Positions 1 to 64,000 of a stretch of 64,000 nt of DNA are shown piece by piece. Source of the stretch: Clostridia bacterium (GTDB lineage Bacteria > Bacillota > Clostridia > Oscillospirales > Acutalibacteraceae). The stretch is from positions 1 to 64,000 of the forward strand of contig JAFTLT010000003.1 in NCBI GenBank assembly GCA_017452785.1, read 5' to 3'. Within the stretch, counting starts at the first letter, position 1. Every line of letters begins with the position of its first letter. The position numbers and the translations under genes are program-made. The notes under the pieces are model-generated. The model was not told where the DNA came from. It did no database searches and worked only from the letters and a program-made list of their open reading frames with translations.

Positions 1-3000
1 TCAAAGCGGAATTTACCTTCAGAGTCAGACTCGGTTACAAGAACTGCTGTCTCTTCAGTAAACTCGGTGGTACCAGGCTTAAAGAGGCCGAACTTAGCGC
101 CGGCAATGACGTTGCCGTCTTCGTCAAGCTTGAGACCTTCAATGTCACCACGGATATAACGGTTTTCGAGTTTGATTTCCACGACGTCGCCATCTTCCTT
201 GATGGTGATCTGATATGCCTTCTCGTTAAGAACGAAGCCTACGGCAGGTTGGATCTCACGAACCACCCAGGTACCGTAAGGAATATTCTCGAACTTAAAG
301 GTGCCGTCTTCTGCGCTTTCTGTTACCATATACGCATTTTCGCGAGTATACTCATTCTCATCATTGCTGAAGAGTCCGAATACGGCGCCCTTGATTACCT
401 TGCCATCCTCATCAACCTTAAGACCGGAAACAGAACCGTACTTAAGCTCGTTCTTAATGGCTGCACCATTATTGACTGCGAGTTCAATGACCTCTACGGT
501 CTGGTCGCCGTAAGTGAATTCAAAGCCAAACTTCTCATCACTCAAAATATAATGGTCATCGGTGCTGCGCTCCTGGACGTAATAGCTGCCCAAAGGTAAG
601 TCGGTGGAAATAATAGCCTTACCGTTTTCATCAAAGATAATGATTTCGATAAGTCCGCCCTCAGGAATCATCGTACCGTCAGCTGCAACAATGTCAGTCT
701 GGGCATAGAGACCAAAGGTGATGTTCTTGAGTTCAGCATTCATGCCGATGCCGAAGAGCTCGTTCTGCTCAAGGGCTTTCTCCAAACTCACTTTAACTTT
801 CTGGCGTTCGTTGTAGAGATTACCGGAAGTCTCGGTAATAGAAATCTCTTGGCCGGCATACACGAGCTCAACAGTCTGAACTTTTCCGTTCAGTACCATG
901 GAGTGAGGTGCTGTGACTTCCTGGATATCATATTTGCCCAAGTAAAGTTCTTTACTGGTGGCAATTCCGTCAGACCCAGTTGTGATGGTGTCAACAAGCT
1001 CGCCCTTCGAGTAATGCATTACGCCATCGAGGGTGTAAATGTCTTCTGCAGCACGGATCTCAAAGACCGCACCTGCAAGGTTCTTCACTTCGTATACCGG
1101 TTTGTGGATCTGATCGTTCACTACGACAGACTGGAACACCTCACCGGTCTTGGTGATATGGATGACACCTTTCTGCGGCATGTTGGAACGCTTTACGTTC
1201 ACGATAGTCAGACCGCCTTCGTCCGTCGCATTATCTGCAGTAACGTCGAAGTAAACCGGGTCAGAGCTCAGCACGTATCCATAAGGCGCCTTCACCTCAA
1301 CCAGATAGTATCCCTTACCATAACCTAGGGTTTCAGGAGTAATCAGATAGCCATCTTCATTGGTGTAGAAGGTGTCAATTACAGTATGTTCCGGATAAGT
1401 GAATTCCATGGAAACTTTTGTTCCATCCGGATTATAAAGCTGGAATGCAGCACCGGCATACGGAATTGCTAAGCCCGATTCGGCATCAGTCTTCTGGATC
1501 TTCACGTAGCTGGTGAACGGGGCGTTGTTGATAATGAACTGGTGATAAGCTCCATTTTCACTAATAAAGACATCAAAGGGCTTCATTAAATCAAATCCTT
1601 CGGAGCCTTTAACCTGCTTTACAGTATAGATACCATAAGGCAAAAGATCAGTTTCAGCATAGCCCAATTTATTTGTGACGAGGTATGCACGTTCAGTTGC
1701 CTTTGCGTTCTTATAAGAACCTGCAGATTTTAAATAGACCTCGAATTCAGCGCCTGCTTCTTCAGTTTCAATCTGAGTATCACCGTTATCTTTGTGCTTG
1801 AACAAATAGAGACCACCATAGATGATGTTTTCGTAAACATCTTGCTCTACAGTGTTCTTTTCAACGGTATACTGACTTGCATCTACATCAAGCCAGTAAA
1901 TGCTCTCATCGAGCAAGTAACCCTCGGACGGAGAAATCTCACGGATGTTCCATCCTTCGCCACATACATAGTAATCGGTGAGGATGTAACCGTTCTTGTC
2001 CGTGGTATAGGTGTCTACGAGTTCATCGTAGCGATACACACCATATACTGCACCTGCAAGAGTTGCATCGCCCTGAGACTCACCGTAAGGAAATCCAAGT
2101 CTCTCTACGATCTCATCGGAATTCAAGGAGAGAAACATAGGAACAGCACCACCACTGCCATAACGGAGGTCGGCATCAACTTTTAGGATGTCGGCACGCC
2201 ATTTCTTGAGTACGTTGTGGAACTGACGCTCTGTTACCTTATTCCACTCGACAGTAATATTCTGCACCTCAGGAATAACGTAACGGTTTGGGGTATTTAC
2301 TTCGGCAAGCTTATAGTCAATGCCAATTGGCACACGTTCAAATACAGCAACACCTACTTCGTTAGTGGTGGCTGTCATACTGAATTCCTCTCCGTAAACA
2401 GAGGTGCCGGTAAGCTTGAACTTAAGCCCGTTTACAAGTCCGTCTTCAGCGGTCTTGATCACCTTGACACTGCCATACTGACGAAGGTTTGCAATGTCCA
2501 GTGTGACAAGCGGACTGTTGTCATCAATGGTAATATTCCATGTGGCGTCACCATCAGGCTGATAGTTCACAGGTACTTTTGTTTCCTTAACAATGTAGCT
2601 ACCGTAGGTAATCTCACCGGATTTTGCATATCCTTTGGAATCCGTAGGACCGATAACGGCAACTTCTTCGCCATTGTAATCGTAGACAGTGAATTCAGCG
2701 CCGCTAAGGTCTTTACCAGACTCATAATCGGATTTCAAAATCTCGACGTGGCCCTTCTTGAGTTTGTTCGATGCATTGATGGTCGCGAGAGCACCTTTTG
2801 CAGTGTTAATGGTAACTGTCCACTCAGTCTGACCATCTCCCTCATAGTTGAACGGGAAAGTAGTCTCGACTACGCGATAGGTACCATAAGGAATATCTGC
2901 AGATTTTGCATAACCACGGTCATTGGTAGGTCCAATGGTGGTTACTTTGGTACCTGAGGTGTTATAGACGGTAAATACTGCACCGCTAAGAGCACCGTTG

Positions 3001-4079
3001 TTCTCCGAAGCTTTCTTATAAACCTCAATGTTACCTTTTTTCAGCTCGTTCACTGCATTGATGGTAACAACACCATCGTTGGCAGAGCTTACCGTTCGGG
3101 TCCATTCTTTTGTACCTGAATAGGTATAGTCTGTCGGGAACACAGTCTCCACGATTTTGTAAGTACCGTAAGGGATGTCTTCCTGAGTGCATGCATAACC
3201 ACTGGAGTTAGTAGGACCGATGCCAAATTCCTCACCGGTCTCAGTATTGGTGGCGAGGAAGTAAGCACCGCTGAGGTTTTTACCATTCGGATCCTTCTTG
3301 TATACTTCGATCTTACCGGCTTCCTCAACGAACTGAGGTACAACTACCTGTACAACAGCTTCCGGATAATCACCCTTGGACATACCATCAACGGTACTTA
3401 TCTCAGGACCACGGTCGTTACCAACGTGGGTAACAAAATGATTTCCGTTGTATTTACCGGCATAGATGGCAACGTGAGCAATGCTACCGGTTGGAATATG
3501 CTTAAATGTAATAAGCGAACCGATCGGGATTTCTTCACTTGGCTTAAATGAGCTGCCATCGGAATTCTGTGTAAAACTGATTCTACGTGCGGTACCTGCC
3601 TCTACCCAAGCTGTTGCTGCTGTGTTATAAGAACTGGCAGAACGAGGGTTGGAAGGTCTCGCAACACCGCTGGTATCAATTCCTGCAATGTTTGGCATGT
3701 AGTTATAGTACACGTAAGAAACATAACTGGCGCAGCAAAGACCGCTGCTCTCGAACCCGGCAATATCCGGAGCGAGTCCGGTAGCCGTACCGGATTTGGT
3801 TACGGTTTCAGTACCATACTTGGTTAGGCCATACGAGATGTTCGAGCCGTAAGCCGAAGCTCGGGAACCATAGGTTTTGAAGATGGTTCCGTCATTCTTT
3901 TGCGCCTGTACCTTATAACCGGTATACGCAAGCGCATCCAAATAGACATTGTCCAGCATCTCACTCGGGATGTCCGATGCCGGAGCCGCGAATACTGTCG
4001 CCGGGATCATTGAGACGATCATCAACATCGCCAAGAAGATGGACAGCAAACGCGAACTGAGTTTGGTTCTCTGGGTCAT
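1..4079 (-). CDS. Secreted NlpC/P60-CnaB repeat adhesin (3' end outside window)
   Basis: At least 1359 codons are open from ATG 4079 to the left edge; the C terminus, including any LPXTG anchor, is not visible. Residues 1-31 form a signal peptide ending in TVFAA. Residues about 100-230 look like an NlpC/P60 cysteine amidase, with Cys115/Cys116 in GLCCASY, His202 in IAHVAIYAG and a further His near 218. From about residue 255 follow roughly eleven CnaB/SpaA-type isopeptide repeats, each with a GA-x-F-x-hydrophobic-Y core and ending in Y-x-V-x-E. An AAAGGA ribosome site precedes the start. It is probably a cell-wall-bound stalk protein that aids mating contact or colonisation. It is the last visible gene of the transfer operon, separated from the CAP gene by a terminator-like hairpin. 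Confidence 0.85.
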   Translation of the reverse strand, partial: MTQRTKLSSRLLSIFLAMLMIVSMIPATVFAAPASDIPSEMLDNVYLDALAYTGYKVQAQKNDGTIFKTYGSRASAYGSNISYGLTKYGTETVTKSGTATGLAPDIAGFESSGLCCASYVSYVYYNYMPNIAGIDTSGVARPSNPRSASSYNTAATAWVEAGTARRISFTQNSDGSSFKPSEEIPIGSLITFKHIPTGSIAHVAIYAGKYNGNHFVTHVGNDRGPEISTVDGMSKGDYPEAVVQVVVPQFVEEAGKIEVYKKDPNGKNLSGAYFLATNTETGEEFGIGPTNSSGYACTQEDIPYGTYKIVETVFPTDYTYSGTKEWTRTVSSANDGVVTINAVNELKKGNIEVYKKASENNGALSGAVFTVYNTSGTKVTTIGPTNDRGYAKSADIPYGTYRVVETTFPFNYEGDGQTEWTVTINTAKGALATINASNKLKKGHVEILKSDYESGKDLSGAEFTVYDYNGEEVAVIGPTDSKGYAKSGEITYGSYIVKETKVPVNYQPDGDATWNITIDDNSPLVTLDIANLRQYGSVKVIKTAEDGLVNGLKFKLTGTSVYGEEFSMTATTNEVGVAVFERVPIGIDYKLAEVNTPNRYVIPEVQNITVEWNKVTERQFHNVLKKWRADILKVDADLRYGSGGAVPMFLSLNSDEIVERLGFPYGESQGDATLAGAVYGVYRYDELVDTYTTDKNGYILTDYYVCGEGWNIREISPSEGYLLDESIYWLDVDASQYTVEKNTVEQDVYENIIYGGLYLFKHKDNGDTQIETEEAGAEFEVYLKSAGSYKNAKATERAYLVTNKLGYAETDLLPYGIYTVKQVKGSEGFDLMKPFDVFISENGAYHQFIINNAPFTSYVKIQKTDAESGLAIPYAGAAFQLYNPDGTKVSMEFTYPEHTVIDTFYTNEDGYLITPETLGYGKGYYLVEVKAPYGYVLSSDPVYFDVTADNATDEGGLTIVNVKRSNMPQKGVIHITKTGEVFQSVVVNDQIHKPVYEVKNLAGAVFEIRAAEDIYTLDGVMHYSKGELVDTITTGSDGIATSKELYLGKYDIQEVTAPHSMVLNGKVQTVELVYAGQEISITETSGNLYNERQKVKVSLEKALEQNELFGIGMNAELKNITFGLYAQTDIVAADGTMIPEGGLIEIIIFDENGKAIISTDLPLGSYYVQERSTDDHYILSDEKFGFEFTYGDQTVEVIELAVNNGAAIKNELKYGSVSGLKVDEDGKVIKGAVFGLFSNDENEYTRENAYMVTESAEDGTFKFENIPYGTWVVREIQPAVGFVLNEKAYQITIKEDGDVVEIKLENRYIRGDIEGLKLDEDGNVIAGAKFGLFKPGTTEFTEETAVLVTESDSEGKFRF

Positions 4080-4110
4080 AACTTTTCAATCCTTTCTGAA
4101 TTTTGATATG

Positions 4111-4142
4111 AAAAGAGCCCCAACGCTTTCGCATTGAGGCTT
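4111..4142 (-). terminator. Terminator-like hairpin between CAP gene and adhesin
   Basis: Read on the minus strand, AGCCTCAA and TTGGGGCT pair around a short GCG-AAA-GC apex and are followed by CTTTTC. It lies just after the stop of the CAP lipoprotein and 30 bases before the adhesin start, so it may reduce read-through into the adhesin. The stem has one mismatch and the T-tract is short. Confidence 0.55.
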
Positions 4143-4158
4143 CAATTCCTAAATGGGT

Positions 4159-5088
4159 TTAATATTCATCTGTGTTTTCGGATGCCACTGTGATGGCACA
4201 GTACCACATATCACTCTCATAGGTGACACCAACTGCAATGTAACAATACTGAGAATCGCCGATATAGTTCCAATGATTCTGGCTGTTCTTCACCAGCGTT
4301 GCCAGTTTCATTGCCACCTCATCAATGGTGCCTACGTAACCGGCTTTGGCAATGGCTTCGCGGGCATTAGCTCTGTAATAAGGCTGTCCGCTGCCGCCAA
4401 ACACGCTTGGATCTACGTATTCTCCATACTGGAGTGCAGTTGCTGCAGCACGCTGATCTGCAGTGCTATGCGCAAAATTGGAAACCAACTGTCGGCTTCT
4501 ATACTGAGCGTATTCTGTCAGACCCGAAAGTCTTGTAGCAGGGCTCGAACGGTACTGGTTGATATACTCCAGAACACGCTGGGCTACTGCTGCAGTGTCA
4601 TTCTTACCTGCGCGAGGTTCTGTGGGAACAGTCTCTGCAGGAGGATTTGTCGTCTCGGGTTCTTTCTGAGTAGGTTCAGTCTGTGGTTTTGTGGTCTCTG
4701 TTGGTTTAGTCGTCTCAGTGGGCTTTGAACTCTCTGAAGAATTGTCATCACCAGATGACTGCGAAGGAAGGGTTTCCTTTGGAGTATCGCTAGACTCAGT
4801 TACTTTGGTTGTCCCTTCGGGCTTTCCGGTACCCGGGTCGCTCTTTTCCCGATCCTTGCCATCTCGGTCTGACACAGATGTCGCATCAGAGGCGTCTTCA
4901 GAGCCCTCTTCCGCGGAATTCTCATCTTTCAGGTAGTCTCCCGTTCCAGTCTGAGAGACAGAGCTTGTATATGAACTATCCGGGATATCACTCCCGGAAG
5001 GTGAAGAATTCCCAGATGAGTCTGGTGTGGAGCAACCTGCAAGAAGCAGGATGCCAATCGTTAATATAATCGCTAAAAGCTTTTTCAT
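4159..5088 (-). CDS. CAP/SCP-domain lipoprotein
   Basis: 309 residues. Residues 1-19 are a lipoprotein signal with lipobox LLAGC and Cys19 as the acylation site. Residues about 20-170 are a low-complexity linker rich in Ser, Thr, Pro and Asp, including repeated PTETTK units; such linkers span the cell wall. The last 140 residues match the CAP (SCP/PR1) fold: INQYR near its start, then a Y-x-x-R-S-R-Q stretch, FAHS, and a C-terminal block with HWNYIG and VGVTY. Proteins of this type are surface-exposed; their activity is mostly unknown. GGAGG lies nine bases before the ATG. It sits in the ICE operon between the YbjN-like gene and the adhesin, so it is probably surface cargo. Confidence 0.75.
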   Translation of the reverse strand: MKKLLAIILTIGILLLAGCSTPDSSGNSSPSGSDIPDSSYTSSVSQTGTGDYLKDENSAEEGSEDASDATSVSDRDGKDREKSDPGTGKPEGTTKVTESSDTPKETLPSQSSGDDNSSESSKPTETTKPTETTKPQTEPTQKEPETTNPPAETVPTEPRAGKNDTAAVAQRVLEYINQYRSSPATRLSGLTEYAQYRSRQLVSNFAHSTADQRAAATALQYGEYVDPSVFGGSGQPYYRANAREAIAKAGYVGTIDEVAMKLATLVKNSQNHWNYIGDSQYCYIAVGVTYESDMWYCAITVASENTDEY

Positions 5089-5150
5089 GATGCATTGCCT
5101 CCAATCAGTCTTTTACTTACATTACACGACTGAGTCTGGAGAAATACAAC

Positions 5151-5564
5151 TTAACAGGCAAGCTTTAGGAACCCACGGTTTGCTTCGTCTACGCAGCGAT
5201 TGAGAATCTCAAAAAATCTTTCTGCGTTCAGTTCCGTATCAAGCCAGTGGGTTGCACGGTAAGAATAACAGCCGACCTCGTCATTGATGGCGTGGCTTCC
5301 AAGGATGCTCCTCAGGTTCAGCTCATTGGCGATTTTCTGCTGTTTGGCAGAGTTGGGTTTGGTGATTGCCTTTGCCAGACAGAACACCATCAGCGGGTGC
5401 AGCTCGGAAAAGGAAATCTGCAGGTAGTAATCTCTGTACCCACACATAATAGATGTCTCGTCTTCTGCATCGATCTGCAGCTGCTCGACAACCATAGCAC
5501 GAGTATGATCTGCGATTTCTTTGCGCCGCATCTGCTCGGTTTGAGTCAGATTGCACTGGGTCAT
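5151..5564 (-). CDS. YbjN-like small ICE protein
   Basis: 137 residues, soluble, no signal or membrane segment. The C-terminal half has the pattern of the YbjN/type III secretion chaperone-like fold: an aromatic and hydrophobic strand region (CYSYRATHWL) followed by an amphipathic helix (AERFFEILNRCVDEANR). AAGGAG precedes the ATG. The gene lies 27 bases after the S1-domain gene and before the CAP gene, inside the conjugation operon. A chaperone-like role for the secretion apparatus or the surface proteins is possible but is inference from fold resemblance only. Confidence 0.55.
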   Translation of the reverse strand: MTQCNLTQTEQMRRKEIADHTRAMVVEQLQIDAEDETSIMCGYRDYYLQISFSELHPLMVFCLAKAITKPNSAKQQKIANELNLRSILGSHAINDEVGCYSYRATHWLDTELNAERFFEILNRCVDEANRGFLKLAC

Positions 5565-5591
5565 AATTTATCTCCTTTCTTCAAAATCAAA

Positions 5592-6755
5592 TCAGTAGGA
5601 TGTGGTAGTGTGTGTAATAGCACCCCACATGCGATTGGACGAACGGTTGATGCCGACAATACGGACGGTTACGCGTGAACCGATCGGCGGACGGCCGCGT
5701 CTCGGATACTCACATAGACAATCAATGCCTCCATCCATTGCGACGAAAACACCGTTCTCATCTACCATACTGACAGTGCCTACATACAGGTTTCCTTCTA
5801 CGTACCTCTTGAGAGCCTTTTCATACGGATTTTCCTTGGCACGTTTGACAGATGCTTTGACCTTGATGTTGTCTCTGTCGCTGCGATCAATCTCCATGAT
5901 CCTTACGATCACGTTTTGACCTGTGTGGAAATACTCGGATGCATCCATCCAGCGCTGGTAGCTCAGCTCTCTCATAGAGATGTATACCTCCACACCGAAC
6001 AGGTCAACAAAGATTCCTGCTTTGATGACGGAAGTGACTCTGCCTTCAGCAAGAATTCCTTCGTAAAGAAGATTATTTCCGTCTCGGTCTCGTGTAAGGT
6101 AATATTGCTTCTGGCGGGCCCTCATTGCGTCGAGACGGGAAGCAACAGCCAACCCGGTTTGAGAATCAATACCTTTGACAATATAGTCTACCTCAGCACC
6201 GAGACGCTTGGTAAGCATATATCGGTGGATGGCAGACGGCTCCCGACCCCTGTAATCGTTTGGCGGAATGATGGCTTCCTTTGCGGGTATGATGATCTTG
6301 AAATCACCATGATATAGAACCACCACATAGTCCTCAGATGTCCTTTCAACACCTTGAATTACACCAGTGAGAATTCTGCCCGCCTTATAGGACTCCAGCA
6401 AATCGAGCAGATGATCTTTTGCTTTATCAGACTCGGTTTGCGCTGTTCGACGTTCGCCGATCGAAACAACCGGTTCAGCGCTTTGTACAGACTGAACAGA
6501 AGCTTTGCTTCTTTGGGTTCTTTTGACGCCGGTCTTCTCCGCTTCCTGATCTACTGTATCAGACTGGGATTCCTTGGGTGTCGCCTTTCTTGTTCGGCGA
6601 GGCTTCTTTTCAGATTGTGCCGCCGGTTCAGAGGCAATCTCTCCGGATGCAACGGTTTCAACCGGCTCAGCAGTTACCGGAACTTCTCCGGTTTGCTCGC
6701 CCTGTAGGGTGCTTTCCAGTTCCTCGGCAGGGACTTTTGTTTTCTTTGATGCCAT
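5592..6755 (-). CDS. S1-domain RNA-binding-like ICE protein
   Basis: 387 residues. The first 120 residues are charged, rich in Glu, Lys, Thr and Ser, and probably disordered. Around residues 225-305 is a good S1 (OB-fold) domain (EGRVTSVIKAGIFVDLFGVE, then ISMRELSY), and a second degenerate S1-like repeat follows from about 320 (VGTVSMVDENGVFVAMDGG). Ribosomal-protein-S1-like genes are common next to VirD4 in clostridial ICEs; the role is not established, with RNA or single-strand DNA binding possible. AAGGAGG lies upstream of the ATG. It starts 18 bases after the VirD4 stop, so it is cotranscribed. Confidence 0.75.
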   Translation of the reverse strand: MASKKTKVPAEELESTLQGEQTGEVPVTAEPVETVASGEIASEPAAQSEKKPRRTRKATPKESQSDTVDQEAEKTGVKRTQRSKASVQSVQSAEPVVSIGERRTAQTESDKAKDHLLDLLESYKAGRILTGVIQGVERTSEDYVVVLYHGDFKIIIPAKEAIIPPNDYRGREPSAIHRYMLTKRLGAEVDYIVKGIDSQTGLAVASRLDAMRARQKQYYLTRDRDGNNLLYEGILAEGRVTSVIKAGIFVDLFGVEVYISMRELSYQRWMDASEYFHTGQNVIVRIMEIDRSDRDNIKVKASVKRAKENPYEKALKRYVEGNLYVGTVSMVDENGVFVAMDGGIDCLCEYPRRGRPPIGSRVTVRIVGINRSSNRMWGAITHTTTSY

Positions 6756-6773
6756 GGTAGTTAACCTCCTTCA

Positions 6774-8639
6774 TTAAAACTCAGTCGGCGGCTGCGCCGA
6801 ACTATATAGATTTTTCTTACGCGATGGCTTTTTCTCCGGTTTTACCTCCGGAGCAGGTTCAGTATGAGGAGAAATATCCTCATATACAGTTGTTGGTCTA
6901 TAGTCAAGAATAGAACTCTGGACAATATGCCGTGACATCGGGTGTTTTGTAAAGTCGAGCTTATCAAGCTTCAACACGTTATGACCTCGAATGATGCACA
7001 GCATTTCTTCGTTCGGTAATCTCAGAACTTCGTCCGGAGTAAGGAGTCGGCGCCTGCCATGTCCCTCCATACTGCGATACTGCGGTATGACCTGTGCCAA
7101 TGCCAAGGTTTGTCGCACTGTCATTGTGGATTTGACCTGCACCGACATATCACCCGATCGAGCAGAGAAGAACTCCGCGGATACGTCATCTGAACAACCC
7201 ATCATCAGTTGGATATCACAGTTGCCGATGATTTCGGACCATAGATTCTTCGGATATCGGTTCTGCAACTGACCCAAGCTCTGAACTGCCAGCATTACTC
7301 GAATATCTCTGGATCTGACAACCGAAAGCGAACGTGCAAAGTCGGAACCGTCTTCTGCACCTCCGATGCGGCCAACATTATTAAACTCATCTAAGATCAG
7401 GTTAACAGGAACAGGGCACCGTCCCCCGGGTTGTACATCGGCAAATCGGCTGAGCTTGATGAACATACAGCTGAAGAACAGTGACGACAAAAATGACATT
7501 GTTGCATCTTGGTCGCTGAGTATAATGTAGTACACACATTTCTTTTTCGCCGGTGCTACCAAATCTATATCCGAACTGCTGGTAATGCGTTGGACTGCTT
7601 TGTTTTGCAGCACTTGAAGTCTCGTACCCAGACCAAGTATGATACCGGACTTAACGGTATCACTGGACTGGGAGAATAAATTAAACGGAGCTCTTGCCGG
7701 ATGGTCAAGCGGTAGTTTATTGAACTTCGCTATTAACTGACCCTCAGTATTCTGGGTAAGCATCTGGTAAACCTGACTCAGATTTTTCTGATTCGGATTC
7801 AGCTTCTTATCCTGGTCAACCATCAGGATAAGTGCCTTAAGCAGGTTGCCTTCACCGTTGTCCCAGAAGTGATCTCCCTTACCGGAACTGGTATTGCCGA
7901 TGATGACATTGGTCAGCACCTGTGCCATCAGGGTGTCTCCATTTAAGTCTGACATACAGTTCCAGGAATCTCCGTGCTCAGGGTTCACGAGATTGAATAC
8001 CTTCACCTCATAACCTGCGTTGCGGAACAGTTCCACCGTGTCAGTGTACATTTCGGATTTACTGTCCGTTAAAATAGCAGATTCGCCACGGCGAATAATC
8101 TGGAACAATGCGTTACGGATAATAGCTCGGGATTTCATGGTACCTGATGCACCGAAGATGGCAATGTGTCGGTTCAGTCTGGTATCCTTTGGCATACAAA
8201 CGGCTTTGCCTTTGTACTCACCAAGGATTGTACCTTCCGCTTGACCAATCGGTGTCACCTCAAGGACCTCATTCATCTCTTTTTCATCCATCCAGGATGC
8301 GGTACCGTAGATTCCGCTGTCACTTTTAGTAAAGCCACGCGGGTCTCGTTGCTTGCCGTCAAATCGATTGTAAAGCTTGTATACAACGAAAACCGCTGCA
8401 CCGATCAGTATCATACCGACAATAGCTTTGATACCGTTGGCTGTGAATGCCATTGGAATACACACCAAAGGATTCATATTTACCGGTTTCATCATTGCCT
8501 GACCGGTAAGTCCACCGGTGTTCATCCACACAGAGTAGTTACTGAGCACCTGGCTCATCATTCCGCCCAGATACAGAACAGCAAAGGTGCCGAGTACCGC
8601 TGCCAGTATGATACCGATAAGTCTTCTCTTATCTTTCAA
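6774..8639 (-). CDS. virD4: VirD4/TraG-family type IV coupling protein
   Basis: 621 residues. Two N-terminal membrane segments (about 8-30 and 66-88) are followed by a cytoplasmic ATPase: Walker A GASGTMKS at 163-170 and Walker B LILDEF near 395. This protein links the relaxase-DNA complex to the secretion channel and energises DNA transfer at the membrane. The start is TTG 8639; GGAGG lies seven bases upstream and no better codon keeps the first membrane helix. It overlaps the stop of the upstream gene by 11 bases, implying translational coupling. The charged C-terminal tail (EKKPSRKKN) is typical of a docking region. Residue length and domain order fit the family. Confidence 0.93.
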   Translation of the reverse strand: MKDKRRLIGIILAAVLGTFAVLYLGGMMSQVLSNYSVWMNTGGLTGQAMMKPVNMNPLVCIPMAFTANGIKAIVGMILIGAAVFVVYKLYNRFDGKQRDPRGFTKSDSGIYGTASWMDEKEMNEVLEVTPIGQAEGTILGEYKGKAVCMPKDTRLNRHIAIFGASGTMKSRAIIRNALFQIIRRGESAILTDSKSEMYTDTVELFRNAGYEVKVFNLVNPEHGDSWNCMSDLNGDTLMAQVLTNVIIGNTSSGKGDHFWDNGEGNLLKALILMVDQDKKLNPNQKNLSQVYQMLTQNTEGQLIAKFNKLPLDHPARAPFNLFSQSSDTVKSGIILGLGTRLQVLQNKAVQRITSSSDIDLVAPAKKKCVYYIILSDQDATMSFLSSLFFSCMFIKLSRFADVQPGGRCPVPVNLILDEFNNVGRIGGAEDGSDFARSLSVVRSRDIRVMLAVQSLGQLQNRYPKNLWSEIIGNCDIQLMMGCSDDVSAEFFSARSGDMSVQVKSTMTVRQTLALAQVIPQYRSMEGHGRRRLLTPDEVLRLPNEEMLCIIRGHNVLKLDKLDFTKHPMSRHIVQSSILDYRPTTVYEDISPHTEPAPEVKPEKKPSRKKNLYSSAQPPTEF

Positions 8640-9783
8640 ACAAATTCCTCCGTTCCGGGCCGAGTTCCTCTTCTACCGTGTTTATGTCGATCAATTTTAT
8701 TTCGACACGTTGGCCCAAGTATTCACGGAGAAAAGCAACCTGGTATGGAAAGCACAGGACGACTACGTCTCGTTCTTTCACATCAAGTGCTTCACTAAGA
8801 CGAATCAATCTGGCAATATCACCATCCAGGTAAGAATATATATAGACGTCGTCAACGACGGCATCGTATTCAAAAAGCCCTCGATTATAGGATCTGTCTT
8901 CGGGCTCGAAAAGAAGACCCAGTATTTTTTCCTTCCAGTCTGGAACTGTGATGAAGCTCAATTGCCTCATACCATCTTCGTTCATTGGAATAAAATAAAT
9001 GTGGTTATATATTGAGTCAAATCTGAACTCATGCTTCTCGGATTTGTCCGACTCCATTATGGTATTCAAGGCAACTGTCCCGGATTGACCTACAAGAATA
9101 GCGGAATCCACTCGGGATATCCTTGAATTCATATTGGCCAGCTCTTGCAATGAGTCACGCGCCTTAAACTCACCCTTACCCGACCATCTCATTGCAGCAT
9201 CACGCGTATTGTACATGGCATAGCAAGCGTCACCTGCAAATAAGGCCCCGACCATTCTGGTGAAACTCGTCTTGCTCATCTCATCCTCGCTGAGTCTCTT
9301 AAGGTCTTTTGCGGGATACATAACGGCTTCGCTGGGTATGACAGAAAGAAAGTCATTGTTTTGAAGTTCAGGTAACCGATATGGTCTTGCTTCGATACCG
9401 GTTCGCATACACAAAGCAGCAACCTCTGCGATGCGATGATTTCGTTCCCGGTGTGACTTGTCTCCGGAGAAACGATGGTTTCTGAACGCATCAAGGTAAT
9501 ACTGCTTGGTCTTGGGTTCAATCCATTCCAGTATTGGAAGAGCAGCTTTGTATAGGCGGATGGTTTTCTTGTTTCCTTTTCCCGACACACTCAGGAGTCG
9601 GCATGTCATGGTGGTGCCGTTCTGAGTATGGAGAAAGGTTTGCGGGCGAGTCAGTTGATTGATGAGTATCTTGTAGGCATCTTTGTTACCGAGCAGTTGG
9701 CGTGAACGATGTGGATACTCACCGACGAATGACAGAAGTGTAATGAGCTGCCAGACCTGACTGCCGGGGATGAAGTGAATCAT
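8629..9783 (-). CDS. ICE protein of unknown function upstream of virD4
   Basis: 384 residues from ATG 9783 (a TTG at 9843 would add 20 residues but has no ribosome site). No signal or membrane segment. The N-terminal 90 residues could form a winged helix (VWQLITLLSFVGEYPHRSRQ), and the middle has a charged stretch with HRERNHRIAEVAALC. This layout recalls replication-relaxation/winged-helix proteins of mobile elements, but I do not recognise a family firmly. It ends inside virD4, with which it is probably translationally coupled. The ATG overlaps the TGA of a short upstream reading frame as TGATG. Confidence 0.7.
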   Translation of the reverse strand: MIHFIPGSQVWQLITLLSFVGEYPHRSRQLLGNKDAYKILINQLTRPQTFLHTQNGTTMTCRLLSVSGKGNKKTIRLYKAALPILEWIEPKTKQYYLDAFRNHRFSGDKSHRERNHRIAEVAALCMRTGIEARPYRLPELQNNDFLSVIPSEAVMYPAKDLKRLSEDEMSKTSFTRMVGALFAGDACYAMYNTRDAAMRWSGKGEFKARDSLQELANMNSRISRVDSAILVGQSGTVALNTIMESDKSEKHEFRFDSIYNHIYFIPMNEDGMRQLSFITVPDWKEKILGLLFEPEDRSYNRGLFEYDAVVDDVYIYSYLDGDIARLIRLSEALDVKERDVVVLCFPYQVAFLREYLGQRVEIKLIDINTVEEELGPERRNLFER

Positions 9784-9977
9784 CAGCGAAGAAACCTCGC
9801 GTTGGAAGAAATTGCGCCAACATGACTGCTCTCTTCGGCGCAAATTTCTGTTTTGGATGTTCCAAAACTCCTTGATTTACAAGGATTTTCTTCGTTTTTC
9901 TCCATCCTTACGGAAAAGGGGTGCAAAAAATGAGGATATCGTAAGGAGCAATTATGCCCCCGCAATGATGGTTTCAT
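9783..9977 (-). CDS. Possible short coupled ORF upstream of the unknown ICE gene
   Basis: An open frame of 64 codons (40 if read from the internal ATG in RMEKNEEN) ends in TGA, which overlaps the next ATG as TGATG. That arrangement is typical of translational reinitiation. The start at 9977 lies within the 3' end of the DUF6100 gene, no strong ribosome site is visible, and the product is not recognised. It may simply be untranslated spacer. Confidence 0.25.
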   Translation of the reverse strand: MKPSLRGHNCSLRYPHFLHPFSVRMEKNEENPCKSRSFGTSKTEICAEESSHVGAISSNARFLR

Positions 9978-10644
9978 AGAGCATTACCCCCTTGTCCGGC
10001 ATCGCCTTTTCTTCTATAAACCACATCGGGAAATCATGCTTTGGCACTACATAAACCTCGGTGCGGTCTTCGCTTGCCGATGCACTGCAATAGTAGTGCG
10101 AACACACCGATGGATTATCATCCGGAAGGACGTGCATTGCCACAATATCTGCAACCTTATTGACTTCGATATTATCGTGGTCTCGCATCAATCTTTCCGG
10201 TCTGTCACGATCATACACATGACGAAAAATCAATACACAGTCCCGATATCGAATTCTTGGCTTGCCTTTAAAGAACTTCTTCATCGCCTCGACCAAATAT
10301 GCTCGAATGTATTCCGTTGAGCCGGATGCTTTCTTCGGAAGCAAAGCTGGGATCCTGAGGCAGAACCATCCTTCAGCTGTGAATCCCATTTCAACCTTGA
10401 TAATGTCGGCAATGATTTCATCCACCGTTTTTGCGGCGCTTGGATTACCGGTATAAGCCGGAAGTACTCTGGTTAAAAGGGTGGTCTTTTCGGTAATGGC
10501 TTCCAACTTGATTGCCTTCTCATAAGCTGTTTCTATATCATCAGCCTCCAGATACCACCGTACTGCGGCAACCTGTTCGCTCATTCGCTTAATTCCGGTT
10601 TCAACCTTGACCATCACCTTATAAAATTTACTGTTCTTATTCAT
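9952..10644 (-). CDS. DUF6100-type ICE protein
   Basis: 230 residues from ATG 10644, which has AGGAGG nine bases upstream; the frame is open further upstream but only within the neighbouring gene. Soluble and charged, with a helical N-terminal third rich in Glu and Lys (ETAYEKAIKLEAITEKTTLL) and a beta-rich C-terminal part. It resembles the DUF6100 family that accompanies VirB4 and VirD4 in clostridial conjugative elements; function unknown. Its start overlaps the stop of the DUF5697 gene by eight bases, so the two are probably coupled. Confidence 0.7.
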   Translation of the reverse strand: MNKNSKFYKVMVKVETGIKRMSEQVAAVRWYLEADDIETAYEKAIKLEAITEKTTLLTRVLPAYTGNPSAAKTVDEIIADIIKVEMGFTAEGWFCLRIPALLPKKASGSTEYIRAYLVEAMKKFFKGKPRIRYRDCVLIFRHVYDRDRPERLMRDHDNIEVNKVADIVAMHVLPDDNPSVCSHYYCSASASEDRTEVYVVPKHDFPMWFIEEKAMPDKGVMLYETIIAGA

Positions 10645-11167
10645 CGGCGATATCCTCCTGCGCATAGAAATTGACCTTCGGCTCGTCTTCACCGTCAAAA
10701 TCAATGGTTGCGAATAGACACGGTGCATCAGGCAATCTTAGTTTGCTTATCACTCCCGTATTAGGCACAACAATGATATATTTGAGATCTTCATTCGGTT
10801 GGAGCAGCTTTGTTAAATGCTCCTCGCCTTCATACAACACTAAGATTTCATATCCCATATTTTCCTTGAGGAAGAACAACTGAGATGGATATGTTGCAGG
10901 GTAATGTGCCATCGGGTCGATTTTTTCAATAAACCTTATCAGCACCCAAACCGCAAGAATCATCCGTTGATCCGGCTGACACATCTTATCGAGTGCAAAA
11001 TAATAACCGCCGCCAACCTCCGTGATCTTGCGCTGTCTTTGGAGACTTTTCAAAACCTTTTCCAGCGCCTGCTCAGGAATCTTCAACATTTTTGTAATCT
11101 GAAGTTTTGGCAACGGTCCATATTGTGAGAGCCACTTTATTACGTGTAGCTCATCGTTTTGTAACAC
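10637..11167 (-). CDS. DUF5697-type winged-helix ICE protein
   Basis: 176 residues. Start is GTG 11167, with AGGAGG seven bases upstream. Residues 1-60 look like a winged helix-turn-helix (LHVIKWLSQYGPLPKLQITKM, then a wing with YYFALD). The remainder is mixed alpha/beta and acidic at the end. It matches my memory of DUF5697 proteins of Tn1549-like elements, whose function is unknown; DNA binding is inference. It lies 42 bases after virB4 and overlaps the next gene. Confidence 0.68.
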   Translation of the reverse strand: MLQNDELHVIKWLSQYGPLPKLQITKMLKIPEQALEKVLKSLQRQRKITEVGGGYYFALDKMCQPDQRMILAVWVLIRFIEKIDPMAHYPATYPSQLFFLKENMGYEILVLYEGEEHLTKLLQPNEDLKYIIVVPNTGVISKLRLPDAPCLFATIDFDGEDEPKVNFYAQEDIADE

Positions 11168-11209
11168 ATAAACACCTCCTTGTGCGTATTTGATATCAAA
11201 ATGAGTATT

Positions 11210-13738
11210 TTACTCGGAATGAGTATGTTCTTTCTGGCGCTGACGAAGAATTGCTTCCAATTCAGCGCGGTCTGTAGTAATCATCTCGTGTTCGGCTTTA
11301 GAGGCTTTTACGAGAACCGGCACCTTATTGTTGTTTGAATAAATTAAAGCTTCACCACGCTCAAAACGAGTGATTGACTGAATCTCGGTCTTGGTCAGTT
11401 TCAAAACATCCTGAACGTACTTGGCTTCATCCGGCTCAAGGTTGAGAATGATTTTGTTCTTTGAATTATTGATAATGGCACGCCCGTACTTACCATCTTC
11501 GAGTCCGAAGAAGTCGCTGAGGTCCTGTGTAGCAGAAACGGCTGCACCACCGAATCCACGAATGGTTTTGAAAATGGTCAAGCAGAACTCTGCAGCTTGT
11601 TTATTAGAGCTGGTACCGACAAGCTTCCATATCTCGTCGATCATAACCGCCTTCTTCTTGGTAAGGTCTTTCTTGACTGAGTCCCAAATATAATCGAGGG
11701 CAATCATCATACCAACGGGAAGAAGTTTGCCTTTAAGCTCTGACAGGTCAAACACAATATACTTATTTGATAAGTCCACGTTGGTCTGTCGATTAAAGGA
11801 TTGTGCCGAACCGGTAACAAATCGGCTTACGATAACAGCGATACGCTCGGTCATCTTATTCTCAAGCAGATGCTTGTGCAGGTCTCCGAGAATCGGCATT
11901 TGCTTCATCTTCGGAGGAGTTGCTGAGGGATCCTCATAGACCGACTCGTTATCGTGAGTGATACCAAAATCAGCGTAGGTCTTAATTAGTGCCTCATCGA
12001 GAAGTTGTTCTTCTTCATTGGTCATATCGGGGATAAGCAATGAGAAGAAAATCATTAACTGCTGAATCTTATTAGCCAGCATCGAACCGAGTTCCACATA
12101 GTCCATCGCATCGATAAGCTCCATCTCAGGAGCAATCGTGTGTCTGATTTCCATAATGTTGATGCAGTGCGGAGAACCGGGTGCAATTCGTATAAACTGA
12201 CCACCCACGGCATTACACGCACGTCTGAACTCATGACCCTTGATAGGTGCCAGGATAAAGCATTGAATGCCGCGCATTCTCATGCGCAAAGCCAAAAGTT
12301 GAAGCGTAAAGGTTTTTCCTGCTCCACTGGTGCCGATAAGGTTAAGGTTCGCGTTTTTGTTCTTCTTGGTATTGAACAGATCCACAATACATAGCGAGTT
12401 ATTATGACGGTTGATTCCAAGCAGAACGCCCGTGTCATCCGAGAGCTCATAGCTCGTAAACATATAGGTGGATGCCGCGCCGCTTGTGAGCACGTTTCTT
12501 TTAGCTTTCTTCTCAAGTGAAGGGGCTATCTTTAAAAAAGGCATTACTGAACGAAGCGCGCTCTCCTGTTGGAAACGGCAATCACTCACATACATATCCA
12601 TCGACTTTAACATATCGACCATTTGTTGCTTGCGCCACATTAGCTCCTCGTATGTTTTGGCGGATATAGTAATGAAGACCGACATATAAAACAAATCTTC
12701 ATTGTAGTTCGCGATACCGTGCTTGATGTAATAGCCGGCCTGAATGGAGTTTGCAAGTTCCTCATAGTCGGTACTGGTATCCTGCATACCCTTGATTTTA
12801 GTACGATTCAGCCTGATACGCTGAGCTACGCGATCAATGGATTTACTTCGGTTCTCTCGGCGCAGATGAACATCAATGTCCACGCCTTCGCCTGCATTGA
12901 TTAGTGAACTCATCCAACCGGCTCGAACCTTACTTGGATACCCATCACCCTTGATATACAGGAATGTGTAATACAGTCCGTCCATAATCACATAGTTATA
13001 ATGCTTTAGATCGATTCCTCGCGGAGAAACAAAATGAGCAAAGCGGATATGCGGAACTTCATCGATGCCGATAACTTTATTCTTTGCTGCCATCGTATCA
13101 ATGACCACACGCTCAACACGGCTCGTAAACGGTTCATCAACGCAAGATTTTCGATTAAAGAACATATATAGAATTTCTGCTGTTGCTTCATCCGGATCCT
13201 CGGGCTGAAGAATGTTATTCCCACACTGCATAAAGTACGCTCTGGCATTCTGTTCAGCCGTTTGCATCATACTGAAGATTTGTGAGAAGTCATCCGTTTC
13301 ATTGCGACGGAGTTCTTCATATTGGAAAATCAAAAAGAAGCGCCTTGTGAGCGCTTCTCGGCTTCCGACATCCTTGATAAGATTGATATAATCTTCTCCA
13401 AGGTGCTTGCATTCTTCGCTCGGTTCTGCTTCCAGTTCCTCACGAACCATTGCCACGTGCTTATCGGAGTCAGCGCGTCGAGTGATGGATTTGAATTGTA
13501 GTTTCATTGGTGAGATCTTGAGCCAACTCGCAAAGGTGGAGATGATGCTGAACTGCTCATCATCCGAGCGAAGCATAAAGTTGATGGGCTCAATCTCAAG
13601 GATCTTAATGTACCTGCCGTCCGTGGTTTCAACGATACCGTGGCGTAGGTCTTTGATTGGTATGAAGTCCTGTACGAACTCAAGCTTTTCTGGCTTTTTT
13701 CTTTGCTTTTTTCCTTTTGCGGAGTTGCGCTGGGTCAT
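11210..13738 (-). CDS. virB4: VirB4-family conjugation ATPase
   Basis: 842 residues. An N-terminal domain of about 400 residues precedes a RecA-like ATPase with Walker A GTSGAGKT at 469-476 and Walker B VMIDEIWK near 690. VirB4 powers assembly of the mating channel and possibly substrate passage at the inner face of the membrane. The final residues are charged. The start ATG 13738 has a GAAGGGTGGG region upstream and lies inside the 3' end of the PrgI gene, a 59-base overlap. Length and motifs are normal for the family; the gene looks intact. Confidence 0.95.
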   Translation of the reverse strand: MTQRNSAKGKKQRKKPEKLEFVQDFIPIKDLRHGIVETTDGRYIKILEIEPINFMLRSDDEQFSIISTFASWLKISPMKLQFKSITRRADSDKHVAMVREELEAEPSEECKHLGEDYINLIKDVGSREALTRRFFLIFQYEELRRNETDDFSQIFSMMQTAEQNARAYFMQCGNNILQPEDPDEATAEILYMFFNRKSCVDEPFTSRVERVVIDTMAAKNKVIGIDEVPHIRFAHFVSPRGIDLKHYNYVIMDGLYYTFLYIKGDGYPSKVRAGWMSSLINAGEGVDIDVHLRRENRSKSIDRVAQRIRLNRTKIKGMQDTSTDYEELANSIQAGYYIKHGIANYNEDLFYMSVFITISAKTYEELMWRKQQMVDMLKSMDMYVSDCRFQQESALRSVMPFLKIAPSLEKKAKRNVLTSGAASTYMFTSYELSDDTGVLLGINRHNNSLCIVDLFNTKKNKNANLNLIGTSGAGKTFTLQLLALRMRMRGIQCFILAPIKGHEFRRACNAVGGQFIRIAPGSPHCINIMEIRHTIAPEMELIDAMDYVELGSMLANKIQQLMIFFSLLIPDMTNEEEQLLDEALIKTYADFGITHDNESVYEDPSATPPKMKQMPILGDLHKHLLENKMTERIAVIVSRFVTGSAQSFNRQTNVDLSNKYIVFDLSELKGKLLPVGMMIALDYIWDSVKKDLTKKKAVMIDEIWKLVGTSSNKQAAEFCLTIFKTIRGFGGAAVSATQDLSDFFGLEDGKYGRAIINNSKNKIILNLEPDEAKYVQDVLKLTKTEIQSITRFERGEALIYSNNNKVPVLVKASKAEHEMITTDRAELEAILRQRQKEHTHSE

Positions 13739-14057
13739 ATTTATATCCCACCCTTCTAAAAGTTAGTTTTCTGCGGCTCATCAGGTAATAGATGATGTGC
13801 CCTAAATACTGGAACAGTGAGTCTCCGTCAATTCCCATCATTGCAACTACGCCGAGTGGAATCAGCGTTACTGTCATTACAACGATGCGGATTGTACTCG
13901 GCATCGGTATCAGCATCAGCTCCGGATAACCAACAAGCGCGATTAACACCAGTGCTTCGATGGCATTGCGGGGCTCAAGCATTCCGCCCAGGATCTTACC
14001 TGAGTCTGTGTAGTTTGCCGGTATAGAGAAGACATTGCTGAACTCCTGATCGTCCAT
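13680..14057 (-). CDS. PrgI-family conjugation membrane protein
   Basis: 125 residues with two membrane segments (about 33-52 and 57-75), then a strongly basic tail (QLRKRKKAKKKARKA) facing the cytoplasm. This size and topology, immediately before virB4, is that of PrgI-family proteins, which correspond to the VirB3 role of anchoring VirB4 to the channel. AGAAGG precedes ATG 14057. The gene overlaps virB4 by 59 bases. Confidence 0.85.
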   Translation of the reverse strand: MDDQEFSNVFSIPANYTDSGKILGGMLEPRNAIEALVLIALVGYPELMLIPMPSTIRIVVMTVTLIPLGVVAMMGIDGDSLFQYLGHIIYYLMSRRKLTFRRVGYKYDPAQLRKRKKAKKKARKA

Positions 14058-14072
14058 AGCTACACCTTCTTT

Positions 14073-15794
14073 CTATTCAACGCCGGGTACAACCGACGAA
14101 TCTTCAAAATTAATCTCTTTCGGTCTGCGCAGGGAAAGACTTGCTTCATAGCTCGGTGTGTTAAGTATGACACCCTCGCCACCGGAGGAATGCACCCACA
14201 TACGCTCTCCGTTTTCACCGTATCCGGCAAAGAGAAGCACGTGATTCCATCCTTGACCGTCAGCATCCATTAAGAAACCAAGGTCACCCGGCAAGAGCTC
14301 CTCGGCTGTAATGGAATAAGAATTATCCCATTGATTCCAAGTCCTTTCTTGAAGACTGACTCCAACCGCCGTTTTATATGTCCAGTCGGTAAATCCGGAG
14401 CAATCCAGACCGAAGGGCCTTATAGTTCCGCTTGTGGTAGACCCTGCCGCTGTTACAAGTTTTGGAGTATTCCATTCATCATTCCAGCCTGCAGCCGATT
14501 TGCCTCCCCAGAAGTAAGGAACCTTGCCTACAAGAGAAAGCCCGGTTTTTACAATATGCTTACGGGTCTCACTGCAATTTTGTCTCGCAAGGAATGCGAT
14601 AAGCTCGGTATTTGTAAGCGGAACTGCACTTCCGTTTGATGCTGTGCCGTAAAGCGTCATCTTAAGTGCCTGAGCTCGGCTATCAATAACTTTACCGTAG
14701 GTTGTACCAAACTGGCTGTATTCGGCATTCAGATCCAAACCGAAGGCACTGGAAATGACCGTATTATCAAAAGGATGAATGGTGCATTCCAGATACTTGA
14801 CGATTTCTTTTGTCGGGGTCAAGGTCTGTTTACCTACAGACTGATAATAGGTTGCTGTTCGGGTTCCACTAATCGAACCACCAGAGTATATGGGAAGCGT
14901 CACCGTTACGGCAGTATAAGCATCAACCTCAACGGCAACATCCGAAGTTTTTTCTTCATCCTGCACATAGTAGGTCTTTTCAGCGGTTTCATATCGGTAC
15001 TGAGGAACACCGTTGATCGTGCCGGTCTGGACGATTCTTGTGACCACCGTCATCGTAACTGGCTTATAGGTATAATATGTAACCGGTGTAACAACTTCAT
15101 TTTCCTTTTCTACCGATGTCACCGGAAACATGTTGCCGGATATTCCCGATAGCTTTGCCTCCAGGTCACTGTCGGTAGCACTGAGCTGATCAACCGAGGT
15201 GGAATATGCTGACATGATATATGCAACATCATAACCTGCAGAGCTTTGTGCGTTATTTATAAGTGCATTCATGGAAAGTTCGTAGTCATAACCACCATCC
15301 ACTATTAGAGTTTCCACCTGAGCCATTGAGGAATCGTATCCAAGACCGATAATATCAGCTATCTTATCCGTTACAGCTTCAAATACCGTAACAATGGTAA
15401 CCGGTTCGTTTCCATCAAGGCCAAGAGCTCTATTAACCAAAATCCCTGGTAGCTCTACTATGAGCACGATTAAGAAAACCACACACAAACAGATGCAGAC
15501 GAGAATCTTGAAGAGTGTGTGACGCATTGCCCATGCCGCTGAAATTATTGCACCCCAAGGGCCGCCCGAAGCAGTACCGGCCGCAATTTCTGCTACTGCT
15601 TTGCCGCCCTCAACACCGGCTTTTACAGTTGCAGCAGCCACATTTGCTGTTGCTTCTGCACCTTTCGCTGCAGCTTGTTTAGCAACCTCTTTACCGGCCT
15701 TTGTGGCTTGTTTTGCAGCTTTTGCAGCATTATTGACCGCACTGCCGTAATTATCGGCGCCGTCACCGATTTGTTGTTTATTCGGCTCTGCCAT
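14073..15794 (-). CDS. Membrane-anchored NlpC/P60 peptidoglycan hydrolase (VirB1/CwlT role)
   Basis: 573 residues from ATG 15794, which has AGGAGG eight bases upstream (a GTG nine bases earlier overlaps the ribosome site). Residues 1-75 are Ala- and Lys-rich and cytoplasmic. A single membrane segment lies at about 97-117. A long extracellular region then leads to an NlpC/P60 domain in the last 170 residues, with catalytic Cys in LDCSGF, His in WNHVLLFAGY and a third polar residue in WVHSSGG. Such proteins cut the cell wall to let the conjugation channel through. The CwlT-type lysozyme domain of Tn916 is not evident, so only one lytic domain is supported. Confidence 0.88.
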   Translation of the reverse strand: MAEPNKQQIGDGADNYGSAVNNAAKAAKQATKAGKEVAKQAAAKGAEATANVAAATVKAGVEGGKAVAEIAAGTASGGPWGAIISAAWAMRHTLFKILVCICLCVVFLIVLIVELPGILVNRALGLDGNEPVTIVTVFEAVTDKIADIIGLGYDSSMAQVETLIVDGGYDYELSMNALINNAQSSAGYDVAYIMSAYSTSVDQLSATDSDLEAKLSGISGNMFPVTSVEKENEVVTPVTYYTYKPVTMTVVTRIVQTGTINGVPQYRYETAEKTYYVQDEEKTSDVAVEVDAYTAVTVTLPIYSGGSISGTRTATYYQSVGKQTLTPTKEIVKYLECTIHPFDNTVISSAFGLDLNAEYSQFGTTYGKVIDSRAQALKMTLYGTASNGSAVPLTNTELIAFLARQNCSETRKHIVKTGLSLVGKVPYFWGGKSAAGWNDEWNTPKLVTAAGSTTSGTIRPFGLDCSGFTDWTYKTAVGVSLQERTWNQWDNSYSITAEELLPGDLGFLMDADGQGWNHVLLFAGYGENGERMWVHSSGGEGVILNTPSYEASLSLRRPKEINFEDSSVVPGVE

Positions 15795-15897
15795 TATCTG
15801 CACCTCCTATATTCAACTGCATTTGGCAGTGTTATTTTCGATTTAAGAAAAGCTAACAGCCGAACCGGAAAAACCGATTCGGCTGCTGCTCATTTGT

Positions 15898-17985
15898 TTA
15901 CCTCTTACGCTTGGGAGACTTGATTTCGCCATCACTTCTGGCTTCAGGTTCTCCGTAACGTGAAGGTGTTGATTTATAGCGAACCGTATCAACGTTGACC
16001 GTTCGCACGTTGTCGCCGTCATAAACGGGTTTTCCGTTTTCAAAGACGGGTATGCGATCCACGGCAGCCTCACCGTGAATTGCATACCATTGACTCCCGT
16101 TGACATCCTCGTATACCTGATAATCTCCACGAGGGGGAGCAAACTGCGAGGTATCGTAGAACATCGTTCCGGAACCGTTCTCGTGTCTGACTTCAAAGTG
16201 CCCGTCAAGCCTTTCGGAGCCATCCACAGAAGAAATAGGCTGATCGAATCCTGGCATAAACTGTTGGAAATAAGCCTGGTTATATGCATATGCATCATCG
16301 CCGCCCTCTAACTGAGGAGCATCGGCGTGCTGATTCATAGCATACCAGTCTACACCGTTTGCAGCTGTCATAACCGTATGAGGAGCATCCGGTTCATCAT
16401 AGTAAGCACTGTTGTACCACATAGTGTTGTGGCCATCGTGACTTGCTTCGATAACACCGTCTCCAACGGTTCTGAGAGTTGTACCCTCGGCTGCATCCGG
16501 GAATGTGGCAGCAACTTGTGCAGCTTCTGCGGTAGAGCCGGAGAATTGAGGAGCATCGTAGAACGCACCTGCACCCGGACCGCTTGCCATTTGATACCAC
16601 TGACTGCCATCCGAAGCTGTAACAACGGAATGAGGACCATCAGGTTTTTCAAATTGAGCTGCACTGTACATTGCGACTGAAGTTTCCTTTCCGTCCGTAC
16701 CCACAACCTTGGCTGCGATCTGACCACCGGTGATTTCGGCACCTGAAACATTCATACCGCTCATATGCGGCATGTAGTTTGCAAGACTTCTATCAGCAAT
16801 ATCTCCGGCAATTGTACCGGACATATTCGGTGTTCGTGCTGCGACGGAAGCGATAGAGTCACCAGTTAACTGCGCACCGTTACGTGCGGCCATACCGCCA
16901 AAGACTCTGCCAACAAATCCAATCGTACCACCGGCACCCATACGAGTACCGCCTTGTACAACAGCATCTCGAACATAGCTGTTACCCTTGAACATGTTTG
17001 CAAATCCTGACGCAAAACCGCTTGCGGCGGCACCGGTACCTGTGGCAGCAGCTCCACCGAATACGTTACCAGCGCTTCTTACTCCGTGTCCAATGCCGGT
17101 GACAACTCTTGCCGCCATCAGAAGTTCCATACCCATACTGGATCCGGTTTGGGCTACGTTAAGCCCCATTGCCGCCAGATAAGAGTCAAACTTCTGCGCA
17201 GTTTTGAGGAATGCCAAGGCGCAGAACAACCAGAGGAATACGCTGCCATATCCGGTAGATAAGGCACCACCGTTACCAATATAGGCACCCATCGAGGAGT
17301 TGAAGCCTCTCAGGAACCATACATTCATAACGAGCAATAATAGCTGGGATCCAACCATACGGCACCAACTTCTGAAAACCGGCACCGTAACTTTTGAGGC
17401 ACCCATGGAATACGCCAGAGGTGATGTGTAGCAGAGCACGCCAACCACGACATACCGTTCGACCGTTTCAAGCAAAAGCTTGAAATAGTTCCAACCTAAT
17501 GCAATCTCCAAGATAACGAGAAGCAATAAACCAACAACGGATATAGTGGCTATGATGGTTGTTAGTCCATTCATTAGCATTGATTCGATTCCTGCAAATG
17601 TGAAATCTTCTGCGTTCATCTGAATATCCATCAAGGCTGTGTACGGTGCCGTAGCAATGTCGAGGCACATTGAGAAGATCGGTTTTGAATAACCGATAAG
17701 CAGTGCAAACAATGCACTTCTACCAATCAGTGTCCACGGATTTTCCGCATCTGTAACCGGCCCACCGAATATCCGAAATAATTGCCAGACCGTTATGAGG
17801 AAGAGAATTGCCCAAGCCGTATACTGCATGACAGTAAAGGCTTTGCTTACGAAGGGGAAATATTCTTCCATGGCGGTCATGTCTGTGCCAAGCGCCTGCA
17901 GGAACATACCTGAGACAGCATCCATCAGGTCGGTTACAACAGAACTGACCCATGTGATTATCCCTTCAAATATCCAGTCAAGCAT
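15898..17985 (-). CDS. VirB6/TrbL-like polytopic conjugation protein
   Basis: 695 residues. The first 300 residues contain about six to seven membrane helices, followed by a Gly/Ala-rich segment (about 300-370) and a hydrophilic C-terminal domain of about 300 residues. That organisation fits TrbL/VirB6 proteins with long extracytoplasmic or cytoplasmic tails. The tail carries three copies of a roughly 28-residue motif ending in W-Y-x-hydrophobic (see repeat entry), and the C terminus is basic (EIKSPKRKR). GGAGGTG lies seven bases before the ATG. It lies between the VirB2-like pilin and the NlpC/P60 gene and would form the membrane pore. Confidence 0.85.
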   Translation of the reverse strand: MLDWIFEGIITWVSSVVTDLMDAVSGMFLQALGTDMTAMEEYFPFVSKAFTVMQYTAWAILFLITVWQLFRIFGGPVTDAENPWTLIGRSALFALLIGYSKPIFSMCLDIATAPYTALMDIQMNAEDFTFAGIESMLMNGLTTIIATISVVGLLLLVILEIALGWNYFKLLLETVERYVVVGVLCYTSPLAYSMGASKVTVPVFRSWCRMVGSQLLLLVMNVWFLRGFNSSMGAYIGNGGALSTGYGSVFLWLFCALAFLKTAQKFDSYLAAMGLNVAQTGSSMGMELLMAARVVTGIGHGVRSAGNVFGGAAATGTGAAASGFASGFANMFKGNSYVRDAVVQGGTRMGAGGTIGFVGRVFGGMAARNGAQLTGDSIASVAARTPNMSGTIAGDIADRSLANYMPHMSGMNVSGAEITGGQIAAKVVGTDGKETSVAMYSAAQFEKPDGPHSVVTASDGSQWYQMASGPGAGAFYDAPQFSGSTAEAAQVAATFPDAAEGTTLRTVGDGVIEASHDGHNTMWYNSAYYDEPDAPHTVMTAANGVDWYAMNQHADAPQLEGGDDAYAYNQAYFQQFMPGFDQPISSVDGSERLDGHFEVRHENGSGTMFYDTSQFAPPRGDYQVYEDVNGSQWYAIHGEAAVDRIPVFENGKPVYDGDNVRTVNVDTVRYKSTPSRYGEPEARSDGEIKSPKRKR
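16078..16671 (-). repeat. Three 28-29-residue repeats in the VirB6-like tail
   Basis: Three copies at 16588-16671, 16336-16422 and 16078-16164 each read M-x-Y-x-(S/T)-x-x(Y/F)-x-x-P, then a hydrophobic strand, D/N-G-x-x-WY and a final hydrophobic residue. Spacing between copies is about 250 bases. The copies differ clearly in sequence, so this is an old protein repeat rather than a recent DNA duplication. Confidence 0.7.
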
Positions 17986-18020
17986 CGGCTATCACCTCCA
18001 TCCCTGCTTGACCCGGATGC

Positions 18021-18413
18021 TTAAATGGTGACAGTGCCACCACCGCCGCCACCACCGGGCGAGTAATTTCCGCCGGCGATGAGAGGCTGCAAGTACGCAA
18101 CGATGAAGCCAAGAGAGTTTAGAATAATCCAAGTGATCACGATTCTCTTGAGCCACTGCGTTGCTTCGTCCACTGCACGCTGATTTCGCGAAACCATTCG
18201 GATAATCAGGGCAATGGCGCCCACTGTGACTGCCACGATGGTACTGATCGCTACAATCTGACCGTAAATATCCTGCATAATCGCCGAAAAGCGATCCCAG
18301 ATAGTTGCGGCCATAACAGGTTGCATCGAAAAAAACATTGCCGACGCAGCACCAACGAGCGACCAATAGGCGGAATTCAGGTTATTCCTACCCAGCCTGA
18401 GTTGCTTGATCAT
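18021..18413 (-). CDS. VirB2/TrbC-like pilin subunit candidate
   Basis: 130 residues. A probable signal/membrane segment at about 18-36 ends in PVMAA, and two further hydrophobic helices follow (about 50-73 and 87-112). The C terminus is glycine-rich (PGGGGGGGTVTI). Small proteins with this topology at the head of transfer operons are VirB2-like channel or pilus subunits. AAAGGAGG lies about ten bases upstream of ATG 18413. It is the first gene of the transfer operon, directly behind the promoter and leader terminator. Confidence 0.75.
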   Translation of the reverse strand: MIKQLRLGRNNLNSAYWSLVGAASAMFFSMQPVMAATIWDRFSAIMQDIYGQIVAISTIVAVTVGAIALIIRMVSRNQRAVDEATQWLKRIVITWIILNSLGFIVAYLQPLIAGGNYSPGGGGGGGTVTI

Positions 18414-18447
18414 GCCTGTGTACCTCCTTTTTCAGAATTCGGGCAAC

Positions 18448-18492
18448 AAAAAAAAGCCGTCTCTTTCAAGCATTTCTGCTAAAAGAAACGGC
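18448..18492 (-). terminator. Intrinsic terminator in the transfer-operon leader (possible attenuator)
   Basis: On the minus strand GCCGTTTCTTT and AAAGAGACGGC form an 11-bp stem (one mismatch) followed by eight T residues. It lies about 30 bases downstream of the predicted transcription start and about 35 bases before the VirB2-like start codon. It is therefore inside the leader rather than behind a gene. Expression of the operon would need read-through or antitermination. Confidence 0.8.
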
Positions 18493-18527
18493 CTCGTCTT
18501 CACCCGAGCCCACTTTTGGACGATACA

Positions 18528-18556
18528 AGTATAACACATTTTCTTTTGCTTGTCAT
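18528..18556 (-). promoter_or_regulatory. Promoter of the conjugation operon
   Basis: Minus strand: -35 ATGACA (18556-18551), 17-base spacer, -10 TATACT (18533-18528). The predicted start is near 18521. The -35 lies inside the last of five tandem 11-bp repeats, which suggests activation or repression at this site. Confidence 0.72.
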
Positions 18557-18604
18557 CGGCTATTTGTCGGCTTTTTATAGGCGATTTATAGGCACTTTAT
18601 AGGC
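18550..18604 (-). repeat. Five tandem 11-bp repeats at the transfer promoter
   Basis: On the plus strand five consecutive 11-base units end in GGC: TTGTCATCGGC, TATTTGTCGGC, TTTTTATAGGC, GATTTATAGGC, ACTTTATAGGC. On the minus strand the consensus is GCCTATAAAxx, decaying towards the promoter. The array overlaps the stop of the upstream regulator gene and the -35 element. The one-helical-turn period places all units on one face of DNA, as in operators for cooperative binding. Confidence 0.85.
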
Positions 18605-19229
18605 TTTCAAACAAGGTAAGCATATCAAGCCAAAAATCCATTCCTGCAACCGGTGTTGACCACAAACGAATTGAAAGAATTGAAATTGCCTGCTGACGAA
18701 GCCGATAGTAGACTCTTCCGGACATTCTAAGTTCTTCAAGAATCTCAAGATGCGTCAGTTTGTCTTCACGAATGTATGTCTGATAAATCACGTCATATAG
18801 TTTCTGACCATTACCGGGCTTATGTGATAATACAGTCAACGCCTCGTTTACACGGTCAAAAAGCAATCTGGACTTAAGAATGCCTTCCATACGGTTTTCC
18901 ATCTTTCTGTTGCCAAGTGCCATTTCAAGGTCCATTTGATCAATCAACTTGTCCACACCCTCAAATGGTTCATCCAATTCTTCAGCGATGCTAACCGGCA
19001 AACACTCCAACAACCAAGCAATATTTCGATAATGCTGCAAAAGAAGCAGCGTATTGTGATAGCTTTTGCGATTTTTTTCTTGCTGAGCCTTTCGAACCTT
19101 TTCATTGTCGATTTGGTGATCACCGAGGATCCCACGCTTTGTCAGAAGTGAAATAAAAGCGTCTGACTGCGCTAAAATGCGTTCTTCTTGCTGTTCATAC
19201 AGCGATTTTCCGTCTGTTTGGCGGGTCAT
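18597..19229 (-). CDS. ArpU/sigma region 4-like transcriptional regulator
   Basis: 210 residues from ATG 19229 (AGGAG ten bases upstream; the longer frame begins at a TTG that lies in the ribosome site). Largely helical. The C-terminal 60 residues (THLEILEELRMSGRVYYRLRQQ) look like the helix-turn-helix of ArpU/RinA-type phage late-gene regulators and sigma-70 region 4. It lies directly upstream of the transfer promoter, and its stop codon is inside the 11-bp repeat array. It is the obvious candidate for controlling that promoter. It overlaps the preceding gene by 35 bases. The family assignment is by pattern only. Confidence 0.6.
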   Translation of the reverse strand: MTRQTDGKSLYEQQEERILAQSDAFISLLTKRGILGDHQIDNEKVRKAQQEKNRKSYHNTLLLLQHYRNIAWLLECLPVSIAEELDEPFEGVDKLIDQMDLEMALGNRKMENRMEGILKSRLLFDRVNEALTVLSHKPGNGQKLYDVIYQTYIREDKLTHLEILEELRMSGRVYYRLRQQAISILSIRLWSTPVAGMDFWLDMLTLFESL

Positions 19230-20286
19230 ATGTAAACATCTCCTTTGCAATTATCGTTATATCCACAGGCTCACAAGGGCCTCGGATTTTACTCGTATCT
19301 ATAACAGGAGGGTAATATAAACTCTTACCCTTGCAGTCATATATACACTTCTTACAATTCGAGTGAGAAAAATACGCGTGTAATATATATGGGTCAAAAA
19401 GTGCAACGCGATTTTGAGCCGAAGTGTTTTCTGCAGATTCGGCACAATCTGTAAGAAGAATTCGACTGTACAATGCTATCAGTCTTCCAAGGTTCTCCTG
19501 ATCGGAACCCACTTTCTGCTCATTCTTTGCCAAAATGCGTATTTCGGCAATTATACGCTCAATTTTCTCATACTCCGGGATTGAAACCTCTGTATCACGT
19601 GGATACAGTTTATTAAAAATGAGGCAACCGAAGGCGCCAGGTAGACGTTGCAGCGTAAAAACATCCCCATGTTTTTGAAAGAAACGCCACACTTTAGTCT
19701 TTTCCCAGTTCCATCGTTGTCCCAGGGTTTCCAAAGTCAATACGGCACCGAACTTACCGAACTGTATAGTTGGTGCCAAAAAAGAAAACGCATTTTCCAG
19801 ATCTTCTGATACCGTGTGGCACCACAGATCCAACCATGCGTCTGCTTCGTCAAAAGTATAATTTTGCTCAACGAGTCTATTGGTGATGTTGCGAGGAAGG
19901 CAGAGGAAACCATATCCTTCTGTTGCGTACACTGAACCATCAAGACATTCCTCGCCGGAACACTTCACAACCCAATCCGTTATTTCGTATGTAAGCTTCT
20001 TTGTCTTACTGTTTAATGAATATCTGATATAACCGAGCTCAGAGAGTGCAGAAAGCGCCTCAAGGCTCTGTGCGCGGCTTCTGGAGCTAAGTATACTCTT
20101 TAACCCCACAACGCCTCCAGACCACATTCCAGGGCTTACAGCGTTAATGTGGCCGCAATAAGAAGCTTGTCCCTTACGGAACGCTGCACGGGATGCAAGC
20201 TTCGCCCAGGCACTCATGATACCTTTGCCTTCAGGCAGATGATTTCGGGGTAATTTAACCCACTGATACTTCATCAAGCATTTCAT
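19195..20286 (-). CDS. Replisome-organiser-like winged-helix ICE protein
   Basis: 363 residues from ATG 20286 (AGGAG nine bases upstream; TTG 20295 is less likely). Residues about 65-110 look like a winged helix (LEALSALSELGYIRYSLN). A second DNA-binding-like segment around 195-225 (ETLGQRWNWEKTKVWRFFQ) recalls the N-terminal domain of phage replisome organisers/DnaD-like proteins. A small Cys cluster lies near 320 (HSNCKKCIYDC) and may bind zinc. Replication or partition of the excised element is a plausible role. It overlaps the regulator gene downstream. Confidence 0.55.
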   Translation of the reverse strand: MKCLMKYQWVKLPRNHLPEGKGIMSAWAKLASRAAFRKGQASYCGHINAVSPGMWSGGVVGLKSILSSRSRAQSLEALSALSELGYIRYSLNSKTKKLTYEITDWVVKCSGEECLDGSVYATEGYGFLCLPRNITNRLVEQNYTFDEADAWLDLWCHTVSEDLENAFSFLAPTIQFGKFGAVLTLETLGQRWNWEKTKVWRFFQKHGDVFTLQRLPGAFGCLIFNKLYPRDTEVSIPEYEKIERIIAEIRILAKNEQKVGSDQENLGRLIALYSRILLTDCAESAENTSAQNRVALFDPYILHAYFSHSNCKKCIYDCKGKSLYYPPVIDTSKIRGPCEPVDITIIAKEMFTYDPPNRRKIAV

Positions 20287-20325
20287 AAGAGACAACTCCT
20301 TTCTTTCATTTTTATTTATATAATC

Positions 20326-20544
20326 TTAGTCCTTGATTCTGACATGAAGCCCATTGAGGTTCGCAATACGAATTCCTCGTAGATACCAAAAGGACCCCAA
20401 CTCAATACGAGTAGGGATCCATTCTCCATTAATATTCACTTCGAGGCATTCTCCGCAATGAAGCCCTCCATAAAAATCCAGTAATCCAAACCGGATATCC
20501 ATTCGACCACTCTCGTGATCATAAATCAGTACACCTTCTCTCAT
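20326..20544 (-). CDS. DUF5348 small ICE protein
   Basis: 72 residues: MREGVLIYD at the start, GLHCGECLEV in the middle and GLHVRI near the end match the DUF5348 family of short beta-rich proteins found at the end of clostridial ICEs. Function unknown. AAAGGAG lies upstream of the ATG. It is the first ICE gene inside the spoIVB border. Confidence 0.75.
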   Translation of the reverse strand: MREGVLIYDHESGRMDIRFGLLDFYGGLHCGECLEVNINGEWIPTRIELGSFWYLRGIRIANLNGLHVRIKD

Positions 20545-20726
20545 ACAAGGTCTCCTTTCAAAATGGCAGCTACAAATAAAATAAGCCAGGCAGGGTAGCT
20601 AATCCTGTCTGACTTTGTGGCAGTATTGAATTTTTTGCTGGTTGAATTGCTATCCTCCTTTGTGATAACATTAGGTTTACAATCTTATCCGCGCAGATAA
20701 CATCCCTCGTCGTGGTCAATGATTTG

Positions 20727-20775
20727 GGACAAGCACCGGAAACGCCCTAATTAACGGGATTTCCTGTGTTGGTCC
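20727..20775. repeat. 49-bp imperfect palindrome at the ICE end
   Basis: GGACAAGCACCGGAAA on the left pairs with TTTCCTGTGTTGGTCC on the right around a TAATTA-containing centre at 20751. I count 17 Watson-Crick pairs and one G-T of 24 possible. It lies 13 bases from the spoIVB stop and just downstream of a -10 box reading into the ICE. No T-tract follows, so it is not a terminator. It could be a recombinase, regulator or oriT-type site. Confidence 0.7.
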
Positions 20776-20776
20776 T

Positions 20777-20805
20777 ATTATAACACACTCACATACCCTG
20801 CACAA
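20777..20805 (-). promoter_or_regulatory. Candidate promoter spanning the ICE/spoIVB border
   Basis: Minus strand: -35 TTGTGC (20805-20800, weak), 17-base spacer, perfect -10 TATAAT (20782-20777). The -10 belongs to the ICE and the -35 to spoIVB, so the circular ICE would have a different -35. Transcription would run into the DUF5348 gene. The weak -35 makes this uncertain. Confidence 0.4.
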
Positions 20806-21865
20806 TACCGCCTGTTTTTTCTATCAGTTCACTGTCTGTTACTTTTATTACCATATGCTTATTTTCTTTATTCGAGGGCGATATTTTTGTTATTTCGATA
20901 TCATAATATCGGGCTCCCTTTTCATCAACCGTTGCAATTATCTGAGCTTTACCGGTTTTCACTTCATAGCTCATTGCAATGGGAACAGCACCGTCAGAGG
21001 CAACATTTTTTGTCATAACTCCGTAAACTCCACGGGAGTTGTTGTCACAAAGAATGCCTATGCTGTCACTTAAAAAGCTGCCGCAGAGCTCACCTGCCTT
21101 GCCGCTTTGTCCCTTATAGCAGCCGCTGACCTTTGCTGAAACAATATCTCCGTCACTCAAAGGTAAAATTTCTCCCGTATCAATATCACACACTCCGTGA
21201 CCGAGACCTGCAAAGATTTTGCTGCCTGGCTCATAAAACGTCAGGGTACCTATGCCTGCTGCACTGTCTCTTATCCACATGCCCGCCTTATATTTTCCCT
21301 CTGAAATGCTGTAAGCGGTATTCAGCACAGTGTTATAATGTACAGAATTTCTCACATACTCAATTTTGAAGGAGGTCTTGCTGCCTTGTGAAATAAGATT
21401 TGACACTTCGTTGCTGCTTGTAACCTTTTTGCTGTCAATTTTCAATATTACGTCACCTACTTTAAGGCCTGCATTTTCAGTCGGTGACACATCGCCTGTG
21501 GCTGTGTCTACAGTTTCAGCCTTGACGATAACCACGCCTTCAGTGAAAAGACGCAGACCGAAAATTTCGCCTGAGGGCACAACATAATGTCTGCTGCTGA
21601 CAGTAAGAGAAGAGTTTTTAATCGGTATGGCTCCTAAAAGACTGACACTGACCTTATAGTGCTTTTCTTCATTTTCGCTGCCTTTGATTTCGTGGGCTGT
21701 GTCATCACTGTAAGTGACCTTAAACAGGTTGTTTACCCCTATTTCCTGCCCCTGAAGGGTGTAAATTTCATCAGGCACCGTATAAAAGCCATAAACCGTA
21801 AGCGAGAGCGTTAAAACGGTGATAGCTATGATTAAACATTTAAAGAACTTTATTCCTTTAACCAT
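20789..21865 (-). pseudogene. spoIVB: SpoIVB sporulation peptidase, interrupted by the ICE
   Basis: 358 codons. N-terminal membrane segment (about 8-28), PDZ domain (about 100-185) and the SpoIVB S55 peptidase domain with the catalytic His region GLGHGVCD (His223). The frame ends TGGIVQGM then TGA. In the family this stretch continues with SGSP, which contains the nucleophile Ser, and about 60 more residues. The ICE begins exactly here. SpoIVB triggers SigK activation in the forespore-to-mother-cell pathway; this allele should be inactive unless excision restores it. GGAGGTG lies five bases upstream of the ATG. Confidence 0.88.
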
Positions 21866-22176
21866 TTTTCACCTCCGCTTGCGACTGTTTTTTTCAGCCG
21901 CAGTTATATTTTCAGCGAAAGAGCGAAAAATATTATTTATAAAAATTAGTAAAAAAAATGTTTTTTGGTACGCAGTTAAGAACGACTAAAAACATCTTTA
22001 TTAGTCGCCTTGGCTTTTTGTCATACTATCAAAAAGACAAATATAACAAAAGACCTGCAAAGCAAAATCGCTCAGCAGGCCCTGACTTTATAATAAACTA
22101 GTCCTGACGTGTCATTATCTCTGCGGTCAACAACTTCTTTAATGCAGTGGCTTCCTCGCAATTTATAATTCATAAT
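21866..22176. other. Intergenic region without recognised gene
   Basis: AT-rich stretch upstream of spoIVB. It holds a small hairpin near 21986-22010 (CGACTAA / TTAGTCG) and no convincing reading frame. A forespore-type promoter for spoIVB was looked for but none stood out. Confidence 0.5.
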
Positions 22177-22363
22177 TTACTTATGCTGATAGCCTCTGAC
22201 ATAATCAACCTTAAATTCAGCAGGCCAGTTTTCTTAGGGAATTTTGCTAATCACACCTGAGGTCCACACCGTTTTCACAGCTGATCTCACAGAAAAGTAT
22301 AAGGTATTCGGGATTTTGTGAAACACCGCCGGTAGAAAGTCTGCATGTTTCAACACCGTTTTC
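22177..22363 (-). pseudogene. Remnant of a glycoside hydrolase family 16 C terminus
   Basis: Minus strand, in broken frames: GVETCRLSTGGVSQNPEYLI, then after a frameshift VWTSGVISKIP, an in-frame TAA, and finally WPAEFKVDYVRGYQHK with a stop at 22177. The pattern PEYLIL..E.. and WPAEFxVDYVRxYQ is the usual end of GH16 (laminarinase/lichenase-type) enzymes. Only about 60 codons remain, abutting the stop of the downstream-lying glycosyltransferase gene. Confidence 0.72.
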
Positions 22364-25208
22364 ATTCACCTTTTAATCTTTTTTCTATCACTGCAATAAC
22401 CTTATCAGTTGCCTTGCCGTCACAGCCGTCCATTTCTCTTTTGCAAAACTCTGCAATTTTTTCCTTTGAGGAGTTTTCACCTGCTCTTCGAAGTGCAGTG
22501 AGAAGCTCATCGCTTGAATAGATAATTTCACCGGGCAGATATTTCTCATAGTCAAGATAAAACTCACCCTCGTACTTTTTATAGTCAGGTGCATAAAAGA
22601 CCATAGGCTTGCCCATAAGTGAAGCATCGAACACTATTGAGGAATAGTCTGTGATAATTACATCAGCAATGGCAATAAGCTCTGTTGTAGGGTCAGCGGT
22701 GTAATCCTTGACCCTTGAATAGAACATACCTTTGATATATTGCTGATTCATAAAGGGATGTCGGCAAAGAACAAAAACCTCATCGTCATCAAGCTCATCA
22801 TTGAGCTTTGCCCACTTGATTTTCGGGTCAAAATCAGCAATCTCACCGTCTTCCTCTCTGAAGGTCGGGAAGTAAACATAGACCTTTTTATCTCTGAGAA
22901 GAGGGTGCTTTTTGCATATTTCTTCACGCTTATTAGCATACTTTGTATCTTTTACAATAAGGTCACTTCTCGGCGTACCCGTTGAAGTGGTAATATCCAT
23001 ATCCACACCGAAAGCATGGCTATAAAACTGCCTTACATATTCTGAGGAAACACACACATCGGTATACTGTGAATGTGCTTTATATTCATCTATAGGTGAC
23101 ACAAGGCTTGATGAGTCAAGACCGAAGCGCCTGAAGGCACCGCCTGTGTACCATATCTGGATAACACCCTGCTCAGGTCTCAGTCTGCAGGTACGAAGGC
23201 AATCAATATAATCATCTGTCACAATAACCTTGCTGGTGAGAATATACTTTCTTATTTTAACAAGATCTTTCAGCTTATGAGGTTTGGTTTTATACAAAGC
23301 TGCTTTTTCACCTTCATATGCCGAATAAACAGTGCCAAGATTTTCAAGGAAATGACCGTCGGCACGTGAGGAATAAAAGAAAACCCTCTGTTTGATTTTT
23401 TTCCTTTTATAATATGCTGTTATAAACAGGCCTATATATCTTATAATGAGCTGAGTCAGATTTGAAAGAAATTTTTTTGTTTTATCCCCGGCTTTTTTAA
23501 GAGTGACCTTTCTGAAATATATGCTCTTATAGGTGCGGTACATTTTTCTGCATGAGGAAGGCAGAGCCTGCTGATGAGCTTTAAGATAGGCTATTGCTTC
23601 ATCCTCTGTATAAGGCAGATAAGCACCTCTGTGAGACAGCTTTTTAAAGCGTGAGTGAGAATAGAGCTTATACATATCCGCCACTGCATTGTTGCTGAAA
23701 GAAAAGCGGATGCCGTTGAGATGCTCTGTTCTGAAAAGCTTATTGCAGAAGAACAAATCGAGAGCATAAGTGTCATCATCATGGTGGGTTCTTGTCTGCT
23801 TAATATCGGAATAATAGCTTAAATCCGAAAAAGAATATTCCGAAACAGTATTGCCATCAAACTTAGTCAGCGGTGATGTTGAAAAGCCGTATTTATCCTT
23901 GCCCTCAAGAACACAGTAATGGCGCATAAGGATTTTCGGGTTGAGTCTTGCAAAGCCGTCCTGATACATTATGTATTGCGTTCTGCTTTTTTCCAGAGAA
24001 TTGTCTTTAAATTCACCAAGACATTCAGCCTCAACAAAAACAACATTTTCGCTGTTTTTCCATTTCTCAGGAAAAACATCCCTGAGTCTGCTGTCAACGA
24101 GCAGCTCAAAAGAAGGCATGGTCTGCATAAATATTGACGAAACCTGAATTGAGAGTCTGTCAGCCTTATGGTGGCTTTCATCGTCACTCATGCCTATGCA
24201 CACTGTGGCTTTGGGATTTTCGGCCATTTCTTTTTTAGAGGTAATAAGTCTGTCGCCGTAAAAAATATCCTTATTTTTTTCCATTATTGCTCTTTTGCCG
24301 GATTTTGAGAGCTTGGAAACAAGGTCTGTTATAGCATCGGCATATTTTTTTATTTCCTCTTCACTCAGTGACCAGAAGTGTCTGTAATAGCTGTAAAGCA
24401 AAACAGTAATCTCTTTATGATAAATCTGGTCTATATAGCACACAGACTGCTTTTTAAGCTCTTTTCTGTCAAAGTGTGTTATCGCTGTTTCTGCTGCGGT
24501 ATGGAAGGCAGCCTGAGCCAGAGTAATAATATATTCATAGGCATCAAGATAGTGCTCAATAGGCACATCTGATACACCTTCATTATCAACAGGATTTATG
24601 TAAGACACAAGGCCCTTGCTTGAAACTGTTATATTGTCACTTTCAAAAGCGCAGGGAATTGAAAAAGCTGCTTCTCTTGCCTTGCCGTATTTTCTGAAAC
24701 GGATACCTTTTTCATCCAGCTTGCTCTTGAGAAAGAGCTTATTGGTAACGGCAGGGTTCCAGATAATATCCGTGTCAAACTTATCAATTTTCTTTCTTCG
24801 TGAGAGTATACCCGTACTTGTGAACTCGTGCTTGCCGTAAATATCAGAGCTTGCCATAGGGGCAATGCAAAGATCTGCCTGCTCCTGCTCGGCACACTCA
24901 TAAAGCCTTTTAATGAGATTCTCTGAAAAAATTACATTCTTATCGCAAAAGGCAACATATTTACCCCTCGCAAGATCTATGCAGTGGTTTCTCGCCTCGG
25001 AAATGCTGTTTGTTTCAAGGCGGATATAACGAAAGCGTGAGTCACCCAGATATGACTGCATAATTTCTTTTGTTTCATCAGTGCTTCCTGCATCGCACAA
25101 AAGGATTTCTATATCACTGAGTGTCTGATTTTTAAGCGAATCAAGTGCATTTTTAAGGTTTATGCCATAGCTTCTTATAGCTGCAATAACCGTTACCTTC
25201 ACTGCCAA
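22362..25208 (-). CDS. GT2 glycosyltransferase fused to CDP-glycerol glycerophosphotransferase-type domain
   Basis: 948 residues. Residues 1-230 are a GT-A family 2 glycosyltransferase (VTVIAAIRSYG, CDAGSTDETKE, NHCIDLARGKYVAFCD). Residues about 575-940 match the TagB/TagF glycerophosphotransferase fold, with IWYTGGAFRRFG, TGTPRSDL, YFPTFRE, CRHPFM and the conserved VIITDYSSIVFDASL. It probably transfers sugar and polyol-phosphate units to a teichoic-acid-like or capsular polymer at the inner face of the membrane. The middle third is not recognised. It is 13 bases after the S41-like gene in the same direction. Length and motifs look intact. Confidence 0.85.
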   Translation of the reverse strand: MAVKVTVIAAIRSYGINLKNALDSLKNQTLSDIEILLCDAGSTDETKEIMQSYLGDSRFRYIRLETNSISEARNHCIDLARGKYVAFCDKNVIFSENLIKRLYECAEQEQADLCIAPMASSDIYGKHEFTSTGILSRRKKIDKFDTDIIWNPAVTNKLFLKSKLDEKGIRFRKYGKAREAAFSIPCAFESDNITVSSKGLVSYINPVDNEGVSDVPIEHYLDAYEYIITLAQAAFHTAAETAITHFDRKELKKQSVCYIDQIYHKEITVLLYSYYRHFWSLSEEEIKKYADAITDLVSKLSKSGKRAIMEKNKDIFYGDRLITSKKEMAENPKATVCIGMSDDESHHKADRLSIQVSSIFMQTMPSFELLVDSRLRDVFPEKWKNSENVVFVEAECLGEFKDNSLEKSRTQYIMYQDGFARLNPKILMRHYCVLEGKDKYGFSTSPLTKFDGNTVSEYSFSDLSYYSDIKQTRTHHDDDTYALDLFFCNKLFRTEHLNGIRFSFSNNAVADMYKLYSHSRFKKLSHRGAYLPYTEDEAIAYLKAHQQALPSSCRKMYRTYKSIYFRKVTLKKAGDKTKKFLSNLTQLIIRYIGLFITAYYKRKKIKQRVFFYSSRADGHFLENLGTVYSAYEGEKAALYKTKPHKLKDLVKIRKYILTSKVIVTDDYIDCLRTCRLRPEQGVIQIWYTGGAFRRFGLDSSSLVSPIDEYKAHSQYTDVCVSSEYVRQFYSHAFGVDMDITTSTGTPRSDLIVKDTKYANKREEICKKHPLLRDKKVYVYFPTFREEDGEIADFDPKIKWAKLNDELDDDEVFVLCRHPFMNQQYIKGMFYSRVKDYTADPTTELIAIADVIITDYSSIVFDASLMGKPMVFYAPDYKKYEGEFYLDYEKYLPGEIIYSSDELLTALRRAGENSSKEKIAEFCKREMDGCDGKATDKVIAVIEKRLKGE

Positions 25209-25221
25209 AGATATTCCTCCC

Positions 25222-26394
25222 TTACTGTGTCAGCGATGCTGCTGCTTTTAAAAATAGCTCATCTTCTTTAAAGCTATCATTTTTTTCTGTACTCTTTACT
25301 TCTTCGTCGGGAGTAAGACCCGTATTCTCAAAGCTGACTGTACTGTAGGGCACAATCTTACCCGTACAAAGAAGCAAGGCACTGCCGTCAGAAAGCTCAA
25401 AGGCTTCTCTTACAAGGGCATCACCTGCAGTGGCACTGCCAAAAAGCCTGCCCTTGGAAAAGCTCCTCATATTATCGGCAAAAAGCTCTGCCGCCGCTGC
25501 TGTTGTGTCTGAAACAAGCACACAAACAGGCAGATTAATTTCACCCGGTGAGGTTGTGTAGCTTTTTATCACGTTGCCCTTTTCGTCGGTCACGCTTGCC
25601 GCAGCCTTTTCTTCACCTGTCATAGGCACAAACAAATCAAGGGTTTTCACTGCATTGTCATAGTTGAGACTGCTGTTATCTCTCAGGTCAATGACCACAC
25701 CCTTTATGCCTGAAAGCAAAAAGGTGTCAAGTGCTTCACTGACCTTATCGGCAGTTTCGCTGTAAAATTCACGGAGCTCAATATACCCTATATTTTCATA
25801 AACTCCCATGGTGAGAGACTGAGCCTCATAGCCCTTTTTGATTGTGACATTTGTCTCTTTTTTATCTCTTTTATATATTATATTGACGCTCTGTGTCAGG
25901 CTGTCGTCGAGCTTTGAAGACAGCTCATCAAAATTGCTTTTATTCACCTCAATGCCGTCAAAGGCTGTGATAATATCGCCTTTTTTAAGACCTGCTGCTT
26001 TGGCATTTGAGCCCTCGTAAACGGCTGTGATCTTGATTTTTCCCGATGAAGTTTTAGTGTACTCGGCTCCGATACCGTCCATATCGCCCTGCATTTCCCT
26101 TTTATATCGGGCATATTCATCCTTTGTCATATACTGTGCATTTTCACCGAGAGCATCAACATATCCCTGAGTCAGAGCACGGCGCAGGGTTTCTTCACTG
26201 ACATTACCGTAATAGTTATTCTCTATAACACCTGCAACCTCGTCAAAATATTCATATCTCTGCAGCTTTTCGGGCATTCCCTGAAGGACGCTGTCATATT
26301 TATCCTTAATAAACAAATAGGTGGCAAAGCAGGAAACAAACATAAGTATAAGAGTAATACCCAGTGATATTCCCAAGGATATTTTTCTATTCAC
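25222..26394 (-). CDS. S41 (CtpA-type) peptidase homologue lacking catalytic residues
   Basis: 390 residues: N-terminal membrane anchor (about 7-28), PDZ domain (about 105-185) and an S41 fold with ELREFYSET and VVIDLRDNSS. In active members the nucleophile lies in a G-(S/T)-A-S-A-S-E motif; here the stretch is TTAAAAE (297-303) with Ala300 at the Ser position. The catalytic Lys of TFGKGSVQ aligns with Asp325 in TAGDALV. The protein is therefore probably a non-catalytic binding or scaffold version. It sits beside the PcsB-like hydrolases and ftsEX, as active CtpA genes often do. Confidence 0.82.
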   Translation of the reverse strand: MNRKISLGISLGITLILMFVSCFATYLFIKDKYDSVLQGMPEKLQRYEYFDEVAGVIENNYYGNVSEETLRRALTQGYVDALGENAQYMTKDEYARYKREMQGDMDGIGAEYTKTSSGKIKITAVYEGSNAKAAGLKKGDIITAFDGIEVNKSNFDELSSKLDDSLTQSVNIIYKRDKKETNVTIKKGYEAQSLTMGVYENIGYIELREFYSETADKVSEALDTFLLSGIKGVVIDLRDNSSLNYDNAVKTLDLFVPMTGEEKAAASVTDEKGNVIKSYTTSPGEINLPVCVLVSDTTAAAAELFADNMRSFSKGRLFGSATAGDALVREAFELSDGSALLLCTGKIVPYSTVSFENTGLTPDEEVKSTEKNDSFKEDELFLKAAASLTQ

Positions 26395-26427
26395 CCTGAC
26401 ATCTCCCTTCAGATAAAATGCAAAACC

Positions 26428-26450
26428 GAGGGATAGGCTTTCTATCCCTC
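26428..26450 (-). terminator. Terminator after the second M23 gene
   Basis: Minus strand: GAGGGATAG and CTATCCCTC form a perfect 9-bp stem around a 5-base loop, followed by GGTTTTGCATTTT. It lies between the stop of the M23 gene at 26464 and the start of the S41-like gene. Confidence 0.7.
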
Positions 26451-26463
26451 TTAAGGTTTAAGA

Positions 26464-27834
26464 TTATGGCTTTTTAACATAGTTTGACGGATTTTTCTTT
26501 TCACCGTAATAACGAATTTCAAAGTGAAGATGAGGACCCGTTACGTTACCCGTACTGCCGACTCTGCCGACCATCTGACCCTTTGAAACCGTGTCACCAA
26601 CACTGACATATCTCACAGACATATGTGCATAAAGGCTCGAATAGCCGTCGCCGTGGTCGATGAGCACATAAATGCCGTAGCCGCTGTTGCTTGTAACAGC
26701 CGTAATTACCTTACCTGCTCTTGTGGCATAAACAGGCTTGCCTGTTATTCCGCCACCTGCAATATCAATGCCGCCGTGGAAGCCCCAGCCTGAAATGCTG
26801 GCATCTCTGTAGCCATAGCCTGAGCTGATATAGCATGAAGCACCGCCAAGAGGCCATGCCCATGATGCATTGGAGTTATATCCCCCACCGCTGCCTGCCG
26901 GCTTGGTGGTTGTCGGGTTGGCATTTGCACCTGCAAGAGTGGTGGACTGCTGATTTGATGTGGCATAATATTCGCTGAGTATTTTATTGATTTCCTCGTC
27001 AGCTGCCTTCTTTTCAGCTTCAAGCTCTTTTATATAATTCTGATAAGCACTGCTGGTTTTATCAAGTGAAGAAATGTATGTTTCAATTTCCTCATACTTG
27101 CCTTCAAGGTCTGCCATAGTGCGCTTGTGCTCAGCCTGCTTGGTGAGCAGCTCACTCTTTTTCTCAACCTTTTCTTCCTTTTTAAGCTCAAGCTCACTCT
27201 TTTTGCCGTCATAGGTCTTCTTATCTTCTTCCAGCTCTTTTTCCTGCTCACGAAGCTCTGTTACCTTAGCCTTGAAATCATCAATAACCTTTTTTTGATT
27301 TTCTGAGGTACGCTTCATCATTTCGAGTCTTGTAAGGAATGAAGCAAGAGAATCTGCACCCATGAGTATTTTAAGTGTTGACTCATTTGAGCCCATATAT
27401 GCGGCTCTGAGCTGCTGAGCCAAAAGGTCACTTGTTTCCTCAATATTCTTTTTTGTCTTGACAATTTTCTTTTCAATTTTAGAGATTTCTTCCTCAAGAA
27501 TTGTAATTTCACTGCCAAGCTGCTTAAGACGCTTGTTGAGCTCATCAATTTCTTCGTCAACAACGCTTATCTGTGTCTGCAGGTTTGTTGCCTTACTTTC
27601 AACAGTTTCAATCTGATCTTCAAGAGTATCAAGATATTCCTTCTGTGATTCCTTTTTATCCTTAAGCTCTTCCAGCTTCTTTTTGTTAGCCGCAATTTTA
27701 TCGTCAATCTCGTCTATTTTATCCTCAAGCTCTGTTTTGGTTGCTGCCGAAGCAGTATTTGAGGGTGCCGAGAAAGCAAGTGCAGTAAACACTAAGGTGA
27801 AACACAGCAAAACACACAGTATTTTCTTATTCAC
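26464..27834 (-). CDS. PcsB-like coiled-coil M23 peptidoglycan hydrolase (copy 2)
   Basis: 456 residues. Signal peptide 1-31, then a long coiled coil (about 33-285) rich in Lys, Glu and Leu, a linker containing YYATSNQQSTTLAG, and a C-terminal LytM/M23 domain with the zinc motif HGGIDIAG and the HLHFEIRYYG block. The architecture is that of PcsB/EnvC-type proteins, which are activated at the septum by FtsEX. It is a tandem paralogue of the next gene; both lie downstream of ftsEX in the same direction. Confidence 0.9.
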   Translation of the reverse strand: MNKKILCVLLCFTLVFTALAFSAPSNTASAATKTELEDKIDEIDDKIAANKKKLEELKDKKESQKEYLDTLEDQIETVESKATNLQTQISVVDEEIDELNKRLKQLGSEITILEEEISKIEKKIVKTKKNIEETSDLLAQQLRAAYMGSNESTLKILMGADSLASFLTRLEMMKRTSENQKKVIDDFKAKVTELREQEKELEEDKKTYDGKKSELELKKEEKVEKKSELLTKQAEHKRTMADLEGKYEEIETYISSLDKTSSAYQNYIKELEAEKKAADEEINKILSEYYATSNQQSTTLAGANANPTTTKPAGSGGGYNSNASWAWPLGGASCYISSGYGYRDASISGWGFHGGIDIAGGGITGKPVYATRAGKVITAVTSNSGYGIYVLIDHGDGYSSLYAHMSVRYVSVGDTVSKGQMVGRVGSTGNVTGPHLHFEIRYYGEKKNPSNYVKKP

Positions 27835-27863
27835 CTGATCACTCCTTAGTTTTATTTTTATTA

Positions 27864-29255
27864 TCAGTTAGGATTTTTAACATAGTTGAGGGGATCTTTC
27901 TTTTCGCCGTAATAGCGTATCTCAAAGTGAAGATGAGCACCTTTTGTGTTGCCCGTGTCACCCACTCTGCCTATCATCTGACCTTTTGTAACAGTGTCGC
28001 CGGTGTTGACATATCTTGCTGACATATGACCGTAAAGGCTCGAATAACCGTCACCGTGGTCAATAACCACATAAATGCCGTAGCCTCTTGGGTCATAGCT
28101 TGTTACAGCGGTAATAACTCTGCCCGATCTTGTGGCATAAACAGGTGCACCGTGAAGTGCGCCGTTACCGCCGGCTAAATCTATACCTCCGTGGAAGCTC
28201 CAACCTGAAATGCTGGCATCTCTGTATCCGTACTTTGAGCTGATATAGCACCAACGGTTGCCTATAGGCCACGCCCATGAATCGTTAGTCACATAGTCTG
28301 CCTTGCCGCCTGAGGAGCCTCCCCCATTCGGGTTGGCATTTGAGCCTGCAAGAGTGGTGGACTGCTGATTTGATGTGGCATAATATTCGCTGAGTATTCT
28401 GTCGATTTCAGCATCTGCCTCTTTTTTATTTTTTTCCATTTTAGCTATATAGCCTTTATAAGCTGCACTCGATCTGTCAAGCTCGGCAACATAGCTCTCA
28501 ATTTTATCATAGCTTGCCTGAAGCTCGGCTCTTGCCTTGTCGTGCTCAGCCTGCTTTGCTTTCAGGTCTTTTTTCTTTTCAACTGCTTCCTCTTTTTTGA
28601 TGTCAAGCTCTGTCTTTTTGTCGCTGAGTGCCGCTTTATCTTCCTCAAGTTTTTTCTTATCCTTTTCAAGCTGAATGACCTTAGCCTTAAACTCATCTAT
28701 GAGCTTTTTGTCAGCCTCTGAGGTTCTTTTCATCATTTCAAGGCGTGTCAGGAAGGATGCAAGTGAATCGGCACCTAAAAGTATCTGCAGGTCTGAATCG
28801 TCACCCTTCATATATGCCGCGCGTATTCGCTTGGCAAGAAGGCTGCTCGACTCAGCTATATTGTCTTCAGTTTCTTGAATATTCTTTTCTGTTTTTTCTA
28901 TATCCTCTTCTATAAGGGCAATTTCACTGCCTAACTGCTTGAGCTTTTTGTTAAGCTCCTCAATTTCGGCATCAATGGTGCTGACCTGAGTCTGAATGGC
29001 AGTTGCCTTTGCCTTCATAACATTTATCTGCTCCTCAAGAGCCTCAAGATATTCCTGCTGCTTTTCCTTTTTCTCTTTAAGCTCATTGAGCTTATCCTCA
29101 GCAGCATCTATCTGCTTGTCATATTCTCTGATATCATCCTCAAGCTCGGTCTTTGTCTTTGCCGAGGCAGTGAGCACATCGGGAGTGAGAATCAATGAAG
29201 TAAGCATCATTATGAAGCAAAGCAAAAGGCATAATATTCTGTTTTTGGCTTTCAT
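27864..29255 (-). CDS. PcsB-like coiled-coil M23 peptidoglycan hydrolase (copy 1)
   Basis: 463 residues from ATG 29255, with GGGAGG seven bases upstream. Signal peptide 1-32, coiled coil about 35-290, linker with the same YYATSNQQSTTLAG segment as its neighbour, and a LytM/M23 domain with HGGIDLAGG and HLHFEIRYYG. The two genes are 29 bases apart. A stretch of about 50 bases encoding the linker is identical between them (26937-26986 and 28349-28398, approximately). It is the likely FtsEX partner, cutting peptide cross-links at division. Confidence 0.9.
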   Translation of the reverse strand: MKAKNRILCLLLCFIMMLTSLILTPDVLTASAKTKTELEDDIREYDKQIDAAEDKLNELKEKKEKQQEYLEALEEQINVMKAKATAIQTQVSTIDAEIEELNKKLKQLGSEIALIEEDIEKTEKNIQETEDNIAESSSLLAKRIRAAYMKGDDSDLQILLGADSLASFLTRLEMMKRTSEADKKLIDEFKAKVIQLEKDKKKLEEDKAALSDKKTELDIKKEEAVEKKKDLKAKQAEHDKARAELQASYDKIESYVAELDRSSAAYKGYIAKMEKNKKEADAEIDRILSEYYATSNQQSTTLAGSNANPNGGGSSGGKADYVTNDSWAWPIGNRWCYISSKYGYRDASISGWSFHGGIDLAGGNGALHGAPVYATRSGRVITAVTSYDPRGYGIYVVIDHGDGYSSLYGHMSARYVNTGDTVTKGQMIGRVGDTGNTKGAHLHFEIRYYGEKKDPLNYVKNPN

Positions 29256-29279
29256 ATCATTTCCTCCCAAAACTTTATT

Positions 29280-29520
29280 GAATGCAGAATGCTTACTGAA
29301 TGCAGAATGCAGAGTGCAGAGTGCAGAATTGCGAGTAAGTTTTTATCAAAACCAAAGTCTCTGCCCGCCAAATTGGTCAGCAGTGAAGTTTACATAAATC
29401 TGAAAGGGGTCACAATCGACGGCAGTGGGTATTTTTACCCGACCGACTCTGCAGACGAAAACTATATGCCTGATAAAAGTCAACCTGCGACCACAATTCT
29501 GCACTCTGCATTCTGCATTC
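29280..29520. repeat. Dispersed intergenic repeat, GCAGAATGCAGAG-type ends
   Basis: The left end reads GAATGCAGAATGCAGAGTGC and the right end is its inverse, GCACTCTGCATTCTGCATTC. The interior (CAACCTGCGACCACAATT, GACGGCAGTGGG, CTGCAGACGAAAAC) is the inverse of the copies near 35.6, 38.2 and 44.4 kb. This is a non-coding, MITE-like element between ftsX and the M23 gene. Confidence 0.75.
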
Positions 29521-29566
29521 ATAAGGGCACAGCTTTGCACAAGGACGTTCGCCCTTGTGCAATAAA

Positions 29567-30526
29567 TTAAATATCGTTAGCTTCGCTGCCCTCTTTTTTA
29601 AGATATTTTCTTATAGAAACAAGGCTGCCTATTGAGCCGAGAAGTATGCCTGAAACAAAATATCCCAAAATAAGAAGGGGCAGATAATCCATGAGTGATA
29701 TGCCCTGAGAACCGAACATCTCAAGAAGTGAATTCATTGACATACCCTCAAAACGTTCAACTATTATTGTTATTATCAGAGCAAGAGCACCTGAAACTAT
29801 GCCTATAAAGATACCTTCAATCATAAAGGGCCAACAGATGAACATATTTGTTGCACCAACGCTCTTCATAACCTGAATATCTATCTTTCTTGACACCATC
29901 GTGATTCGGATAGTGTTTGAAATAATAAACAGTGAAACTATGCCGAGCACTATAACGAGAACTAAGCATATAGCAGTAACTGAGCTTTGCAGTGTAGAAA
30001 TCTGATTGACGAGCTCGTGGCTCTCACGCACGCTCTGCACATTTTCCGTTGCTTCAATAACGGCAAGGGTTGAGTTGAAGTTCTCTAAGTTACCCACTGA
30101 AATTCTGTAGGAATGAGGCAGAGGATTTTCAATAATGCCGTCAAAAAGACCTTCGTCAACGCCGAACTCTTCAAGCTGCTCCTCATAGCCCTGCTCCCTT
30201 GAAACAAACTCAACAGCAATAACATCGGGGATAGCCTTTAAGTCCTCGCCCACCTTAACAACGGCGGCATCGTCAATATTTTCTTCAACGAACGCCACAA
30301 CAACATTCTGCTTTTCCATATCCTTAACAAGGGTCTGGATGTTGAGAAGTATAATCAGTGACAGACCCACGAGCAGCAAGCATGCAGTCAGCACGCTGAC
30401 AGATGACACTGACATGCTGCGGTTGGCTATCATGTTGTGAATACCCATTTTGGTCAAATAGTTTGTGTTAAGACCGCCTGAGGTTCTGCGCTTATGCTTA
30501 TGGTTTTTCTTTTTGTTATCAGCCAT
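29567..30526 (-). CDS. ftsX: Cell division ABC transporter permease FtsX
   Basis: 319 residues. Basic N terminus, first membrane helix about 45-67, an extracellular domain of about 110 residues, then three helices in the last 150 residues: the four-helix FtsX topology. A conserved VMKSVGATNMFI loop precedes the third helix. With FtsE it forms a complex that transmits division signals to peptidoglycan hydrolases; the PcsB-like genes directly downstream are the expected partners. The ATG overlaps the ftsE stop as ATGGCTGA, so the genes are coupled. Confidence 0.93.
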   Translation of the reverse strand: MADNKKKNHKHKRRTSGGLNTNYLTKMGIHNMIANRSMSVSSVSVLTACLLLVGLSLIILLNIQTLVKDMEKQNVVVAFVEENIDDAAVVKVGEDLKAIPDVIAVEFVSREQGYEEQLEEFGVDEGLFDGIIENPLPHSYRISVGNLENFNSTLAVIEATENVQSVRESHELVNQISTLQSSVTAICLVLVIVLGIVSLFIISNTIRITMVSRKIDIQVMKSVGATNMFICWPFMIEGIFIGIVSGALALIITIIVERFEGMSMNSLLEMFGSQGISLMDYLPLLILGYFVSGILLGSIGSLVSIRKYLKKEGSEANDI

Positions 30527-31403
30527 TTTCGCTTACCTCCGGGGTTTCATTTTCTTTGTACGCATCTGAGTTTTCGTCAGTCGGCACATCCGTTTTTGCC
30601 ACTTCTGCCTTGGTGCTGTCTTCTTCGAGCTCATTTGCCGGCTCTGCAACTTCAGCTAATGGCACATCCTTCACGGGTACAGCAGCCTTAAGAGCTGAAG
30701 CATCAGGTCTGTGAGGCACAGCCTTTGCCTTGCTGCCCGCAGGAATATCGGAAATAATCTTTCCGTTTTCAATTGTAACAACTCTGTGGTCAAACTGATG
30801 CACGAGCTCAAGGTCGTGAGTAACAACCACCACTGTTGCACCAAGTGAATTGATTTTGTCAAAAAGCCCCATAATATCGCTTGAAAGCACAGGGTCAAGG
30901 TTACCCGTAGGCTCATCGGCAATAATAACGTGAGGATTGTTAACAAGAGCTCTTGCTATGGCAACACGCTGTCTTTCACCTGTGGATAACTGATTGGGGA
31001 AACAGTCATGCTTGTCCGAAAGGTCAACGAGCTTTAAAACATAGCGAACCCTCTTTGTGATTTTCTTTTCACCCATACCAATAACTCGAAGGGCGAAAGC
31101 AACATTATCATAAACGGTCATTTTCGGAATAAGACGGAAATCCTGAAAGACAATGCCCAGCATACGGCGAAGATAGGGAAGATCCCTTTTCTTCATACGC
31201 TGAAGATTATAATGTCCCACAGTTACAGAACCTGCGTCAACATTTTCCTGACCCATAATTACATTAAGAAACGAACTTTTACCGGCACCCGAAGCACCGA
31301 CTATAAAGACAAATTCACCGTCACCGATTTTGACATTGACATTATCAAGGGCAACCGCACCGTTTGTCTTATATCGCATTGATACACCGTTAAATTCTAT
31401 CAT
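30519..31403 (-). CDS. ftsE: Cell division ATP-binding protein FtsE with acidic C-terminal extension
   Basis: 294 residues. ABC ATPase core with Walker A GASGAGKSS, signature LSTGERQRVAIARA and Walker B VIIADEPTGNLD. The core ends near residue 225, about the usual FtsE length. About 70 further residues are acidic and rich in Ala, Val and Glu, and look disordered. FtsE binds FtsX at the membrane and uses ATP to control septal wall hydrolysis. Confidence 0.92.
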   Translation of the reverse strand: MIEFNGVSMRYKTNGAVALDNVNVKIGDGEFVFIVGASGAGKSSFLNVIMGQENVDAGSVTVGHYNLQRMKKRDLPYLRRMLGIVFQDFRLIPKMTVYDNVAFALRVIGMGEKKITKRVRYVLKLVDLSDKHDCFPNQLSTGERQRVAIARALVNNPHVIIADEPTGNLDPVLSSDIMGLFDKINSLGATVVVVTHDLELVHQFDHRVVTIENGKIISDIPAGSKAKAVPHRPDASALKAAVPVKDVPLAEVAEPANELEEDSTKAEVAKTDVPTDENSDAYKENETPEVSENG

Positions 31404-31501
31404 ACTATTCTCTCTCTCTTTAATCTTGGTTGAAGTGCCTTATTATTATAATCGACGGCACTCACCTCTTATGAGTTCTTCCTCTGCGGAAAGAATATTA
31501 A

Positions 31502-31546
31502 CAATGGACTGCGGTCAACCTGCGACCGCAATTCTGCATCCTGCAT
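31502..31546. repeat. Solo end fragment of the dispersed repeat
   Basis: TGCGGTCAACCTGCGACCGC followed by AATTCTGCATCCTGCATT is one terminus of the family seen at 29.3 kb, without an interior. It touches the stop codon of the CdaR-type gene, so insertion or decay has defined that 3' end. Confidence 0.6.
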
Positions 31547-32631
31547 TAATATTTAACCGGCTTAGCATCAAGATACTTCTTTACCATTAAAGCAACTTTA
31601 AATACAATGGCATCGTCAAACTCACGAAGGTCAAGACCGGTGAGCTTTTTGATCTTTTCAAGTCTGTAAACAAGAGTGTTTCTGTGAACAAATAGCTTTC
31701 TTGATGTTTCTGAAACATTAAGGTTATTTTCAAAGAATTTCTGTATTGTGAAAAGTGTTTCGTGATCAAGACCGACAATTGAGCCCTTCTTGAATATTTC
31801 CTTAAGGAACATTTCACAAAGAGTTGTGGGAAGCTGATAAATAAGTCTTGCAATGCCAAGATTTTCATAGGTAACAATTGTCTTTTCGGTGTCAAATACC
31901 TTACCGACCTCAAGAGCAATCTGTGATTCCTTAAAGGAACGGGGAAGATCCTTGATTGTATTTACAATTGTGCCTATGCCGATAACAGCATTGATGTAGT
32001 ATTCTGTATGAAGTGAGTCTGCAATGCTTCTTGCAAGCTTTTCAAGGTCTTTGATATCGTTGCCTGAGCGTACCTCTTTAACAAGAGCAATATCTGTTTC
32101 ATTGATATTGATAACGAAATCCTTATTCTTATCAGGGAAAAGAGCCTGAATTGACTCGCTGACAGAAATTTCGGATCTTTCTGCCGTTCTGATTAAAAGA
32201 GCACAGCGTGAAACCTCGTTGTTAAAGCCGAGCTCACGGGTCTTGAGATAAATGTCACCGGGCAGAATATTGTCAAGAATAACATTCTTAACGAAATTGC
32301 TTCTGTCAAACTTAACATCATAATACTGCTTGATACCGCCGAGTGAAATTGAAATAAGGCGTGCAAAGGAAGCAGCACTCTCATCGTTGCCGTCAACAAA
32401 AATAGCACTGTCGGGATGATTGTTTGTGCCTATAGCAAGGTAGGTTTTGCCGCCGATAACCTTCACATCTGCTGACATGAGAACATCTTTCATATCGGCA
32501 ACACCGTTTTCGCCTATTCTGCTAAGGTCACTGCAACAAACGATTGTGCCTGTTGAGTCAACCACACCGATAGTACGGTCAATAGCATCCTTCATCTGAT
32601 GGATAATTCCCTGAAATAACCTGTTAGACAT
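31546..32631 (-). CDS. CdaR/PucR-type transcriptional regulator
   Basis: 361 residues from ATG 32631, with GGGGGG upstream; longer frames have no ribosome site. An N-terminal sensory region (about 1-130, GIVDSTGTIV-like sugar-diacid-recognition pattern) and a middle GGDEF-like domain lead to a C-terminal PucR helix-turn-helix (LNVSETSRKLFVHRNTLVYRL). Family members respond to small metabolites such as sugar diacids or purine breakdown products; the ligand here is unknown. It stands alone with its own promoter, upstream of ftsE in the same direction. Confidence 0.85.
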   Translation of the reverse strand: MSNRLFQGIIHQMKDAIDRTIGVVDSTGTIVCCSDLSRIGENGVADMKDVLMSADVKVIGGKTYLAIGTNNHPDSAIFVDGNDESAASFARLISISLGGIKQYYDVKFDRSNFVKNVILDNILPGDIYLKTRELGFNNEVSRCALLIRTAERSEISVSESIQALFPDKNKDFVININETDIALVKEVRSGNDIKDLEKLARSIADSLHTEYYINAVIGIGTIVNTIKDLPRSFKESQIALEVGKVFDTEKTIVTYENLGIARLIYQLPTTLCEMFLKEIFKKGSIVGLDHETLFTIQKFFENNLNVSETSRKLFVHRNTLVYRLEKIKKLTGLDLREFDDAIVFKVALMVKKYLDAKPVKY

Positions 32632-32695
32632 ATTTAATGTCCCCCCAACTTTAAAATTCGTGTTATTGGATATTTTGACTACCGTCATTTTTACC

Positions 32696-32724
32696 ATTAT
32701 ACACAATCTATCGGCATTTTGCAA
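32696..32724 (-). promoter_or_regulatory. Promoter of the CdaR-type gene
   Basis: Minus strand: -35 TTGCAA (32724-32719), 17-base spacer, -10 TATAAT (32701-32696). The leader to the ATG is about 60 bases. Confidence 0.72.
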
Positions 32725-32974
32725 TATAAACAGGCGATTTTTTTGGATATTTTTTCAAAAAATTAATTTCAGAGCTATATTTTTTGTGATTTTCAGCATT
32801 TATAGACTGATTTTCAGCCTATTTTCCGTCAAAATAACATTGTGAATTTTAACCAAATAAAGCGTTTAAAAATCACAAACAGCAGAAAAACACGCAATTT
32901 TGTTGTTAATTTAGCCAAAAACAACAAATGAATATAAAATGCAAACCGCAGCTCCTGACTACTGACTCTGACTC

Positions 32975-33004
32975 TTGCATAATACCCTTTCTTTGTGATA
33001 TAAT
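32975..33004 (+). promoter_or_regulatory. Promoter of the M16 peptidase operon
   Basis: -35 TTGCAT (32975-32980), 18-base spacer, -10 TATAAT (32999-33004), followed by GGAGG eight bases before ATG 33039. Confidence 0.7.
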
Positions 33005-33038
33005 TATAAAGATTATTTTAATCTTACGGAGGTAAGTT

Positions 33039-34313
33039 ATGGAAAGAAAGAAAATTGCGGCAGGAGTAACACTCTGCACTCACAAAACAAATCAGTTCAA
33101 AACCTCTGCCGTATCAGTGAATATTATTACTCCCCTTGAAGAAAATGTGAGCGAAAAGGCTCTGCTTGTGCATCTGCTTGCAAGAACAAATAAAGACTGT
33201 GCCACACTGACACAAATGAACAGACGCCTTGCATCACTTTACGGTGCAGTGCTTTCACCAAACGCAATGAAACTGGGTGAAGCTCAGGTGCTCACACTGA
33301 CTCTTGTGACAATAGATGACCGTTTTGCCCTTAAAAGCGAAAGCATTCTTAAAGAGGGCATAAAACTCCTTATGAGCTGTCTTTTCACCCCCGATATTAC
33401 GCCCGAAGGCTTCAAAAAAGAAAACCTTGAAAGAGAAAAGCGACTTCTTTCTGAGCGTATTGACAGCGAAAACGATGACAAGATTGCCTATGCCTTAAAG
33501 CGTATGACAGAGGAAATGTGCTGCGATGAAACCTACTCAGCTTCACCTCTGGGCACAAAAGAGAGAATAAGTGAAGTAACCGGCAAGGAAGTTTTTGAGG
33601 TGTGGAAAAAGCTCCTTCTTACCTGCCCGGTGCAGATTAATGTTACAGGCAGCTTTGATGAGGACAAGCTCACCGGTATTATCAGACCTTATTTTGAGCG
33701 CCTTGAAAGAAAAGACAGCGATATAGTTTACCCTCACACCGAGTTTATCTCAGAGAGCTACGGCACTAAGACTGTGACAGAAAAGCAGAAGGTGCAGCAA
33801 GGCAAGCTGGTTATCGGCTTCAGAGCCGGCATGACCTATGATATGGATAACTTTGCCGCCATCAAGGTGATGACCGCCATTTTCGGCAGCGGTACCTTCT
33901 CAAAGCTGTTTATGAATGTCAGAGAAAAAATGAGCCTTTGCTATTACTGTAGTGCAAGACTTATTTCACAAAAGGGCATCATTGCCGTGCAAAGCGGTGT
34001 TGAAACAGAAAACACTCAGAAGGCACTTGAGGCAATACGCCACGAGCTCGACGAGGTAAGACAAGGCAATTTCACCGATGAAACCCTTGAAGCGGCAAAG
34101 CTCAGCCTTAAGGAAGGATACCTCAGTGTCAGCGACAGCGTGCTGTCAATTGACGGATGGTTCACCTCACAGTGTCTCTCAGGTGACTTTACGGCACCTG
34201 AGCAGTACATTGCCATGACAGATACAGTCAGCCGTGAAGAGATAATTGTTGCTGCAAATATGGTGACAGAAGACACGGTCTATATTTTAGAGAGTGAAAA
34301 GGAGGCAGAATAA
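33039..34313 (+). CDS. M16 family peptidase homologue without HxxEH (YmfF-type)
   Basis: 424 residues with the M16 two-lobe pattern (FRAGMTYDMDNFAAIKVMTA, GTFSKLFMNVREKMSLCYY). The N-terminal zinc motif HxxEH is absent: the corresponding region is LLVHLLARTNKDC. It is the non-catalytic partner type that pairs with an active M16 subunit, encoded by the next gene. The stop TAA shares its last base with the next ATG, so the two are made together. Confidence 0.85.
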   Translation: MERKKIAAGVTLCTHKTNQFKTSAVSVNIITPLEENVSEKALLVHLLARTNKDCATLTQMNRRLASLYGAVLSPNAMKLGEAQVLTLTLVTIDDRFALKSESILKEGIKLLMSCLFTPDITPEGFKKENLEREKRLLSERIDSENDDKIAYALKRMTEEMCCDETYSASPLGTKERISEVTGKEVFEVWKKLLLTCPVQINVTGSFDEDKLTGIIRPYFERLERKDSDIVYPHTEFISESYGTKTVTEKQKVQQGKLVIGFRAGMTYDMDNFAAIKVMTAIFGSGTFSKLFMNVREKMSLCYYCSARLISQKGIIAVQSGVETENTQKALEAIRHELDEVRQGNFTDETLEAAKLSLKEGYLSVSDSVLSIDGWFTSQCLSGDFTAPEQYIAMTDTVSREEIIVAANMVTEDTVYILESEKEAE

Positions 34314-35581
34314 TGAACTGTGAACTCAGAAAAAATGAGCTTTTAAATGAGCAGTATTATGAAATCGACCATGACAGCGGTCTTAAGATATTCGTTATGG
34401 AAAAGCCTGACTATTCAGGCGCCTTCGCAATGTTCGGCACAAAATACGGCAGTGTTGACACCTGCTTCAGAATAAAAGGCGAAGATGAATTTACAAGCGT
34501 ACCTGAGGGAATTGCCCACTTTTTAGAGCATAAATTATTTGAAAGTGAAGAGCTTGATGCCTTCGAGCGTTTCAGTAAAACAGGTGCAAACGCAAATGCC
34601 TTCACATCCTTTGACCGTACCTGCTATATCTTTCAGTGCAACGGCAACTTCAAAGAGAATTTAGAGATACTTCTTGACTTTGTCAAGGCTCCCTATTTCA
34701 CTGAAGAAACAGTGCAGAAGGAGCAGGGCATCATCGGGCAGGAAATCAGAATGTATCAGGATAACCCCGACTGGCAGGTGCTGTTTAACCTTCTCAGAGG
34801 CATTTATCATAATAATCCCGTGAGAATTGACATTGCAGGCACAATTGAGTCTATAGCCGAAATTAATGCAGAGCTTCTCTACTCCTGCTACAACACCTTC
34901 TATAACCTTAGCAATATGGCACTCTCTGTTGCAGGCAATGTAACTAAAGATGAGGTTATTGCGATTGCAGATAAAATGCTCAAAAAAGAAGACAAGGTTG
35001 AATTTGAGCAGATTATTCCCGAAGAAGACAAAAATGTAGCTCAGAGCTGTATTGAAGAAGCTCTCGGTGTGGATATTGAGAAATTTGCTCTCGGCTTTAA
35101 AGAAAGCTACACCTCACCCGTAAGAACAGCCAAAGAAACACTGCTTATGAATATTGCCCTTGAGATTATTGCAGGCAAGGTTTCACCTCTTTACAGCCGT
35201 CTTATGGAAGAAGGGCTTATCAACACCAACTTCGGCAAAGAGTACTTCACCGGCAGAGGCTTCTCACTTCCTATTTTCACAGGCGAAAGCCACAATCCCG
35301 AAAAGGTAAGGGATGAAATTATAAAGGCAATCGAAAGCATAAAGCAAAACGGCATATCTGACGAAGACTTTGATGTAGCAGTGAAAAAGCTTTACGGTGC
35401 CGAAATTTACCGCTATAACGATGTTGACGACTTAGCAGGCAATATGCTTGATGCCTACTTTAACGGCTCAGACTTATTTGAAAACATCACTCTTTATAAA
35501 AGCGTGACGAAGGAAGATGTTGAAAAGCTCATGGCAGTCAGCTTTGATGTGAGTAACTGCTGCCTGTCAGTGATAAAATAA
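34313..35581 (+). CDS. M16 family zinc peptidase (YmfH-type)
   Basis: 422 residues. HFLEH at 69-73 supplies the inverted HxxEH zinc site and GQEIRMYQD near 147 holds the third ligand Glu. The C-terminal lobe is typical (GRGFSLPIFTGESH). It is probably an intracellular peptidase forming a dimer with the inactive partner encoded upstream. The gene ends just before a dispersed repeat. Confidence 0.88.
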   Translation: MNCELRKNELLNEQYYEIDHDSGLKIFVMEKPDYSGAFAMFGTKYGSVDTCFRIKGEDEFTSVPEGIAHFLEHKLFESEELDAFERFSKTGANANAFTSFDRTCYIFQCNGNFKENLEILLDFVKAPYFTEETVQKEQGIIGQEIRMYQDNPDWQVLFNLLRGIYHNNPVRIDIAGTIESIAEINAELLYSCYNTFYNLSNMALSVAGNVTKDEVIAIADKMLKKEDKVEFEQIIPEEDKNVAQSCIEEALGVDIEKFALGFKESYTSPVRTAKETLLMNIALEIIAGKVSPLYSRLMEEGLINTNFGKEYFTGRGFSLPIFTGESHNPEKVRDEIIKAIESIKQNGISDEDFDVAVKKLYGAEIYRYNDVDDLAGNMLDAYFNGSDLFENITLYKSVTKEDVEKLMAVSFDVSNCCLSVIK

Positions 35582-35583
35582 GA

Positions 35584-35891
35584 ATTAGCAATTAGTAATT
35601 AGCAATTAGCAATTGTGGTCGCAGGTTGACTCTTGTCTGATATACAGTTTTCATCTGCAGACACGGTCGGTTAAAATAACTTCTGCCGTCAATTGTAACT
35701 GTCAACTGTAGGCTTGCGCAAAAGGGAAGTTGGCGGCGGCTCCACAGAAGCACAAAGTGCTTCGGGCGACCTGTGGTCGCTTGCCGAATAGAATTCGGCA
35801 GTGGAGCCGCCCACCGCTGACTGATTTGGCGGGTAGGGAGTTTTGTTTATTTGCAAAACTGCAAACGGATTTGTTTCGGAGCTTTGCTCCC
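35584..35891. repeat. Dispersed repeat with ATTAGCAATTAG-type end and cloverleaf core
   Basis: Begins with short direct repeats of TTAGCAATTAG, continues GTGGTCGCAGGTTGACTC, and contains GGCGGCTCCAC (35735-35745) pairing with GTGGAGCCGCC (35801-35811). Inside that stem are three abutting hairpins: 35747-35763 (7-bp stem), 35766-35780 (6-bp) and 35782-35800 (8-bp), each with a 3-base loop. Nearly the same sequence occurs at 38.24-38.49 kb. It fills the space between the M16 gene and topB; no gene is supported there. Confidence 0.8.
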
Positions 35892-35898
35892 CACAACT

Positions 35899-35986
35899 TT
35901 TGCCCTCAGGCAAAAACTTCACTAACCGAAGGTGAGCTTCACTTGCCTTGGGCATGCTTCACTTCGACTTCAGCCGAAACTTCACT
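35899..35986. repeat. CTTCACT-linked hairpin array
   Basis: CTTCACT occurs at 35917, 35937, 35957 and 35980. The intervals are small inverted repeats of different sequence: TTTTGCC/GGCAAAA, ACC/GGT, TGCC/GGCA and TTCG/CGAA. The same linker-hairpin logic is seen between pgk and tpiA with another linker. It lies 55 bases before topB. Confidence 0.7.
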
Positions 35987-36040
35987 TTTTCCACTCTCAA
36001 CCGAATACCAATAAATCGTTAATCAAAAAGGAGAAATATT

Positions 36041-38212
36041 ATGTCTAAAACACTCGTGCTTGCCGAAAAGCCCTCAGTTGCAAGAGATATTGCAAGAGTT
36101 CTCGGCTGCAAACAAAAAGGTGACGGATGTATAATCGGCCCCAATTATATAGTTACATGGGCTCTCGGTCATCTTGTAACCCTTGCCGACCCTGATGCAT
36201 ATGACGACAGATATAAGGCATGGCGTCTTGAAGACCTACCCATGCTTCCTGACAAAATGAAGCTCGTTACAATCAAGCAGACCTCCAAGCAGTACCGCAT
36301 AGTTTCTGCCCTTATGAAGCGTGAGGATGTGGATAAGTTAGTTATTGCCACTGACGCAGGGCGTGAGGGTGAGCTAGTTGCAAGATGGATAATGATGAAG
36401 GCTCACTGCAAAAAGCCTGCCTACAGACTCTGGATTTCGTCACAGACCGACAGGGCAATAAAAGAGGGCTTTCAGAATCTGAGGCCTGCTAAGGAATATG
36501 ATAACCTTTATTATTCTGCTCAGGCAAGAGCCGAAGCTGACTGGCTTGTCGGTCTTAACACAACAAGAGCTCTCACCTGCAAATATAACGCTCAGTTATC
36601 AGCAGGCAGAGTGCAGACCCCTACCCTTGCACTGATTGTTAAACGAGAAGAAGAAATTCTCGCCTTTCAGCCTAAGGATTATTACAGCGTTCAGGCTGTT
36701 TTCAAGGGCTTTAATGCCACCTTCAGAGACAAGAAAAACAACACCCGCTTTTCAGATAAAGCATTTGCCGAAAAGATAGCCGAAGCTGCAAAGGGCAAAA
36801 AAGGCACCGTGGCTAAGGTGGAAAAAACTGCAAAGAAAACTCCCCCACCTGCCGCCTATGACCTGACAGAGCTTCAGCGTGACGCAAACAAAAAATACGG
36901 CTACAGCGCTAAACAGACCCTTTCGCTTATGCAGAGCCTTTATGAATACCACAAGGTACTCACCTATCCACGAACTGACTCACGCTATATCACCGATGAC
37001 ATAGTTGCAACCATTCCCGAAAGACTCAGAGCTATGGCGGTGGGACCCTATCAGTCTCAGGCTATGAAGTTCGCAAGAGGCAAAATCGAAACAAAATATA
37101 TCGTCAACAACGCCAAGGTCAGCGACCACCACGCTATTATCCCCACAGAGCAGTCACCTAATCTTTCCAAGCTCAGTTTTGAAGAAAGAAACGTCTACGA
37201 CCTTGTTGTCAGACGCTTTATGGCGGTACTGAGTGAGCCTATGGAATATGATGAAGTGAAGCTACAGATTGACATTGGCGAAAACAGCTTCTATGCCAAG
37301 GGCAAAACCGTCAAGAGTCAGGGATGGAAGGAGTTTTACGGCAACCTTGACGATGAGGATGAAGAGGAAGCAGAAAACCGTTCGCAGGTTCTTCCCGAAA
37401 TTCGGCAGGGTACACAGCTCGATGTGCTGAACACAAAAATCATCAGCGGCAAAACAAGACCTCCTGCAAGGTACACGGAGGCAACCCTACTCTCAGCCAT
37501 GGAAAACCCGTCAGGTCAGATTGAGGATAAAAACCTCAAGAAGGTCATTGCCTTAACAAGCGGTCTCGGTACCCCGGCAACAAGAGCAGACATTATTGAA
37601 AAGCTCTTTGACAACTTTTCAATCGAGCGTGTGGGCAAGGAAATTCACCCCACAGCAAAGGGCAAGCAGCTAATTAAGATAGTGCCGCCTGACCTGAAAT
37701 CAGCCGAGCTGACAGCAAAATGGGAGCAGCAGCTCCAGAACATAAGCAAGGGCACAGCAAGTATGAAAACCTTTATAGGCGAGATGAGAGATTACTCAAC
37801 CTCACTCGTTTCAATGGTGATTGCAAGCAGTGCCCAGTACACTCACGATAATATGACAAAAGAGAAATGCCCCGTCTGTGGAAAATATCTGCTTGATGTC
37901 AACGGCAAAAAAGGCAAAATGCTTATCTGTCAGGATAGAGAATGCGGCTACCGAAAGGGACTTACACAAGTGACAAATGCACGCTGCCCCGAATGCCACA
38001 AAAAGATGGAGCTTCGTGGTGAAGGCGACAAAAAGATGTTCACCTGCGTCTGCGGCTACAGAGAGCGCCTCAGTGACTTCAATAAGCGCAGAGAAGACAA
38101 AGGTGCCGGCAAAGCAGACGTAATGTCCTATATGAGAAAGCAGCAGGCACAGCAAAAGAAAGAAGCAAACGATAATCCCTTTGCAGATTTATTAAAGAAT
38201 TGGAACAACTGA
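36041..38212 (+). CDS. topB: DNA topoisomerase III (type IA)
   Basis: 723 residues. Toprim domain at the start (LAEKPSVARDIARVLG, TDAGREGELVARW), the type IA core with active-site Tyr in LTYPRTDSRYI near residue 310, and two C-terminal zinc ribbons: CPVC...CQDRECGY and CPEC...CVCGY. It relaxes negatively supercoiled DNA and decatenates replication intermediates. AAGGAG precedes the ATG. Similar topoisomerases are carried by ICEs, but here the flanking repeats are of host type, so it is treated as chromosomal. Confidence 0.93.
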   Translation: MSKTLVLAEKPSVARDIARVLGCKQKGDGCIIGPNYIVTWALGHLVTLADPDAYDDRYKAWRLEDLPMLPDKMKLVTIKQTSKQYRIVSALMKREDVDKLVIATDAGREGELVARWIMMKAHCKKPAYRLWISSQTDRAIKEGFQNLRPAKEYDNLYYSAQARAEADWLVGLNTTRALTCKYNAQLSAGRVQTPTLALIVKREEEILAFQPKDYYSVQAVFKGFNATFRDKKNNTRFSDKAFAEKIAEAAKGKKGTVAKVEKTAKKTPPPAAYDLTELQRDANKKYGYSAKQTLSLMQSLYEYHKVLTYPRTDSRYITDDIVATIPERLRAMAVGPYQSQAMKFARGKIETKYIVNNAKVSDHHAIIPTEQSPNLSKLSFEERNVYDLVVRRFMAVLSEPMEYDEVKLQIDIGENSFYAKGKTVKSQGWKEFYGNLDDEDEEEAENRSQVLPEIRQGTQLDVLNTKIISGKTRPPARYTEATLLSAMENPSGQIEDKNLKKVIALTSGLGTPATRADIIEKLFDNFSIERVGKEIHPTAKGKQLIKIVPPDLKSAELTAKWEQQLQNISKGTASMKTFIGEMRDYSTSLVSMVIASSAQYTHDNMTKEKCPVCGKYLLDVNGKKGKMLICQDRECGYRKGLTQVTNARCPECHKKMELRGEGDKKMFTCVCGYRERLSDFNKRREDKGAGKADVMSYMRKQQAQQKKEANDNPFADLLKNWNN

Positions 38213-38237
38213 AGAAGCGGAAAACTCCGCTTCTTCA
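38209..38237 (+). repeat. Hairpin at the topB 3' end
   Basis: CTGAAGAAGCGG and CCGCTTCTTCAG form a 12-bp stem around a loop of about 5 bases directly at the topB stop codon. No T-tract follows, so it may protect the mRNA end rather than terminate. Confidence 0.6.
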
Positions 38238-38536
38238 GAGTGCAGAATGCAGAATTGTGGTCGCAGGTTTACTCTTGTCTGATATACAGTTTTCGTCTGC
38301 AGAGTCAGCTGGGCTGAGATACCTTCTGCCGTCGATTGTAACTGTCGACTGTAGTCTTGCACAAAAGGGAAGTTGGCGGCGGCTCCACAGAAGCACAAAG
38401 TGCTTCGGGCGACCTATGGTCGCTTGCCGAATAGAATTCGGCAGTGGAGCCGCCCACCGCTGACTGATTTGGCGGGCAGGGAGTTTGGTTTTTAACAAAA
38501 CTTCCTCGCAATTCTGCACTCTGCATTCTGCATTCA
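38237..38536. repeat. Dispersed repeat with GCAGAATGC-type ends and cloverleaf core
   Basis: Left end AGAGTGCAGAATGCAGAATT, right end AATTCTGCACTCTGCATTC. The core has GGCGGCTCCAC (38378-38388) and GTGGAGCCGCC (38444-38454) enclosing the same three hairpins as the copy at 35.7 kb, with a TAT instead of a TGT loop in the second hairpin. The interior is almost identical to that copy, yet the ends are of another type. No gene is supported in the 496 bases between topB and pgk. Confidence 0.82.
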
Positions 38537-38560
38537 AAAAAGCCCTTCCGGGCTTTTTTT
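38535..38560 (+). terminator. Intrinsic terminator upstream of pgk
   Basis: AAAAAAGCCC and GGGCTTTTTTT form a symmetrical hairpin around TTCC with flanking A and T tracts, so it can act in both directions. It closes the topB transcript. Confidence 0.8.
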
Positions 38561-38615
38561 AGCACCTTATATAAAATATTGTATAGGTTTTTATGTATTT
38601 TTTACTCATAAGCAC

Positions 38616-38644
38616 TTGAAAAAAATGCCATAATAATATAAAAT
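38616..38644 (+). promoter_or_regulatory. Candidate pgk promoter
   Basis: -35 TTGAAA (38616-38621), 17-base spacer, -10 TAAAAT (38639-38644). A leader of about 60 bases runs to the pgk ribosome site AAAGGAAAG. Confidence 0.5.
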
Positions 38645-38708
38645 GGCAGATGGTGTATTTTTATACTTAGTTTAAAATTTAAAGCTATATAAGAAAGGAA
38701 AGACACAC

Positions 38709-39899
38709 ATGAACGTATTAAACAAGAAATCAGTTGAAGACATTGACGTAAAAGGCAAAAAAGTCCTTATCCGTTGCGACTTCAACGTAAAGATGGAAGA
38801 CGGCGTAATCACAAGCGACAAGAGAATCGTTGCTTCACTTCCCACAATCAAGTATCTTCTTGATAACGGTGCAAAGGTTATCGCTTGCTCACATCTCGGC
38901 AGACCCAAGGGTGAATTCAAGCCCGAATTTTCACTTGCTCCCGTTGCAGTAAGACTCGGCGAGCTCCTCGGCATCGAAGTTAAGATGGCAAAGGACGTTG
39001 TTGGTGAAAGCGCACAGGCTCTGGCTGCAGACCTTAAGGAAGGCGAAGTTCTTCTTCTTGAAAACGTTCGTTTCCACAAAGAAGAAACAAAGAATGATCC
39101 CGAATTCTCAAGGGCTCTTGCTTCACTTGCAGAGATCTATGTAAACGATGCTTTCGGTTCAGCTCACAGAGCTCACAGCTCAACAACAGGTGTTGCTGAC
39201 TATCTTCCCGCAGTTGGTGGCTATCTTATCCGTAAGGAACTCGAATATATCGGTGGCGCACTTGAAAATCCCAAGAGACCTCTCGTTGCTATTCTCGGCG
39301 GTGCAAAGGTATCAGATAAGATCGGTGTTATCACAAACCTTATGGAAAAGGTTGACACACTCATCGTTGGCGGCGGTATGGCTTACACATTCTTTGCTGC
39401 TCAGGGTCACACAGTAGGCACATCAATCTGCGAAGAAGATAAGATTGAGCTTGCTAAGGAAATGATGGAAACAGCTAAAGCTAAGGGCGTTAACTTCCTT
39501 ATCCCCATTGACAACAGAGTAGGTCTTGAATATAAAGAAGACACTGAATGCAAGATTGTTGATTCAGACGACATTCCCGACGGCTGGATGGGTCTTGACA
39601 TCGGACCCAAGACAGAAGAGCTCTTTGCAAATGCTATCAAGGGCGCAGGCACAGTTATCTGGAACGGCCCCATGGGTGTTTCCGAATGGAAAAACTTCGC
39701 TTCAGGTACTATTGCAGTTGCTACAGCTATTGCAGAAAGCGGCGCAATTTCAATCGTTGGCGGCGGTGACTCAGCTGCAGCTGTTCAGAAGCTCGGCTTT
39801 GCTGACAAGATGAGCCATATCTCAACAGGCGGCGGCGCATCACTTGAATTCCTCGAAGGTAAGGACCTTCCCGGTGTTGTTGCTCTAAACGACAAATAA
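38709..39899 (+). CDS. pgk: Phosphoglycerate kinase
   Basis: 396 residues, normal length. Conserved N-terminal [11 protein letters not shown], substrate-binding HLGRPKG, nucleotide-binding GGAKVSDK and C-terminal STGGGASLE are present. It converts 1,3-bisphosphoglycerate and ADP to 3-phosphoglycerate and ATP in the cytoplasm. It is followed by tpiA and gpmI in pathway-related order; gapA is not adjacent. Codon choice is regular, as expected for a highly expressed gene. Confidence 0.97.
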
Positions 39900-39900
39900 T

Positions 39901-39986
39901 GAAGCGTAAGCTTCAATTCATGGCGTAAGCCAATTCATGCATTTATGCAATTCATGACCGCAGGTCAATTCATTGCACCTGCGGTA
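39901..39986. repeat. AATTCAT-linked hairpin array between pgk and tpiA
   Basis: AATTCAT occurs at 39915, 39932, 39949 and 39967, a period of 17-18 bases. The intervals are tiny hairpins of different sequence: GGC-GTAA-GCC, GCA-TTTA-TGC and GACC-GCA-GGTC, preceded by GAAGC-GTAA-GCTTC. ACCGCAGGT and ACCTGCGGT (39957-39985) can also pair across the last linker. The array fills nearly the whole gap. Confidence 0.82.
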
Positions 39987-40016
39987 TCAAATTAAAAATA
40001 AAAGGAGCTACTTAAA

Positions 40017-40787
40017 ATGAACAAAGCAACCCGTAAAGCAGTTATCGCAGGTAACTGGAAAATGAATATGACTCCCTCACAGGCTACAGCTCTCATTAAT
40101 GAAATGAAACCCCTCGTTGCAGGTGCTGACTGTGAAGTTGTTCTCTGCGTACCTTTCGTAGACATCCCCGCAGCTCTTGAAGCAGCTAAGGGTTCAAACA
40201 TCAAAATCGGTGCTGAAAATGTGCACTTCAAGCAGTCAGGCGCATACACAGGTGAAATTTCAGCTGATATGCTCAAGGAGCTTGGCGTTGAATATGTTGT
40301 TGTAGGTCACAGCGAAAGAAGACAGTACTTCGGTGAAACAGACCAGACTGTTAACCTTCGTTCGCTTGCAGCACTCGGCGCAGGTCTTAAGCCCATCATC
40401 TGCGTTGGTGAAACTCTTGAGCAGAGAGAGCTCGGCTACACAGAAACTCTTCTTAAGTATCAGACAAAGATGGCTCTTACAAACGTAACAGCAGACCAGC
40501 TTAAGGATGTTGTTATCGCTTACGAACCCGTTTGGGCTATCGGCACAGGCGTTACAGCAACAGCTGATCAGGCTGACGAAGGCAACGGATATTGCCGTGC
40601 AGCTATTGCAGAAGCATACGGTGCTGATGTTGCTGAAACAGTAACAATTCAGTACGGCGGTTCAATGAACGCAAAGAACGCTGCTGAACTCGTTTCAAAG
40701 GTAAATGTTGACGGCGGTCTTATCGGTGGCGCATCGCTCAAGGCTGCAGACTTCTCAGTTATCGTTAAGGCAGCTTCAGAAGCTTAA
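40017..40787 (+). CDS. tpiA: Triosephosphate isomerase
   Basis: 256 residues. NWKMNM near the start, catalytic His in VVGHSERR, catalytic Glu in AYEPVWAIGTG and the phosphate-binding GGSMN and GGLIGGASL near the end are all present. It interconverts dihydroxyacetone phosphate and glyceraldehyde 3-phosphate. AAAGGAG precedes the ATG. It is probably cotranscribed with pgk across the hairpin array. Confidence 0.97.
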   Translation: MNKATRKAVIAGNWKMNMTPSQATALINEMKPLVAGADCEVVLCVPFVDIPAALEAAKGSNIKIGAENVHFKQSGAYTGEISADMLKELGVEYVVVGHSERRQYFGETDQTVNLRSLAALGAGLKPIICVGETLEQRELGYTETLLKYQTKMALTNVTADQLKDVVIAYEPVWAIGTGVTATADQADEGNGYCRAAIAEAYGADVAETVTIQYGGSMNAKNAAELVSKVNVDGGLIGGASLKAADFSVIVKAASEA

Positions 40788-40788
40788 T

Positions 40789-40814
40789 AAAAAGGGCTCT
40801 TTGAGCCCTTTTTA
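40789..40814 (+). terminator. Terminator after tpiA
   Basis: AAAAAGGGCTC and GAGCCCTTTTT form a stem with a TTT loop directly after the tpiA stop, ending in a T-tract. It separates pgk-tpiA from gpmI. Confidence 0.85.
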
Positions 40815-40815
40815 T

Positions 40816-41080
40816 CAATTAGTAATTAGTAATTAGCAATTAGCAATTGTGGTCGCAGATTGACTTTTATCAATATTGCGGTCTTTACCCGCAGACTCAG
40901 TCGGGTTGAGATACCCGCTATCGTCGATTATAGACCTCTCCGCCCTTCGGGCACCTCGTCTTTCAGGAGAGGTGAGTTACCTTTGCGGGATGAAACTTTA
41001 TCCTTTTTGCAAACCGAAACGGATATAATCGGAGCTTTGCTCCCCACAATTGCTAATTGCTAATTGCTAATTGATAATTA
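40816..41080. repeat. Dispersed repeat with ATTAGCAATTAG-type ends
   Basis: Left end has tandem AATTAGTAATTAGC units then AATTGTGGTCGCAG; the right end has CACAATTGCTAATTGCTAAT, the inverse. The interior holds CTTTACCCGCAGACTCAGTC and a small GGTGCCCGAAGGGC-type hairpin, with no cloverleaf. It fills the 333-base gap between tpiA and gpmI; no gene seen. Confidence 0.75.
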
Positions 41081-41120
41081 TTACATCCCCAACTTAATTT
41101 TTTGAAAGGAACTACAATTT

Positions 41121-42653
41121 ATGAAAAAGCCCGTATTATTATGCATCATGGACGGTTTCGGCAAGAACCCCTCAGATTACGGTAATGCTATTGTAGCAGC
41201 CGAGACTCCCAACCTTGATAAAATTATGAAAGAAAATCCCATGACCTTTATAGGCGCATCAGGTATGGATGTAGGTCTGCCTGACGGTCAGATGGGTAAC
41301 AGCGAAGTTGGTCACACCAATATCGGTGCAGGCCGTGTTGTTTATCAGGAGCTCACAAGAATCACAAAGTCAATCAAGGACGGTGACTTCTTCCAGAACG
41401 AAGCTCTCGTAGGCGCTGTTCAGAACTGCCTTGACAAGGGCACAGCTCTTCACCTTATGGGTCTTATGTCAGACGGCGGCGTTCACTCACACGACACTCA
41501 TATGCTTGCCATTGTGAAGCTGGCTAAGGAAATGGGGCTTGAGAAGGTTTACGTTCACTGCTTCCTTGACGGCAGAGATGTACCCCCTGCATCAGGTGCT
41601 GACTATGTTGAAAAGACCTGCAAGGCTCTTGAAGCAATAGGCGTAGGCAAGGTTGCCACAGTTATGGGCAGATACTACGCAATGGACAGAGACAACCGTT
41701 GGGAAAGAGTCAGCAAGGCTTATGCAGCTATGGTTTACGGCGAAGGCAATAAGGCTGAGTGCCCTGTTGCTGCAATCAGAAAGTCATATGAAACTCTCGA
41801 CAGCGAAGGCAAGTACCTGACAGACGAATTCGTTATCCCCACAGTTTGCCTTGAGGGTGCAACAGTTAAAGCAAATGACAGCGTTGTTTTCTTCAACTTC
41901 CGCCCTGACAGAGCAAGAGAAATCACAAGAACCTTTGTTGATGAGTCATTCACAGGCTTTGAGAGAAAGAACGGCTTCTTCCCTCTCTATTACGTCTGCA
42001 TGACACAGTACGACGCAACTATGCCTAACGTGCACGTTGCATTCAAGCCTCAGACCCTTGAAAACACCTTCGGTGAGTACCTTGCCAAAATGGGCAAGAC
42101 TCAGCTGAGAATTGCAGAGACCGAGAAGTACGCTCATGTAACCTTCTTCTTTAACGGTGGTGTTGAAAAGCAGTACGACGGCGAAGACAGAATTCTTGTT
42201 GCTTCACCCAAGGTTGCAACCTATGACCTTCAGCCCGAAATGAGTGCTTATGAAGTAACCGACAAGGTAGTTGACGCTATCAAGTCAGGCAAGTACGATG
42301 CTATTATTCTCAACTTCGCTAACTGCGATATGGTTGGTCACACAGGCATTTTTGATGCTGCTAAGGCTGCCGTTGAGGCTGTTGACAAGTCAGTTGGCAA
42401 GGTTTATGATGCTGTTATGGAAATGCAGGGCGTTATGCTTATCACTGCTGACCACGGCAACGCTGACAAGATGTATGAGGAAGACGGCTCACCCTTCACA
42501 GCTCACACCACTTTCCCTGTACCCTTTGTAGTTTGCGGCTATGACTGCACACTTCGTGAGGGTGGCAAGCTTTGCGATATTGCCCCCACAATGCTTAAGA
42601 TTATGGGCCTCGAACAGCCGGCAGAGATGGACGGAGAGAGCATTGCACTGTGA
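41121..42653 (+). CDS. gpmI: 2,3-bisphosphoglycerate-independent phosphoglycerate mutase
   Basis: 510 residues. Metal-binding MDGFG at the start, the phosphorylated Ser in GNSEVGHTNIGAG, DGRDVPPASG, RPDRAREIT, and the C-terminal metal site ITADHGNAD. It interconverts 3- and 2-phosphoglycerate. AAAGGAA precedes the ATG. The stop is followed at once by GCAGAGTGC-type repeat sequence. Confidence 0.96.
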   Translation: MKKPVLLCIMDGFGKNPSDYGNAIVAAETPNLDKIMKENPMTFIGASGMDVGLPDGQMGNSEVGHTNIGAGRVVYQELTRITKSIKDGDFFQNEALVGAVQNCLDKGTALHLMGLMSDGGVHSHDTHMLAIVKLAKEMGLEKVYVHCFLDGRDVPPASGADYVEKTCKALEAIGVGKVATVMGRYYAMDRDNRWERVSKAYAAMVYGEGNKAECPVAAIRKSYETLDSEGKYLTDEFVIPTVCLEGATVKANDSVVFFNFRPDRAREITRTFVDESFTGFERKNGFFPLYYVCMTQYDATMPNVHVAFKPQTLENTFGEYLAKMGKTQLRIAETEKYAHVTFFFNGGVEKQYDGEDRILVASPKVATYDLQPEMSAYEVTDKVVDAIKSGKYDAIILNFANCDMVGHTGIFDAAKAAVEAVDKSVGKVYDAVMEMQGVMLITADHGNADKMYEEDGSPFTAHTTFPVPFVVCGYDCTLREGGKLCDIAPTMLKIMGLEQPAEMDGESIAL

Positions 42654-42794
42654 GTGCAGAGTGCAGAACGCAGAGTGCAGAATGGCGGGAAAGTTTAGTC
42701 AAAGGATGAAACGAGATACAGCCAAACAGCAACGCGTTTTTGATTCTTTTTGCGCGGCAGCAAAAAGAATGCCTGCCCGGCGAGGGCAATAAAA
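42654..42794. repeat. Dispersed repeat, second family
   Basis: Left end AGTGCAGAGTGCAGAAC microsatellite, then an interior with ATTCTTTTTGCGCGGCAGCA and AAAAAGAATGCCTGCCCGG. The same interior, inverted and diverged, occurs at about 59.63-59.75 kb beside another GCAGAGTGC-type end. Confidence 0.65.
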
Positions 42795-42799
42795 GAAGA

Positions 42800-42831
42800 T
42801 AAGACCTGCAAGTTGCAGGTCTTTATTTTTG
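42800..42831 (+). terminator. Terminator after gpmI
   Basis: AAGACCTGCA and TGCAGGTCTT form a 10-bp stem with a short loop, followed by TATTTTTG. Confidence 0.82.
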
Positions 42832-42882
42832 ATACATGATATGATATAATGAAATTAACAAATAAAAAAAGAGGTGAAAGTT

Positions 42883-43707
42883 GTGGCAAAACAAAAGAAA
42901 AAGAAGTATAAACACAAGAAAAGCTATCCACCACTATCAAAACTCGATAAAGCTACATATTATTTCTTGGCTATAATTCCTGAAATTTTGCTATTTGGTA
43001 TCCCTTTGGGATATGAATGGTTTTCGCCTTATTTTATTTTTAAAAACAGCGAAGCTTTAGCTTTCTGTTCAACAGCCCATTTCTGGCGCATTATACCATT
43101 CTTATTTGTAATTCTTGTATTGTTTATAATTTCAGGAGAGCGATTAACCAGTAAAAAGCCTATTTTCGGCAATAAAAAAATCGACTATTATAATACAACT
43201 TTATATAAATTTATACTCCCACCTTTTGATAAGCGATATATAAAAAAATTCTGGACTAAAGATAGAATCAAAAAAACTTTGATTAAAGCTATTATAGCAG
43301 CAATCATAATAATTGTTCCCTTTGTTTATGGCATCGGGGGTGTTATCAGCAGATGGGAAATAACCAACTCACAGATTTTTAAATACGGAACCGATAACAA
43401 AATAGAAGAAAGCTACACATACGATGATATTTCATCCTATAAAGTATATTCGACTTTAAGCAATACTGTCGGCAGAGTAAAGACCTATTATCCTGAATTA
43501 GGTTTGATTATTACCTTGAATAACGGTGAAGAACTTAATTTTAATTTAGACTCTATAAACAGTGGAATAGCAGGTCTTTATAAGCTTGATAACTCGCTCA
43601 ATGGAATCAATAAAACTGTTGATGACGATCAGCTTGAACGATATATTGAGCAATATTCACCTAATGCTGATGAACTAAGAATGCTCAATGAAATATATGA
43701 TCAATAA
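42883..43707 (+). CDS. Membrane protein of unknown function
   Basis: 274 residues from GTG 42883, six bases after AGAGGTG (the GTG at 42874 lies in that ribosome site). Very basic N terminus (KQKKKKYKHKKS), three membrane segments at about 27-50, 70-90 and 140-160, then an extracytoplasmic domain of about 110 residues with a YTYDDISSYKVYS stretch. No family recognised. The base composition is more AT-rich than its neighbours, which may indicate later acquisition. A -10-like TATAAT lies 25 bases upstream but no good -35 was found. Confidence 0.7.
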   Translation: MAKQKKKKYKHKKSYPPLSKLDKATYYFLAIIPEILLFGIPLGYEWFSPYFIFKNSEALAFCSTAHFWRIIPFLFVILVLFIISGERLTSKKPIFGNKKIDYYNTTLYKFILPPFDKRYIKKFWTKDRIKKTLIKAIIAAIIIIVPFVYGIGGVISRWEITNSQIFKYGTDNKIEESYTYDDISSYKVYSTLSNTVGRVKTYYPELGLIITLNNGEELNFNLDSINSGIAGLYKLDNSLNGINKTVDDDQLERYIEQYSPNADELRMLNEIYDQ

Positions 43708-43710
43708 GAT

Positions 43711-43752
43711 AATCCACCTGTTTTTTTAATAAGTTCAGGTGGATTTAAGTTT
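43711..43752. terminator. Bidirectional terminator
   Basis: ATCCACCTG and CAGGTGGAT form a perfect 9-bp stem between the convergent membrane-protein and thiamine pyrophosphokinase genes, with T-rich stretches inside and after it. Confidence 0.75.
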
Positions 43753-43757
43753 TGCAT

Positions 43758-44375
43758 CTAAATTTTATACACAACAAGCAGCGCTCCCTTTTTAACGCAG
43801 ATAAATGCCTCTTTCCCTATAAACTCATTGCTCACACCAATGGGCATATATGAATGCAAGACGGCATCTTCGAGGGTATATTTAAGGTTTTCGATAGTCA
43901 CTCCCCTGCTCTCATCTGTGAGAGAAAAAACAGAGATATAACCCTTAAGGTCACTGTCAAGTGTCAGACTTCCCTTAGAAAAAGCAGTGAAAACCTCATC
44001 ACCGTGGTATATAGTCCCTCTTGCTCCCTTTGATGCAATATAGTGAAGCAGCTGAATGTTGGCCACCGAATGGTCGTTTCTTTCGCCGCCGAGGGCACCG
44101 AGAAGCACAAAATCACGGTAGCCTTTGTCATATCCGAGATTAACAGCAAGCATCATATCTGTTTCGTCTTTTTCGCAGGGGGCAACTATCTTATTGTCTG
44201 TGTCAGGGACTTCGCCGAGAGAATCAAAATCACCCACAACAAGGTCGCACTCTCTGCCCAAAAGAGTATGGTGTTTATATCCGCCGTCAGCGCAGATTAT
44301 AAGGTCTTCTGCCGTGACAGTGATATGTGGGTCGGTCATGTCACCGGCACCGATTATGTAGCAGGTTTTGCTCAT
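43758..44375 (-). CDS. thiN: Thiamine pyrophosphokinase
   Basis: 205 residues. Conserved ICADGGYKHH, VGDFDSLGE, DETDMMLAV and GGERNDHSVANIQLL match the family throughout. It transfers pyrophosphate from ATP to thiamine, giving thiamine diphosphate directly from salvaged vitamin. AAGGAG precedes the ATG. It stands alone between a terminator and a dispersed repeat. Confidence 0.93.
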   Translation of the reverse strand: MSKTCYIIGAGDMTDPHITVTAEDLIICADGGYKHHTLLGRECDLVVGDFDSLGEVPDTDNKIVAPCEKDETDMMLAVNLGYDKGYRDFVLLGALGGERNDHSVANIQLLHYIASKGARGTIYHGDEVFTAFSKGSLTLDSDLKGYISVFSLTDESRGVTIENLKYTLEDAVLHSYMPIGVSNEFIGKEAFICVKKGALLVVYKI

Positions 44376-44396
44376 AGCTGAAACTCCTTTTCAGTT

Positions 44397-44625
44397 AATT
44401 AGGAATGAGGAATTAGGAGTGCAGAGTGCAGAATTGTGGTCGCAGATTGACTCTTGTCAGACAGACAGTTTTCGTCCGCAGAGTCAGTCAGGCTGAGATA
44501 CCCTCTGCCGTCGATTGTAAACCCTCATAGGTTATGCAAACTTCACTTTGACTGATTTGGCGGATAGAGAGTTTGGCTTTTGACAAAACTCCCCCGCAAT
44601 TCTGCACTCTGCATTCTGCATTCAA
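44397..44625. repeat. Dispersed repeat, cloverleaf lost
   Basis: GCAGAGTGCAGAATTGTGGT on the left and AATTCTGCACTCTGCATTC on the right flank an interior related to the copies at 35.6 and 38.2 kb (GACTCTTGTCAG, ACAGTTTTCGTC, CTGCCGTCGATTGTAA, CTGATTTGGCGG). The three-hairpin core is missing and replaced by a short unrelated stretch, so it looks like an internal deletion. Confidence 0.72.
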
Positions 44626-44646
44626 AAAGTCCTTCAGGACTTTTTG
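44623..44646 (-). terminator. Terminator overlapping the DUF896 stop codon
   Basis: CAAAAAGTCC and GGACTTTTTG pair around TTCA. Read on the minus strand it ends in a T-tract. It overlaps the last codons and stop of the DUF896 gene. Confidence 0.75.
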
Positions 44647-44840
44647 GTAACTTTTCTCTTGTTGCCTTTTTCGTCAACGATGTAGGTGTTTTCAAGCTGA
44701 CCCACAAGGCTTGCCTTGAATGAGTCAATATAAGCTCGTCTGAGAATGTCTCTTTCCTTCAGCTCTTCCTCTGTGAGACCCTCTGTCTTTGCTTTTCTTG
44801 CAAGCTCGTTAATTCTGTCAATCTGTGCCTGTGTAACCAT
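44634..44840 (-). CDS. DUF896 (YnzC-type) small protein
   Basis: 68 residues from ATG 44840. The RINELARKAKTEGLTEEELKER core is diagnostic of the short helical-hairpin DUF896 family. Function not established. The ATG shares one base with the stop of the upstream ArsC-like gene (TAATG), with GAGAAGGA as ribosome site. Last gene of the glycosyltransferase operon. Confidence 0.9.
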   Translation of the reverse strand: MVTQAQIDRINELARKAKTEGLTEEELKERDILRRAYIDSFKASLVGQLENTYIVDEKGNKRKVTKKS

Positions 44841-45190
44841 TATTCCTTCTCCCATTCTTTCCATATTTCGGGGCAATAGCCTAAGGTGGCTTTCTTGCCG
44901 TTTCTGACTATAGGTGTTTTAAACAGCTCCTGATTTTCAAGGAGCTTTTCTTCCTTTGCCTCGTCTGAGGCAAGATACTTAATAAAGCTGCTGTCATACT
45001 TCTTGCTCTTTTCATTGACAAGGTCATCGACTTTCATTTTAAGGGCAGTTTTTATTGAGTTATATTCACCCTTGCTCATGCCGTACTTTGCCAAATCAAC
45101 AAACTGAAACTTTATGTTTCTCTCTTTGAAATAACGCTGAGCTTTTTTTGTGTCAAAGCACTTTGCAGTGCCGTAAATCTGTATATTCAT
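44840..45190 (-). CDS. ArsC/Spx-family thioredoxin-fold protein
   Basis: 116 residues. IYGTAKCFDTKKAQRYF at the start carries the single active-site Cys of ArsC-like proteins (no CxxC), and the C-terminal KTPIVRNGKKATLGY matches the family's cis-Pro region. It is closer to the YffB/ArsC-like group than to true Spx regulators. Exact substrate unknown. It lies between a glycosyltransferase gene and the coupled DUF896 gene. Confidence 0.85.
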   Translation of the reverse strand: MNIQIYGTAKCFDTKKAQRYFKERNIKFQFVDLAKYGMSKGEYNSIKTALKMKVDDLVNEKSKKYDSSFIKYLASDEAKEEKLLENQELFKTPIVRNGKKATLGYCPEIWKEWEKE

Positions 45191-45202
45191 AATCTCAATT
45201 CC

Positions 45203-46381
45203 TCATAATTCATAATTTCTGATGTATTCGAGAAACTTATCCTCTGCTTTGAAGCTTTCTGCACGCTTGCGGCAGTTTTCCTTTGTGAAGAGGTTATTTT
45301 CCTTAAGTCGGATAATCGCTTTTCTCAGAGCTTCGGTGTCATTTTTCGGCACCTTTATTCCACAGCTTTCGTCTATTATCTCACCGCTGCCGCCTGTGTC
45401 AAAGGTCACAACAGGTGTGCCGCAGGCAAGAGCCTCAATATTAACCGTTGGGAATGTATCTTCTCTTGTTGCATTGACAAAAACATCACAAGCTGAATAT
45501 ATCTCCGAGAGCTCTTTCTGATTTTCGGTTCTGTCTATTGCTATAATACCGTCAGGCAGGCTCCTTCTCACTGTTTCATTTGTGCCTATGAGCACTATGC
45601 GGCAATCCTTCGGCAGAGTACGGGAAAGCTCAGTGAAAACATCAAGACCCTTTCTTTCATCCCAGTTAAAGGCAACACCGAGAATGAGGAATTCATCTTG
45701 TGGGGCGTGCTTTTGTCTGAAGGTGCTTTGTCTCGGAGTGAACACATCAAGGTCAATGCCGTTATTTATGACTCTGACCTCATACTCACTGAGAAAGGAT
45801 TTTTTAACAAGACCTGCAAGCCACTGTGAGGGCGTGATAATTGTCAAATCAAGACCGCTGAACAGCTCTTTTTTCTTATTATATAACTTTTCACTTTTAT
45901 CAAAAAAGAAGCTGTATGCCCCTTTTTGAGGGCAATTTTTGCACAGAGTCTGCCACTTGTCACAGCCTGCCATATCAAAGTGTGGGCAATATCCTGTGAA
46001 TGCCCAGCAATCGTGAAAGGTCCAGTAGAGCTTTATTTTTTTCTCTCTGAAATAGCTGAAAAGTATTGTCAGGTTACAGCCGTGACCGTGAAGATTGTGA
46101 AGATGGACTATATCCGGCTCTATTTTGTCAAGCTCTTTTATCAGAGCTCTTGTTATGGCGGCGGAATTGAAGCCGTAATTGCCCAGCAGTCTTGATTTCA
46201 CAGCCTGCAGCTTTATGTTGAATTCATCAGTATATTTAATGCCGTATTCATAGTCGCTTTCACCCTCTGAATAAAGGATGTAGTTTTCCACTCCCCTATC
46301 CCATAGAAGCTTGCTAACGGCAAGGCAGATTTTTCCCGTGCTGCCTGAGCCGCAGGTAACATTGAGCTGAACTATTTTCAT
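45203..46381 (-). CDS. GT4-type glycosyltransferase
   Basis: 392 residues, GT-B fold. IVQLNVTCGSGSTGKI at the start is the donor/acceptor glycine loop; FDIVHLHNLHGHGC-like and DVFVNATREDTFPTVNIEAL segments are typical of family 4, with the EX7E-type Glu pair in the latter. It probably adds a sugar to an envelope polysaccharide precursor at the inner membrane face. GAGGTG precedes the ATG. Third glycosyltransferase of the operon. Confidence 0.88.
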   Translation of the reverse strand: MKIVQLNVTCGSGSTGKICLAVSKLLWDRGVENYILYSEGESDYEYGIKYTDEFNIKLQAVKSRLLGNYGFNSAAITRALIKELDKIEPDIVHLHNLHGHGCNLTILFSYFREKKIKLYWTFHDCWAFTGYCPHFDMAGCDKWQTLCKNCPQKGAYSFFFDKSEKLYNKKKELFSGLDLTIITPSQWLAGLVKKSFLSEYEVRVINNGIDLDVFTPRQSTFRQKHAPQDEFLILGVAFNWDERKGLDVFTELSRTLPKDCRIVLIGTNETVRRSLPDGIIAIDRTENQKELSEIYSACDVFVNATREDTFPTVNIEALACGTPVVTFDTGGSGEIIDESCGIKVPKNDTEALRKAIIRLKENNLFTKENCRKRAESFKAEDKFLEYIRNYEL

Positions 46382-46385
46382 TTTG

Positions 46386-47378
46386 TCACCTCATAAACAG
46401 TGTCATATACACCTTTTTCATAAGACTTCTTATTTTAGCTTTGAGCTTTAGCTTTCTTTTGGTACTGAGTAAAAGTGATGCCTTATCCGGTGCAATTCTC
46501 TGTGCAAATGAAAAGGCTTCTTCACCCTCTTTGTCTCTTGTTTTTGCATAGGCATTTGAGCCGAAAAGATAAAAGACTTCAAAGTTATCAGGGCAATTTT
46601 CTTTGAGATAGCCAAGACTTCTGCCCCAAAGCGTATCCTGCTCACTGTTGTGATAAGAAAAGCCTATGCTTCGTGAAATCTGGCCTGAATGAATTCTGCC
46701 TATTGTCAGAGCCTCACTCATATAGTGAAGCTTATAGGAGCCCATATAGACCCTTGACCACATATCAAGGTCATTGATAAGTCTTAGTTTTTCATCGAAG
46801 GCACCTATTTCTTCAAAGACCTTTTTATTCACAAGGCAGCCGCAGCCGTAAAAGTTATACTTTGTCGGCTCTGCTATAAGATATTCATTGCCCTTAAGGT
46901 TTGCAATATGAGCTGAGAGTGCCTGCTCCTTTTCGGGCTTACTTTTCTTTATAACCTTGCCTTCACCGTTAATATAGTCACAGGCTGTAAAAAGCACCTG
47001 CTTATAAAGGTCAGCTTCACTAACGCCTTCACTGAGAAGCATATTAAGATATTCAACCTGCTTTCTGACCTTATCGGGATAATAAAGGTCGTCGTGGCTC
47101 AGCCATGAGAACCACTCACCCTTCATTTCGGCAATGCCCTTATTGAGAGCTGATGAAGATCCGCCGTTTTCTTTTGGGAAATATCTTATTTTATCACCAT
47201 AACTTTTTGCTATGGCATCACTTTTGCCGTCATCCCTTGAGCCGTCATTGACAAGGATGACCTCGATATTTTCATAAGTCTGTGAAAGTGCACTGTCTAT
47301 AGCCTCTGCCATATAATTGCTGCCGTTATAAACGGGAATAACAATGCTCACAAGAGGCATATATTTCATTTCTGCCAT
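46386..47378 (-). CDS. GT2-type glycosyltransferase
   Basis: 330 residues from ATG 47378 (AAAGGTG upstream; the ATG nine bases earlier is less well placed). VSIVIPVYNGSNYM, LVNDGSRDDG and WLSHDDLYYP with the DxD-like Asp pair define family 2. The C terminus is basic and may contact the membrane. It lies four bases before the GT4 gene and twelve after the first GT4 gene of the operon. Confidence 0.88.
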   Translation of the reverse strand: MAEMKYMPLVSIVIPVYNGSNYMAEAIDSALSQTYENIEVILVNDGSRDDGKSDAIAKSYGDKIRYFPKENGGSSSALNKGIAEMKGEWFSWLSHDDLYYPDKVRKQVEYLNMLLSEGVSEADLYKQVLFTACDYINGEGKVIKKSKPEKEQALSAHIANLKGNEYLIAEPTKYNFYGCGCLVNKKVFEEIGAFDEKLRLINDLDMWSRVYMGSYKLHYMSEALTIGRIHSGQISRSIGFSYHNSEQDTLWGRSLGYLKENCPDNFEVFYLFGSNAYAKTRDKEGEEAFSFAQRIAPDKASLLLSTKRKLKLKAKIRSLMKKVYMTLFMR

Positions 47379-47390
47379 TATATTCACCTT

Positions 47391-48533
47391 TTAAATGTTA
47401 TATATTTCTTTCATATAGCCTTCGATAATTTTAATATCGTAGTCCTTACTTTTTTCATAAGCCTCAGCCGCCATAGCTTTACGCATATCCTCATTCTGAA
47501 TGAGTGCTTCTATAGCCTGCCTAAAGGCATCAGCATCAGCTGCAGAGCAGATTATGCCCGATTTATCATCAATCAGGTCAACATTGCCTCTTATATCAGA
47601 GCATACGCAGGGCAGTGAGCAAGCCATAGCTTCCATCAGAGCAACGGGCAAGCCCTCCTGAAGTGAGGGGAAAATAAATATGTCTGCGCTTTTCATCAAT
47701 TCAGCTATATCTGTTCTGAAGCCTAAGAGATGAACTCTGTCTTCCACCTGAAGCTCCTTTGCAAGGGCACGGAATTCACTCTCTTTTTCTCCCCTGCCTG
47801 CAATAACAAGGTGCGCCTTGCTCTCTTTTAGTTCTGCAAGAGCCTTTATTGAAACGCTGTGATTTTTTCTCTGACTGAGTTCACCCACACCAAGAAGTAT
47901 TATGCTGTCTTCATCGGCGGCAATTTCCTTTAAAAGCTCATCTCTTTTTTCCCGTGTACCGCCGAAAGCCTCTGTGTCAACACCAACCCCCGGCACGTAA
48001 CAGACTTTTTTAGCATGGAGCTTAGTCTGAGCATTGTTGAAATCCTCTTTGTTTATGGTGATAAGCGTGTCAGTGAAAAATGAGCAAAGCCACTCGGCTG
48101 TGAAATAAATAAGCCAGTTGATAAGTGGTGCACCCTTAAAAAAATGGAAACCGTGGGCAGTGTAAATAACTTTGGTACCGTGCTTCTTTCTGCTCTTTGC
48201 CGCTGCAAGCCTTGTGAGTATGCCGCCGACAGGTGTGTGGCAGTGTATAAGGGAGAACCTTTCTGAGTCAATAAGTTTTTTCAGAGCCATAAATGCCTTA
48301 AGATTCTGCGGCTTCAAGGGATTACGCTGAAAAGGTATATTGTGATATTTCACACCCATTGCAGTGAGCTTATCTTTAAGAGCACTGACCTTTTCATCAC
48401 TCAGTGAGCTTCTGTCATCAAAATTGCAGGCAACCTGCACCTCATAGCCCATAGTCTGCAAAAGACGGATATTAGGTATATTAAACATCTCAATTGCATA
48501 AGCAACATGCGCTGTCATAAGAGCTTTTTTCAT
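47391..48533 (-). CDS. GT4-type glycosyltransferase (capsular polysaccharide type)
   Basis: 380 residues from ATG 48533 (AAGGAG nine bases upstream; ATG 48542 is inside the ribosome site). HCHTPVGGILTRLAA, VIYTAHGFHFFKG and the C-terminal DIFIFPSLQEGLPVALMEAMA are typical of EpsF/CapM-type family 4 enzymes. First gene of the operon; with the two following glycosyltransferases it should assemble an oligosaccharide of the cell envelope. Confidence 0.9.
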   Translation of the reverse strand: MKKALMTAHVAYAIEMFNIPNIRLLQTMGYEVQVACNFDDRSSLSDEKVSALKDKLTAMGVKYHNIPFQRNPLKPQNLKAFMALKKLIDSERFSLIHCHTPVGGILTRLAAAKSRKKHGTKVIYTAHGFHFFKGAPLINWLIYFTAEWLCSFFTDTLITINKEDFNNAQTKLHAKKVCYVPGVGVDTEAFGGTREKRDELLKEIAADEDSIILLGVGELSQRKNHSVSIKALAELKESKAHLVIAGRGEKESEFRALAKELQVEDRVHLLGFRTDIAELMKSADIFIFPSLQEGLPVALMEAMACSLPCVCSDIRGNVDLIDDKSGIICSAADADAFRQAIEALIQNEDMRKAMAAEAYEKSKDYDIKIIEGYMKEIYNI

Positions 48534-48563
48534 AGGGCACATCTCCTTTACACATTCTTATTT

Positions 48564-48591
48564 AGTATAGCACATAAACTGCAAAATGCAA
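48564..48591 (-). promoter_or_regulatory. Promoter of the glycosyltransferase operon
   Basis: Minus strand: -35 TTGCAT (48591-48586), 16-base spacer, -10 TATACT (48569-48564), about 30 bases before the start codon of the first glycosyltransferase gene. Confidence 0.6.
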
Positions 48592-48706
48592 AGTAAAAAT
48601 GATTAATTTATCATTTTGGGCTGCGAATTCTATTCTCAGCTTGCCAATAACAACTTTGTTCATATAATTAATAAATTATTAATTATATATTTTTTTCATT
48701 TTCATA

Positions 48707-48736
48707 TTGCAAAGTAATATTCTTTTTTGCTATAAT
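48707..48736 (+). promoter_or_regulatory. Promoter of the 27-codon microgene
   Basis: -35 TTGCAA (48707-48712), 18-base spacer, -10 TATAAT (48731-48736). It is followed by a ribosome site AAGGAG at 48767-48772. Confidence 0.75.
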
Positions 48737-48781
48737 GAGCTTGCAGGAAAGACCTGACAAAACTTTAAGGAGATGTTATTA

Positions 48782-48865
48782 ATGCTTTTCACTTTCGTTT
48801 TCACAACAATCGTTACAGCACTTACTAAGGCTTTCACAAAGGCATGGCTTCACATTGTTTTCTAA
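48782..48865 (+). CDS. 27-residue hydrophobic peptide microgene
   Basis: ATG to TAA, 27 codons. The peptide starts MLFTFVFTTIVTAL and ends AWLHIVF. It is hydrophobic, with two Lys in the second half, so it could be a short membrane or amphipathic helix. It has its own promoter, AAGGAG nine bases before the ATG and a strong terminator 18 bases after the stop, which makes a complete small transcription unit of about 190 bases. No family is recognised. Options are a small membrane peptide, a type I toxin-like peptide or a leader; an antisense RNA was not identified. Confidence 0.65.
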   Translation: MLFTFVFTTIVTALTKAFTKAWLHIVF

Positions 48866-48882
48866 TCAGAAATATAATCACA

Positions 48883-48918
48883 AAGAGAGTTGGTGTCAAA
48901 AACCGGCTCTCTTTTTTT
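48883..48918 (+). terminator. Terminator of the microgene
   Basis: AGAGAG (48884-48889) and CTCTCT (48907-48912) form the lower stem with an inner GG/CC pair, followed by seven T residues. Confidence 0.82.
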
Positions 48919-48929
48919 GCCGTTTATTC

Positions 48930-49217
48930 AGCTTGTGCAAACTTGTAGCCGGCGGCGGCTCCACTTAAATCGCCATAGCGATTTAACGGCAAATTTTGCC
49001 GAGCCGAACATTGTTCGGCTGTGGAGCCGCCTGCCACCGCATACTTCCCTCTTTGCAAAAGAAAGTAAAAAACAGGCAGGCAACCACCCATACGGTAGAA
49101 ACCTGCCTCATATTAAGATTGATAAAACTCCAAGCTTCGCAAAACCGCCTCTGCGGGTAACAACTTACGTTAGCAGAAAGTAAACCTGCGACCGCAATTC
49201 TAATTACTAATTGCTAA
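48930..49217. repeat. Dispersed repeat with divergent cloverleaf core
   Basis: GGCGGCTCCAC (48954-48964) and GTGGAGCCGCC (49021-49031) enclose three abutting hairpins: 48965-48986 (9-bp stem), 48987-49001 (6-bp) and 49002-49020 (8-bp), with 3-4-base loops. The outer stem is identical to the copies at 35.7 and 38.4 kb, but none of the three inner hairpins shares sequence with them. Then follow CTTTGCAAAAGAAAG, AACAGGCAGGC and CTTATATTAAG-like stretches shared with the 54.3 kb copy, ending in AATTACTAATTGCTAATT. No gene seen here. Confidence 0.8.
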
Positions 49218-51623
49218 TTATAAAAGCTGCAGCACTTCCCTGATAGGCCCGATAAAGCATTCCTCGCCCTCAGGCAGCTTGCCGCTGATATTTTTGATAA
49301 AAGGCTCAAATTTAACCTTTTTCAGGTTAACTGCCATCTGATACTTTGTTACAAGGTCAATAATCTGCTCTTTTTTGTCACGGTTTTCTCTTTCGGCTAT
49401 TCCTGTGAGAACAATCCTGATTTCACTCTTTGGCGAAATGTCGTTGAGGAAAATATACAGCTTTCTGTCAGTGATTTTATTCTCAGCCTTTATCTTTTTG
49501 CCGTCAACAAGAACTTGAATACTCTTAGCATCCGATACATTTTCAAAAATGAAGTCATAGCTTCTCTTTTTGGGCAGAGTGCTTATGTTTCCTTCGGCAG
49601 GGTACACGGTGAAGCTGAGCTCTTTATTAAGCTCACTTACCGCCAAACGGGTCACGGAGAAATTGCCGTCTTTATATGCATTTGTTTCACCGTCGTCCTC
49701 ATAAAGGGAGAATTCGCCCTTGCCGCTGAAAATGCGTATAACCATATCCTTCGGGTTAGTCCAATCGTTATTGATATTGTCTTTTGACATAGGGATAATT
49801 GCACCCTGCTTTGCAAAAACGGGAATTGACTCAATGCCACGGTACATGGTGATTGTTTTGTCACCTTCATAAACTGCGCCGGAATAAATATCAGTCCACT
49901 TACCTTTGGGGAGCCAGACGTCAACCTTTGCAAGATTGGTTTTAGGGTCGAGCTTTTCCGTTATGGGGCAGACCATAAGCTCTGAGCCGAAGAAGAACTG
50001 ATTTTTCACATTATATGCTTCATCCTCTTCGGGATAGGGATAATACATAGGCTCACAAAGAGCAAGGCTATGCTTATGGGTTCTGTAGTTCATTGAATAG
50101 AGATAGGGAATGAGTGCGTGACGCTCACGAAGAGTTTTAACAGCAAGCTGCTCAGCCTGCCAGCAGTGCTTCCACGGCTCTTTGCCCATAAACTCATTGC
50201 TCGTTGAGTGAAGACGCATAATAGGCGAATACAGACCATACTGCACCCAGCGGATATAAAGCTCGTCATCCTTTGCACCCATATGGTGACCGCCAATATC
50301 ATGGCTCCACCATGTGTAGCCAACATTAGTTGCGGTAGATGTGAAATAGGGCTGAAACTTCAGGCAGGGCCAGCATATCTTAGTGTCACCGCTGAAGCCT
50401 AAGGGATATCGGTGCGAGCCTATCTCTGCAAAGCGTGAGAGAATAAGAGGTCTTTTATCCTCCACTGCATTTGCAAGGGTGTGATAGTGATTGAGTGCCC
50501 ATAAGGGGTCAAGGTTTTTCAGCTTTGTGTTTTTGCCCTGCTGCCAGTCAATCCACCAGAAGTCAACACCGTCGTTTTCATAAGGCTTATGCAGAATATT
50601 GAAGTATGCATCAATATAGTCAGGGTCAGTTATGTCAAAGGGTATTCTCTTTTTGGTTTTCGGGTCGGTGCCCATTCTCACTGCAAACTCCTCATACATA
50701 TCCTCAAAGAAGCGTACACCCTGAGCAGGATGAAGATTGACTGTTATCTTATAGTTTTTGCTGTGAAGCCACTTAAGAAACGCCTTATAGTCAGGAAAAA
50801 GCTCTGTGTTCCAGCTGTAGCCTGTCCAGCCGTCACCGTCAAAGAGCTTATCTGCCACGCCGGGAATAGGTGAGCTTTTCAGTCCGAAGCGTTTCTGCAC
50901 ATCAACCCAGTGCCAGTCCATATCAATTGTTGCAACGGTTATAGGAATTTCCTTTTCAATGAATTTTTCCATAAGGGACATATATTCACTCTGAGTGTAT
51001 GCCTTATATCTGCTCCACCAGTTACCAAGAGCATATCTCGGCACCAGAGGCACTTCACCTGAAAGTGAGAAGAAGTCCTTGAGACAGCCTCTGTAATCGT
51101 GATTATAGGCGAAGTAATATTCATCCCTGAGTGTCTTGCTTCTTTCTGAAAGAGTGCCGTCTGCGTTTAAAATAAGACTCTTGCTGTCATCGAGCACTGC
51201 AACGCCGTTTCTTGACATAAGACCGTCTCCCAAGGGAATTTCGCCTACGGTCCGGTCAAGAGTTCTATAGGTACCCTTTAAGTTGCCGGATTTATATTCA
51301 GTGAGGTTCTTGCCCCCACGAAGTGATATGCCTGTCATAGCCTCTTTTTTAGTGTCATATCTGAAAATAGTTTTAGTGGTGATAATGATAAGTGTGTCAC
51401 CGTCTTCAATAACCTTAAACTGAGGCGAAGCAAAATTACGGCAGATAACGCACTGAGTGGGCGCATCGGTGAAGTTGTCTTTTTTTGTTACCTCAACACG
51501 AAGGAGTCTGTCTGTCAGAAGTGAAAGTCTGACACGGTTCTTTTTTATTATGAAGCTGTCATCTGTTTTGCTTTCACTTTTCCATGAGAAGGTGTCTTTA
51601 AAATATTTGCAGGGCTCTTTCAT
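49218..51623 (-). CDS. Glycoside hydrolase family 31 (alpha-glucosidase/alpha-xylosidase type)
   Basis: 801 residues. The (beta/alpha)8 barrel has WWSRYKAYTQSEY, IDMDWHW, the nucleophile Asp in DFWWIDWQQG and the acid/base Asp in FSGDTKICW, followed by WWSHDIGGHHMG. A C-terminal beta domain has GAIIPM and LYEDDGETNAY. No signal peptide, so it acts in the cytoplasm on imported oligosaccharides with alpha-linked glucose or xylose. It is divergent from a GPH sugar transporter 218 bases away, the likely supplier of its substrate. Confidence 0.92.
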   Translation of the reverse strand: MKEPCKYFKDTFSWKSESKTDDSFIIKKNRVRLSLLTDRLLRVEVTKKDNFTDAPTQCVICRNFASPQFKVIEDGDTLIIITTKTIFRYDTKKEAMTGISLRGGKNLTEYKSGNLKGTYRTLDRTVGEIPLGDGLMSRNGVAVLDDSKSLILNADGTLSERSKTLRDEYYFAYNHDYRGCLKDFFSLSGEVPLVPRYALGNWWSRYKAYTQSEYMSLMEKFIEKEIPITVATIDMDWHWVDVQKRFGLKSSPIPGVADKLFDGDGWTGYSWNTELFPDYKAFLKWLHSKNYKITVNLHPAQGVRFFEDMYEEFAVRMGTDPKTKKRIPFDITDPDYIDAYFNILHKPYENDGVDFWWIDWQQGKNTKLKNLDPLWALNHYHTLANAVEDKRPLILSRFAEIGSHRYPLGFSGDTKICWPCLKFQPYFTSTATNVGYTWWSHDIGGHHMGAKDDELYIRWVQYGLYSPIMRLHSTSNEFMGKEPWKHCWQAEQLAVKTLRERHALIPYLYSMNYRTHKHSLALCEPMYYPYPEEDEAYNVKNQFFFGSELMVCPITEKLDPKTNLAKVDVWLPKGKWTDIYSGAVYEGDKTITMYRGIESIPVFAKQGAIIPMSKDNINNDWTNPKDMVIRIFSGKGEFSLYEDDGETNAYKDGNFSVTRLAVSELNKELSFTVYPAEGNISTLPKKRSYDFIFENVSDAKSIQVLVDGKKIKAENKITDRKLYIFLNDISPKSEIRIVLTGIAERENRDKKEQIIDLVTKYQMAVNLKKVKFEPFIKNISGKLPEGEECFIGPIREVLQLL

Positions 51624-51656
51624 ATTTACATCCTACTTTCCAATATAGATATAACA

Positions 51657-51685
51657 ATGATATAATATTTTTGTGCTGGTTTCAA
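51657..51685 (-). promoter_or_regulatory. Candidate GH31 promoter
   Basis: Minus strand: -35 TTGAAA (51685-51680), 17-base spacer, -10 TATCAT (51662-51657), about 35 bases before the ATG. The remaining divergent intergenic space to 51841 probably holds the transporter promoter; none was clear. Confidence 0.5.
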
Positions 51686-51841
51686 CTCAATGAAAAACTT
51701 TCGGCAAAAGGCACAAAAAACAGCCTTTATTTTCTACACTTAAATTTTTTTAATTATTGGTTTATCTCGTAGAAAAAAACAGCTGAATATGTTAAAATAT
51801 GTCAAAAGAATGTGCATTTTTGCACCTAAGGAGGTTCCTTT

Positions 51842-53329
51842 ATGGAAGAGAAAAAATATGTGCCTAAAAAAGAAGTGACAACCTATGCCATTGCTGCTTT
51901 GGGTCAGGGTCTTGTTTACAGTTGCATGTCAAGCTATGTAACAGACTATTACATGAACGTTCTGACTCTTAATGCAATGTTCGTTATCCTTCTTATGCTT
52001 CTTGCCCGTGTGTGGGACGCAATCAATGACCCGATGATGGGTATGATTATGGACCGTTTCAGCACTAAGAGAGGCAGAATGAAGCCCTACCCCATCTGGA
52101 CTGCAATTCCTATTGCCGTTCTCACCATTCTCATGTTTGTCAACCCCGGTTTTGACACAGACAACAAATCAATCTGGCTTTATGTTTTCGTTGCTGTTGT
52201 TTATGTACTGTGGGGAATGACCTACACCGTCAGTGATGTTCCCTTCTGGAGCATGCCCAACGTTATGACTCCTAACCCCAAAGAAAGAGGTAACATCATC
52301 TCCTACGGTAAAACAGTTGGAGGTATCGGCTCTGCTGTTACAGTTGCTCTGCCTATTATTGTCGGCTTCATCGTTGCAGATATGGATGTTGAAAAGGCAA
52401 ACATCCTCAAGTACGCAATAATGGCAATTTCAATGGCAGTTATCGGCATGCCTCTTTTCTCACTGTCATCCTTTGGCATCAAAGAGAGAATTGAGCTTCC
52501 CAACGCAACAAAGAGAGCACCCGGTGAGCCCTCTGCTCTTAAGAGAATTTTCTCATGTAAGCCCCTGATGCTTGTTGTAATTTCAGGTATGCTTTCCTTT
52601 GGCCGTTATATGCTTCAGGCTGCTGCACCTCATGTTGCACGTTATTCAGGCTTCTATATCGGCTCAAAGCCCACAACCGTTGCAGAATATAACTCAAATA
52701 TCTCAACTGTTGCTCTTGTTATTCAGGTCTGTGCAGCTGTCGGCATGTTCGGCGCCATGCTCTTCCTGCCCAAGCTCTACAAGAAATTTGAATATAAGCA
52801 GATTATGATCGTTTCATGCATCGGCGGTTTTATTGCAAGCTGCTTTACTCTCGTTATCGGCTGGACAACAAAAAATCTGCTTATCTGCATTCCCTTTATG
52901 CTTATTTCAAGCATTCCTCTTGGTGTTATCAATAATGTTTCATTTGCAATGGTCTGCGATTGCCTCGACTTCCTTGAATGGAAAACAGGCTTCAGAAATA
53001 CAGGTCTCGGTTCAGCCTGCCAGAGCTTTGTAAATAAAATCGGTAACGCATTTGCAACAGTTATGATCATAGTTATGTATATGGTAGTTAACATTGACGT
53101 AAGCAACCTTAATGTCGGCTCAGGTCAGCAGGTTGTTGACGCTATCAATTCACTTTCATCAACACAAAACTTTGCTATGTTCTCACTTGTTACAATAGTA
53201 CCCGGCATAAGCCTTCTCCTCTGTGCAATTCCCCTGTTCTTCTATGATCTCACAGGCAAGAAAAAGCAGAAGGTATTTGATGAGCTTGCAGTGCTCAGAA
53301 AAGAAAGAGGCATTGAAATCGAAGACTGA
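51842..53329 (+). CDS. GPH-family sugar:cation symporter
   Basis: 495 residues, about twelve membrane helices. The RVWDAINDPMMGMIMDR motif in the second helix region is the hallmark of the glycoside-pentoside-hexuronide family (MelB/XynB type). It imports oligosaccharides with Na+ or H+. AAGGAGG lies upstream of the ATG. Divergent from GH31, with which it probably forms one glycan-use system. The C terminus is cytoplasmic and charged; no EIIA domain is attached. Confidence 0.9.
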   Translation: MEEKKYVPKKEVTTYAIAALGQGLVYSCMSSYVTDYYMNVLTLNAMFVILLMLLARVWDAINDPMMGMIMDRFSTKRGRMKPYPIWTAIPIAVLTILMFVNPGFDTDNKSIWLYVFVAVVYVLWGMTYTVSDVPFWSMPNVMTPNPKERGNIISYGKTVGGIGSAVTVALPIIVGFIVADMDVEKANILKYAIMAISMAVIGMPLFSLSSFGIKERIELPNATKRAPGEPSALKRIFSCKPLMLVVISGMLSFGRYMLQAAAPHVARYSGFYIGSKPTTVAEYNSNISTVALVIQVCAAVGMFGAMLFLPKLYKKFEYKQIMIVSCIGGFIASCFTLVIGWTTKNLLICIPFMLISSIPLGVINNVSFAMVCDCLDFLEWKTGFRNTGLGSACQSFVNKIGNAFATVMIIVMYMVVNIDVSNLNVGSGQQVVDAINSLSSTQNFAMFSLVTIVPGISLLLCAIPLFFYDLTGKKKQKVFDELAVLRKERGIEIED

Positions 53330-53492
53330 TAAAATTTGATTTGCATTGGGATTTGTCGCTCAGATAAGCCCCTGACAGCAAAGACCCCTTGACAATATAA
53401 ATAATCAACCTACTACTTATCTTAATATTCAGACTGTACATTTTATGAGAACCGATGTTGTAATTAATTTTATTATGTAAGGAGAATTTATT

Positions 53493-54191
53493 ATGACAAC
53501 TTTAATGTACGCTTCATGTGCTGCAGGTGCAGTCCTTCTCGGTGTTTATATTGCTTTATGCAGAAACCAAAGAAATGTTAAGGGTCTTTTTGTCAAGAGC
53601 TTCGTCAGCGTTTGCTATCTGCTTGCAGGTGCCTTCGCAATTCTTTCAAATCCCGACAGTGTCTTTTACGGCATTCCCGTGCTTATTGCAGGTGTTTTAG
53701 GTCTTAAGGGTGACATCTATCTCGACCAGAAATGGATGTATGAGGAGCACAAAGACAACTATCTCAGAATAGGCTTTATCTGTTTCGGTCTCGGTCACTT
53801 TTTCTATATGTGGTCACTGCATCAAAAAATTGAGCTGACTGCACCCGAGCACCTTATTCCCGTAGGATTTGGCATCTTTATGGTGGTCTTTAACCTTGTT
53901 ATGGAAAAGCCCACTCATCAGGAATTCGGCAAATTCAAGAGCTTTGTCAGTGCATATTCTCTTGTTCTCGGTTACACAACAGCACTTGCAGTTATGATTT
54001 ATATTAAAACAGATGCCGTTTTCGCTCTGATTTTTGCAATAGGCTGTGTTTCATTCATGGCTTCAGACCTTGAGCTTTCACAGATGTATTTTGCAAAAGG
54101 AAAGAACAATGCAGTGAGATTTACAATCAACATCATCACTTATTATCTTGCTCAGTTCCTCATTGCTATCACACCGGCGTTTGTTGAATAA
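53493..54191 (+). CDS. YhhN-family membrane protein (lysoplasmalogenase-like)
   Basis: 232 residues with about eight membrane helices. GLKGDIYLD and GHFFYMWSL after the first three helices, and MASDLELS near the end, fit the YhhN/TMEM86 family, some of whose members cleave the vinyl-ether bond of lysoplasmalogens. Plasmalogens occur in anaerobic clostridia, so the role is plausible. AAGGAG precedes the ATG. The 163 bases upstream contain a TTGACA at 53391 without a well-spaced -10. Confidence 0.8.
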   Translation: MTTLMYASCAAGAVLLGVYIALCRNQRNVKGLFVKSFVSVCYLLAGAFAILSNPDSVFYGIPVLIAGVLGLKGDIYLDQKWMYEEHKDNYLRIGFICFGLGHFFYMWSLHQKIELTAPEHLIPVGFGIFMVVFNLVMEKPTHQEFGKFKSFVSAYSLVLGYTTALAVMIYIKTDAVFALIFAIGCVSFMASDLELSQMYFAKGKNNAVRFTINIITYYLAQFLIAITPAFVE

Positions 54192-54194
54192 TTA

Positions 54195-54510
54195 GCAATT
54201 AGTAATGAGCAATTGTGGTCGCAGGTCGACTACTTGCTGATAAGAAAATTTAATCCTCAAAGAGAGTTGGTATTAAATACCGGCTCTCTTCTTTTTATGT
54301 TGCTGTTTATTGGGTTTGTGCAGGACTTGCAGGCGGGCGACTCCCCTCTTTGCAAAAGAAAGCAAAAAACAGGCAGGCAGCTACCTACGCAGTAGCAACC
54401 TGCCTCATATTAAGATTGATAAAAATTTAAGCTTCTGAGCTTTTGCTCTGTGGGTAATAACTAAAGATTAGTCAGCAGTAAATCCGCAACCACAATTGCT
54501 AATTGCTAAT
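54195..54510. repeat. Dispersed repeat containing the yhhN terminator
   Basis: Left end TTAGCAATTAGTAATGAGC then AATTGTGGTCGCAGGTCGAC; right end CCACAATTGCTAATTGCTAA. The middle shares CTCTTTGCAAAAGAAAGC, AACAGGCAGGC and GCCTCATATTAAGATTG with the copy at 49.1 kb but lacks the cloverleaf. It fills the 319-base gap; no gene seen. Confidence 0.75.
54259..54296 (+). terminator. Terminator after the YhhN gene
   Basis: AGAGAG..GGTAT (54261-54273) pairs with ATACC..CTCTCT, followed by TCTTTTT. The lower stem and the AGAGAGTTGG start are the same as in the microgene terminator at 48.9 kb. Confidence 0.8.
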
Positions 54511-55863
54511 TTATTTCTCCTCTGCTTTAAAGCCTTTTTTGTTGAGCAGCAAAATCGGCACGAGTACAAAAACAGAAACCACAGCTGCATAAAGGAACAT
54601 GCTTGTTGAGGGAACCAGCTTCTCTACACCGTATTCAACAATTGTCAGGTTTGATGTACGACAAGCGATGTCGCCTATCCAAGGACCAACAACCATGGGT
54701 ATAAGCACAGCGAATATCATTCTGATGCCTTGGAAAAGTCCTACCTTATCCTCAGGGATAAAGTCACGCACTGATGCGCTGAGCTGAATCTGAAGCACAA
54801 CATAGCCTATAAGTGTGGGAGCAATACCGATAAGTACCACTATCATGCTTGTTGAGGTTGAGAGAATTGCAAGGCCCACAACAAAGAGAATGATTGTAGG
54901 AATATATGCCTTAAACTTATTTTTATTTGCAACCTTAAGCAGAATTATAATGCCTGCAACAAGAGCTGCAACAGCAATGACAGCAACAACTATTGTCTTT
55001 GCATCAAAAACTACGCCGGGAAGAATAACCTTTTCAAGATAGACAAAAAGATAGGGGAAGAAAACCTGAACAGCTATACTGTAAATGCATACAGCTGCAA
55101 GAGCAAGATAGAGCTTTGAATTTTCTTTGACAACAGAAGGTCTGAAGCCGTAAAAAAGGTCACTCCAATAGTTTGATTTAGTTTTTTCGCCTTTGATTTC
55201 AGGTTCCTGAAGGGTAAACAGACCCGCAACACCGCAGACTGTAACAACAAGGCCAAGACCGAGGAAAAATGCCTTGTAGGTGACAACACCTGCCTGAGCA
55301 AGAGAGCCAACGCCCATAACAGCAATCATAGCAAAGAAGCCTACGAACATAAGAACAGTTTCAACCTGAGGTCTGACAACGGGGTTTGTAACGTCAGTGA
55401 CCCATGCATTAAAGGCTGAGTCGTTACTGGTTGAACCCATGAATGTCATAACCATATCCATAATGATAACTGCCCAGACAGAGAAAGCAAGAATTTTAAC
55501 CTCATCTGAAAGTCCGAAAACTGCAGCAACGTTTTCTCTTGAGATAAAACCGAAGGCTGCTGTGATAACACCCCAGATTATGTAACCAACTGAAATGAAA
55601 ACCTTACGCTTTTTCATCTTTTCACTGAGAGTGCCCATAATGAAGGTTGTAACAACTGCCGTAACAGCAGACAGTGCAACCATGCGGCTTATTGCCGTTG
55701 TGGGCGCCATAACACCTGCCAGAGCTTCAGCGGAAACGCCTTCATAAATTGAGCCGTAAAGGAAGGTGTTGAAATACATGTTTTCAAGGTTCCATGCAAC
55801 ACCACCCATAAGGCTGAAAATAATAATATTCAGCCAGACACGCTTTGAGAGTTTGTTTTCCAT
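54511..55863 (-). CDS. MFS/GPH-like transporter
   Basis: 450 residues, about twelve membrane helices. MGTLSEKMKKRKVFI after the second helix is an MFS-type loop, and NDSAFNAWVTDVTNP and GLFQGIRMIFAVLIPM are conserved in SLC45/GPH-like carriers. Substrate not determined; sugars are the best guess. AAAAGGAG precedes the ATG. The gene starts 75 bases downstream of queT on the same strand and probably has its own promoter. Confidence 0.8.
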   Translation of the reverse strand: MENKLSKRVWLNIIIFSLMGGVAWNLENMYFNTFLYGSIYEGVSAEALAGVMAPTTAISRMVALSAVTAVVTTFIMGTLSEKMKKRKVFISVGYIIWGVITAAFGFISRENVAAVFGLSDEVKILAFSVWAVIIMDMVMTFMGSTSNDSAFNAWVTDVTNPVVRPQVETVLMFVGFFAMIAVMGVGSLAQAGVVTYKAFFLGLGLVVTVCGVAGLFTLQEPEIKGEKTKSNYWSDLFYGFRPSVVKENSKLYLALAAVCIYSIAVQVFFPYLFVYLEKVILPGVVFDAKTIVVAVIAVAALVAGIIILLKVANKNKFKAYIPTIILFVVGLAILSTSTSMIVVLIGIAPTLIGYVVLQIQLSASVRDFIPEDKVGLFQGIRMIFAVLIPMVVGPWIGDIACRTSNLTIVEYGVEKLVPSTSMFLYAAVVSVFVLVPILLLNKKGFKAEEK

Positions 55864-55937
55864 AAATTTGTCTCCTTTTATTGTTTGTTGTAATGCGTAA
55901 AAGCTACTCTACTATTATAGCAGAGCAGCCGCAAAAA

Positions 55938-56471
55938 TCAAATACTATTAAGATATTTTTCTAATTTTTTATTTTTTATTACTTTGACAAGCAACAAACC
56001 GAGAGTTAAACACACTGTCAGCTCACCTAAAGCTACAAATCCTGCCTGAGTGAGAAAGCTGATAAAATTGAAAGAACCCTCTATAAAAAACATCTCGATT
56101 TCAACTCCGATGATTATGCCGTTAAAAATTGCAGGCATTAAAGCTGACAAAATCGGCAAGCCCTTGAAGCAGATGTTTTTTGTCTTATAGATGCACACCG
56201 CCGCAATAAAGGACGCAAATGTACCCATGAGCATATCAATCGGTAATGCTCCCGCCGACACAATATTTGCCAGCAGACACCCGACTGTGAGTCCGGGAAT
56301 TGCATAAGGGGTGAAAACACAAAGCATTGTCATAGCTTCACTAAGACGGAATTGCACTGCCATTGAGGCACTGCCGGGGAAAATTGCTTCCTGAGCATAG
56401 GTCAGGGCAACATAGAGCGCAGCAATAACAGATCCGACCGCTATGCCATAGGTCTTTTTTGGGATATTCAT
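55938..56471 (-). CDS. queT: QueT-family queuosine precursor transporter (ECF S component)
   Basis: 177 residues with about six membrane helices. AALYVALTYA at the start, VQFRLSEAMTMLCVF and GCLLANIVS are conserved in QueT proteins. It supplies preQ1 or related bases for the modified tRNA nucleoside queuosine and would use a shared ECF energising module encoded elsewhere. AAAGGAG lies eight bases before the ATG. It has a promoter and a structured leader upstream. Confidence 0.88.
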   Translation of the reverse strand: MNIPKKTYGIAVGSVIAALYVALTYAQEAIFPGSASMAVQFRLSEAMTMLCVFTPYAIPGLTVGCLLANIVSAGALPIDMLMGTFASFIAAVCIYKTKNICFKGLPILSALMPAIFNGIIIGVEIEMFFIEGSFNFISFLTQAGFVALGELTVCLTLGLLLVKVIKNKKLEKYLNSI

Positions 56472-56483
56472 TTTTAAGTCTCC

Positions 56484-56564
56484 TTTAGTTTTGATTTTAA
56501 AGAAACAAGTGCACCTTGTTCCTTTAGGTCAGGAAGGTCTCGAACTGACCGCCCGTCTTAGGGC
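56484..56564 (-). ncRNA. Candidate preQ1 riboswitch in the queT leader
   Basis: Minus strand, in order: GCCC-TAAGA-CGGGC hairpin, GGTCAG/CTGACC hairpin, AAAGGAACAAG/CTTGTTTCTTT hairpin, then AAAATCAAAACTAAAGGAG leading into the ribosome site. An A-rich tail running into CTAA-GGAG and its place before queT fit preQ1 riboswitches. The loop does not match the preQ1-I consensus I remember, so class II or III is more likely. Class is inference. Confidence 0.6.
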
Positions 56565-56570
56565 AGGAGT

Positions 56571-56599
56571 ATTATACTACAAGCAAAATAAAAATGCAA
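56571..56599 (-). promoter_or_regulatory. queT promoter
   Basis: Minus strand: -35 TTGCAT (56599-56594), 17-base spacer, -10 TATAAT (56576-56571). The predicted leader of about 90 bases contains the candidate riboswitch. Confidence 0.75.
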
Positions 56600-56661
56600 G
56601 AAAAAAATAGGAAAAGAAATAAGGTACGCTCTTCATAGTTATTAAACAAAATAAATAAATC

Positions 56662-56692
56662 AAGAGAGTTGGTATCTTCTACCAACCCTCTT
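56662..56692 (-). terminator. Terminator after ispH-S1
   Basis: AAGAGAGTTGGTA and TACCAACCCTCTT form a 13-bp stem (one mismatch) with a 5-base loop. On the minus strand it is followed by GATTTATTTATTTTG. It lies 24 bases beyond the ispH-S1 stop. Confidence 0.8.
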
Positions 56693-56715
56693 TGCGTATA
56701 ACTTAAAAATCTGAA

Positions 56716-58776
56716 TTATTCAGCGTCTGTTGCCTCTGCAGCTTCAATAGCAGCCTCAACAGCTTCTTCTACTGTTTCTTCTGCTTCGGGAGCGTACTCT
56801 TCGAGACCCTCAACCTCTGTGTTTTCATCCTTTTCGATAAGAGCACGGATTGAAAGGCTTACACGCTTTCTGTCATAGTCGATTTCTGTGATCTTAGCCT
56901 TAACAACATCACCGATTGAGAGAACCTCTTTGGGAGAAGCGATGTGTCTGTCAGCAATCTGTGAAATATGGATAAGACCCTTAACATCGTCAATAATCTT
57001 TGCAAATGCACCGAATGTTGCAAGACCCTGAATTTCAACGTCTGCAACGTCACCTACAGCATACTTGCTTGTGAAGATCTGCCAGGGATCGTCCTCGATC
57101 TTCTTGTAGCCGAGTGAAATCTTTTTCTTTTCGTCATCCTTAACTTCGATTGACTTGATGTAAACTTCAACAGTGTCACCAACATTAACAATCTCTGAGG
57201 GATGCTTGATCTTTGACCATGAAAGCTCTGAAATATGAATCATGCCTTCAACGCCGCCAAGATCAACGAATGCACCATAGCTTGTGAGTGACTTAACTGT
57301 ACCTGTGTAAGTCTTGCCTTCCTCTGCTGTTGCCCAGAAAGCATCTGCTGCAGCCTTACGAGCTTCAGCTGTTACGCTGCGGATTGAACCGATAACACGT
57401 CTTCTTCTCTCATCAATGTCGATGATGCGGAACTGAACCTTCTGCTTAACAAGTACGTCAAGCTCTTCGTTTCTTGCAAGACCTGTGAGTGAAGCGGGAA
57501 TGAACACTCTTGAGCCCATGGGGTAAGCAATAACGCCGCCCTTAACAGCCTCTGAAACAACTGCTTCAAGAACAGTTTCGTTTTCTTTAGCGTCAAGGAT
57601 TGTCTGCCATGATGCTTTTCTGTCATAAATGCGCTTTGAAAGCTTCATTGTGCCTTCGCTGTCATTTGTTGACATGATGGTGAGGTTCAGCTTGTCGCCG
57701 ATCTTGAGTTCCTGCATGGGATCTGCAGTGGGGTCATTACTGTATTCGTCTCTGGGAATGAAGCCGGCATACTTTCTGCCGATATCAACCTGAATCTCGT
57801 TGGGTGCGATACTAACAACAACGCCAACAACATTCTGACTTGTGCTTGTATTATCCATGCTGTCTACTGCAGCTAAGAAAAGCTCCTGATCCTGTGTCTC
57901 CTTCGATTTATTTGTTTGCATTTCGTTAAAGTTCTCTGTCATAATAACTTTAACCTCCTTTATAATTCGTGCAGGTGTGGATGCGCCTGCTGTTATACCA
58001 ATTTTTTTGCAGCCCATGAAATCTATAGGCTGTAAATCCTGCACCCTCTCGATAAGATAAGTCACTGCATTTTCACTGCAGACATTTTTAAGCTTAACAG
58101 TGTTTGAGCTGAAAGTGCCGCCGATAACGAGCATGGCATCAGCCCACTGTGACAAGTGTTCTGCTTCATCCTGTCTTTCTTGGGTAGCTCTACATATTGT
58201 ATCAAAATAAATTGAATTTGTACATAGTTTTTCAATAATTTTTAAGCTTTTTTTCCACTCTTTTACGGAAAAAGTTGTCTGCGCAAGCAAAATTTTATTT
58301 TTATTTGCGAAATTGGAATTTGACTCAAGTATTTCTGCAAGCTCATCAGCTGTTTTAAAGGTGTAGGACTTCCCTTTGCAATGGCTACGAAAGCCGCATA
58401 CCTCAGGGTGATTGCCGTCGCCTGCAATTAAAACTATATCATCTTCACTTGTTTGCTGTTTGATAATTTTGTGAATTTTCAGTACGTACGGACAGGTGGC
58501 ATCAGTATAAGGAATTTTTCTTTCCTCAAGCTCACCGAGAGTTTCTTTTGTTATACCGTGAGCTCTGATGACAACCTCATAACCTTCCGGTACCTCTGAG
58601 GGTGAAGCAACAGCTTTTACTCCCCTGTTTTCAAGATCCTCAATAACCTGCGGATTATGAATAATGGGACCAAGTGTGCAGACCTGTCTGCCCTCATCTA
58701 TCATTTTATAAAGCATATCAACTGCTCTGTTGACACCAAAGCAAAAGCCTGCCGTCTCAGCTACTTTAATTTCCAT
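56716..58776 (-). CDS. ispH: IspH-ribosomal protein S1 fusion
   Basis: 686 residues. Residues 1-280 are 4-hydroxy-3-methylbut-2-enyl diphosphate reductase: iron-sulfur Cys in GFCFGVNRAV, in ATCPYVLKIH and in the TICRATQERQ region, plus ITAGASTPARII. Residues about 315-645 carry four S1 RNA-binding repeats, the last two canonical (YGAFVDLGGVEGMIHISEL, FGAFAKIIDDVKGLIHISQI). The C-terminal 40 residues are Glu- and Ala-rich. The fusion is known from many Clostridia. It makes isoprenoid precursors and binds RNA or ribosomes. It starts two bases after the cmk stop. Confidence 0.95.
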   Translation of the reverse strand: MEIKVAETAGFCFGVNRAVDMLYKMIDEGRQVCTLGPIIHNPQVIEDLENRGVKAVASPSEVPEGYEVVIRAHGITKETLGELEERKIPYTDATCPYVLKIHKIIKQQTSEDDIVLIAGDGNHPEVCGFRSHCKGKSYTFKTADELAEILESNSNFANKNKILLAQTTFSVKEWKKSLKIIEKLCTNSIYFDTICRATQERQDEAEHLSQWADAMLVIGGTFSSNTVKLKNVCSENAVTYLIERVQDLQPIDFMGCKKIGITAGASTPARIIKEVKVIMTENFNEMQTNKSKETQDQELFLAAVDSMDNTSTSQNVVGVVVSIAPNEIQVDIGRKYAGFIPRDEYSNDPTADPMQELKIGDKLNLTIMSTNDSEGTMKLSKRIYDRKASWQTILDAKENETVLEAVVSEAVKGGVIAYPMGSRVFIPASLTGLARNEELDVLVKQKVQFRIIDIDERRRRVIGSIRSVTAEARKAAADAFWATAEEGKTYTGTVKSLTSYGAFVDLGGVEGMIHISELSWSKIKHPSEIVNVGDTVEVYIKSIEVKDDEKKKISLGYKKIEDDPWQIFTSKYAVGDVADVEIQGLATFGAFAKIIDDVKGLIHISQIADRHIASPKEVLSIGDVVKAKITEIDYDRKRVSLSIRALIEKDENTEVEGLEEYAPEAEETVEEAVEAAIEAAEATDAE

Positions 58777-58778
58777 AG

Positions 58779-59450
58779 TTAAATTCTGTCCTTGATTATC
58801 TTGATTATTAAATCGATAGACTGTTGAAGATCTATATCGCTTGTGTCGGCAAGCACTGCATCATCAGCCTGCTTTAAGGGTGCAATTGCTCTGTGCGAAT
58901 CATCATAGTCACGCTTTATCATATCACTGAGTACATCCTCATACTTTACATCCATGCCCTTTTCCTTAAGCTCTTTATAGCGTCTTTCAGCTCTTGCCTC
59001 AGGTGTAGCTGTGAGAAAAATTTTCACATCAGCGTCAGGGAGCACAACAGTGCCTATATCTCTGCCGTCCATAATGCAGTTGTTTTCTTTTGCAAGCTGC
59101 TTCTGCAAATCAAAAAGGAATTTTCTCACCTCAGGCACTGCTGAAGTTTTTGATGCGGCTGAAGATACTTCGGGAGTTCTGATTTTATCGGAAACATCCT
59201 CACCGCAAAGGAACATTCTCTGCTCACCGTCAATAAATCTGAGCTCAACCTTAAGCTCATCTGTGAGAGTGGCAATAACCGACTGGGGATCATTTATATC
59301 TGCACCTTTTCTCAGAGCATTAAGACCGACAGTTCTGTAAAGAGCACCTGTATCGATATAGATAAAGCCGAGCTCTGCAGCAGCCTTTCTTGAAATTGTG
59401 CTTTTGCCTGCACCTGCAGGACCGTCAATTGCTACGTTGATTACTTTCAT
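58779..59450 (-). CDS. cmk: Cytidylate kinase
   Basis: 223 residues. P-loop GPAGAGKST at the start, CMP-binding DIGTVVLPDADVKIFLTA and ERRYKELKEKG are conserved. It phosphorylates CMP and dCMP. AAGGAG lies eight bases before the ATG. Coupled to ispH-S1 downstream; cmk-ispH-S1 is a common clostridial arrangement, here without plsC between them. Confidence 0.95.
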   Translation of the reverse strand: MKVINVAIDGPAGAGKSTISRKAAAELGFIYIDTGALYRTVGLNALRKGADINDPQSVIATLTDELKVELRFIDGEQRMFLCGEDVSDKIRTPEVSSAASKTSAVPEVRKFLFDLQKQLAKENNCIMDGRDIGTVVLPDADVKIFLTATPEARAERRYKELKEKGMDVKYEDVLSDMIKRDYDDSHRAIAPLKQADDAVLADTSDIDLQQSIDLIIKIIKDRI

Positions 59451-59464
59451 AGTTTTTTCTCCTT

Positions 59465-59750
59465 AAAATATTTAATATAATACCTTATCCTTGGCTCCCC
59501 TGAAAGGGGAGCTGGCACGAGTGCATTTATGTGCTCGTGACTGAGGGGTTAATAAACTTTCCTCTTTATCCCTGTTTCACAAAACGGATAATGTCACGAA
59601 GTAACCGAGAATTTTTTATTTCAATTGTCCACGCCGGACAGGCATTACTTTTGCTGTTGCGCAAAAGTAATCAAAAAGCGATCAGTTATTTGACGGCATC
59701 AGGTTTTATCGTTCAATAAAGCTTCCCCGCAATTCTGCACTCTGCACTCA
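59465..59750. repeat. Composite of dispersed repeats
   Basis: 59490-59545 has inverted segments CTCCCCTGAAAGGGGAG and GCACGAG/CTCGTGA. From about 59630 the CGCCGGACAGGCATTACTTT region is an inverted, diverged relative of the copy at 42.7 kb, ending in AATTCTGCACTCTGCACTC. No gene is supported in this gap of 300 bases. Confidence 0.6.
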
Positions 59751-60983
59751 TTATATACTATTTGCGGCACACATAGCCGTTGAAAATGCTATCTGCAAGT
59801 TAAAGCCGCCCGTGTACGCGTCAACATCGATAACCTCGCCTGCAAAATACAGTCCGCCAAGGCACTTTGACTCCATTGTTTTCGGGTCAATCTCTTTGAC
59901 ACTGACACCGCCTGAGGTAATTATGGCTTCTTCTATGGGACGAAGTGACATAACGGTCACTTTCAGGTCTTTGAGAATATTGACGAGCTTTGCCCTCATT
60001 TCTTTAGTAACCTGATTAACCTTTGTTGAAGGCTTGATACCTGTGAGCCTGACTATTACAGGCACTATCTTTTTGGGCAGAAGTGCATCAAGAGCATTGA
60101 TGAAATTCTTGTTGGCATTTTCGAGAAAGTCTCTTTGTATACGCTTGTCCAGCTGTTCATAGGTGAGAGCCGGCTTTAAGTCAATGTGTATTTCATATTT
60201 TCTCGGTTTGACATCCTTCATATGTGAGCTTGCGCTTAAAATAAGGGGACCTGACACACCGAAGTGAGTAAATAGCATTTCACCGAAGTCTCTGTAAACC
60301 TCTTTATAGGAATTCATATCCATTACGCTGATTTCAACATTGCGAAGAGATAAGCCCTGAAGATCCATACAAAATCCTTCATGGCAGTTAAGGGGTACCA
60401 AAGAAGGCTTAGGCTCTGTAACAGTGTGACCTGCCTGCTTAGCAAGCTCATAACCGTCACCCGTTGAACCTGTGAGAGGATAAGACTTGCCGCCTGTTGC
60501 AATGAGCACAGCATCTGAGAAGTGTTCACTGCCGTCTTCGAGACGCACACCCTTGAGCTCACCGTCAGTTATAATCAGCTCGGTAACTCTGCCTTTTATT
60601 CGCTTTACGCCTGCATCCTGACTGTAGGCATTGAGGGCATCAACTATATCCACAGCCTTATCCGAAACAGGGAAGACTCTGTTGCCACGCTCAACCTTTA
60701 AAGGCACGCCCATATCTTCAAAGAAGTCTATAGTGTCGCTTGGCATAAACTTTGAAAAGGCACCGTATAAAAATCTGCCGTTAACGGGTACATTGGCTAT
60801 AAGGTCATTTATGAGGCTCACATTGTTGGTCACATTGCAGCGACCCTTGCCCGTAATCATAACCTTGCGTGCAACCTTATCGTTTCTTTCAATAAGAAGC
60901 ACATCATAGCCTTTTTCGCCTAAGGTGCCCGAAGCCATAAGACCTGCCGCACCTGCACCCACAACAATAACTTTTTTGCTCAT
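59751..60983 (-). CDS. HI0933/YhiN-family FAD-dependent oxidoreductase
   Basis: 410 residues. The N-terminal dinucleotide fold has VVGAGAAGLMASGTLG, and the C terminus has GLYFAGEVIDVDAYTGGFN, which binds the flavin, as well as ATGGKSYPLTGSTGDGY in the middle. The reaction of this family is uncertain in bacteria. AGGAG lies upstream of the ATG. It often lies beside cmk and ispH in Clostridia, as here. Confidence 0.92.
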   Translation of the reverse strand: MSKKVIVVGAGAAGLMASGTLGEKGYDVLLIERNDKVARKVMITGKGRCNVTNNVSLINDLIANVPVNGRFLYGAFSKFMPSDTIDFFEDMGVPLKVERGNRVFPVSDKAVDIVDALNAYSQDAGVKRIKGRVTELIITDGELKGVRLEDGSEHFSDAVLIATGGKSYPLTGSTGDGYELAKQAGHTVTEPKPSLVPLNCHEGFCMDLQGLSLRNVEISVMDMNSYKEVYRDFGEMLFTHFGVSGPLILSASSHMKDVKPRKYEIHIDLKPALTYEQLDKRIQRDFLENANKNFINALDALLPKKIVPVIVRLTGIKPSTKVNQVTKEMRAKLVNILKDLKVTVMSLRPIEEAIITSGGVSVKEIDPKTMESKCLGGLYFAGEVIDVDAYTGGFNLQIAFSTAMCAANSI

Positions 60984-61095
60984 TTTATATCTCCTGAAAT
61001 AAAATATACATCTAAATTATAATTATATATTAAAAGCATTGCGATTTCAATAGAAAAGAAAGAAAATTAAAGTGAATTAAATCAGATAATATATA

Positions 61096-61125
61096 TTGAC
61101 AGCCAATATATCCACAATATATAAT
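61096..61125 (+). promoter_or_regulatory. Strong promoter of the frameshifted secreted-protein gene
   Basis: -35 TTGACA (61096-61101), 18-base spacer, -10 TATAAT (61120-61125), both consensus. The leader of about 100 bases contains a perfect inverted repeat and a tiny ATG-TTT-CGA-TAA frame preceded by GAGGTG. Confidence 0.75.
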
Positions 61126-61188
61126 TAAGATGTAAATTATATAAAAGAGGTGATACCCATGTTTCGATAAAATCCGGTCTTGCTACAA

Positions 61189-61212
61189 TTATAGTAATCA
61201 CTATTACTATAA
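61189..61212. repeat. Perfect 10-bp inverted repeat in the leader
   Basis: TTATAGTAAT and ATTACTATAA flank CACT. It lies 20 bases before the start codon at 61233, so it could be an operator or an mRNA hairpin near the ribosome site. Confidence 0.7.
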
Positions 61213-61232
61213 GTTCGAAAGGAGACTATATT

Positions 61233-62254
61233 ATGAAAAAGATATTAACCTTAACTATTGCAACACTGTTTATCATTTCGTTATTACCCTTTTCATCCTT
61301 AGCTTCCTTCAGTGAAGACTTAGATATTGAAACAAAAGAAGTATTTACAAATGTTAGTTTTTCAAATAAAACAGATGAAGAGATTTTTGAAGAAAAAATG
61401 GAAGCATTTTCTCTTTCAGATAAAATGCGTGATATGATAAAAAAGCAAGCCCTTGATGCTGTTGTTGAATCTAACTCAATTACTGCAACAAAAACTCCTA
61501 TTTTATAGAAAGTCACAGCAATTTAATCCAAACTGATAAGAACACATATAAAAACAGAGTTGAAACAGTAAAAGCCGAAAAAGAGCAAGTTTTTAATACT
61601 TTGCAAAATTTGGATTTGAGCTATAGAACTCTTGCAACAAGCAGCACAGCATCAACCAGTCCCGATGTTACATATTCTGTTGATTCAGGAACACTGAATA
61701 TGACTATAATGCTGATAACCTCAGATAACATTAATTACACATGTTTAGGTGTTTTTCAATGGGAAACAATGCCCATAAGTCGATATAAAGATGCCTTTGG
61801 ACTTACAAGAGGCACCAATTTATCAATCGTAAATAATAGTGCATCCGGTGCCATTACAGAATACTATAGCGAAATTAATACATCCTTATCAGGCACTACT
61901 ACTATCCCTCATCAAAACGATGTATCTTATAACTACCAAGATCTCGAACATTCGTCAGACGGACATGCTATGGAGTTTAATATTCCTGTTAGCTATGTGA
62001 TACCATCTTCCTCAACACAATCACTAAGTATTATTTATAACGAAATGTTAGGTTGTATTTCATATAATGGCATGATAGGTTTAGATAACATTGTTTCAGC
62101 GAATCATTTTTCTGTTTACGCCCATAAAATTAAAACAGTCTCTTTGCAATACATTGATTTTTCTGTGTCTTTCCCAACTAGTTTTACAATAGGAGGATTT
62201 GCCATTACAGATACGTACATACAAAGATCCACAAATCACACTTGGATAAGATAA
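61233..62254 (+). pseudogene. Secreted protein gene of unknown function, frameshifted
   Basis: The first frame gives a signal peptide (MKKILTLTIATLFIISLL, cleavage near SLA) and 91 codons ending at TAG 61508. A second frame is open from 61475 to 62254 and continues the protein without a start codon of its own. The switch falls at CAAAAAC near 61490; one extra A would join them into about 340 residues. The C-terminal part is Ser/Thr-rich, beta-strand-like and extracellular in character. No family recognised. The joined gene may be a decaying gene, a phase-variable tract, programmed frameshift or sequencing error. Confidence 0.65.
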
Positions 62255-62271
62255 AATTAAGGAGCCTAACT

Positions 62272-62469
62272 ATGAGTACTATACTGTCACTATTAATCTA
62301 TGCACCAATAATCATATGTCCTTTTACAACAATCTATTTTCTGGTCCTTGCTATTAAAGCAATAACAGACAAAGACACTTCGGAAAGTTGGAAAAAATAC
62401 ACATACATATCAGGGATTTCGTTATCATTGTGTATTTCAGTTATTTTCTTTCTTTTTGCTCTAAAATAA
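62272..62469 (+). CDS. Small two-helix membrane protein
   Basis: 65 residues from ATG 62272, with AAGGAG seven bases upstream. Two membrane segments (about 4-27 and 41-62) are separated by a charged loop, KAITDKDTSESWKKYT. No family recognised. It follows the frameshifted secreted-protein gene by 17 bases and is probably cotranscribed with it. Confidence 0.65.
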   Translation: MSTILSLLIYAPIIICPFTTIYFLVLAIKAITDKDTSESWKKYTYISGISLSLCISVIFFLFALK

Positions 62470-62474
62470 AGCAA

Positions 62475-62511
62475 AGCAGGTCATTACATCAGTAGTGACC
62501 TGCATTTTTTA
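62475..62511 (+). terminator. Terminator after the small membrane protein gene
   Basis: GCAGGTCA and TGACCTGC form an 8-bp stem, with some inner pairing across the loop, followed by ATTTTTT. Convergent with the M19 gene, whose stop lies at its edge. Confidence 0.8.
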
Positions 62512-63366
62512 GTTCTGAAATATCAACCCGGCATTTTCATAAAACACTTTTGCTACCACTTCTTCACTCATTCCCCTTGCAATAAGATAATCATAAAGTC
62601 TCTCCACATCATCCGCCGTTTTCAACTCATCACTCATATCAGCTCCGTCAAAGTCACTGCCGAGAGCTATGGAGTTTTCACCGCCGAGAGAAAGCAGATA
62701 TTCAATATTATCCCTGACCCTCTCAAATACACTCCCCTTACCTAAAAACGGCGGATAAAAATTGAGGGCTATTAGTCCGCCTCTGGAAATTATCTCCTTA
62801 ACTTGCCACTGCTTTAAGTTGCGTTTATGAGGGCATATGTCATAGCAATTGCTGTGTGAGGCTATAAAAGGCTTAGTTGCAATACTACAAACATCACGAA
62901 AGCCTTCTTCGTTAAGGTGAGAGACATCAACTATAATTTCGCAGTTTTCCATTTCTTTCACTGCTTCTTTTCCAAAAGGCTTCAAGTCGCCCTTTGCGTT
63001 CACTCCCGAAGCAAGGTCATTTTCACCGTTCCATGTAAGACTCATCATTTTTACTCCTTGTTTTTTAAAATAGGCTATATTGTTTAAGTTGCCGCCGAGA
63101 GATGAAGCATTTTCAATTGTAAGGTTGGGCGTTATCCCACACTCTTTTATTTTTTCTTCATTTGCCTTATAAAAGCTGAGAAGCTCTTTGCAATAAGAAA
63201 AAGCAGGCTCCCCGTGAAGCTTGTCATCAAGCCACAATGCGAAGCACTGCTCACGCTTTATAAATTTGTCCGAGCCGATTTTCACGGCAAGGGTACCACT
63301 GAAAAGGCTTATATTTTCACGGTACGCCTTGGTTACACTGTCACAGTGAAGATCAGAATACATCAT
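62509..63366 (-). CDS. Membrane dipeptidase (peptidase M19, renal dipeptidase family)
   Basis: 285 residues from ATG 63366, chosen because MMYSDLHCDS is the usual family start; the ribosome site GGAGG is 15 bases away, so the start is uncertain. Zinc ligands His and Asp in DLHCD, Glu in LTWNGEN, His in ASHSNCYD and Asp in ALGSDFDG are present. It hydrolyses dipeptides, often with D-residues. It overlaps the 3' end of yraN by 14 bases. Confidence 0.88.
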   Translation of the reverse strand: MMYSDLHCDSVTKAYRENISLFSGTLAVKIGSDKFIKREQCFALWLDDKLHGEPAFSYCKELLSFYKANEEKIKECGITPNLTIENASSLGGNLNNIAYFKKQGVKMMSLTWNGENDLASGVNAKGDLKPFGKEAVKEMENCEIIVDVSHLNEEGFRDVCSIATKPFIASHSNCYDICPHKRNLKQWQVKEIISRGGLIALNFYPPFLGKGSVFERVRDNIEYLLSLGGENSIALGSDFDGADMSDELKTADDVERLYDYLIARGMSEEVVAKVFYENAGLIFQN

Positions 63367-63742
63367 AGCTGCCGGAAAAATCCTCCCCCTGAAATGCGCC
63401 TTCAATAAGCTCGAATTTTACAATTTCTCCGCCACTTTGCCACAGCTCAAACACATCAAAGCGTGGCTGTTTGTCCCTGTCATTTTCACTGAGATATTTC
63501 ATTGCTGTCAGAGTCAGCTTTTTGATTTTTGCCCTGCCTACGCTGCTTGCAGGTCTTTCAATAGCTTTCACACTTCGGGTTTTGACCTCACAGAAAACCA
63601 CATAAAAGTCGTTTTCGGCAATGACATCAATCTCACCGTAGCGTGAATGATAGTTTCGTGCCACTATCTCATAGTCCTTGCTTTTATAGTACTCTGCCGC
63701 AAAGCTTTCACCCAGAGCACCTGTTTTCTGAGTAGCGCCCAT
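63353..63742 (-). CDS. yraN: YraN/UPF0102 nuclease-fold protein
   Basis: 129 residues from ATG 63742 (GTG 63751 is possible). GALGESFAAEYYKSKDYEIV, GEIDVIAENDFYVVFCEVKTRS with the restriction-nuclease-like Asp and Glu-x-Lys motif are diagnostic. Function is not established; it is linked to recombination or repair. Typically beside rnhB, as here. Confidence 0.92.
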   Translation of the reverse strand: MGATQKTGALGESFAAEYYKSKDYEIVARNYHSRYGEIDVIAENDFYVVFCEVKTRSVKAIERPASSVGRAKIKKLTLTAMKYLSENDRDKQPRFDVFELWQSGGEIVKFELIEGAFQGEDFSGSYDVF

Positions 63743-63743
63743 A

Positions 63744-64000
63744 TCATTCACCCAATATCTTTTTAAGGAAGGTGCGTCTGTGCTCAGGGCAGATGCCGTG
63801 CTCGGCTATCATCTCATAATGGAGCTTTGTGCCGTAGCCCTTGTGCTTTGCAAACTGATATTCGGGGTACTTTTCGTCCATTTCCAAACAATATCTGTCT
63901 CGTGTCACTTTTGCAAGTATTGATGCTGCCGCAATTGAAATGCTCTTTGCATCACCCTTAATTAAAGTACGCTCCTCAATAGAAAGACCCGGTTTACCGT
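63744..64000 (-). CDS. rnhB: Ribonuclease HII, C-terminal part
   Basis: 85 codons to the right edge; the N terminus is beyond the window. [20 protein letters not shown] followed by [11 protein letters not shown] and HRRTF is the typical RNase HII end. It removes RNA from RNA-DNA hybrids. The stop TGA overlaps the yraN start region by a few bases of spacing, so the genes are coupled. Confidence 0.93.

Follow-up and report, generated by a model that had tools for sequence, protein, structure and literature searches.

The closest described counterparts of the locus reported here are the streptococcal ICEs with triplet serine integrases and Tn1549- or Tn5252-type modules. As far as the available part of that account goes, these elements carry, close to one end, three large serine recombinases that all point the same way, are bounded by very short direct repeats of 2-8 bp, and disrupt the gene in which they land, known examples being mutT, traG and hsdM (PMC4701971). 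The element in our window has the same recombinase arrangement and likewise splits its target gene, here with a 3-bp repeat, and its CD1115-group VirD4 corresponds to the Tn1549-type conjugation functions found there. It differs from the streptococcal ICEs in its target, which is spoIVB, a sporulation gene, in Clostridia, and in the existence of related cargo that replaces the 3' end of the target gene.

SCC-like cassettes, known from staphylococci and enterococci, provide a second point of comparison. The accessible passages on SCC and the Enterococcus cassette chromosome describe large serine recombinases, one conserved entry gene, variable adjacent cargo and remnants with att sites, a combination that resembles what we find at spoIVB (PMC6222049). 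The entry gene there is rlmH, however, and the recombinases described here score far below the Ccr models, with a best CcrB score of 97.8 bits against a cut-off of 900, placing them outside both CcrA and CcrB. A further difference from SCC is that the exchange at spoIVB covers roughly 40-55 codons, starting with the catalytic-serine motif. Serial insertion with preservation of the entry gene, as in SCC, is seen in relatives of our element (14 stretches) but not in the window's own element.

Insertions in other sporulation genes are known from both Bacilli and Clostridia (PMC5595907, PMC10747680, PMC4191935). According to the parts of these sources at hand, skin in sigK, vfbin in spoVFB, SPbeta in spsM and yin in yabG are mobile elements that split a sporulation gene which can be precisely restored, as it can be in silico here; those elements are prophages or prophage-like, whereas ours is an ICE (PMC10747680, PMC4191935). 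The gin element in gerE of B. cereus resembles ours in being of non-phage type, in lying within a sporulation gene and in having three serine recombinases. Sporulation-specific excision has been shown for gin, while the element described here is known from sequence alone; a conjugation module goes unmentioned in the available passages on gin and is present here; and gerE acts in the mother cell, whereas spoIVB is a forespore gene (PMC5595907).

Among the titles and abstract openings that we searched, a body of literature that leaves most subscription papers and bioRxiv outside, there was no report of an element in spoIVB. The main texts of PMC5595907, PMC4701971, PMC10747680 and PMC6907783 do not contain the word spoIVB, and the passages available from PMC5894183, PMC3533761 and PMC3789822 mention the gene without mentioning an insertion. 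Triplet ICEs that disrupt genes, insertions in sporulation genes and SCC-like cassettes are thus all known; what is new is their combination at spoIVB.

Results

The element interrupts spoIVB at the SGSP motif

The window is the 64,000-nucleotide stretch of Clostridia DNA analysed here, the first 64,000 positions of a contig (C36) from an 89.8% complete MAG. Its open reading frame at 20789..21865 (-) encodes SpoIVB, matching Pfam Peptidase_S55 at 1.6e-56 (profile positions 2-175 of 210) and TIGR02860 at 299.9 bits (positions 8-361 of 402), a score that falls just under the cut-off of 305.25 because the end of SpoIVB is missing. The frame consists of 358 codons and a TGA stop contributed by the element; the SGSP motif and the final 43 residues are missing. 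As the original prediction had read, it terminates in TGGIVQGM-stop, and it does so because the mobile element starts there.

The same prediction held that the family continues with SGSP and that an ICE had entered at this conserved motif, and comparison with relatives agrees on both counts. A spoIVB match was found in 35 of 40 relatives searched (four of the five without one belong to the same genus), and in all 29 loci that we fetched (L007-L035) the frame continues with SGSP and 34-51 further residues; none has the element at that spot, and all encode a full SpoIVB. The insertion target is the Met-Ser junction of the conserved QGM-SGSP motif, whose serines presumably include the nucleophile of SpoIVB. 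In the closest relative, L007 (G008:C74), an in-frame TAG interrupts the part of spoIVB that encodes the N-terminal hydrophobic segment, reflecting either decay or a sequencing error.

Comparison of the two junctions places the crossover in the overlap TGT, with core dinucleotide TG, at 20791..20793 (-). This triplet, the short direct repeat common to both junctions, directly precedes the first Ser codon of SGSP. The left element end, attL with arm P' (GTGAGTGTGTTATAATAGGACCAACACAGG), lies at 20763..20792 (-), and its first 18 bases are identical in L043, L055, L103 and L151/L168, the last two being one locus. The sequence GTGAGTGTGTTATAATAG follows spoIVB in these four other genomes as well, which bears out the earlier assignment of the bases after GGTATG to an ICE.

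The other half of the gene lies at an element end on contig C48

The original prediction called for a SpoIVB C-terminal part at the opposite border, and we found one on contig C48. The spoIVB 3' part, 43 residues beginning SGSP, occupies C48:101243-101371(-) and is fused to an element end; it is the single such place in the genome when a relative's C-terminal tail is used as query at E values up to 10. Joining the two flanks in silico gives GGTATG-TCAGGC and an open frame for a SpoIVB of 401 aa, so that precise excision restoring spoIVB can be reproduced on paper. Joining the element ends gives GTTGGTCCTATATTGACACACTCG-TG-TGAGTGTGTTATAATAGGACCAAC, the attP of the predicted circle, a near-palindrome in which 22 of 28 positions around the core TG are symmetrical.

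The two ICE ends thus sit on separate contigs, C36 and C48. Contig C36 begins inside the element at window base 1, and on each of the two contigs the element continues past the contig end; provided that a single element is involved, it is at least 31 kb long. The spoIVB 5' part was matched twice in the genome, in the window and on C66, a redundant contig of 6566 bp that covers window positions 20457-27022 at 99.985% identity, with one mismatch and the same junction. A second, intact spoIVB, which would have told against the prediction, was not found in this 89.8% complete MAG.

Two further observations concern the element ends. C66 starts approximately 330 bp inside the element and may represent a strain variant of the ICE. 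In the right-end stretch L038, the element end occurs a second time (GAGTGTGTGATAATAGGACCAACA, positions 529-552), some 157 bp inward of the right border, and a duplicated end pair about 150 bp apart is also present in L042 and L049.

Conjugation genes at one end and a recombinase triplet at the other

The left part of the ICE fills window positions 1..20790 (-), with its genes read away from spoIVB. The first gene after attL, at 19195..20295 (-), encodes a 366-aa protein that has no Pfam or NCBIfam family. Further along lies a 695-aa protein with no family match (15898..17985, -), a putative VirB6/TrbL-like channel protein by its position. Beyond it lie an NlpC/P60 cell-wall hydrolase of the conjugation module (14073..15803, -; Pfam PF00877, 1.3e-12), a PrgI family protein (13680..14057, -; PF12666, 5e-6), a CD1110-like conjugation ATPase resembling VirB4 (11210..13738, -; 277 bits, under the cut-off of 325) and a VirD4-like coupling protein of the CD1115 family (6774..8639, -; 370 bits, cut-off 250). 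A large cargo protein with an N-terminal stretch that by eye looks signal-like (2..4085, -) runs off the contig start. The window side of the element therefore holds a conjugation module of CD1115/Tn1549 type, CD1115 being, we assume, representative of the Tn1549 group.

At the other end, 1 kb from the right border, three large serine recombinases lie in the same orientation (L038 1383-2993, 2983-4689 and 4689-6347). These proteins of 536, 568 and 552 aa each have Resolvase, Recombinase and Zn_ribbon domains, and together with the CD1115-type conjugation module they uphold the earlier identification of the element as an ICE. Before rec1 come, in order, a pemK RNA (RF02913, 76 bits), a DUF6870 gene and a promoter-like TTGACA-N17-GATAAT; deeper in from the triplet are a sigma-70 region 4 protein, an HTH regulator, an actin-like (ParM-like) protein and a DUF3854 protein. 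A search with the relaxase profile PF03432 gave two matches in the genome, one on C14 (a whole contig of 4751 bp) and one on C9, neither of which could be tied to the ICE. C14 shares no end words with the element and has no tblastx match to the G351 stretches that would mark it as the missing ICE middle.

Some sequence features of the region are recorded here in their own right. The pemK RNA, at L038 6825-6888 (-), lies upstream of the DUF6870 gene, and part of the leader is conserved in G351. By eye, window positions 20640-20760 (+) resemble the rec1 leader in opposite orientation (TGGTCAATGAT...GCACCGGAAAC...GATTTCCTG), perhaps as a shared RNA element; an Rfam search of the left end returned no match up to E 1. 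Outside the element, the window encodes two adjacent and similar coiled-coil proteins with a peptidase-M23-like end (26464-27834 and 27864-29270, -), whose genes are 77% identical over 548 bp and lie beside ftsE/ftsX-like genes, all names being given by eye.

The landing site is used repeatedly

Scanning genome contigs with the end pattern GAGTGTGTNAWWATAGGACCAACA recovered 18 stretches. They come from 17 MAGs whose titles name Clostridia, Oscillospiraceae, Lachnospiraceae or Tyzzerella, and 12 of these 17 titles also mention a herbivore gut sample. In 16 of the 18 stretches, two of which (L040 and L054) come from one MAG, the host side is spoIVB cut at the same codon. The remaining two are L041, with a host flank of only 11 bases, and L051, an exception in which SGSPV is followed by non-SpoIVB sequence. 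Viral contigs scanned with the end pattern and with the left-end leader gave 0 and 0 matches. The earlier suggestion that recombinases take conserved motifs as targets gains support from this recurrence of the spoIVB site.

Truncation of the window type was found in five genomes with about four distinct spoIVB alleles, those of L043 and L055 looking alike. Among 398 genomes of the family, the left-end pattern, with 3 mismatches allowed, occurred in this genome and in G535 only. Close relatives of rec3, the recombinase nearest the element end (E<=1e-140, scored on the best three candidates per genome at this strict E-value) were present in 3 of 394 genomes of the order, namely our own, G315 and G351. 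Each of these three has a triplet beside a P arm and a spoIVB 3' fragment, and our recombinases are 48-59% identical to those of G315 and G351, each to the one at its own triplet position. We considered and rejected a location of the G351 ICE away from spoIVB, the alignment showing an SGAPILL 3' end there.

Related insertions bring replacement 3' ends

Searching the 17 genomes with a full-length SpoIVB as query showed that the gene reaches its C-terminus in 13. In the remaining four it is cut by the contig end (G052), truncated at the codon (G044 and G055) or present as a fragment only (G042); with the same query, no 3' part was found in G044 or G055. G040 has both an intact gene and a truncated one that aligns over just ~175 bases at 72%, and the latter probably comes from another organism in the MAG. 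Downstream of spoIVB in these genomes there are extra C-terminal fragments that start at the Ser codon.

To this we can add a sample of 295 genomes of the order, 267 of which had a spoIVB match and 22 of which, besides our own, had more than one. Fragments starting within two residues of the Ser codon were found in 19 of these 22 multi-match genomes, the exceptions being G129, G162 and G233; as this second look covered the multi-match genomes, the fragment count is a lower bound. In a set of 42 loci there were 41 distinct orphans. The P arm (TGTTG.. TTGACA.. TG, with up to three substitutions, a pattern written after the orphans had been seen) stands just before the Ser codon in 37 of the 41, compared with 0 of 23 intact spoIVB genes. 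Of the four orphans without it, one has only two upstream bases, two have worn-looking arms and one (L129) is different. Where a stretch includes both the intact gene and one or two orphan 3' ends, which is so in 14 cases, the orphans lie on the same strand, downstream of the gene, at distances of 0.8 to 13 kb.

This arrangement looks like cargo that brings its own replacement 3' end, as in SCC arrays. Many related insertions leave spoIVB unbroken because such a replacement end is present, a point that the original prediction missed. Among the 20 cargo stretches L087-L106, matches to the triplet at 1e-10 were confined to L092 (G050) and L101 (G054), where a single recombinase, respectively 39% and 35% identical to rec2, follows the spoIVB 3' end. 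With a recombinase beside the gene in these two genomes, some cargo may not need an ICE.

The same two genomes argue for an exchange of gene ends. Before the core, the SpoIVB proteins of G050 and G054 share 35% identity over 271 aa, while the last 156 bases of their genes are 78% identical, encode a common 16-residue extension (ETANQVAEEQAKKDAS) and are followed by similarity that runs on into the element. The extension is missing from the G050 orphan, whose identity to the end of the G050 gene is 71%. A second directed pair, G043/G049, is less clear (0.49 before and 0.69 after the core). An all-pairs scan of intact genes (1711 pairs) gave a mean difference of 0.18 between 3' and 5' likeness, which is uninformative on swaps, conservation being generally higher at the 3' end; the shared extension of G050 and G054 is better evidence for a 3'-end swap than the pair scan.

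The content of some cargo could be read by eye. Between spoIVB and the orphans in L093 (G049; 4685-7757), L145 (G057), L144 (G227) and L146 (G182) there is a large protein starting MKLVFVSSTFKDMQFERDM, together with metabolic genes resembling threonine dehydrogenase, a glycyl-radical enzyme with its activase, and an aldolase.

A promoter-like pair is assembled by circularisation in silico

At the left junction, a promoter-like pair spans 20777..20805 (-), its TATAAT (20777-20782) lying within the element. In the integrated state, the -35 position is occupied by TTGTGC of spoIVB. In the circle built in silico, TTGACA from the right end and TATAAT from the left end are 17 bp apart and face the conjugation genes. 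In 224,880 strand positions of DNA from this organism there are two exact matches to TTGACA-N17-TATAAT, a frequency that leads one to expect about 0.0005 matches by chance over the junction, and TATAAT is retained in all five other left-end reads (L043, L055, L103, L151 and L168). The TTGACA is present in most P arms, including those of cargo without a P' arm, and may just be part of the recombinase site. From this consensus match it is possible that circularisation acts as a switch, by which joining TTGACA to TATAAT would start transcription of the transfer genes only after excision.

Sporulation and the interrupted gene

According to the available parts of two papers, SpoIVB is counted among the core genes of spore formers (PMC3533761) and is made under sigma-F and sigma-G, its gene being listed in the forespore regulons (PMC3789822). 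While the ICE is resident, SpoIVB would be left without its catalytic C-terminus and should be inactive, and sporulation would be either blocked or dependent on prior excision. The MAG does contain SpoIVA, as well as open frames that read as spoIIAA, spoIIAB, sigF and sigG.

What this means for the cell can be read in several ways. We give an even chance to one of them, that of an ordinary ICE, in which spoIVB is interrupted for as long as the element resides there and rare vegetative excision yields a sporulating minority, with no regulation and at little cost. The promoter-like sequence before rec1 looks vegetative, its GATAAT being replaced by CATAAT in G351 and by CATACT in G315, all of them sigma-A-like by eye; the same truncation is seen in five genomes on about four spoIVB alleles; and the streptococcal triplet ICEs, in the part of the account available, disrupt mutT, traG or hsdM in like manner (PMC4701971). 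The arrays of orphan 3' ends, however, are left unexplained by such a scheme alone.

It is less probable, though still a serious contender, that the lineage has become asporogenous and that spoIVB is a harmless landing site. The best sigK-profile score in our MAG is 80.7 bits, compared with at least 236 bits in 28 of the 31 genus genomes (the exceptions besides our own being G018 and G789). The family cut-off of 298.65 was passed by none of the 31 genus genomes, nor by the B. subtilis control, and we term these matches sigE/sigK-like. Our MAG, at 89.8% completeness, has no such match, and genes can be missing from it by chance. Loss of a core gene of spore formers would fit this explanation; the presence of SpoIVA and of open frames for spoIIAA, spoIIAB, sigF and sigG speaks against it, as does the state of spoIVB itself. 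Relative to G008, the 5' part has a dN/dS of ~0.14 and the 3' part one of ~0.05; the 5' parts of uninterrupted pairs with finite dS give 0.11-0.22. Both halves look conserved and without decay, which is weak evidence, since the test is powerless if the insertion is recent and the G008 gene used for comparison has an in-frame TAG.

The original prediction also raised, as an alternative to abolished sporulation, a new regulated insertion, in which the ICE would be excised during sporulation and spoIVB restored on time. We consider such a developmental switch possible but do not favour it, and judge it unlikely. The precise in-frame restoration in silico, the apparent conservation of both gene halves (with the limits just given) and the presence of SpoIVA, sigF and sigG are what it would lead one to expect. 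The accessible accounts offer precedents in sigK, spsM, spoVFB, gerE and yabG, gin even having three serine recombinases (PMC5595907, PMC10747680). The sigma-A-like promoters before rec1 in our genome, G351 and G315 count against it; as the recombinase is constitutive in SPbeta and in the C. difficile skin element, according to the same partial source (PMC5595907), such a promoter is nonetheless compatible with control of this kind. SpoIVB is made in the forespore, so that excision there would strip the ICE from the germline, unlike the case of skin. The MAG also lacks a sigE- or sigK-like match, and no directionality factor was found. Least probable by far is that the junction is an assembly chimera of a spoIVB contig and an ICE contig, as might be feared from a MAG in which the redundant C66 shows assembly duplication and the element runs off both contigs, for an identical junction recurs in four further genomes, whose spoIVB sequences amount to about three additional alleles, and the 3-bp overlap is shared by the complementary gene half at the opposite end.

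The sigK search also yielded an observation on a different locus. In G003:C28 (L170), a sigK-like gene is present in two halves, at 39613-39957 and 56413-56769 (profile positions 2-115 and 108-226), approximately 17 kb apart; this is a skin-like insertion within the genus that the window belongs to. G006 and G789 have the two halves on separate contigs.

Discussion

We consider it very likely that the window contains the left part of an ICE that entered spoIVB by site-specific recombination. Integration would be an attP x attB reaction carried out by one or more of the three recombinases, and excision an attL x attR reaction by the recombinase(s) together with a directionality factor. The spoIVB site would also be the hub of a wider mobile system, of which the ICE is one component. 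In the cargo, the layout is spoIVB 3' end, cargo, P arm, so that integration would exchange the 3' end and spare the gene, while the 3' end that the host had before would persist downstream as an orphan.

A route from the one component to the other can be proposed. The ICE can supply recombinase, and, where a second site of P arm and spoIVB 3' end lies farther along, it may carry neighbouring cargo en bloc, through recombination between attL and this distal attR, and later leave. If in a new host the ICE alone departs, the cargo and the donor 3' end would stay behind and the host 3' end would become an orphan, giving the arrays seen elsewhere. Such a route would require no recombination beyond the standard pairs attP x attB and attL x attR. 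Alternatively, cargo circles in which the P arm is joined to a spoIVB 3' end might integrate directly, much as SCC does.

More tentatively, and with somewhat less than even confidence, we suggest that Clostridia have a broad cassette system run by serine recombinases, for which spoIVB serves as the docking gene. Triplet ICEs would insert at the catalytic-serine codon and turn SpoIVB off, catalytic C-termini brought by cargo would turn it on again, and each round would swap the 3' end of this sporulation checkpoint protease and add genes downstream, while the ICE circle builds a promoter for transfer. Sporulation and mobile DNA would in this way be tied together.

According to the available part of one source, spores are believed to aid the passage of gut anaerobes from host to host (PMC6907783). 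A family of elements that lands at the codon bordering the catalytic-serine motif of SpoIVB, and either disables the gene or replaces its end, would link conjugation with sporulation. More generally, spoIVB points to a place in the chromosome at which cargo can be read off, and its insertions provide new serine-recombinase att pairs with a conserved attB.
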